A stretch of DNA of 34,044 bases from Chitinispirillia bacterium. GTDB taxonomy: Bacteria > Fibrobacterota > Chitinivibrionia > Chitinivibrionales > Chitinispirillaceae. The stretch lies in assembly GCA_009786415.1 (NCBI GenBank), contig WQTH01000027.1:1-34044 (forward strand), read 5' to 3'. Both the position numbers and the translations under genes were made by a program. The notes beneath the pieces are model-generated. The model did not search any database and was not told the DNA's origin. It worked only from the letters and a program-made list of their open reading frames with translations. Positions 1 to 34,044 of the stretch are shown one piece after another (within the stretch, counting starts at the first letter, position 1; each line of letters opens with the position of its first letter).

Positions 1-315
1 TGCGAGCTCAAGGCGGAAGGGGCGCTCCCGGCCGCCCTCAACTACCGCTGCGGGCTTATAGCCTCCGCCGACGCATTCATGCACCGCCCGGAAGACATCG
101 CCAACCTGCGCAGCCTTTTCCCTGACGTTGCCGCGGTGGAGATGGAAAGCGCGGCGATTGTCCACTGCTGCAGCCTGTTTTCCGTTCCGGCTATAGTTAT
201 ACGCGCCATCTCCGACATTGCCGGCGCAGAATCCCCCGTTACGTTCGACGAGTTCTTGCCCATCGCCTCAAAGCACTCGGCGGAAATTGTCCGGCGCATA
301 ATAAAGATAAATTGA
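1..315 (+). CDS. mtnN: 5'-methylthioadenosine/S-adenosylhomocysteine nucleosidase, C-terminal part (host gene, truncated by window edge)
   Basis: Frame is open from base 1 (CELKAEGALPAALNYRCGLIASADAFMHRPEDI...); VEMESAAIVH and VIRAISDIAG match the conserved MTAN C-terminal motifs. Confidence 0.85.
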   Translation, partial: CELKAEGALPAALNYRCGLIASADAFMHRPEDIANLRSLFPDVAAVEMESAAIVHCCSLFSVPAIVIRAISDIAGAESPVTFDEFLPIASKHSAEIVRRIIKIN

Positions 316-538
316 ATTATCCCGGCACGCTCTTATATTGCCGGCATTTACGCAAAGCCGAGGGCGTTTTTGTAAAATCTTAGAGAACGCAGGGGGGAGT
401 TCGCAAAATTGTGCCTGTCGGCCCATATCGCCGGAGCTTCGCGGCGGTATGTTTTCTCCACGGGAACCTTACGGGGATATATTTCCAGCCTCTGCGCTGC
501 GGGCGACCGGGGGCTGTCGCTCATGCGTGATTTTTTTG

Positions 539-543
539 CGGGG
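539..543. repeat. Left copy of putative 5-bp target-site duplication CGGGG
   Basis: Same 5 bp directly abuts the right terminus at 33693-33697. Confidence 0.75.
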
Positions 544-708
544 TATAGGCTTTTAGGTAGTTTGGGAATTTGAGAGAGATTTTCAGATTTCTGTAAGTCT
601 GCTATTTTCAGGCGTTTAGTCCCCACATCGAACGGTTTTCTCAAATTTCTCAAAACTACCGGAAAGTGGGTAAAATTACCGATTTCATCGCGTAGTTTGG
701 GAAATTTT
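544..708. promoter_or_regulatory. Left end with three putative transposase-binding sites (556-577, 641-660 inverted, 691-708)
   Basis: GGTAGTTTGGGAATTTGAGA; reverse complement GGTAGTTTTGAGAAATTTGA; CGTAGTTTGGGAAATTTT. Confidence 0.75.
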
Positions 709-723
709 CGTTTTTTTGCTAAT

Positions 724-1272
724 TTATTGGTCGAATAGCGATAGCTGGGCGGTGGATTGGTATTTTTCGGAAATTACCTGCCTTACGTGCCGCTCGGAGA
801 CGCCGCAGGCGAGAGCCAATTCTTGGGTGTTGGTGCCGTTAAATGACCTTTCAATGTGCTTTCTAATGGCTATTGAAAGGCCGTTACGGGGGATGTAAAA
901 GCGGCATCCGGGAAAGTTGTGAGCCAGACATTGGGCCGTTTCAGGGCCACATAGCTCGGCAACCCTATCGAGGTGCTCGTTCGAGGATCTGCCGGCAGTT
1001 GGAGCCGGCTGCTTGGAGAGGTGGATGACATCCTCGCGGTTTAGGCCGAGGCGGCCAGCTACCGTGGCGGCGTTGTAGCCGTTGTAATTATCTTTGACGT
1101 ACTGCCAATCATCAGCCTTTTTGGCCGATGCCGGGATGTAGATTTCCAACCCCGGCATCTTGGACATAAGCGCCAACGCGACATCCAGACCACAATGCAG
1201 GGCTACCTCCTGCATTTGCTCCGACTGGATATCGGTGGCGCTTATACCGGCCAAAAGAGGTTCAGCCAACAT
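724..1272 (-). CDS. mor: Mor/C-family transcription activator with two tandem Mor-type domains
   Basis: Two repeats, each with an ...CG...PG...YIP...NG.N...LA...G...V... pattern characteristic of Mor/C proteins. Confidence 0.75.
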   Translation of the reverse strand: MLAEPLLAGISATDIQSEQMQEVALHCGLDVALALMSKMPGLEIYIPASAKKADDWQYVKDNYNGYNAATVAGRLGLNREDVIHLSKQPAPTAGRSSNEHLDRVAELCGPETAQCLAHNFPGCRFYIPRNGLSIAIRKHIERSFNGTNTQELALACGVSERHVRQVISEKYQSTAQLSLFDQ

Positions 1273-1897
1273 CTACTGCCGCCAGATCGAGGTTGATCTG
1301 CTTGTACTCGTCGGTGTCGCCGACCCGCTTATATATCCTTATATAAGCCTTGGAGCCGCTGATCGTGATTGACTCCTTGATCGCCTCCATCGCTTTCATC
1401 CAGAGCGGGTCCTTGATGTCTACCTTGAGCAATCCCATAATCCTCTGAGTGCTGAGCTTGCCGGCGTTGTTGCTTTTGAACGCGAAGTTTACCAGTTTTC
1501 TTAATTCGTCGGACGTGTCCGATATCCAACTTTCCAGACATTCGTCCAGCAGAGCTTTGGCAGCCTCCAAGGACTCGTCGAAAGTGATGTACTCGTTGAT
1601 CGAACGCTGGACGCGATAGCGGCCATCGTAGGAGGTGAGGGTGATGTTGCCTTTGAGCCCGCCTACCTTAGCATCGAACCGCTCCGCGCTCAGCTCGACG
1701 AACGCCTTAACATCGGCCATCGCCTTACTCTTGAAGGCGGCGAGCTCTTCGTTCAACAACAGGGCTTTCGCCACAATCTCATATACGAGGTTGTTACGGG
1801 CCTTGTCTATCTCCTTTACGATGTCCTCCGGGACAAGACAGCCGCGGTGATCCATCATAAAGCCTTCCGGTATTTGTACTTCTTTTGAGCCTGACAT
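1262..1897 (-). CDS. DUF3164-like Mu-phage early protein
   Basis: IPEGFMMDHRGCLVPEDIVKEIDKARNNLV start and position next to GemA/MuB. Confidence 0.75.
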   Translation of the reverse strand: MSGSKEVQIPEGFMMDHRGCLVPEDIVKEIDKARNNLVYEIVAKALLLNEELAAFKSKAMADVKAFVELSAERFDAKVGGLKGNITLTSYDGRYRVQRSINEYITFDESLEAAKALLDECLESWISDTSDELRKLVNFAFKSNNAGKLSTQRIMGLLKVDIKDPLWMKAMEAIKESITISGSKAYIRIYKRVGDTDEYKQINLDLAAVDVG

Positions 1898-1901
1898 AAT
1901 T

Positions 1902-2375
1902 CTACACCTCCTCGGTTTTGGGTTGTTGTTTTTTCATTGCCACCAGCGTTCGGATCACCTTCCCGACGCGCTCACGCGGCAGCCATCTGATGTGGCTGAT
2001 TTGAAAGCGCTTTTCGAGAAAGTTATTGAGAGCTTGCGCCCTCTCAGATTCCGGTGCGCGGGAGACTTCGTTCCACATTGCGCGGATCATCGCCTGCTGT
2101 TTGAAGGTCGCCACTTCGTTACTGTCCGCACAGCGTACCTTGCCGCTTAAAACATCGTCCGCGCTTGCCGTCTTTACGCGCCGGGGCGGGAACGATAGGG
2201 CACCGCCGGGCACTAACCGCATCAGCGCCTCAATCAGTTCCTTCACTCCCGGCCCTGTCAGTTCTTTCGATGATTCCACACCGAAGCCCGAAAGCAGGGC
2301 ACGGTAGTCTTCGTCCGCCATGCCTATCTTCGACTTCAGCGTGTGGATCATCGAGAGTTGGCCACGTGTCGCCAT
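1902..2375 (-). CDS. gemA: GemA-like regulatory protein (DUF1018)
   Basis: MIHTLKSKIGMADEDYRALLSGFGVESSKELT and IRWLPRERVGKVIRTL resemble GemA. Confidence 0.8.
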   Translation of the reverse strand: MATRGQLSMIHTLKSKIGMADEDYRALLSGFGVESSKELTGPGVKELIEALMRLVPGGALSFPPRRVKTASADDVLSGKVRCADSNEVATFKQQAMIRAMWNEVSRAPESERAQALNNFLEKRFQISHIRWLPRERVGKVIRTLVAMKKQQPKTEEV

Positions 2376-3343
2376 CAGGACATTGCCTCCAACTTTACGA
2401 ACTTGCCGGCAGCCTCTATGACACTTTCGTCGATCGCCATATTATTAATTTTCGCAATGTGCTGTGAGCGTGTTACTATTTTGAACAGGCGGCGGGTGTT
2501 CCCGGCGCTTTCCCGGTGGAATGCCTTGTGAAGTGTCTCGCCGCAATCCGGCAGCAGTACCGCGAGTATTGCCGAGGTATCTTTCTCCTTGAGCGCGATC
2601 AACTTTATAGCGATACCTACCCGGCTGTAGAGCTGTGCGTACTCACCGTTGAGACCTTTAAGATTAGCCAATAATTTGGGCATACCTGTCAACAGAATGC
2701 CGATGCCGGTTTTGTCGTGGAGACGGCGCAGTAACTCCAGCGCCTTGTACGGGAGCTGTTCGGCCTCGTCTACAATCAACAAGCGACCGCTGCCTTTGAG
2801 CCGACGGCAGCACTCTACGAAGACATCATAAAGATTCCCGCGGGACGTGCCGCCTATAAGTTCACGCAATTCGCCAAATAACACTTTAGCCGTATAGCAC
2901 GGGTCGGCCTCAATAAGGATTACATCGGAGTGCCGCCTTGTGTATTCGCGTACCGACTCGGTTTTACCCAAACCCGCCGCTGAATAGCAGACACCTATTT
3001 CGCCGACTACGTGGCAGTTACGCGCGATTTCAAAGACACGCTTAGACGCCGACGTTTCGATGAACCCCCTTTCTATCTTTGGCGATGCCGACTTGTCTTT
3101 TTCGCGTGCCATAACCGCGAGGACCTTCTTGTAAACAGCCAATACATCACCTGGATACTTACCCGCCGCGAACTGGCTAAGCGTAGCCGCGCTGATACCG
3201 GCAGCCTTAGCCATTGTGGCCAGAGACCAGTCACGCTCTTCAAGCCACGTTTTCAGGTCGTCCCTGAATTCAGCCACGCTGAACTTCTCTGTTGCGTACT
3301 GCGCTTTTCCGCCGCGCACTCCATCATTAATGTCTACCATCAC
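2375..3343 (-). CDS. B: MuB-like transposition target AAA+ ATPase
   Basis: N-terminal HTH, Walker A-like SAAGLGKTES, Walker B-like LLIVDEAEQ; adjacent to transposase. Confidence 0.88.
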   Translation of the reverse strand: MMVDINDGVRGGKAQYATEKFSVAEFRDDLKTWLEERDWSLATMAKAAGISAATLSQFAAGKYPGDVLAVYKKVLAVMAREKDKSASPKIERGFIETSASKRVFEIARNCHVVGEIGVCYSAAGLGKTESVREYTRRHSDVILIEADPCYTAKVLFGELRELIGGTSRGNLYDVFVECCRRLKGSGRLLIVDEAEQLPYKALELLRRLHDKTGIGILLTGMPKLLANLKGLNGEYAQLYSRVGIAIKLIALKEKDTSAILAVLLPDCGETLHKAFHRESAGNTRRLFKIVTRSQHIAKINNMAIDESVIEAAGKFVKLEAMS

Positions 3344-3401
3344 TTACCCCTTCCGTTTATGGTTATAAAGTGGCGCGGCGGGAGTGCCGCACCGGTTGTA
3401 T

Positions 3402-5450
3402 CTATCCCGCTTTAAATATTGCAACTTCGTTAAAATCGTCTTCATCGTCACGATCTGCTTCCAGACCGAATAACGGCTTCTTGCGCGGTGGGACAATACT
3501 GTCCATACCGAGGATGGACATATCTTGTAGACCCTCCTCCTTCTGTGCCGCTATTTTGGCGAGTACTTCCGCCTTGCTCGTTATCATTATATGGCCGTCC
3601 GTATTATGGATATTAGAAAGCTCTGTACCGTCATCATTACTTGCCGCTTTAGCGTATACGCCTAACCCGCGAAGCGCAACCTCCGGCGTAATGACGCAAC
3701 TTGGAACAGCCGCTTCTTTAGTAGCCTTAATCACATAACCCTTCATATTGGAAGCCTCCTTCAACTTGTCCCGACCGATGTCATCATCAACATTGAAAGG
3801 AACATCCCAAACCGCTTTAGCGCTACAGATAAATGCGCAGGTCGCCGCATCGTATACATCTGCATAGTCTAACGCGCTATGCAGGCGCTCAAGATAAACC
3901 TTTCGGCGGTCTGGCGGTTGAATGGTTAGTGGTATATACGTACCGCGCAAATCACTATCTCTAATTCCACCGCGAGCCATAGTGAGGTCTTTGGATGTTC
4001 GATAGCAGAGTTTATCGAGTTGGTCTATAGGTATCTCCCGCACCTTACCATCTTTTCTTGCAATAGGGTACTCTTCATTCCAAATCTGAGACGGCGACAG
4101 CCCCTTATGGTGGCCCGACGTGAACGGCATCTTTGGCTGGACGTTTACAACATAATCTTGAAGACGCCTTACAAATTCGTCAAAAGTCTCTATTGCGCCG
4201 GACGCTACATTTTTTTCAAGGCACTCCGGCTTTTTAGCTACGCTTCCACCACAAAACCCTTTGAACCACACGGATGTACTCGCGTGAAGCGTTCTAAACA
4301 TCCGCTCGATATGCTTTGTTTGCGGGTTGTACGGGATTGCAAAGTGAACCTTCATACCCAACTGATGAGCCATAGAAAGGCGCTTGCTGCCCTTCCGGCC
4401 CCCTGTGAGGTCTTTTGCGCGAAAGTCTTTGCCATTATCCACGAGAATACTACTGGGCGCTCCATACTCTGACATTGCCGCGTAAATAGCGGTAAAAATA
4501 TCGTCTGCGTTAGGGTCGCCAATATAAGCAAAAGCCGAAAGTATCATCCGCGACTTAACGTCTGCCCAAACAGTAACCCACGCGCGCTGGGGCTTTTTAT
4601 AACCATTAACCATCACGAGAGTATCAGCCAGAAAATGGTCGGCCATCCAATACTCTCCGGCAAGCACTCCGCTATCATCCCTTTTGATATACGGGGCGCA
4701 TTTTCTGTTATATGCGGCAAAACCCTCTCTTGCCAAAACGGCCACAGAGTTGGGGGTTCTGTTTTTATACGCACGGTCAAGCGTACCCACCTTTGGAAGC
4801 CCCGTCAAGCTACTGCCGTTCTCAATCTCCAAGCCTGCGGCAACTTGCCACGCTTTGGCCTTGCTGACCCCGGTGTTCATTTCTATGCAGGCTTTATAGG
4901 TTTCATACATAGACTCAGGGGCAGTCGTCTTGCCGCGATTTTTGCCATAGCCACCGAGCAGGGCGGCTTTGCCACCCTCGCGGAACTTTTTGAGCTTCGC
5001 GTATACTGTCTTAACAGTAATCGTTTTTTCGGGATGTTCTTGGTTGTATTGCTCAACGACCGCCGCAAGCGTCAATGTTCCCCTGTGTTTTTGGTAATCG
5101 GAGACAATCGGGTAGTAAGTATCAAACTGCACCCTGTTGTAATGCGGGGCGTTATTGTAGAGTTCGAGGAATTCCATATCTAACCCCGCACTCGGCGTAT
5201 TTGCTGCCATGGGTGGGCCTTGAACAGCTGTAGGCTCCACTTCACAAACCGGGGCACACTCTTCCTGCGCCGGTTCTTGGGGGACAATGGCGTGGCAACG
5301 CTTTTGGATGTTGCCGGGGAGAGTAGACAATAATACCTCCGCCCCGGCAGGGGACGGGCGATAACGCACGGGCCTGCCGTGCGTATCACGGAAAGCCTGT
5401 GCGGTTACTCCCATCTTGTCAGCGACATCTTTAAGCGCTACCCACACCAC
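3402..5450 (-). CDS. A: MuA-like DDE transposase
   Basis: DDE pattern: MADHFL, ILVDNGKDF, KHIERMFRTLH; Mu-type N-terminal HTH. Confidence 0.92.
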   Translation of the reverse strand: MVWVALKDVADKMGVTAQAFRDTHGRPVRYRPSPAGAEVLLSTLPGNIQKRCHAIVPQEPAQEECAPVCEVEPTAVQGPPMAANTPSAGLDMEFLELYNNAPHYNRVQFDTYYPIVSDYQKHRGTLTLAAVVEQYNQEHPEKTITVKTVYAKLKKFREGGKAALLGGYGKNRGKTTAPESMYETYKACIEMNTGVSKAKAWQVAAGLEIENGSSLTGLPKVGTLDRAYKNRTPNSVAVLAREGFAAYNRKCAPYIKRDDSGVLAGEYWMADHFLADTLVMVNGYKKPQRAWVTVWADVKSRMILSAFAYIGDPNADDIFTAIYAAMSEYGAPSSILVDNGKDFRAKDLTGGRKGSKRLSMAHQLGMKVHFAIPYNPQTKHIERMFRTLHASTSVWFKGFCGGSVAKKPECLEKNVASGAIETFDEFVRRLQDYVVNVQPKMPFTSGHHKGLSPSQIWNEEYPIARKDGKVREIPIDQLDKLCYRTSKDLTMARGGIRDSDLRGTYIPLTIQPPDRRKVYLERLHSALDYADVYDAATCAFICSAKAVWDVPFNVDDDIGRDKLKEASNMKGYVIKATKEAAVPSCVITPEVALRGLGVYAKAASNDDGTELSNIHNTDGHIMITSKAEVLAKIAAQKEEGLQDMSILGMDSIVPPRKKPLFGLEADRDDEDDFNEVAIFKAG

Positions 5451-5481
5451 TCTTAACCCCCTTTTTACAAGCGTTTAAGAG

Positions 5482-6741
5482 CTACTCAATACAGTACCCA
5501 TAACGAGCGCGGCAACTCATCCACCGACCGTGAGCCTCTTTCTCAGACAAGGTAGCATCCAACAGCGTGCAGCCCTGATACTGAAAGTGCCGCGCAATAG
5601 TCTCGCGGGGGCCCATAACAATATCCTCGACATTGTGGACAAAAGGCAGCCGCACCTTGCTGAAAGAAACGCTGGGTTCTTCATCATAGCCGCAGATAAC
5701 GACAACCTTTGACTCCGTGTCCGTATAGCCGCCGGGCTTTTTCTTGGTACGGGGTGGGTAGAACGCCAACACGTCTTTAGGGACGAGGTTCCACGCTGCC
5801 GCCAGCTCGTAGGCTTTGTGGGCGTGGATGCTCAAAGCCTCAATCATAACCAGCGACTCGTTCAATATGTGGCTATGTATCGGGAACGCGGCGAGCGTTT
5901 CGACCTTCGAGTTATAGAAGTTGGGCGAGGCATAGACTACGCCGTGGCAGTCCTCGTCATTAGCGGGGGCCTTGGGATTGTTCGTCTTCTTGGGATTAAT
6001 ACCCGCTTTCGTCAGCCGCTTTTCTTCGCGCCGCTCTTCGGCCTGCTTGCGGAGCTTCTTCTTGTTGACAGCGTCACCGCTACGGATGCCGTCGAGGAGG
6101 GTGAGCTGTTTTTTTGCAGGTTGAAGGCTTAACTCGTACGCGCAGTTTATAGAGATTGCCGCCTCATCGAGAGCGTTTTGGACGGCTTCTATGGTTTGAT
6201 CGCTGTAAACAGCCTTAACGTTCTCATAAGTACCATGACTACCCAAGCCGGATACCCGTATAGCATAATCGCGCGTTTTTTCACCTTTGCGGATAGGGTA
6301 GGTTTGGTTTGGGATGTCCACTCCACCATTTTTTGGCGGAGCACCCCGGCGTTCCCCTACATCCGCAATAACCGCTTCGGCAATAGCCAACATCTCACGG
6401 GGCGTGAACGGCTTGCGCTGGTTGTTTTCCTCTATCTCTGCGGCCTTAGGGTTAATAAGTGTCTTTATAATGGCAGGGATAGCCTCTCTTTTGAGATGGT
6501 CTCTGTACGCCATATACCTCCGCCCACCTGCCACAAGGAGATACTTACCCGTGGTAGCTGTGGACGCAACGACCGTAATTGGGTGCTGCAAACCCGTCTC
6601 GGCGATTGAGTCCGCAAGCCCCTTGGTGTCACCGTAGTTTTGACGGAACCGCTGTCCAAGGACAATGTTTTCCAATGGGATTTCGGTCACAATATCACCG
6701 CCCTGCACTCCAACAGCTACAGCATCGCTTTTACTTTTCAC
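5482..6741 (-). CDS. ParB-like nuclease-domain protein with C-terminal MT-A70-like (possibly degenerate) region
   Basis: N-terminal IPLENIVLGQRFRQNYGDTKGLADSIAETGLQHPITV...LVAGGRRYMAYRDH; C-terminal VVYASPNF... Confidence 0.7.
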   Translation of the reverse strand: MKSKSDAVAVGVQGGDIVTEIPLENIVLGQRFRQNYGDTKGLADSIAETGLQHPITVVASTATTGKYLLVAGGRRYMAYRDHLKREAIPAIIKTLINPKAAEIEENNQRKPFTPREMLAIAEAVIADVGERRGAPPKNGGVDIPNQTYPIRKGEKTRDYAIRVSGLGSHGTYENVKAVYSDQTIEAVQNALDEAAISINCAYELSLQPAKKQLTLLDGIRSGDAVNKKKLRKQAEERREEKRLTKAGINPKKTNNPKAPANDEDCHGVVYASPNFYNSKVETLAAFPIHSHILNESLVMIEALSIHAHKAYELAAAWNLVPKDVLAFYPPRTKKKPGGYTDTESKVVVICGYDEEPSVSFSKVRLPFVHNVEDIVMGPRETIARHFQYQGCTLLDATLSEKEAHGRWMSCRARYGYCIE

Positions 6742-6913
6742 AAACTACCTCCTCTGGTTTATGGTTTAAAAGTTCAAGTACTCGTTCCGCAACTTTACCC
6801 ATTGCCACCTCACGCGCAAGCAGGGCAATAACATCTTTGTCATTTGGGTTAATCAAGCCTTTATACTTGACGATTCCTTGGGCGATTTCCTCTTGGTTTG
6901 GGAATACGTACAT
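6731..6913 (-). CDS. Small early hypothetical protein
   Basis: 60 aa ORF overlapping the downstream gene, in the early operon. Confidence 0.55.
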   Translation of the reverse strand: MYVFPNQEEIAQGIVKYKGLINPNDKDVIALLAREVAMGKVAERVLELLNHKPEEVVCEK

Positions 6914-7375
6914 TTATAGTTTCACCTCCGCGCTCATATCTTTTAACGCTTCTCGCAGTACTACGGTAATAGCTGAAAGGTTTTTAAGTACAAAGCGACG
7001 TTCCACATCTTTTGTTGCGCGCCCAAAATTTTTAAAAAACCGCACTCTGTACCAAGGAGAGTTAGACACCTGTACCACCTCAAAGTGCAAACTCCTCAGT
7101 GTAACAGGGGTGTTTGTACAACAATCCTCTTCAACCCTGATAACTTCATCCGGGTCAGAGAAAAAACTCTGTACGTCAACGCCGAGGACCTTTGCAATAA
7201 GGGGGAGTTTGTTTGCCCTAGGGTACTTACCTGCTCCCCAGCCCGATACACTGGATTGGTCTACTCCAACGGCCGCTGCCAACTCCGCCTGCGTCATACC
7301 TGCCTCGCGCATGGCCTTTAGGATGCGTGGGCCAATGGCGGTAGCCCCTCCCGTATCTCTACTCTTTACCATCAC
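6914..7375 (-). CDS. XRE-family HTH transcriptional regulator
   Basis: MREAGMTQAELAAAVGVDQSSVSGWGAGKYPRANKLPLIAKVLGV. Confidence 0.8.
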   Translation of the reverse strand: MMVKSRDTGGATAIGPRILKAMREAGMTQAELAAAVGVDQSSVSGWGAGKYPRANKLPLIAKVLGVDVQSFFSDPDEVIRVEEDCCTNTPVTLRSLHFEVVQVSNSPWYRVRFFKNFGRATKDVERRFVLKNLSAITVVLREALKDMSAEVKL

Positions 7376-7464
7376 ACCAATCCCTTCCGTTTATGGTTTT
7401 TTGGCAGCACTACACCGCCAATGCACTTTATTTTGCAATAACCTTGACACGATACTTATATTAT

Positions 7465-7668
7465 CTATGCAACACCAACCAGCTCTTTTGCCAGAGCCGA
7501 AAGTTGTTCGTTGGTGAAGCCCTCCACCGCATGTAGGATCCGTGCGGAGGTGACTTCGCCAGAAAGGACTTGAATCACATTGGAGTGGTAGAATCCGTTG
7601 CCTCTGGCCCACTCGGCCGCTTTTAGGCCGGAATAGGCTAGTGCAATGGCAAAATTGCGCTTTAGCAT
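7465..7668 (-). CDS. Small HTH-like protein, Ner/Cro-like candidate
   Basis: First gene of the leftward early operon, divergent from the rightward HTH gene; good SD (AAGGAGCTCCTATG). Confidence 0.5.
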   Translation of the reverse strand: MLKRNFAIALAYSGLKAAEWARGNGFYHSNVIQVLSGEVTSARILHAVEGFTNEQLSALAKELVGVA

Positions 7669-7763
7669 AGGAGCTCCTTATAGAGTGATTACTCTGTATC
7701 GACGTAATTTAACAACACTATATAGTAAATTTACATTGTTTTGTTGTAAAAAGCAAGGAAAAA
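7669..7763. promoter_or_regulatory. Putative divergent early/repressor control region
   Basis: Palindromes ACTATATAGT (7717-7726) and GTAAATTTAC (7725-7734); leftward TTTACA-17-TACTAT and rightward TTAACA-17-TACATT promoter-like sequences. Confidence 0.6.
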
Positions 7764-8303
7764 ATGAAAAAAAACGACTTTTCTTTAATTCGTGAGATTT
7801 ATAGCCTTCCCCAAGGCGATATTGCGGTGGATTTCGGGCTTTCCCAACAGACTTATGCAAAATATGAGACTGGGAAAACCCAGCGAATCCCCATCGAGTT
7901 CATAACGGCCTTCGCCGCCCGTTTCCACGTGAATTTGGCGTGGTTTCAAAGTGGCACGGTAACGGACAGAATGCGGAAAGATGTAAAATTCGCCATAAAA
8001 TTGCTCAAAGACCCCTATGATGCCACCAAGCGCCTAAATGTCCCAATAGCATTCCTTGGGGCGATTGGCGAGGGAAAGGTAATCCCCTCAGAGGAGTTCC
8101 TTGATAGGGTCAACAAGGAATATCTCAAGGCCAAGGAAGAAATCGTGGCAAAAGATGAAATAACAGGCGAAACCACTCATATACCCGAAGATGGCTATCC
8201 AAAGATAATTTTCGACCTCCAAGCCGAAAACCGCCGCCTAACCCAGACAATAGACCATCTGAACAAGTATATTTCGTTACTGGAAGAGAAGCAGGGAAAA
8301 TAA
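7764..8303 (+). CDS. HTH regulator, candidate phage repressor
   Basis: LPQGDIAVDFGLSQQTYAKYETGKTQRIPIEFITAFAARFHVNLAWF; divergent from the early operon. Confidence 0.7.
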   Translation: MKKNDFSLIREIYSLPQGDIAVDFGLSQQTYAKYETGKTQRIPIEFITAFAARFHVNLAWFQSGTVTDRMRKDVKFAIKLLKDPYDATKRLNVPIAFLGAIGEGKVIPSEEFLDRVNKEYLKAKEEIVAKDEITGETTHIPEDGYPKIIFDLQAENRRLTQTIDHLNKYISLLEEKQGK

Positions 8304-8325
8304 ATGTGCCGAATTCGGCACATTT
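8302..8325. repeat. 24-bp perfect palindrome AAATGTGCCGAATTCGGCACATTT
   Basis: Directly read; overlaps the stop codon of the 7764..8303 gene. Confidence 0.9.
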
Positions 8326-8432
8326 TCCGCGACTATACATTTTTATCCCCAAAGGTGCCAACCTCCCCCGCCCGTCCCCTGTGCCACCGTAAGAAAAAAT
8401 TGGACATTTGTAACGCTAAATATTAGATTATT

Positions 8433-8451
8433 ATAGCTACTTAATAGCTAT
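8433..8451. promoter_or_regulatory. Dyad ATAGCTA-N5-TAGCTAT upstream of the GIY-YIG gene
   Basis: Directly read; AT-rich region with TTGGAC-17-TTAGAT promoter-like sequence at 8400-8428. Confidence 0.45.
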
Positions 8452-8486
8452 TTTATCAACCATAACAATGAAAATCGGGGGTGCGT

Positions 8487-9776
8487 ATGTCCTTGTTTGG
8501 CCTGAAAGAGAAGAAGGAAATTGAGCAGTTGACGGCAACTATTGAGGCCCTAAAGGCACGATTAACTCCGGAGCAGCAAAGGATAGACGTCTTACGGGAA
8601 GAAATAAAAAAATTAGAGGAAAAGAAAGTAGCCCAGCAAACAAGCATTACATATCAGGACGGCAAATTAAAATATTTGCGTGATACTATCGAAGTTAAAA
8701 GTGCTGAACTCATTCTTGTGGAAGAAGAGGTGCTTCTTCAGTCATTCGGTCTGTACACGCCAAAATACGAATTTTCAAATGCGGAAGCATACAAAGCAGA
8801 GCTTGAGAGGATAAGAACCCGGCAAAAAGAGCTAATAAAGACCGATTTAGCAGTTACGGGGAACGCGAACTGGACAGTTGACGGCAGCGCCGCTAAGGGC
8901 AAAAAGATGTTAAAAGATATGCAAAAGCTCCTTTTGCGGGCCTTTAACGGTGAGTGTGACGAAATCGTAGCGCGTGTTAAATACAGTAACTTTGACGCGA
9001 GCCTGAAGCGGATCACGTCATCTCGCGAGGCGATATCGAAACTTGGTCAAATGATGAGATTGGAAATTACTGACAGATACTACAATGCCAAAATTGACGA
9101 ACTGAGGCTGGCGCTGGAATACCAGCAGAAAAAGCAACAGGAGAAGGAGGATCAAAAGGCCATCCGGGAACAAATGAGGGAAGAGGCCAAACTCCAGCGG
9201 GAGATAGAGGAACTGCGTAAAAAGGCTGAAAAAGAGCAGAGCCACTACGAGAACGCGCTTCTTAAATTAAACGCTCAGATTGATAACGCATCTGAGGCGG
9301 AGCGGGACGCGCTACTTGCCAAGAAGCAGGAGATTGAAGCGAAGCTCGAAGACGTTGAAAAGGCCATAAAGGACGTAGACTACCGGGCGGCAAACCAGCG
9401 GGCCGGCTATGTGTACGTTATTTCGAACATTGGCGCGTTTGGTGAAAACGTGTACAAGATAGGTATGACCCGCCGCCTCGACCCGCAGGAGCGCGTTGAC
9501 GAGCTCGGCGATGCCTCTGTACCGTTTGATTTCGACATCCACGCCATGATCTTCTGCGAGGACGCTCCCGCGCTTGAAGCGGCGTTGCACAGGGCTTTTG
9601 AGGGCAATAAGCTGAACTGGGTAAACACGAGGCGTGAATTCTTCAACGTGTCGCTCAACGATATCAAGCAGGTCGTTAAAGCCAACTATGACAAAACCGT
9701 CGAATTTATAGAACACGCCGACGCTGAGCAATTCAGGACCTCTATGAGAATGCGGGAGCAGTCGGTAGCCGCGTGA
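8487..9776 (+). CDS. DUF4041/T5orf172-like GIY-YIG domain protein with long coiled-coil N-terminus
   Basis: GYVYVISNIGAFGENVYKIGMTRRLDPQERVDELGDASVPFDFDIHAMIFCEDAPALEAALHRAF...RREFFNV; ATG at 8487 preferred over the GTG at 8481. Confidence 0.75.
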   Translation: MSLFGLKEKKEIEQLTATIEALKARLTPEQQRIDVLREEIKKLEEKKVAQQTSITYQDGKLKYLRDTIEVKSAELILVEEEVLLQSFGLYTPKYEFSNAEAYKAELERIRTRQKELIKTDLAVTGNANWTVDGSAAKGKKMLKDMQKLLLRAFNGECDEIVARVKYSNFDASLKRITSSREAISKLGQMMRLEITDRYYNAKIDELRLALEYQQKKQQEKEDQKAIREQMREEAKLQREIEELRKKAEKEQSHYENALLKLNAQIDNASEAERDALLAKKQEIEAKLEDVEKAIKDVDYRAANQRAGYVYVISNIGAFGENVYKIGMTRRLDPQERVDELGDASVPFDFDIHAMIFCEDAPALEAALHRAFEGNKLNWVNTRREFFNVSLNDIKQVVKANYDKTVEFIEHADAEQFRTSMRMREQSVAA

Positions 9777-9789
9777 CGGAGTAGGCGGG

Positions 9790-9821
9790 CCGTGACCTGC
9801 GGAGCAGGTCACGGTGTTTTT
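9790..9821 (+). terminator. Rho-independent terminator
   Basis: Perfect 11-bp stem CCGTGACCTGC-GGA-GCAGGTCACGG followed by TGTTTTT. Confidence 0.9.
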
Positions 9822-9830
9822 GGGGGATCA

Positions 9831-10571
9831 TCAGGCTGGATCTGAACGCCGGAACTGGAACGAGAACGCGGGGATGGTGACGTTGGATACCGCCGCTGAG
9901 AATCGGAAAGTTAATGTACCGTTTAGTCCAAATGTTGCCGTCGCCACAAGGTAACCGCTGGCGTCGGTGACAGAAAACGGAACCGCCACCACATCGGTCG
10001 GCCGAAAAGCCAGCGGAACAGTACCCTCCTGAAAGAAATCCCTAGTTAGGCCAGCGGCGTTCACAGTGACCCCCGAAAGTCTGGGGATGGACACCGTGAT
10101 CAGGCTCGTCAGCGAGACATCATCTGTGAATACCTTCAAAAACGATGCGTACTTGCCGTTGAACGCGGGGTTGTCTGACTCTACCATCTGTTCCGTATAG
10201 TGGCTGTGGAAAGGGAGGTTGTACACCGGCAGCACTCCATCTACGTCTGTCGAGAGGCGAACCTTCCCCTGATTCCCCTCGCCGTGCCGGTGCGGCCCGT
10301 AGTTCTCCGCAGGCAGTATCCCCTGCACCTCGTCGGACAGGGTAATCTTCCCCTGAGTTGCGCCGAGGCCCGGTGTGCCGGTATGACGGTGCATACCCTG
10401 ATTCGCCGCCGGCAGCTGGCCGGTAACCTCTGCAGCGTTCGTCAGATTGATCTTATTGGCGCTGCCGTCCTCGTCTTTCCCGTCGTGGCGGTGGCCGCCG
10501 AGATGCCTGAAGATGCGGTTCAGGAACTCCGCCGTTACGATCGTTCCGTGCTCAAAGAATGTTTTAGGCAT
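9831..10571 (-). CDS. Tail fibre / collar-like protein with repeated HxH motifs
   Basis: Repeats around HRHDG, HRHTG, HRHGE and HSH with LPAxN spacing; near the lysis genes. Confidence 0.6.
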   Translation of the reverse strand: MPKTFFEHGTIVTAEFLNRIFRHLGGHRHDGKDEDGSANKINLTNAAEVTGQLPAANQGMHRHTGTPGLGATQGKITLSDEVQGILPAENYGPHRHGEGNQGKVRLSTDVDGVLPVYNLPFHSHYTEQMVESDNPAFNGKYASFLKVFTDDVSLTSLITVSIPRLSGVTVNAAGLTRDFFQEGTVPLAFRPTDVVAVPFSVTDASGYLVATATFGLNGTLTFRFSAAVSNVTIPAFSFQFRRSDPA

Positions 10572-10610
10572 GTTTAAACCTCCTCATGTTACCGACAAGT
10601 CCGGTCATGG

Positions 10611-11081
10611 TTATTTCCTCCCGTTGTATGCAAGTGAATAGTGGTTACCATCGTTGAATCTGCCGCCCCAGCAACCGCCGAGAGATTCCCAATACTCGCC
10701 GAGTTCTCGGTGATCAGCCGTGGCAGGCAGATACTTTCCATCTTTGAACAAGTTGAGGTCGATTGCCAGCCCATCGAAGTGCAAGCTTGACGCCTTGCGC
10801 TTGCCGCCGCCGCAGACGGTGCAACTCCTATCCGTCCGGGCGTTGCCGAACGTCAGCGTGTAACCGCGGTTATACGCGAACGCAATCAGCAGGCCGACCA
10901 TGTACGTGAACCGGAACTGCCACGGGTTCATCGGCGTCAGCTTTGTAGGCAAGGGCGGCGGGGCGGGCGTAGCAGCTGGTGCTGCCGTAGCAGCTGCGCT
11001 ATTGGTCTGCTTCACGGGGGTGAAGAGCGGCGCAAGCGCCGCCCTCACCTTATCGCACTCTCCGTTATTCTTGCACAGCAT
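10611..11081 (-). CDS. M15-type peptidase endolysin
   Basis: SLHFDGLAIDLNLFKDGKY...GGCWGGRFNDGNHYSL matches M15 (VanY-like) zinc-peptidase motifs; start set at MLCKNN. Confidence 0.75.
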   Translation of the reverse strand: MLCKNNGECDKVRAALAPLFTPVKQTNSAAATAAPAATPAPPPLPTKLTPMNPWQFRFTYMVGLLIAFAYNRGYTLTFGNARTDRSCTVCGGGKRKASSLHFDGLAIDLNLFKDGKYLPATADHRELGEYWESLGGCWGGRFNDGNHYSLAYNGRK

Positions 11082-11262
11082 CGCCGGCCCCCTCCCCGCC
11101 CTTACCGGACGCATCTACTATGCCCTGCGCGACCACGTAAGCGGCCGAGACGACGGTGGACAAAACCGGCTCGCCCGCGGCAACGCCGGTGATGATACCG
11201 GCGATCGTCACCCACAGCTTACGACTGCCAAGCTTCCTGAAAAACTTTCTCATACTGCACAC
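11065..11262 (-). CDS. Small membrane protein, holin candidate
   Basis: Hydrophobic segment LWVTIAGIITGVAAG...VVSAAYVVAQGIV; overlaps the endolysin start. Confidence 0.5.
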   Translation of the reverse strand: MCSMRKFFRKLGSRKLWVTIAGIITGVAAGEPVLSTVVSAAYVVAQGIVDASGKGGEGAGDAVQE

Positions 11263-11325
11263 TCCTGTGAAAATGGTTTTGGTTATAGTTTACGGATGCG
11301 CCTGTCAAGCGCATCCATATTATCC

Positions 11326-12126
11326 TCATACAAACCAGCTTCCCCTAATCCACTCACCACCGCCGCTGTAGTATTCTACGGCGAGGTGCGGGCGGCTACC
11401 CTGACCGTCAAGTTTTAGCCCGATACGCCAGTCCCACTCGGTGAACGCTGCTCCGGTAACGTCCTGCATATAGTAAGTCCATGCCCCGTCAGTATAAATG
11501 CACCTGCCCGGCGTTGTGGAAAGTGGGTTCTGTACCGTAATCTCTCCGGGAGATAGGCTGGCAAATCTGTTTTGCGGGTTTTGTGCGACAAAACCTGCTG
11601 CGGACATCTTGCTAACCAAACTGCCTGCTGGTTGTGCCACATATGTGGTCACATCGCCCGCTGCAAGCCCCAAATGCCTATGGCCTACATTATACCCCCT
11701 GTTGTGCAACGATATCAAATCATTGCCTGCTCCTCCGCCGGGCGGGTTCGACAGCACAATAAACGGGCCTGTATTGGCATCGCCGACATATCGCTCCCCT
11801 GTTATCTGTCCACGCGATTTCAGGGTTAATGAGAAGTGGTACTCGCCGGCAAGAGAGCGGAGGGCAATTTCGTTGGTGTCAAACGCCCACCCCCAGTGGC
11901 CGGGCTCAAGTCGGTCATCTTTGAAGTTCTCCTTCAAGTCCTCCACTATGCCTGGCACTGCCGCGCCGCCTATAAAATGATACTTCCCGTTCAGGTCGCG
12001 GCAGACGATTTCGTTAGTGTCGCCAGCGCGCGCCCACTGTCCGGGCTTAATGTGGTCATCTTTGAAGTTTTCCTTCAAGTCTTCTATCCTAATAACATCC
12101 GCGACTAATACTTTTGCGTTAATCAT
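11326..12126 (-). CDS. Putative tail fibre/receptor-binding protein with tandem internal repeat
   Basis: EDLKENFKDDHIKPGQWARAGDTNEIVCRDLNGKYHF repeated as EDLKENFKDDRLEPGHWGWAFDTNEIALRSLAGEYHF. Confidence 0.6.
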   Translation of the reverse strand: MINAKVLVADVIRIEDLKENFKDDHIKPGQWARAGDTNEIVCRDLNGKYHFIGGAAVPGIVEDLKENFKDDRLEPGHWGWAFDTNEIALRSLAGEYHFSLTLKSRGQITGERYVGDANTGPFIVLSNPPGGGAGNDLISLHNRGYNVGHRHLGLAAGDVTTYVAQPAGSLVSKMSAAGFVAQNPQNRFASLSPGEITVQNPLSTTPGRCIYTDGAWTYYMQDVTGAAFTEWDWRIGLKLDGQGSRPHLAVEYYSGGGEWIRGSWFV

Positions 12127-12207
12127 ACCTACCCCGGTCCTTGTTTTGATAATAGTTTTAAGTTATACACAAACCGGCGTGCCGTGTGTGCCCGCCGGAT
12201 ATATCCT

Positions 12208-14556
12208 TTACGTCAATGTTATGTGCCCCGGCATATCCACCGGCTTTCCGAAGAGGCCGGGGAGTTTGCCGTGCTCTACTGTCCAGCCGTTTTCGGGTGT
12301 AAAACGCCCGCCAATTGTTGGGTCGGCCATGACCTCAGCGGCTGTGATGTCGGCACCATCTTCACCGCCGGGGCCTTTGTCAGTATTATGCGTGCCAGCC
12401 ATGCCGGCAAACGCCACATTGGTGTTAAACACCGACACATCTTGAACACCTTTATGGCCAATTCGGCGTGTTGGGCGAAATTCATGTATTGTAGCTGATA
12501 CGCTAGGGTTAAGTGCGGCACAATCAGTAACCGTCCCGCCCTCGGATACGCCCACAATACCACCGAGATAACTACGTGAGGAATAGCCATGAACACTACC
12601 GATACTGTAACAGCGGGTTATAGTGCCCCGATACACCCCGGCAACTCCGCCAGAGCCGTCAAAAAACGAATCGGCACTTACATTCACTGCGGCCACGCAA
12701 TCTGATATTGTTGATGCGGGGTTACTGTTAGCCCCAATAATACCGCCGAGGCGTACCTGGCCATTAACAGCCCCGATAACATAACAGCGTAATATTCGCT
12801 CAGTGCCCGAAGTTGCTATCCTCCCAACAATACCACCAATATCCCACCCACCGGCATCTGTGTTAATACTCCAGTCCACCGCGCAGTCGGTAATTGTAAT
12901 GTCATCACCATGCACCCACCCGGCAATGCCGCCGACATAAGAAATATCCAAATTATGAAAAGTGTGGTTGCACGTCACAAGACAACTTTGCACTATACCA
13001 AGCCCAGCGTATATTTCCCCGAACAATCCTCCAACGTACCCAGTGATAGCCACTATATCACCGGAGAAGCTGCAATGGCTGATTGTTATGTCATAGCCAA
13101 GTACTACACCTCCCAATCCACCTGAGCGAGTTGTTGCATTAATACTGCCGTCAACATGACAATTTGTAAGCTCAAATGTATTAGCCTCCACGTTCCCTAC
13201 AATACCGCCTAACTCAGTATCTTGAGAAAAATCAGCATGGATGTTTACCTGACAGTCCGTAACCGTTACCCTGTCGCCATGGAGGCTGTTTCCAATAATA
13301 CCGCCAACGCGCCGCTCCACGTAGCCCACAGCATCAAAGTTGACACGACAATTTGTAACTGCCGTATTCTCGCTCTCTGACTGGCCAATAATACCACCCA
13401 CGCCCCTGCCGCCAGTAATCGTGATGTCAACACGACAATTTGTAACAACCGTATTCTCGCTGTAAGCATACCCGATAATGCCGCCAATGTTAGAGCTCAC
13501 GGTATCAATCCGGCCACTTACACGACAATCCGTAACGACCATACTCCCCCCGTCGGCAAGTCCGATAATGCCGCCGGTATTATGTCGTCCATCAAATTTA
13601 ATATCCACGCCGGCCATAATAAGATTCTTTATTGTGCAATCATGGCCGACCCCAAACAAGCCGTAACCGGCATCCCACCAATCATGACCGCCGTCTTCGT
13701 GCATCGTGAGGCCATGTATGGTGTGCCCGGCCCCATCAAACGTGCCGCGAAACGCTGAGTGCACCCAAGAAGGTTCACCAGGCATCCAGCCGTGGGTAAT
13801 CACTATACTGCCGTCCTCCAACCGATACGGCCAGTCGAATCCCACATCAGGGATGCGCAATCTGCCGCTATCGGCGCTGTATTCCAAAACGTCCACCTCA
13901 AAGAACTCCGGCTGTTCGAGCTCAGCATTCCACCATGCGACGTAAAGCGATACCTTGCCGTCATCGCGGAACTGCAGCATGTACTGCCAGCCCACCCACA
14001 CATCGTTCGGCGCGTTAATCAGGGTATTCGCCGAGGGTACTACCGGCAATCCCGTTGCCATATTAAAGCGGTGCAGCGTGTGGGTCATTTCCACATCTTC
14101 ACCCGGCACCTCATGCCACCCCCCATTGCCCGCCGGCACCCAGCCACGCCCTCCAGAAAAGCCCGATAGGTCGATGTCGGCGGTCAGTGTTATCTTCTTA
14201 CCCTCAAACGTGTCCACGCCCACCACCTCGGCATCGTACACGAACTCCCCGTTTATGATCTGCGCCACCTCGGCGAGTTCCAGCGCCGAGCCCACAAAAT
14301 ATTCTGTAGGGCCGCTGTCCATGTACCAGTGGCGTTTGGGGACGACAGGCTGCCCCTTTTCGATTATCACCACATCCGCCGAACCGGTCTCCCTGACTAT
14401 GACCGCAGAGTTGCCGGTTTCGACTATCACGTCGAAGTCGTCGTCTGTCACATCAAAGCCGTCGTCCGGGCGCTTTGGCGGCCGACGATCGCTGGTAACG
14501 CGGAAGTAAGTGCCGGGCTTGCGCTGGATCACCGCCGCACCCCATTTAAAACCCAT
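12208..14556 (-). CDS. GLUG-motif repeat protein, putative tail fibre/adhesin
   Basis: Many GGIIG/GGIVG...VTNCRV-type repeats of about 25-30 aa. Confidence 0.7.
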   Translation of the reverse strand: MGFKWGAAVIQRKPGTYFRVTSDRRPPKRPDDGFDVTDDDFDVIVETGNSAVIVRETGSADVVIIEKGQPVVPKRHWYMDSGPTEYFVGSALELAEVAQIINGEFVYDAEVVGVDTFEGKKITLTADIDLSGFSGGRGWVPAGNGGWHEVPGEDVEMTHTLHRFNMATGLPVVPSANTLINAPNDVWVGWQYMLQFRDDGKVSLYVAWWNAELEQPEFFEVDVLEYSADSGRLRIPDVGFDWPYRLEDGSIVITHGWMPGEPSWVHSAFRGTFDGAGHTIHGLTMHEDGGHDWWDAGYGLFGVGHDCTIKNLIMAGVDIKFDGRHNTGGIIGLADGGSMVVTDCRVSGRIDTVSSNIGGIIGYAYSENTVVTNCRVDITITGGRGVGGIIGQSESENTAVTNCRVNFDAVGYVERRVGGIIGNSLHGDRVTVTDCQVNIHADFSQDTELGGIVGNVEANTFELTNCHVDGSINATTRSGGLGGVVLGYDITISHCSFSGDIVAITGYVGGLFGEIYAGLGIVQSCLVTCNHTFHNLDISYVGGIAGWVHGDDITITDCAVDWSINTDAGGWDIGGIVGRIATSGTERILRCYVIGAVNGQVRLGGIIGANSNPASTISDCVAAVNVSADSFFDGSGGVAGVYRGTITRCYSIGSVHGYSSRSYLGGIVGVSEGGTVTDCAALNPSVSATIHEFRPTRRIGHKGVQDVSVFNTNVAFAGMAGTHNTDKGPGGEDGADITAAEVMADPTIGGRFTPENGWTVEHGKLPGLFGKPVDMPGHITLT

Positions 14557-14699
14557 TTAAAAACGTTTAAGAAATTTCCGGCGTCCGTTTGGGCGGCGAG
14601 CGGGCAAACGCGCCCTAAAGGGCCTCTATGCGAGCCGCCCCGGATACCGCCACTACTTAAAATTTTTTGTGTACGCATCCGCCCCTCCCCATTACGCTG

Positions 14700-15176
14700 C
14701 TATTGTTTGGCGATGTACCTGTCGAGCACATCCATCATATCCTCTACGTCCTCGTCCTGCACGACTAAGAAAGGCCGCGCCGGGATCGTTACCTTGCGCC
14801 CGCGTCCCGCCTGACCGCCGAACTGGTGGATCGCACCGTACCGCTTGTTGGTGCCGACGGTCACGGCGTTGCCCTGCACGGTCTTTGAAATGCTCGCGGC
14901 GAGGCCGCCCTGCGACATATCCAAAATCCTCCCCGGCCACTTGCCGCGCTTCGCCCGCGCCGCTTTCGTGCTGTCCGCGAGGTCCGCCCACCGCGTGCCG
15001 CCGCCCCGCCAGCTGCCGGCAGAGCCGTAACGCCCGCCGCGCTGGAAGTTCTCCTCGACGGAAGAGAGGAGAATCTCGCCGCAGACGGACAGCGGAGCGC
15101 TGAGGTCGGAACCGGCGGCGGCCAGCTTCTTGAGCCGGGACAGGACGGGGGCGGCGTCTACTGAGATTTTAAGCAT
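14700..15176 (-). CDS. Mu gpG-like virion morphogenesis protein
   Basis: GAIHQFGGQAGRGRKVTIPARPFLVV is typical of this family; start set at MLKISVD. Confidence 0.8.
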   Translation of the reverse strand: MLKISVDAAPVLSRLKKLAAAGSDLSAPLSVCGEILLSSVEENFQRGGRYGSAGSWRGGGTRWADLADSTKAARAKRGKWPGRILDMSQGGLAASISKTVQGNAVTVGTNKRYGAIHQFGGQAGRGRKVTIPARPFLVVQDEDVEDMMDVLDRYIAKQ

Positions 15177-15360
15177 GATACCGCATCTTTCTAAAATGTT
15201 CCAGTTGTACATTCTGCGCCGCGATGTGTTCCAGCAGGTCGGTGACGTCAGCCCGAACGATAGCCATTGCGCCAGTCGTTATAAGCGAATCCGGGCATTT
15301 TATACCGTAACTGCGGGATAGCCGCTCTTCAATCTCACTAATCCGTTTTTTGGTTAGCAT
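15169..15360 (-). CDS. Hypothetical protein
   Basis: 63 aa ORF overlapping the gpG-like gene start. Confidence 0.5.
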   Translation of the reverse strand: MLTKKRISEIEERLSRSYGIKCPDSLITTGAMAIVRADVTDLLEHIAAQNVQLEHFRKMRYHA

Positions 15361-15364
15361 GGTT

Positions 15365-15574
15365 CTACCTCCCCTTTCTGCGTTTGAGCCGAGACCAAGC
15401 CTTCACCGCGATATGTACCGGCCAGACGATAGCAAGCGTTATGTAATATGCGCTGCACGACATAGCTATCTTGTGGGCACGGTCAGAATCATAGTCTCCC
15501 GATACCGTCCACAAGATCAGATTAACGCTGTGTACCGCAAAAACCGTAATTAACACGATCCAATACCATTCCAT
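15365..15574 (-). CDS. Small membrane protein
   Basis: MEWYWIVLITVFAVHSVNLILW...ITLAIVWPVHIAV; SD AAAGGGGCAGGG before the ATG. Confidence 0.55.
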   Translation of the reverse strand: MEWYWIVLITVFAVHSVNLILWTVSGDYDSDRAHKIAMSCSAYYITLAIVWPVHIAVKAWSRLKRRKGR

Positions 15575-15657
15575 ACCCTGCCCCTTTCCACCTTCTATAT
15601 TATATAAGTACAAAATTTATCTTGTTTTTTCGCCGTCCGTGGCGTATATTATGTATA

Positions 15658-15732
15658 GGCTCCGTTACTCGGAAAATCCGCTTGCCGAGGGCAGCGTGCC
15701 AGATGTGGGAACCAGCGGTCCCATACGGAGCC
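15658..15732 (-). ncRNA. Candidate 75-nt multi-branched structured RNA
   Basis: 8-bp closing stem (15658-15665/15725-15732) enclosing three hairpins (15668-15672/15685-15689; 15690-15693/15697-15700; 15706-15710/15719-15723). Confidence 0.35.
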
Positions 15733-15733
15733 A

Positions 15734-16963
15734 TTATATTTTCCCCCTGATAACCCGTACTGCTTTCTGTAAAACATTCCGTACGTTATTTTCTGTAACC
15801 AGGTGCATGGACAACAAAAACACCTCCCCCTTGTTTGTTCGAGCTGTCTTAAACACCGTTTTATAATTGTCATCGCCGACCCTGTTAAAAACCACAAGGT
15901 TTTCAGCTCCGTTTCCATCAGCAACAATAACCGCCGCGTCAGCCTGCTCCAAATGAAGCTGCGTCTGCTGATAATCCGCCATCGAAAGCTCCGGGTGCTT
16001 TGACGTGTTCTTCCACAAGGTTTCAGCCGACAGTCGTACCGTATGGGTTTTAGCCCCTATGGCTTCCATGTAATCGTCGGGCAGAATCGCTATAGGTATC
16101 GCCCCGCCGATCATCCCTTTTGCGTCAAAGAACCGCTTGTAGTCCGGCCCGCTGAAGCTGTCGCGTATAAACGCCTTTGCGTCATCCGGGTGATATACGC
16201 TCAAGTTCGGCATCCACGCCTCTTTCCCGGCGTTGTAGTTCCAGCCCGGCCCTGTCCACATGACTTTCCCGTTCCCAAGATTTACGCCGCTGACTTTTTC
16301 AATCCGCGCGTTCTCCCCCTTGCCGACTACGACCTCCCGCTCGACTACCCGGCCCTCGGAGCTTTCCGGCTGTACGCCTGCCCGCTGTAGCTGTTTATCC
16401 GACAGGCTGCGGACACGGCACCTGCACCCCCAGCCGTTGGGCGGGTAGAACTCGTTCCATATCGGATCGTCCGCGCGAAAGATGCGCCCGTGCATAGCGC
16501 GGTGGCCGTCTCTCGTCTTGCCGTCCATCACCGCGAGGTATTGCAGATACGGCAAATCCTCCGCAGCTTCCATCTGTCCCTTGTACCGCCCGGCCATGTA
16601 CGCCGTTTGCAGGTTTGTGCGGTAGATGGTTTTCAATCGCCGGGAGCCTACGGTTGTTACAACTTCCCCCGTCTTCTTATCAACGACATCACCCAGCCAC
16701 CCGTGTCTGCTTAACTTTGGCCTTATCTCCTTTTGAAACTGCTGGAAGGTCATCCCGGTCTCCAGCGCCTTTTCGACGGCTTTACGTATGTCCCTCAAAA
16801 GATCGACCTTCATGGCTTTCGCCACGGTAAACGCCCTGGCGTGAGTGTCTTTCCACATATCGTACCAGTTCCACGAGAACCCGTAGCCCTTGCGCTTCAT
16901 GTATTCGATAGCGGCGGCGGGTTTTTGCTTGAAGGCGTCGAGGAGTATCTTAGGGTCGCTCAT
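15734..16963 (-). CDS. Mu gpF-like minor head (MuF) protein with C-terminal nuclease/toxin-like extension
   Basis: Central DGKTRDGHRAMHGRIFRADDPIWNEFYPPNGWGCRCRVRSLS motif of MuF; C-terminal ~110 aa extra domain; start ATG 16961-16963 overlaps the portal stop. Confidence 0.85.
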   Translation of the reverse strand: MSDPKILLDAFKQKPAAAIEYMKRKGYGFSWNWYDMWKDTHARAFTVAKAMKVDLLRDIRKAVEKALETGMTFQQFQKEIRPKLSRHGWLGDVVDKKTGEVVTTVGSRRLKTIYRTNLQTAYMAGRYKGQMEAAEDLPYLQYLAVMDGKTRDGHRAMHGRIFRADDPIWNEFYPPNGWGCRCRVRSLSDKQLQRAGVQPESSEGRVVEREVVVGKGENARIEKVSGVNLGNGKVMWTGPGWNYNAGKEAWMPNLSVYHPDDAKAFIRDSFSGPDYKRFFDAKGMIGGAIPIAILPDDYMEAIGAKTHTVRLSAETLWKNTSKHPELSMADYQQTQLHLEQADAAVIVADGNGAENLVVFNRVGDDNYKTVFKTARTNKGEVFLLSMHLVTENNVRNVLQKAVRVIRGKI

Positions 16964-18453
16964 TGTGCGCTCCCCCCGCTTGATATTCTGCCCCACGTTT
17001 CGCCAAGGAGCATTGTCTTTTCGGCGGTCTTTTGGATTTCCGCCGTATCCATATCACCGTACAGGCCGGGCAGCGCGGCTATAACATCATCAAAACTTTC
17101 GGCGCTGTTAATGGCTTCTAAAGCGGGGTTTAAAACGTCTTCAATCTGCGCTTGAATCGTCTCGTCCGGCAGCTCTCCGGCGAGCGTGTCAACGGCCAGC
17201 TGGAATTCCGCCTGCGTCGTTGCCGGAGCGCGGCGGGCAGGTGCCGCCGCGAACTGCGGCGGCGCGAGCGGATCGGGCTGTTCTATAATCTCTATCTCGT
17301 CTTCCGCGAAGTCGTACTTGTCCACGAAGTATTTTTTCGTGAGCCTGACCTTGCCTGTGTTCATCAGCATCGTATCGCGTTCGGCGCGTTGTTTGTCTAT
17401 GTCCTTTTCGTCATAGAGTTCGAACCGGGGGCGCTCTACGCCGAGGGACGGGTTGAGTTCGTGTATGTAGGCGATCAGGGTGTTCATTGTTTCTTCGACC
17501 ATCTTCTGGTCGTCTTCGACGAGGTCGGCGCGGACGGCGGCGGCCATGTCGTCGCCGCCGAGGCGGCCCGGTGTGGATGTTGCCCCCGCGCTGTGTCCGA
17601 GTATGGCGGTGGAAATCTCGCCGTCGTGGTAGGCCGCGAAGTCGCTGTAGGCGTCGGACGATCCGGTTACGTTGACCTGCGTCGCGTCGATGCTGCTGTC
17701 GTCGGGGACAACGGCAATGGCATCCTGCACCATCCCCGCCAAACTGTTTAGCAGATCGTTGCGGTCGTCTTTCGACGCGCCCCTCGGCAGCTTGCCGACT
17801 ACGTGCGGCATTCCGAACTTCTCGATGAATGTCGCCCAGAAGCGCAGGCCGCCTTTTTTAAACGTGACCGGCCAGAAACACGAGCTGTACGCGCCCTCGC
17901 CGTACGGGTTCTCCCAGCTGGCGCGGTGCTGCGTCAGCAGGAACTTGTAGTCATCGACCGGCACGCCCCGCATGTCACCTGCCGAGGAGCGCAGGCGCAG
18001 CTCGCCGTGTTCGGCGCCAAACGCGAACCATATCCGCGGGCGGCCGAAGACGCGGCAGGGCAGCAGCAGATCGCCCTGCCGCTCCCAAACTATTTCTGAT
18101 ATTTGATAGCCGTATCCCCACGCCTCGCACATCTCGCGGGTGATGTTGCGGATGTTCAGTTTTTTGAACGCCGCTTCCACGGTCTCGGCTGCGCGTTCGG
18201 TTGCGTTGTCGCGGCTTATGGCCCAGCGCTTTTTGGTAACGGCGGCTTCGCGGCTTTGGGCGCAGCTCGACACGTGGTTCTCGCGGCGTATCTCGTTGAG
18301 TACGGTTATGGGCTGGCCCAGCTTGCGCAGCACCGGGTCGGGGTTGGGCAGGTTGGCGTAGAGCCGCCCCCACATATTGAGCAAGTTGCCTGCGGCGATC
18401 TCGCGGGTGAGATAGCGCGCCATGCTGCGTGATGCGAAGTCTATACTGTTCAT
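16960..18453 (-). CDS. Portal protein (DUF935, Mu gp29-like)
   Basis: Position after large terminase; WAISRDNATERAAETVEAAFKKLNIRN, PYGEGAYSSCFWPVTFKKGGLRFWATFIEKFGMPHVVGKLP motifs. Confidence 0.88.
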   Translation of the reverse strand: MNSIDFASRSMARYLTREIAAGNLLNMWGRLYANLPNPDPVLRKLGQPITVLNEIRRENHVSSCAQSREAAVTKKRWAISRDNATERAAETVEAAFKKLNIRNITREMCEAWGYGYQISEIVWERQGDLLLPCRVFGRPRIWFAFGAEHGELRLRSSAGDMRGVPVDDYKFLLTQHRASWENPYGEGAYSSCFWPVTFKKGGLRFWATFIEKFGMPHVVGKLPRGASKDDRNDLLNSLAGMVQDAIAVVPDDSSIDATQVNVTGSSDAYSDFAAYHDGEISTAILGHSAGATSTPGRLGGDDMAAAVRADLVEDDQKMVEETMNTLIAYIHELNPSLGVERPRFELYDEKDIDKQRAERDTMLMNTGKVRLTKKYFVDKYDFAEDEIEIIEQPDPLAPPQFAAAPARRAPATTQAEFQLAVDTLAGELPDETIQAQIEDVLNPALEAINSAESFDDVIAALPGLYGDMDTAEIQKTAEKTMLLGETWGRISSGGSAQ

Positions 18454-18539
18454 AGTTTATCCCTCTTTAATAAGATTGCGGTCCAGACGCCGATAAAACA
18501 CACTATTATAGACCAACTGAGTTTGTCTAATCCGCCCAT
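18450..18539 (-). CDS. 29-aa single-TM microprotein MGGLDKLSWSIIVCFIGVWTAILLKRDKL
   Basis: TAATG overlap with the terminase stop and ATGA overlap with the portal start; hydrophobic core; below the ORF-track cut-off. Confidence 0.6.
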   Translation of the reverse strand: MGGLDKLSWSIIVCFIGVWTAILLKRDKL

Positions 18540-19966
18540 TAATAATACCCCATGGAAATATTGTCCGTAAACCTGTTAAACCTGTCCAGCACGACCCCGC
18601 GCGATTCAGCCCATGCCGGGCCTGACGGGCCGCCCGTTTTGGCGTGTATGGCGAGCGCGAGCGCCCAGAAGCGGTCGGCGTGTCCGGTTTCGTCTGTGCG
18701 CTCTGCGTCGAAGCGTATGTTGCCGGCAGACGTGACCATACGCTTGATGCTGTGTATCGACTCGCGCGTTGCGGCGTCATTCGGTAGAATGACACGGCGG
18801 TCTTCGAGCGCGTTGCGCGTACCCACGGCCAGCGCTTCCTTGTTGCCGCTCGTAAACGTAACGCCCTCGACCGTGGATTTTCCGTAGCGCTCCTGCGCGG
18901 CCTCGGTAAGCGGCAGGCCGATACCGGTCTGGTCTATGCAGATGCGCCGCAGATGCGGCAGGCGCATGACGAGGTCGAGGTACGCCTCCTGTATTTTGAA
19001 CGCGGTGCGGTCGAACTCCTTAACAACGCGCGTGGCGAGGAACGCGCCTACGTCCTCTAATACCCAAATGACCGACAGATCGCGCTTGCGGCCTATGTCC
19101 CACCCCGCGTAAAGCGCGTTTGTGGTAATGGACAGGTCGTCGAGTGAGCGGAGCGTGGTCGCGTTTTCGCACGCCTCTATCATTTCGTATGTGATGTAGG
19201 CGGTCGTGGCGTCGATAGGTTCGGCCATGTAATCTTCGTTGAAGATATCGCTGTCCTGGCAGGAGCTGCGCAGCCGCTCGATATACTCGTTGCGCTCCTG
19301 CTCCGACGTTTTGCGGTTGAACACTTTATCGCAAAGCCCCTCGCCGACCGCGTCCACTATGGTTACGCGGTGCAGCGACCAGTCGGACTGGCCTTTGCGG
19401 ATCCGCTCGCAAAATCGGTAAAAGAGCGTGCTCTTGCCTTTATGGGTTGACAGTATGCGTATTGGGTATCCCCAAACCCCCGCCGCGGGCTGTGCGCCGG
19501 ACCACATGGCGCGCTGGTCTTTGTGCAGCGCGGCCTCGTCCCATACGATTTTGCCGCCTTTGGAGTTAAACGCCGTAGGCGCGGACGACAGCGCGAGTAT
19601 CTTCCCGCCGTTCGCGAATTCGAGGACGCTGGCCTTGACGCCGTTCTTTTCGTCTATAACCTGTATGCCCATATCTTTCGCCACAACATTGAACACTTCC
19701 GCATAACGCTGGCAATATTCGATATACTCCTTGCCGGCCTCCTCGTCTTTTGATGAAAAATAGACGCGCTTTATAGGTCGCCCAGGCGTGTACTCCTTGC
19801 GCGTAACGATATCGCGCACGTCTTCGTAGGCTTGCGTATACGTAGCGCCGATACGCCGCGACTTCTCCCACACCTTTATGGGAGATTCGTCATCAATCCA
19901 CTCCCGTTGATACAGCAGGAAGTAATTGTATATCTCGTGTTCCGTGCCCGCGCCGTTTTTGGTCAT
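18539..19966 (-). CDS. Terminase large subunit (Mu gp28-like)
   Basis: KVWEKSRRIGATYTQAYED (Walker A-like), KIVWDEAALHKD (Walker B), YAGWDIGRKRDLSVI nuclease motif; start at MTKNGAG. Confidence 0.9.
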   Translation of the reverse strand: MTKNGAGTEHEIYNYFLLYQREWIDDESPIKVWEKSRRIGATYTQAYEDVRDIVTRKEYTPGRPIKRVYFSSKDEEAGKEYIEYCQRYAEVFNVVAKDMGIQVIDEKNGVKASVLEFANGGKILALSSAPTAFNSKGGKIVWDEAALHKDQRAMWSGAQPAAGVWGYPIRILSTHKGKSTLFYRFCERIRKGQSDWSLHRVTIVDAVGEGLCDKVFNRKTSEQERNEYIERLRSSCQDSDIFNEDYMAEPIDATTAYITYEMIEACENATTLRSLDDLSITTNALYAGWDIGRKRDLSVIWVLEDVGAFLATRVVKEFDRTAFKIQEAYLDLVMRLPHLRRICIDQTGIGLPLTEAAQERYGKSTVEGVTFTSGNKEALAVGTRNALEDRRVILPNDAATRESIHSIKRMVTSAGNIRFDAERTDETGHADRFWALALAIHAKTGGPSGPAWAESRGVVLDRFNRFTDNISMGYY

Positions 19967-19974
19967 AATCCTGC

Positions 19975-20382
19975 CTACGCCCCCATAATTTCTTTGACTC
20001 GTTTTGCGAGGTCTTCCGGGGATACCTGTTCCTCCGGTACCGCCGGCTCCTCGCTTTTGGCCTTGCTTTCGTACGTGTACAAATTTTTCACTGCGCTTAC
20101 AAGGTTCGTTAGAGCGTGGAGAGACTGCGGGGACAGGTCGGTCTCGCCATCGCAATCTCTAATCATGCGGTCGGTAACCTTGTTTATAAGCGTGTGCAGC
20201 TTCTCCCTTGTTGTCGCGTGTGAGCTGACAACCTCGTCGCGGGTCTGCTTCCAGTTCTCGGAAGAAGCCCACGAGCGGATGGTTTTTTCGCTCCGGCCCG
20301 TGCGCTCGGCGATCTCCTCGAACGTTGCGCCCTGATAGCAGTACAGGTCGCGCGCCTCCTCCTTGCCCTCGCCGTGCTTCAT
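19975..20382 (-). CDS. Terminase small subunit-like protein with HTH
   Basis: ARDLYCYQGATFEEIAERTGRSEKTIRSWASSENW; directly upstream of the large terminase. Confidence 0.75.
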   Translation of the reverse strand: MKHGEGKEEARDLYCYQGATFEEIAERTGRSEKTIRSWASSENWKQTRDEVVSSHATTREKLHTLINKVTDRMIRDCDGETDLSPQSLHALTNLVSAVKNLYTYESKAKSEEPAVPEEQVSPEDLAKRVKEIMGA

Positions 20383-20627
20383 TCTTCTCCCAAGTCTATC
20401 TTGATGGACGTGATAAGGGCCTTCAGCTCGCGGAGCTTTGCCACAGACTCCTTGATGCGCACCGCGGCGGCCAGAATCTGGTCGCTTTTAAGTTCCGCCT
20501 TATCAACGTACTTATCTGCACCGGCGCGGATAATGGCAATATCGCAGTTTATGCCCGTCTCTGTTGCACCCGCCAGCTCAACGGCGACGGCCAGTCTGCC
20601 GCGCAGTACGGCGATCTCACTATTCAT
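20379..20627 (-). CDS. Hypothetical Mu-like late protein
   Basis: 82 aa ORF overlapping both neighbours by a few nt. Confidence 0.6.
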   Translation of the reverse strand: MNSEIAVLRGRLAVAVELAGATETGINCDIAIIRAGADKYVDKAELKSDQILAAAVRIKESVAKLRELKALITSIKIDLGEE

Positions 20628-20965
20628 TTCATATCCTTTGTTATTATGGTTAGCTGATGCGCGAGTGATTCCAGCGCCGAGGTGTTCCGGTCTGCCAGCG
20701 CGTAATGCCTGTTCATCTCACGCTGATGGGAGTCTATCGTGCGCGCCTGCTCCTCCTTGTGCATATTGACCAGATTCTGCATGGCGCGTTCTTGCAGCGT
20801 TATCATCGAATCCCACTTGACCATGTGTTCCTCGCGCTCTTTGTCCTGCCGGCGAGACTGCCACTTAATATAGAGCGCAAAACACACCACCATAGCGCCC
20901 GATATGCCCACCGGGAGGATCGTGCCGATCCCATTAACTAAAGTGGCTACATCTGATAAATCCAC
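20624..20965 (-). CDS. DUF2730-like small membrane protein
   Basis: GTG start at 20963-20965 with SD AAAGGCGG; one TM segment followed by charged helix, as in Mu-type DUF2730. Confidence 0.6.
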   Translation of the reverse strand: MDLSDVATLVNGIGTILPVGISGAMVVCFALYIKWQSRRQDKEREEHMVKWDSMITLQERAMQNLVNMHKEEQARTIDSHQREMNRHYALADRNTSALESLAHQLTIITKDMK

Positions 20966-21171
20966 GTCATCCGCCTTTCCGCGACCTGTTAAAAGTGATA
21001 GCGGGATAAACCCGCTATCAATAAATGTAACTCCACTGCGCCCTAAAAAACTTCTGAACCGTTCAGCAAAATAAGGGCATACCGATGGGGTATCTTTATC
21101 GTGTAGGGCCACTTGATCGGCGGCTGGCCACCGCGATGGAATAATAACACGGTTTAGCGAAAGGGATAGAT
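20966..21171. promoter_or_regulatory. Divergent late control region
   Basis: Hairpin TGATAGCGGG-ATAAA-CCCGCTATCA (20996-21020) and palindrome CTGAACCGTTCAG (21054-21066) between divergent late operons. Confidence 0.55.
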
Positions 21172-22389
21172 ATGTCGAAGTTTTTGCCTCTTATGCGCAC
21201 GGGTACATTCAAGGACCGTCACGGCGGGATTTACAATATTACGAAGGAGGTTCTTAATAAGATTGTATCGACTTTCGACGCAAGCCGCCCGCCGGCGATA
21301 CTGGTGGGGCATCCCGACACGGACAAAGCCCCGTCGTTCGGGATCGTTGAGGCGCTCAAGATTGCCGGCGATCAGCTGCTGTTCAGGCCGGGCAAGGTGG
21401 TCGCGGAGTTCGCCGCTTTGGTACGCCGCGGCGGGTTCCCCGGCGTGAGCGCCGGACTGACGCGGGATTTGTCGCGGTTAGACCACGTCGCGATGCTCTC
21501 GGCGCAGAGCCCGGCCATAGATGGATTAAAACCCATCGCGGAGTTTTGCGCGCTTGACCCTAAAGAGCGTGTGCTGATTGATGTAACCGAATCGGCCGCC
21601 CAGAGCCTTGCCGAGTTTGCGTACGCGCCGGATTGGTGGGTAATAGACAGGATGCAAGACATCGGCGAGATGTTCCGCGCCATAAAGAACTACATCATCG
21701 AGCGCAGCAGCGTGGAAGCGGCGGACGCGCTGATACCGGAGCATCGGATAAACAGCTTCAAGGAGAATCTGCCGGTGCTTGAAGAGGAGCGCGAGGCGGA
21801 ATTCAGCGCTTTAAAGCCGGCTGTCGAAAATACGCCTGCTGAGGGTGAACCTCCCGCCGTTGCGGCCAGTAATAATTATGAGGACAAGTACAACGAGCTG
21901 CTGCCCAAGTACGAGGCCGCGCAGAAAGCCCTGTCAGAGTTCACCGCGACGGCCCAGAAGCTGATTGACGAGAAGAAAGCGCTTGAGGACAGGATTGTCG
22001 TGCTCGAATACGATAAGCGTACCGCAGACTTCTCCGCCTTTCTCGAAACAGCCATCAGCGAGGGAAGGATCGTGCCGGGCGAGAAGCCGCGCAGGCTTGA
22101 GGACATGGAAGCGATGTTCATGCAGGGCGGTGCGGAGTTCTCGTCCGATCCAGTAAAATACCCCAAAGCGCTCGACATCTACAAAAACGACATAATGAGC
22201 AGGCCGTGCAAGATCCCGCGGCCCGGAGAAATAACACCCCCGCCTCAGTTTGCGGCCTCTGTTGCGGTGACACCTTCCACCGATGGTTCAGAGATTGGCA
22301 AGCGGGCGGGGGCCTATATCAATGAAATGGCGGCAAAGGGCGTGGCGGTTAGCGCCATTGATGCCGTTAAACATGTACTTAACAATTAA
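21172..22389 (+). CDS. Mu I-like phage protease/scaffold
   Basis: FKDRHGGIYNITKEVLNKIVSTFDASRPPAILVGHPDTDKAPSFGIVEAL; upstream of capsid genes. Confidence 0.85.
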   Translation: MSKFLPLMRTGTFKDRHGGIYNITKEVLNKIVSTFDASRPPAILVGHPDTDKAPSFGIVEALKIAGDQLLFRPGKVVAEFAALVRRGGFPGVSAGLTRDLSRLDHVAMLSAQSPAIDGLKPIAEFCALDPKERVLIDVTESAAQSLAEFAYAPDWWVIDRMQDIGEMFRAIKNYIIERSSVEAADALIPEHRINSFKENLPVLEEEREAEFSALKPAVENTPAEGEPPAVAASNNYEDKYNELLPKYEAAQKALSEFTATAQKLIDEKKALEDRIVVLEYDKRTADFSAFLETAISEGRIVPGEKPRRLEDMEAMFMQGGAEFSSDPVKYPKALDIYKNDIMSRPCKIPRPGEITPPPQFAASVAVTPSTDGSEIGKRAGAYINEMAAKGVAVSAIDAVKHVLNN

Positions 22390-22407
22390 CCATAGGAGAT
22401 AGATGCT

Positions 22408-22773
22408 ATGAATCCGATTTTTACCAAGGGGTACAGGGCGGCGGCAGAGGTCTCGCCTAACCAGATTGTGGCCTGGGCGGGCGGAAGCGTTGCCGGAAGC
22501 GTTACGCCGGCCATGGCCACAACGGACAAACTTGTCGGCGTAACCGGTCTTGTTGGCGCCGCCGAGGGCGGCGTAGCCGATGTCCACCGCATTGGCATTG
22601 CCGAGGTCAGGCTCGGCGGTACGGTTGCGCTGGGCGACGAGATCACTTCCGACGGCAGCGGCTTCGGCGTTACGCTCACCGGCGCCGGCGAGAGCATTGG
22701 CCGCGCGGAGCGGGCCGGCGTCGCTGGCGACATCATTAACGTTTTTCTGAGGCCCCTCACGGCGGCGTCATAA
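22408..22773 (+). CDS. DUF2190-like capsid decoration protein
   Basis: Small Gly/Ala/Val-rich protein between protease and major capsid. Confidence 0.7.
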   Translation: MNPIFTKGYRAAAEVSPNQIVAWAGGSVAGSVTPAMATTDKLVGVTGLVGAAEGGVADVHRIGIAEVRLGGTVALGDEITSDGSGFGVTLTGAGESIGRAERAGVAGDIINVFLRPLTAAS

Positions 22774-22792
22774 CACAGAAAGGATTAAGGCT

Positions 22793-23752
22793 ATGTCTAC
22801 TGAAAAGAAAGTTGAATTTTCCGGCGCGGCGGTCGCGCCGTTTCCCGTCGATCCTGTGCTTACCGCCATTGCGGTGGCGTACAGGAACGAAAAGCTGATC
22901 GCGGACGAGGTGCTGCCGCTTGTGCCTGTCGGGAAGCAGAATTTCAAGTACCGCGTCTTTGAGGCAAAGGACAGCTTCACGGTACCCGATACGTTAGTCG
23001 GGCGCAAGGGCCTTGTCAGCGAGGTTGAATTCGGGTACACCGAAAAAGATGGTTCCACCGAAGGGCACGGCCTTGAGGAGGCAATTCCCAAGGATGACAT
23101 CGACAACGCGCCGGAAGGTTACGACCCTGTCGCCAGAGCAACGGTGTCAACCACGGATTTGGTACTGCTCGGCCGTGAGGTCCGCACCGCGAATCTCGTG
23201 TTTAACGCCGCCAGCTATGGCGCCAAGAACAAGATTACGCTGGCCGGAGCGAATCAGTTCACTAACCCTGACAGCGATCCGATTAAGGTCGTCCTGAGCG
23301 CGCTTGACGCCTGCATTATGCGTCCGAACATAATGGTCATAGGCCACGGCGCGTGGACGGCACTCCGCACGAACCCCAAGATTGTCAAGGCCGCGCACGG
23401 CAACGCCGGCGACAGCGGTACAGCGTCGCGGCAGCAGGTGGCGGAACTGTTCGAGCTCGATAAGATACTCGTCGGCAGCGGCTGGGTAAATACCGAGGCT
23501 AAGGGACAGGAGATGGCCCAGAAACGCATTTGGGGGAATCATATCGCGCTGATTTATCAGAACGCGATGCCCGACGTGAACGGGAAAGTGTCGTTTGGTG
23601 TTACCGCGCAGTTCGGCGAGCGGTTCGTCACATCCGGTTTTGATTCCAAGATCGGGCTGGAGGGCGGCACGAGGATCCGCGTGGGCATGCGCGTCCGCGA
23701 GCTGATCACGGCCAACGACCTCGGCTACTTCATACAGAACGCCGCGGCCTAA
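22793..23752 (+). CDS. Major capsid protein
   Basis: DPVLTAIAVAYRNEKLIADEVLPLVPVGKQNFKYRVF plus position. Confidence 0.85.
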   Translation: MSTEKKVEFSGAAVAPFPVDPVLTAIAVAYRNEKLIADEVLPLVPVGKQNFKYRVFEAKDSFTVPDTLVGRKGLVSEVEFGYTEKDGSTEGHGLEEAIPKDDIDNAPEGYDPVARATVSTTDLVLLGREVRTANLVFNAASYGAKNKITLAGANQFTNPDSDPIKVVLSALDACIMRPNIMVIGHGAWTALRTNPKIVKAAHGNAGDSGTASRQQVAELFELDKILVGSGWVNTEAKGQEMAQKRIWGNHIALIYQNAMPDVNGKVSFGVTAQFGERFVTSGFDSKIGLEGGTRIRVGMRVRELITANDLGYFIQNAAA

Positions 23753-23765
23753 GGAGAACGCCTGT

Positions 23766-24221
23766 ATGGCTCGAGTGCAGATGTATGCGTCCCTCAAAAC
23801 AATCCTCCCGCTCCAAACGCGGGAGGTGTTGTTGCAGCTGACCGACGATGATAACAATGGCGACTTCATGTCCCGTCCGCCCAACGCGGCGTACCGGAAC
23901 ATTCAGTCCGCCTGCGCCAGCGCGCAAGCTGTCGTCGATTCGTATATCGGGGGACGTTATATACTGCCGTTGCATAGACCTTTCCCGCCTCAGATCGTGG
24001 AGATAGCGTCGAACCTTGCGCTGTGCTGCCTGTACGACCGCCGGAGGGAATTGGACGTGCCGGAAGGGATAAAGGATCGCCGCAGCCGGTATATGGCGAT
24101 GCTCAAGGACATTCAGTCCGAGAAAGCGTCTGTGCCGGAATTGAGGCGGCCAACCCCGGCCTCTGCGCTGATAACGGCGCCGGAGCCGACTTTTAGCCAA
24201 TCTTTGCTGTCGAGGATGTAG
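23766..24221 (+). CDS. DUF1320 / Mu gp36-like head-tail protein
   Basis: SACASAQAVVDSYIGGRYILPL...PPQIVEIASNLALCCLYDRR. Confidence 0.85.
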   Translation: MARVQMYASLKTILPLQTREVLLQLTDDDNNGDFMSRPPNAAYRNIQSACASAQAVVDSYIGGRYILPLHRPFPPQIVEIASNLALCCLYDRRRELDVPEGIKDRRSRYMAMLKDIQSEKASVPELRRPTPASALITAPEPTFSQSLLSRM

Positions 24222-24223
24222 CG

Positions 24224-24838
24224 ATGCACGATCTTATCAATAAAATCGAAAAGGTGATGCTTGACCATCTTGAAACCGTTTTTAAAAAGGCAAAGGTTCC
24301 GGTAAGCGCCTTTGATGTGGGTAAGGGGTTATCAAACACAGTCGCGCCGCCGGCAATCGCTGTCACGACAGAGCGGATCGGCTTTGAGTGGATCGTGTCG
24401 TACTACGAGCTGCAGCCGGTAATATCTGTATACATCGTGGTCAAGGGCGTACAGCCAAAAGCTCGGCATGACAGCGCCTACCCCCTAACCCTTGCAGTAG
24501 CGGCGGCTTTGGTGCGCGAGGATTTTAATCTTGACATCGAGCCGCTTGAACCCGCCGGGCCTATGACGGAAGTATTTACTGCCGATGGGCCGGCCTTAGG
24601 TTTCAGGCTCTATAAAATAGACTTTAAAACGGCGTTTAAACTGGATCTAAGCGACGATGAAACGCTGGAAAAATTGCTGATGACCGTCAACGAGTACACG
24701 TATAGGGGCGAAAACCTCGGCAAACAGGAAATAGCGTTAGGTGGAGAGGCCATGTCAACTGGGAAAATCCTCTTCACGTTAGATGAATCTGATGAAAATA
24801 AGGAGGGTGTGGATGATACACGTGAAAGTGATGGCTAA
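24224..24838 (+). CDS. DUF1834 / Mu gp37-like tail protein
   Basis: Order and composition after gp36-like. Confidence 0.7.
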   Translation: MHDLINKIEKVMLDHLETVFKKAKVPVSAFDVGKGLSNTVAPPAIAVTTERIGFEWIVSYYELQPVISVYIVVKGVQPKARHDSAYPLTLAVAAALVREDFNLDIEPLEPAGPMTEVFTADGPALGFRLYKIDFKTAFKLDLSDDETLEKLLMTVNEYTYRGENLGKQEIALGGEAMSTGKILFTLDESDENKEGVDDTRESDG

Positions 24839-25034
24839 ACCGGGCTGTATGTGCCCGCAGGAAGACCCGAAGGCTGTGCCGGTCAACGATACCGTTGGCG
24901 TGGACGTACCCCTAACACCGTACTATCGCCGGCGTATCGCGGACGGGTCGCTGTTGCTCGCTGTCAACGCCGAAGACGTAAAGCCGACGACAGCATCAAA
25001 TAAGAAAGTCTTTGCCGCAAAGGAGAATAAATAA
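24813..25034 (+). CDS. DUF2635-like small protein
   Basis: IHVKVMAKPGCMCPQEDPKAVPVNDTVGVDVPLTPYYRRRIADGSLL; SD AAGGAGG before ATG 24813. Confidence 0.75.
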   Translation: MIHVKVMAKPGCMCPQEDPKAVPVNDTVGVDVPLTPYYRRRIADGSLLLAVNAEDVKPTTASNKKVFAAKENK

Positions 25035-26494
25035 TGATATCGGAATCAATCAGAAGGCCCGGCTCGTACAACGAGATCACCGTTGGTGCCATGGGCGGCC
25101 TGCCGTCGATGCGGCAAGATATGCTTATCATAGCGCCGCGTTTAGCCGACGGCACGGTTGCCGCAGGCGTTCCGGCGCAAGTAACGTCGCCGGCACAGGC
25201 AGCTGAGTTCTGGGGCGCCGGGTCAATCATGCACCGTATGGCGTGGGCGGCGTTCCGGCAGTATGGCAGCCTGTCGCTGACCGGCTGCGCAGTTGACGAT
25301 GCCTCAACAGGCGTAGGGGCCTCAGCCGCCATCACGTTTACCGGGTCAGCTGATGCTACCGGACAGGTTACGCTGTGGGTCGGTACCGACCGCATACCCG
25401 TACGTGTCGACAGATTTGTTGACGGGCTTGCTGGCGGTACGCCTGTCAAAATAGCGTCCGATTTGGCTGATCAGGTCAACGCGCGGCCTGACCTGCCCGT
25501 TACCGCTTACGCCAACGGCGCGGTGATTACGCTGACCGCGAAGAACAAGGGTACGACCGGAAACTTCCTCGGGCAAAAAGGCAAGCCGGCTGTGGATTGC
25601 GACGTGCCCGGCATTGAGGCGGCTACTACCGCGTATACCGGCGGCGCCGGAGACCCCGACCTCACGGATACTTTTGACAAGGTATCCGGCCAGCGTTTCC
25701 ATATTGTCGCACTTGCGTGGGCGACAGCGGCAGCGGCGATCGCGCTGTCGGAGTATCTCAATGAGGTCTCGAACGAGGTTAATCAGCGGGGTGGCCGCGG
25801 CTTCATGTTTGTGGACGGAAACATCGCGGATATGGCCACTCTCGCGAAGGGTATCAACGACAAGCGTATATGTGTCGGCGGGATAACCGGAGCCAAGCGC
25901 GCGCCGTTCGAAAACGCCGCAGCGTTTGCCGCCATGCTTGCCGCAGAGCCAATGCCCTGGCTTGCGGTAAATAACATTGGACTCGTTGGGTGCGACTCAC
26001 CGCCCGTTACCGACAGATGGAACTGGAACGAGATCAACAATATCCTGCTGTGGAGCGGCGTCACGCCATTCGAGGTTGGCGCGGGTGACCGCGTCAGGTG
26101 CGTCAGGGCGATATCGACCTACGTCAAGAATGATGCCGGGGCTGAGGACGACACGTTCCTCGATACCCTCAAGATCGCAACGGCCGACTATGTCCGAGAG
26201 GCGGTTCGGGTACGCCACCTGACCGACTTTCAGAACAAAGTGCTGCGCGATAACCACGTTGCCGGCGAACCGCCCAACGTGGTTACTCCGGCCGATGTGC
26301 GGTCGACCAATCTTGATGTCTGCCGTCGGATTGAGGCGATGGGCGGTCTGAACAGCGTCAATGCGTTCGCGGATCAGTTTGTATCCGTTCGCAATCGTAA
26401 CGTTCCGGGGCGGGTAGACAGCATCATCCCGATTGATATTGTGGATGCGCTGCACATATTGGCTAATAATATCACTATAACGTCAACACTGTGA
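25034..26494 (+). CDS. Contractile tail sheath protein (Mu gpL-like)
   Basis: IRRPGSYNEITVGAMGGLP...RVDSIIPIDIVDALHILANNI. Confidence 0.88.
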   Translation: MISESIRRPGSYNEITVGAMGGLPSMRQDMLIIAPRLADGTVAAGVPAQVTSPAQAAEFWGAGSIMHRMAWAAFRQYGSLSLTGCAVDDASTGVGASAAITFTGSADATGQVTLWVGTDRIPVRVDRFVDGLAGGTPVKIASDLADQVNARPDLPVTAYANGAVITLTAKNKGTTGNFLGQKGKPAVDCDVPGIEAATTAYTGGAGDPDLTDTFDKVSGQRFHIVALAWATAAAAIALSEYLNEVSNEVNQRGGRGFMFVDGNIADMATLAKGINDKRICVGGITGAKRAPFENAAAFAAMLAAEPMPWLAVNNIGLVGCDSPPVTDRWNWNEINNILLWSGVTPFEVGAGDRVRCVRAISTYVKNDAGAEDDTFLDTLKIATADYVREAVRVRHLTDFQNKVLRDNHVAGEPPNVVTPADVRSTNLDVCRRIEAMGGLNSVNAFADQFVSVRNRNVPGRVDSIIPIDIVDALHILANNITITSTL

Positions 26495-26526
26495 CGAACT
26501 CGTCGCCATTTTGAAAAGGGGTTAGC

Positions 26527-26889
26527 ATGGCTAAAAAGTACGTTTCGCGCAATACCGTTTTGAGGAACGGCACAAAACTGGAAGACATGAAGTCTTTCAA
26601 AATGGGCGAAAAAACGCATCGGACAGAAGTCGAGCTTATGGACGGTACCGGTACGGTTGATACGGTTTCGCCGTACAAGTTTTCTATCGACTACGCCATA
26701 CCTAAAACAGGGGCCAAACTCGACTGGTCAGACGTGGTTGACGACACGTTTATCATTGAACTCGACGGCGGCAAGCGCGTTACATACAGCGGGGTCGATT
26801 GCCTGTCACAGGGAGAGGCGACTATGGACGGCGCGCAGGAAGCAGTAATCCCGCTGGAGTTCATCGCCGCCAGAATGGATATCGACTAA
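26527..26889 (+). CDS. Tail tube protein (Mu gpM-like)
   Basis: Position after sheath; small beta-rich protein. Confidence 0.8.
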   Translation: MAKKYVSRNTVLRNGTKLEDMKSFKMGEKTHRTEVELMDGTGTVDTVSPYKFSIDYAIPKTGAKLDWSDVVDDTFIIELDGGKRVTYSGVDCLSQGEATMDGAQEAVIPLEFIAARMDID

Positions 26890-27410
26890 TGAACCTCCTT
26901 CAAAAAATCAAGGCTGGCCGGCGCGGCCACATAGATGTTCAGTTCCCCGGGGCTGAGGACGTAACGGTCCGTATCAATGTCCTGACGAATCAGGATATTC
27001 TCGACGCATCACTGGCTGCGGACACGATATTCAAAGCCGCGGATATTGAGGTGTCTATGGCGAACATCAAGGCATACGAGGCGGAAAAGGCTGTTCAGCA
27101 GCTCTACCGCGCCTGCCGTGGTCTTGATGGGAATCCGCTGGCTCCGACAATTACCGACTTTCGTAAGTTGCTCACGGTTGATGTTAAGGAGTGGCTGATA
27201 GATCGCTACAACGAGTTGGACGCTGATCTCAACCCATCGCTTTACAGCATGTCGGACGCTGACTTCGACACGCTCGTGGAGGCGGTAAAAAAAAATCCGG
27301 CGGCTACGGCCTTGAACTCTTTAAGTACGTCCACGCTGAAAAGGCTCGCGCTCTCTTTGGCGTCTGCGCCGCCGAGCTTACAGACGGGCAGTGGGCCTAC
27401 ATCGCAATAA
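26889..27410 (+). CDS. Tail assembly chaperone, zero-frame product (Mu gp41-like)
   Basis: ATG at 26889 overlapping the tube stop; contains A9 slippery run near the 3' end. Confidence 0.75.
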   Translation: MNLLQKIKAGRRGHIDVQFPGAEDVTVRINVLTNQDILDASLAADTIFKAADIEVSMANIKAYEAEKAVQQLYRACRGLDGNPLAPTITDFRKLLTVDVKEWLIDRYNELDADLNPSLYSMSDADFDTLVEAVKKNPAATALNSLSTSTLKRLALSLASAPPSLQTGSGPTSQ

Positions 27411-27502
27411 TGGAGATGGCCCTGCGGCCCGAGACAGCTGCGGGGAGTAACGCCTTCAAAGCCAAAGAAGAACTGGTGGCCATAGATGTCGATGAGGACT
27501 GA
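26889..27502 (+). CDS. Predicted -1 frameshift fusion of the tail assembly chaperone
   Basis: A9 at 27287-27295; -1 frame open for 68 aa to TGA 27500-27502, SGGYGLELFKYVHAEKARALFGVCAAELTDGQWAYIAIMEMALRPETAAGSNAFKAKEELVAIDVDED. Confidence 0.7.
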
Positions 27503-29078
27503 GACATTATCGCTTGTTATATCCGGCGACGGCAAACTGCTCGGCGCTGAACTCGGCAGGTCCGAGCGCAAGGTGAAAACGTTCTCCGGCAAGGTTGGCG
27601 GTATGTTCGCCGGAGTCGGCAAGCGCATCACCGGCGCATTCGGCAAACTCGCCAACCCGCTGGCGCTGATCGGCGGGACAGCAGGTGTTATGATGGCCGC
27701 CCGCGACCTCATGCAGTATCAGGATTCCATATCTACATTGGGCATATCCGCAGGCTTGAGTACTGAGGATATGATGAAGCTTGATGCATCAATCCAGTCG
27801 ACAGCCTATACAACCGGGCAAAGCCGCGAAGCGCTTGTTAGCGCGGTCAGAGAGATGGCCAATGTTACGGGAGATACGGCTTTCGCGGAAGCGGCTATGG
27901 AGAGCGTCGGGCGGGCGTCTACTGCTATGTCGGCGGATGTGATGGGCACCGCACAGGCATTCGGAGCGTTTCGGCGCGATATGGGCGCGTCAGCTGAGGA
28001 GGCCGCGAAGCTGTATAATATCATGGCGGCGATGGGGACGCACAATATGTCTATGGACAGGTTTGCGAGGTCGGTGCGGGTACTTGGGCTTACGAAGGAT
28101 AATTTTGCGGAGTACAACGCCCTTATCAAGACGATAGCGCCAACATTTGGCGGGGTTGAAGGCGCCGCGAACGCCATTGATCAGATTATAGGCAGAATCA
28201 ACGAGAAGCCGCGCGCTTACCAACGTAAGATTGGTCGAGATATGTTTGATTCTGATGGCGCGATAAAGGACTATAGGGCATTTGCCCAACGTCTTGGACG
28301 GCTGGGCGCAAGGGATTTAACTCGTATGTTCGGGCGGAATTTCAGCAAGGCGTTTTTGCCATTTCAAGATGATGCCGGCCTAAAAGTATTCGATGATGTT
28401 ATCCGCAGCGGTGAACGTGCCACCCACGTAACCGATGCGTTTGCGCGTAAGCAGGGTGAGGCTAAGTATCAACTTAATATGCTGGCCGCTGCCGGCAAGG
28501 AGTTCGCAGGTGCTGCGCTCTCACCAATTATAGCTAATCTTACGCAGGAACTGAACGCACTTACGAGCAATCCCGAAAAAATGGCTGAGTTTCGCAACAA
28601 TCTCACGGCAACTGCAGAGGCGCTGGGCCATATCGCGGCCGGTGTTACTTTTGTCGCCAAAGGGGTTGGCGCAGCAGGTACCGCTGCGGAGGTATTGGGT
28701 GGAGGGTTGACCAGAGCGGGACAGGTGAGCAACATTAAGGACGGCAAGGTTAAGGCCGCGCTGTCCAAAAAATATTTTTCGGGCGTTAAGGGCCGTTACG
28801 GCCCGCAGTATCAAAATGCGCTATTAGATGAATATAGCTCGCGTTTCGCAGGCGTATCAGCAGATGTTAGAGAACAACATTTACAAGAGCTTATCGCCAA
28901 TAACAGGTCTGAAGGGCGCGGATGGGGGCGGCAAGAAGCGAACACGCCCGCAGCTGAGGTAAAAAACAACAACATCATCAACCTCAGCGTGGGCATCGCC
29001 GGTGATCGTGTTATAGCGCAATCGGACGATCCTGACACTAACATCAGCGCTACCCTCAACCGGGGAACGTTCAAATGA
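27486..29078 (+). CDS. Tail tape measure protein
   Basis: Follows the chaperone; SERKVKTFSGKVGGMFAGVGKRITGAFGKLANPLALIGGTAGVMMAARDLMQYQDSISTLGISAGLS. Confidence 0.85.
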   Translation: MSMRTETLSLVISGDGKLLGAELGRSERKVKTFSGKVGGMFAGVGKRITGAFGKLANPLALIGGTAGVMMAARDLMQYQDSISTLGISAGLSTEDMMKLDASIQSTAYTTGQSREALVSAVREMANVTGDTAFAEAAMESVGRASTAMSADVMGTAQAFGAFRRDMGASAEEAAKLYNIMAAMGTHNMSMDRFARSVRVLGLTKDNFAEYNALIKTIAPTFGGVEGAANAIDQIIGRINEKPRAYQRKIGRDMFDSDGAIKDYRAFAQRLGRLGARDLTRMFGRNFSKAFLPFQDDAGLKVFDDVIRSGERATHVTDAFARKQGEAKYQLNMLAAAGKEFAGAALSPIIANLTQELNALTSNPEKMAEFRNNLTATAEALGHIAAGVTFVAKGVGAAGTAAEVLGGGLTRAGQVSNIKDGKVKAALSKKYFSGVKGRYGPQYQNALLDEYSSRFAGVSADVREQHLQELIANNRSEGRGWGRQEANTPAAEVKNNNIINLSVGIAGDRVIAQSDDPDTNISATLNRGTFK

Positions 29079-30349
29079 AATATAAGCCAATGCTTGATGG
29101 TTTTGAGCTTAAATTACTTTCACCCACTGACACAGTCATTGAAAAGGCGATTGTCGAGTATGAGATTCCGTTCGCCGACGGAGCGATACTTGACGATATG
29201 GGTGTTAAAGCGCGGCGATTTCAAGTTCGCACCATCTGGCGCGGGCAAAATTATGAGCACGCCGAGTATTTTATAGAGCACACAAAACTCAATCAGATTA
29301 ATACGTTTGTCCACCCTGAACTGGGTACCATCAATGGCCGTATCAAATCTCTAAAAGCGCTCCATGATCGCCGTCGGCAGTGTGCGGAGATTAGCTTTGA
29401 ATTCATTGAGGACAGCAACCGCGATATCATGCCGGCGTTCAACCCTCCGCTCGAAGCAAACCTTGAGGAGGGCTTCGAGAAAACGGCTAAAGCGATGATG
29501 GATGCTGCGGCGGCGGAGTATGGAGCTGCTGGATTGGATACATCAACTGAGGTGAATCCAAACCAGCCTCTCGGCGGGCAGGTACCCGCGCGGACGGTTT
29601 CGGCGCGGGCGTTCCTCGCGCGTCTTGACCAGTCAATAACCGGTCTGCGCGGTATGCTGGCCGACATAACCAACCCGGCTGAATCAGTGGTAGGAATGTT
29701 TAACTATGGCCTCAGCCTGCCAGGCGTAGTAATAGGCGCTGTGGCGGCCGCCGTAGAACGCGCGGCGATGGCGGCGAATAATGCCGGCACTGCGCCGATC
29801 ATGTTCGTGTCGTCACTCCGGTCAAACATAGGCCGGCTCGCCGCGTCCGTACCATTGCTGCGGGATAACATAATGGTCGCGGCAGCCAGTATCGGCGCGC
29901 TGATCACAGGACGTATATTTGCGGCGGATGAACGCGAAAAGGCTGTTTTGCGCCGGATCGAAAACGCGCAAGTGTGGCGGCCGGACGGTACAATGCTCCG
30001 TACCCCTGCGGCACCGCAAGTGTTAGCCGCCAACGAGCTCGACGAATCTTTGGCTCGTATCCGCGAGGTGATACAAGACGGCATGACCGCCGCCCGCGCT
30101 ATGGGCTGTACACCGGCCGTATTCGTCTTGGCTGGGCAGGCTGACGAGCTGACACGATACATCAATGCCGTTAAGGTACTCCGGGACCGGATTATCAATG
30201 TCGAGGTGGAGGATGATATGCCGCTCCATCTGCTATGCCTGAAATACGGCCTGCCTTATGCGTATGCCGACCGCATTGTCACCATCAATAACTTTCGGAA
30301 CCCGAACTTTGTATCCGGGCAGGCGAGGCTGTATGAGCGACACGGCTGA
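29075..30349 (+). CDS. Mu gpN-like DNA circulation protein
   Basis: FELKLLSPTDTVIEKAIVEYEIPFADGAILDDMGVKARRFQVRTIWRG plus position. Confidence 0.8.
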   Translation: MKYKPMLDGFELKLLSPTDTVIEKAIVEYEIPFADGAILDDMGVKARRFQVRTIWRGQNYEHAEYFIEHTKLNQINTFVHPELGTINGRIKSLKALHDRRRQCAEISFEFIEDSNRDIMPAFNPPLEANLEEGFEKTAKAMMDAAAAEYGAAGLDTSTEVNPNQPLGGQVPARTVSARAFLARLDQSITGLRGMLADITNPAESVVGMFNYGLSLPGVVIGAVAAAVERAAMAANNAGTAPIMFVSSLRSNIGRLAASVPLLRDNIMVAAASIGALITGRIFAADEREKAVLRRIENAQVWRPDGTMLRTPAAPQVLAANELDESLARIREVIQDGMTAARAMGCTPAVFVLAGQADELTRYINAVKVLRDRIINVEVEDDMPLHLLCLKYGLPYAYADRIVTINNFRNPNFVSGQARLYERHG

Positions 30350-31346
30350 GATCGTAATCGGCAACCACAGATACGCTAATTTCAGGAAGTATCGCATCGA
30401 GCACGATTTGTACGCTGCCGCGGGGATATTTGAGTTTGAGCTATATCCTGATTCGGTTGTACCTGTCAAAGTCGGCATGAGGGCACAGGTGTATATCAAC
30501 GGCTTTTTGGAATTGACGGGCATAATTGACAGGGTAGTTAAAAAGTATAGTGATAAGGGTCGTGCGATTGCTGTATCCGGACGTGATTTAATGGGCCTCG
30601 TTGTTGATTCTTACTGTGAAGATTATCGAACGATAAGTAATACTAACCTCGCGCGCGCGGCTGAGCGGCTGCTGCGAACGATACCGTTTATTAACCGCCT
30701 TAAGATAACCACCGACGAGGCCGCCCGACGGCGCGATTCCCTCAAGCCCTATCTGCAGCCGGCCCCCGGAGACAAAATTTTTGATGTACTGCGCGGCGCC
30801 GCCGCCAGCCGCGGAGTTGTATTCTACGCGGCGGCAAACGGTGCTCTGCATTTCCGTAAGCCGGCTGGCCGGGGTGCGGTCGTTACGAATATCACACGCC
30901 GTACCGGAGAGGCCAATGCGTACATAATAGAAGGCGAGCGAACACAGGATTTTAGTGAACGGTATTCAAAATATACGGTAATAACACAGGAACAAGGCAT
31001 TGACAGTGAGGATCCTCCACTAATCAACAGCATCGCCAGCGTTGAGGATGCAGGTGTGCCGTATTACAAGCCGCTGGTTGAATCAATAGAGGAAGACAGC
31101 GGCTCGGTACGCCAGCGCGCCAATATGATCCTCGAACAGCGGCGGGCCAAAAGCGATATGGCCAAATATCGTGTGAAGGGTCATAGCCAGGGCGTTTACA
31201 ACTGGGCGGTAGACGAACTTGTGCAGGTAGATGATGACGAGCTGGATATCCACGAAAAATTGCTGATTTACCGCCGCGTGTTTGAATTGTCGCGGGAGGG
31301 CATAATTACAGAATTAACACTGGGAGAGGCAGGGCTTGTGCTATGA
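30333..31346 (+). CDS. Baseplate hub protein (Mu gpP-like)
   Basis: IVIGNHRYANFRKYRIEHDLYAAAGIFEFEL...GFLELTGIIDRVVKKYSDKGRAIAVSGRDLMGLVVDS; start at MSDTAE. Confidence 0.82.
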   Translation: MSDTAEIVIGNHRYANFRKYRIEHDLYAAAGIFEFELYPDSVVPVKVGMRAQVYINGFLELTGIIDRVVKKYSDKGRAIAVSGRDLMGLVVDSYCEDYRTISNTNLARAAERLLRTIPFINRLKITTDEAARRRDSLKPYLQPAPGDKIFDVLRGAAASRGVVFYAAANGALHFRKPAGRGAVVTNITRRTGEANAYIIEGERTQDFSERYSKYTVITQEQGIDSEDPPLINSIASVEDAGVPYYKPLVESIEEDSGSVRQRANMILEQRRAKSDMAKYRVKGHSQGVYNWAVDELVQVDDDELDIHEKLLIYRRVFELSREGIITELTLGEAGLVL

Positions 31347-31882
31347 TGTCGATTATACGTGGATTGATCAAGGCGGTACGCCCGGCAAAATCGGGGGGGC
31401 CGGCAAGGTTTGATGCGAGTGGCCGGCCGAGTGAGGAATTCATCAACCGTGAAATGTTTCAACATTACGGAGTGTCGTCACGTCCCCCTGAGGGGGCTGA
31501 ATGTTTAATACTGCGCAGCGGTGGGAACGTGTTTCTGATCGCATCGGATGATCGGCGGTATAAGATTGGGTTAAATGATGGCGAGGTCGCGCTCCACGAT
31601 GCGTTTAGAAATGTGGTACACATGCAGGCTGGCGGAAATATTCTCGTTAAAGCCGGCGGTACTGCCGGCAAGGTTGCAATCGAGGCGGCGGGTGAAGTAT
31701 CGGTCAATGCCGCCAAGGCGGTAGTCAATGCTGAAAAGGTATTGTTTGGGCCAGCAACAGGGGAGGCGCTGGCCGGAACAGCACTTACTACCGCAAACTG
31801 TATGTGTCACTTCCTTGCTTCGCTGGGCACACCTGGGCCTCATATCGTGGAGACAGGTAAGGACAGAGTAAAGATAGTGTAA
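31343..31882 (+). CDS. Baseplate spike/assembly protein (Mu gp45-like)
   Basis: HYGVSSRPPEGAECLILRSGGNVFLIASDDRRYKIGLNDGEVALHDAFRNVVHMQAGGNILVKA. Confidence 0.82.
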   Translation: MMSIIRGLIKAVRPAKSGGPARFDASGRPSEEFINREMFQHYGVSSRPPEGAECLILRSGGNVFLIASDDRRYKIGLNDGEVALHDAFRNVVHMQAGGNILVKAGGTAGKVAIEAAGEVSVNAAKAVVNAEKVLFGPATGEALAGTALTTANCMCHFLASLGTPGPHIVETGKDRVKIV

Positions 31883-31912
31883 CGTTAATCAATTTTGTTA
31901 AAGGGTATAAAA

Positions 31913-32266
31913 ATGGATTTTTCGATAGAAGTTGACGAGGATGGCCGCCCGTACGCGACTCTCGATCCCGGCGACGATGTTCAGAATGCGGTGCTGCTGT
32001 CTCTGTACATTCGTCGTGGCTCGTGGTTCATGAACCCTGCTTTCGGTTCGCACATCCACGAAATAAAGACGCTGTCCGACCGTGATGTAGCGCTCGCTCA
32101 AAGGTACGGCTGGGCGGCACTTGAGTGGATGAAGGTATCGCGGATGGTTCGCGATATTAGCGTGTCGGCAACCGCATATCGCGGCGGGCTCTTGAATATG
32201 GATATTAAGGTAGTCCGCAGGGATGGGGCTGAAATTACGTATGAAACCTTTTTCAAGGTGGTGTAA
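31913..32266 (+). CDS. Baseplate wedge protein (Mu gp46-like, GPW/gp25)
   Basis: GDDVQNAVLLSLYIRRGSWFMNPAFGSHIHEIKTLSD; start at MDFSIEV. Confidence 0.82.
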   Translation: MDFSIEVDEDGRPYATLDPGDDVQNAVLLSLYIRRGSWFMNPAFGSHIHEIKTLSDRDVALAQRYGWAALEWMKVSRMVRDISVSATAYRGGLLNMDIKVVRRDGAEITYETFFKVV

Positions 32267-33076
32267 ATGGCTATTCAAACAGATTTTAACGAACTCTTAA
32301 ACGAGATACTGACGGCCTATCGGAATCAGTTCGGCGGGGACAGCATTGCCGAGGGTTCGGTGTTATTCGTTAAAGCCTCTTGCAGCGCATCAATGCACTG
32401 GGGTCTCCGTCAGGCGTTGAAATGGGTTATGGACCAAATGTTCGTAACAAGCGCAGATCGCGCCCACAAGGAGCTTCACGCCGCCGAATTCGGTATACTT
32501 ACCGCATCGCGCACAGACGCCCAGATAGAAGATGATGTCCTCGCCGCAAAGCGGAGTAAAATGGCTGGCGGCAATAGATACGATTATGAAGCATGGGCAA
32601 GGAGCGTGTCACATGATGACGAGCGCATTACAGACGCGCGGGTAGTCCCTTTGGCGCGCGGCGAGGGCACCTTTGACATCGTTGTAGTGAGTTCAGCGGA
32701 TAGGACGGAGGCGTCCCCGGAAATACTCAATAAGGTCTATCAAAAGATCCAAAATCTCCGTCCGATTGGAGCCGGTTTTTCGTGGGGAGTAAGGGTAGCA
32801 GGTATTACTCCGCAGGATGCCACTATACATATTCGTGGGGCAGGGATTCATTGGGCCCAGGCGGCCTCTGTGGCGGCCATAAGGGCCTATATTGCCAATC
32901 TGCCGCTCGGTGCAACAATACAGCGCTCGATTATCACGTCAATCATGCACGATTACGGGGCTGCTGCCGCCGAGGTAGTATACCCACCCGCGGATATAGT
33001 ACCTGTTTGGGATCCTTCGGCAGGTAAATATGGTAAATTTGTTAATATTACAATCCTGCTATTGCCGGAGGTGTAA
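32267..33076 (+). CDS. Baseplate J-like protein (Mu gp47-like)
   Basis: Position and ITDARVVPLARGEGTFDIVVVSSADRTEASPEILNKVYQKIQNLRPIGAGFSW. Confidence 0.85.
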   Translation: MAIQTDFNELLNEILTAYRNQFGGDSIAEGSVLFVKASCSASMHWGLRQALKWVMDQMFVTSADRAHKELHAAEFGILTASRTDAQIEDDVLAAKRSKMAGGNRYDYEAWARSVSHDDERITDARVVPLARGEGTFDIVVVSSADRTEASPEILNKVYQKIQNLRPIGAGFSWGVRVAGITPQDATIHIRGAGIHWAQAASVAAIRAYIANLPLGATIQRSIITSIMHDYGAAAAEVVYPPADIVPVWDPSAGKYGKFVNITILLLPEV

Positions 33077-33078
33077 GT

Positions 33079-33582
33079 ATGATGCACGCTGATGCGCTAA
33101 AAAAACTTATCCCGATCGCCCTTGGCGACATATCTGACCGTGATATGGAGATAGAGGGGGCATTGCTGGATTCCGAAGCCGCGACAATAACGTCTACCTT
33201 GCGCGAGTGGTTCCCGTCCACGACCGAGGCATTGCTCGAACAATGGGAGCGTGAGTACGGATTGGGTATAAGGGCCGGCGCCGGCATCGATGAGCGGCGC
33301 GCGGTTTTGCTTGCCCAATACGTCTATGTAGGCAATCTGGCTAAAAGCCACTTCGAGTCGCTGTGCAATACATTGGGGTACGAGGTAGTCATAACTGAGG
33401 GCGGCGAAGAGTACCGAATGTTCCGCGCCGGCATCAGCGCCGCGGGTGATCCGGTGTTCGCCGCGGCGCTAATGTGGAACTGGACAGTCAAGACAACCAA
33501 CAGGTCTCCGGGAGCTGATCTGATCGAACTTCTCAATGACCTGAATCCACCGCATATGAAACTGGAGTTCGAGGGGCCATAA
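33079..33582 (+). CDS. DUF2313 / Mu gp48-like tail protein
   Basis: ATITSTLREWFPSTTEALLEQWEREYGL...LLAQYV. Confidence 0.82.
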   Translation: MMHADALKKLIPIALGDISDRDMEIEGALLDSEAATITSTLREWFPSTTEALLEQWEREYGLGIRAGAGIDERRAVLLAQYVYVGNLAKSHFESLCNTLGYEVVITEGGEEYRMFRAGISAAGDPVFAAALMWNWTVKTTNRSPGADLIELLNDLNPPHMKLEFEGP

Positions 33583-33637
33583 ATGGGCGTCTAAAGGAGG
33601 GATAACGCGGGATCAATGTGGGTGAAAATTAGCTGTT

Positions 33638-33692
33638 TTTTGAAATTCCTAAACTATCCGTTGAGAATTCCCAAATTACGCGGGCCGTTATA
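33638..33692. promoter_or_regulatory. Right end with two putative transposase-binding sites (33638-33659, 33661-33683)
   Basis: Reverse complements GGATAGTTTAGGAATTTCAAAA and CGCGTAATTTGGGAATTCTCAA match the left-end motif. Confidence 0.75.
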
Positions 33693-33697
33693 CGGGG
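33693..33697. repeat. Right copy of putative 5-bp target-site duplication CGGGG
   Basis: Matches 539-543. Confidence 0.75.
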
Positions 33698-33747
33698 ATT
33701 TACCAACTGCTCAATCACAGCATCGCCAAACAAGGCGCGCAGTACTG

Positions 33748-34044
33748 CTATGACTCCTCGCCGGCAGCTTCTTCCTCACCAACCTCACCAGCCTCATCAC
33801 CCGCACCCGCGCCGCGGCGGCCCCTGCGCGAGTTCAGCAGGCGGATGTACCGGTCTACCACCGGATTAAACGCGTCCGCAAGCGCCTTAAACGCGGCCGC
33901 GCTGTCTGTAGACAGCAAGATGTGCGCCTCGCCTATATCCACGATATTGTCGTAAATACCGTCGAGCTCCGCGCGCACCGCCTTTAGCGTGAACTCCTGC
34001 TTGCCCTCCGCTGTCTCGGCGTCGCGCTCCTTTATCAGCGCGTC
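33748..34044 (-). CDS. Host hypothetical protein (5' end beyond window)
   Basis: Frame is open to the window edge (DALIKERDAETAEGKQEFTLKAVRAELDGIYD...); the listed start is an internal GTG. Confidence 0.55.
   Translation of the reverse strand, partial: DALIKERDAETAEGKQEFTLKAVRAELDGIYDNIVDIGEAHILLSTDSAAAFKALADAFNPVVDRYIRLLNSRRGRRGAGAGDEAGEVGEEEAAGEES

Follow-up and report, generated by a model that had tools for sequence, protein, structure and literature searches.

A tandem Mor/C-family protein of a Mu-like prophage is predicted to fold as a single-chain pseudo-dimer and bears a beta-clamp-type C-terminal motif

Phage Mu has two activators of the Mor/C family, Mor (129 aa; PDB 1rr7, 9l0y) and the late-gene activator C (140 aa; PDB 9l0x, 9vw8). 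Each is built of one unit per chain; Mor is a homodimer, and C is a separate protein encoded in the middle operon. The gene found at 724-1272 of the window, that is, of an entire contig of 34,044 bases from a 2.68 Mb MAG, raises the question of whether one polypeptide with two such units can take the place of a Mor dimer, and of Mor and C together. The window contains a Mu-like prophage with MuA, MuB, GemA, DUF3164 and Mor genes on the minus strand and Mu-type head genes. As in Mu, the Mor gene comes after gemA and closes the early operon, a position that we counted in favor of a late-activator function. Mu mor lies mid-genome, whereas the tandem gene stops some 180 bp short of the probable left prophage end, and a host gene is found beyond that end. 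Two divergent sets of structural genes start near 21.1 kb and were taken as the late operons, and a related phage (G019) displays the same gene order across most of its 28-kb contig. All feature coordinates are summarized in Table 1. The early operon also contains a ParB-like partition gene (5482-6741) just upstream of MuA, and a 431-aa plus-strand protein (8481-9776) that adjoins a repressor-like gene strongly matches PHROG 1847, a family of unknown function.

Table 1. Coordinates of the tandem gene, its parts and the main prophage features in the window
Feature	Position	Strand	Remarks
Tandem Mor/C-family activator gene	724..1272	-	182 aa, ATG start; last gene of early operon
QLSLF (residues 176-180 of 182)	733..747	-	consensus beta-clamp-binding peptide; invariant in three tandem lineages
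Mor unit 2 (residues 99-170)	763..978	-	two helices, strand 123-126, helix, HTH
Linker between units (residues 88-98)	979..1011	-	least conserved part
Mor unit 1 (residues 18-87)	1012..1221	-	two helices, strand 43-46, helix, HTH helices 68-75 and 79-87
DUF3164 gene	1262..1897	-	immediately upstream of Mor gene, overlaps its start
GemA-like gene	1902..2375	-	gemA precedes mor in phage Mu too
MuB-like transposition ATPase	2375..3343	-	
MuA-like transposase	3402..5450	-	
Presumed late operon 1 (packaging, portal, head, lysis, probable tail-fibre)	9831..21112	-	leftward transcription
Dyad CTGAAC-C-GTTCAG, perfect	21054..21066	.	adjoins divergent late start; within coding sequence; no more than a lead
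Presumed late operon 2 (protease, capsid, tail genes)	21172..33582	+	rightward transcription

The product of the 724-1272 ORF matched Pfam Mor (PF08765) in two stretches (E 1e-14) and was also matched twice by PHROG 836 (late transcriptional activator, E 4.6e-19). When the halves were scored separately against Pfam Mor, 39.7 bits were obtained for the C-terminal half and 15.9 bits for the N-terminal half, the latter score being under the cut-off of 24.9. In profile-profile comparisons the N-terminal half was linked to single-domain Mors (E 1.6e-8, probability 95.5) and, using hhalign, to the C-terminal half (E 3.6e-9, probability 96), while the second unit matched single Mors with E 1.2e-16. 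Together with the fold modelled by AlphaFold2 in each half, these data link both halves to Mor and confirm that the protein consists of two complete Mor/C units on one chain, as proposed in a preliminary description of this DNA, which had mentioned neither the minus strand of the gene nor its C-terminal QLSLF tail. The protein is a variant architecture inside the Mor/C family.

A single chain of the tandem protein was modelled with AlphaFold2 from a 12-sequence alignment (pLDDT 83.7, pTM 0.68). The order helix-helix-strand-helix-helix-helix is repeated twice along the chain, with helices 18-27, 29-38, 49-62, 68-75 and 79-87 and strand 43-46 in unit 1, and helices 99-108, 110-119, 131-143, 149-156 and 160-181 and strand 123-126 in unit 2. 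The Mor fold, with dimerisation helices, linking strand and HTH, is thus predicted in both halves and not in one only. The two strands are the sole strands of the model, and because DSSP strands need a partner and no others exist, 43-46 pairs with 123-126. In a control, one single Mor modelled alone showed its helices and no strand. Since the strands pair in the tandem model and none is formed in the lone Mor, the prediction supports folding of the chain as an internal pseudo-dimer of its two Mor units, in agreement with the covalent pseudo-dimer envisaged beforehand. Foldseek searches of the PDB returned Mu Mor first (9l0y_J), as a weak whole-chain match (E 0.41, probability 0.72), and the top match among viral models was a Mor-family protein. 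The protein might alternatively act as a homodimer, two chains supplying four Mor units. This would be consistent with the binding of a Mor dimer to the Mu middle promoter (PMC4390567) and with the four activator chains that entries 9l0y (Mor), 9l0x and 9vw8 (C) each hold with RNA polymerase. However, four chains per entry are not necessarily four per promoter, and the strand pairing is already met inside one chain in the single-chain model; we consider the homodimer rather improbable.

An identical protein is encoded by an independent viral contig (IMG/VR 3300027864_001027), and full-length tandem homologues of the same architecture (68% and 60% identity) were detected in two other MAGs, assigned to Chitinispirillales and Chitinispirillia (Fibrobacterota). 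Going by isolate names, the tandem-carrying relatives would come from termite guts. This identical copy on a separate contig, together with the two diverged relatives, rules out, with near certainty, that the repeat is an assembly artefact, a concern raised in the preliminary description, or a chance resemblance, readings for which we found no supporting point. The tandem form was found in 3 of the 168 genomes of the phylum Fibrobacterota, other matches covering one unit. Outside the three lineages and the identical contig, no tandem turned up in scans of contigs from viruses and genomes or of phages and plasmids; these scans detect mainly close relatives, so that distant tandem proteins may escape, and two diverse Mor alignments proved unsuitable for the contig scan because of their divergence. 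The search for other tandem Mor proteins suggested earlier added two MAG lineages, and the phage and plasmid collections covered gave none. Pairwise dN was lower than dS in every part of the protein among the three tandem lineages, clearly so in both HTH units, and the protein is under purifying selection across them. Its best conserved part is the tail (83% and 75% identical to the window tail), with synonymous sites near saturation.

In phylogenetic analysis, units 1 and 2 both fell among Fibrobacterota Mors (86/86). Unit 1 grouped as a single long-branched clade (99/97; 1.75 changes per column), next to which the unit 2 sequences of the tandem phages were placed, with a tentative joining fork. 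This common placement among Fibrobacterota Mors and the single clade of unit 1 fit one old internal duplication before the split of the three tandem phages, and they make it less likely that Mor and C evolved separately and were then fused. The long branch of unit 1, its weak Pfam score and its HTH devoid of the usual ELA would agree with a degenerating copy that serves as dimerisation scaffold only, DNA being bound by unit 2. Proteins in which the N-terminal unit is doubled but the HTH is single, as in Rhizobium phage RR1-B (and by eye in L171 and L169), point in the same direction. Nevertheless, the three lineages have conserved the HTH of unit 1, its dN lies well below dS, and the model shows it as a normal HTH (pLDDT about 90); we judge a pure scaffold function unlikely. 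The RR1-B Mor-like protein resembles the tandem protein by its internal repeat (two Pfam Mor stretches) and its QFDLF tail, but apparently just its N-terminal unit is doubled. This doubling with a single HTH was noticed in L059 (275-649), L171 and L169, on the basis of Pfam in RR1-B and by eye in the others, and such Mor relatives possibly represent an intermediate architecture.

The tandem protein terminates with AQLSLFDQ, of which AQLSLFD is invariant among tandem copies. Bacterial clamp-binding proteins present a C-terminal pentapeptide QL(S/D)LF (PMC9690074), a consensus to which QLSLF at residues 176-180 conforms. Comparable tails of the Q-x-x-L-[FL] type are observed in Mu Mor (QPSLL), Mu C (QPDLF) and BalMu-1 (QLALF), and single-unit Fibrobacterota Mors carry QLSLF or QMSLF. 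The Mor of Faecalibacterium phage FP_Mushu, among the best phage matches (37.5% over 78 residues to unit 2, tail included), has a similar QMSLL tail and differs as a single-unit protein of 109 aa. In a diverse set of 35 Mor/C proteins, made up of Mu Mor and 34 representatives at 60% identity (the non-Mor L173 being left out), 25 had the motif Q-x-x-[LMI]-[FL] within their last 40 residues and 10 lacked the strict motif. Shuffled tails gave 1.6 +/- 1.2 matches with a maximum of 7 in 2000 shuffles, a procedure that disregards common descent, although the linkers surrounding the motif are diverged. Only 0-2 matches were obtained when Q was swapped for N, E, D, K, R, S, T or H, and among other proteins the motif was detected in none of 32 from the window and in 1 of 25 from Mu.

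Judging from this five-residue motif, the most likely docking site of the tail is the peptide pocket on the beta sliding clamp of the host, and another binding partner could be conceived. The tail might for instance touch RNA polymerase, through sigma or the alpha C-terminal domain, since Mor activation requires the C-terminal regions of alpha and sigma70, according to a title cited in PMC4390567. Contact with the polymerase rather than with the clamp seems doubtful to us, because the tail follows linkers of varied length and sequence and yet fits the clamp consensus, and because the motif glutamine is hardly ever replaced by other residues. As for docking on the clamp, host DnaN is present and contains TDGHRLG and a C-terminal LMPLRI, which we take, from E. 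coli DnaN, to be landmarks of the clamp pocket. Host DnaE, as a clamp client, carries a peptide of the same type, QVNLF at residues 978-982 of the ORF; the C-terminus of host MutS contains no copy of the clamp motif, and DinB, sought in the host as a clamp-motif control, was not found.

We would give slightly less than even chances to the wider proposal that Mor/C activators, including Mu Mor and Mu C, carry a beta-clamp-binding peptide which ties middle and late transcription to replicating DNA. Mu middle and late transcription is said to depend on replication, reportedly from work by Marrs and Howe in 1990. If the hypothesis is true, an analogous system is that of T4 gp33/gp55 and the clamp gp45, in which a C-terminal clamp-binding peptide couples late transcription to replication (PMC9690074); the T4 proteins are unrelated and their clamp is phage-encoded, whereas the tandem Mor would use that of the host. 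Insertion-sequence transposases are reported as clamp binders (PMC4549789). A literature search, older Mu papers being outside its reach, returned nothing linking Mor/C to the clamp and nothing on tandem Mor. A clamp-type tail shared across the family, if functional, would explain how a transposing phage that is not known to encode a clamp could couple its late genes to replication. In addition, Mor and C proteins of the Mu group present an N-terminal [DE]-L-F motif (MTEDLF, MQHDLF, NQDLF), seen in L023 (8781-9170 and 9963-10385), L048, L049, L050, L062 and L063, which is reminiscent of a second clamp-type peptide.

Taken as a whole, we find it fairly probable that the tandem protein is the late activator of this Mu-like prophage, a single-chain Mor pseudo-dimer with a clamp-docking tail that replaces Mor and C. 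The activator would be expressed as the last product of the early replication operon, and its duplicated Mor units are predicted to fold on each other. It would then bind close to where the late operons diverge, at about 21.1 kb, and recruit host RNA polymerase to both late operons, substituting for separate Mor and C, while the QLSLF motif present in its tail would dock on the host beta clamp and keep the activator on replicating phage DNA. A single Mor locus was found in the 2.68 Mb MAG (94.5% complete, with no right prophage end found in the contig), as expected from the earlier remark that no separate C gene was seen; the merging of Mor and C roles put forward with it is compatible with this sole locus and may have occurred. 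In a natural single-chain Mor the two halves of a dimeric activator are free to evolve separately, and such a protein would show how one activator replaces Mor plus C.

Mor/C activators bind a dyad ahead of promoters that lack a -35 element, and the preliminary description had proposed that the diverged halves may read asymmetric sites. The perfect dyad located beside the divergent late start is no more than a lead for a DNA site of the activator, its spacing being unlike that of Mu and its sequence coding. At the homologous place the G019 phage has CGGAAC-C-GTTCCG, where two synonymous changes retain the dyad. The surrounding conserved block (21050-21080) was rejected as a late-promoter site because coding conservation of the 20624-21112 protein accounts for it.

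The left end of the prophage was placed by eye from a terminal sequence, TATAG[GC]C...TAGTTTG, that this prophage has in common with two related phages. This probable end (544-709) contains GTAGTTTGGGAA[TA]TT repeats at 557-571 and 692-706 and an inverted copy at 643-659, and all three are likely transposase end sites.
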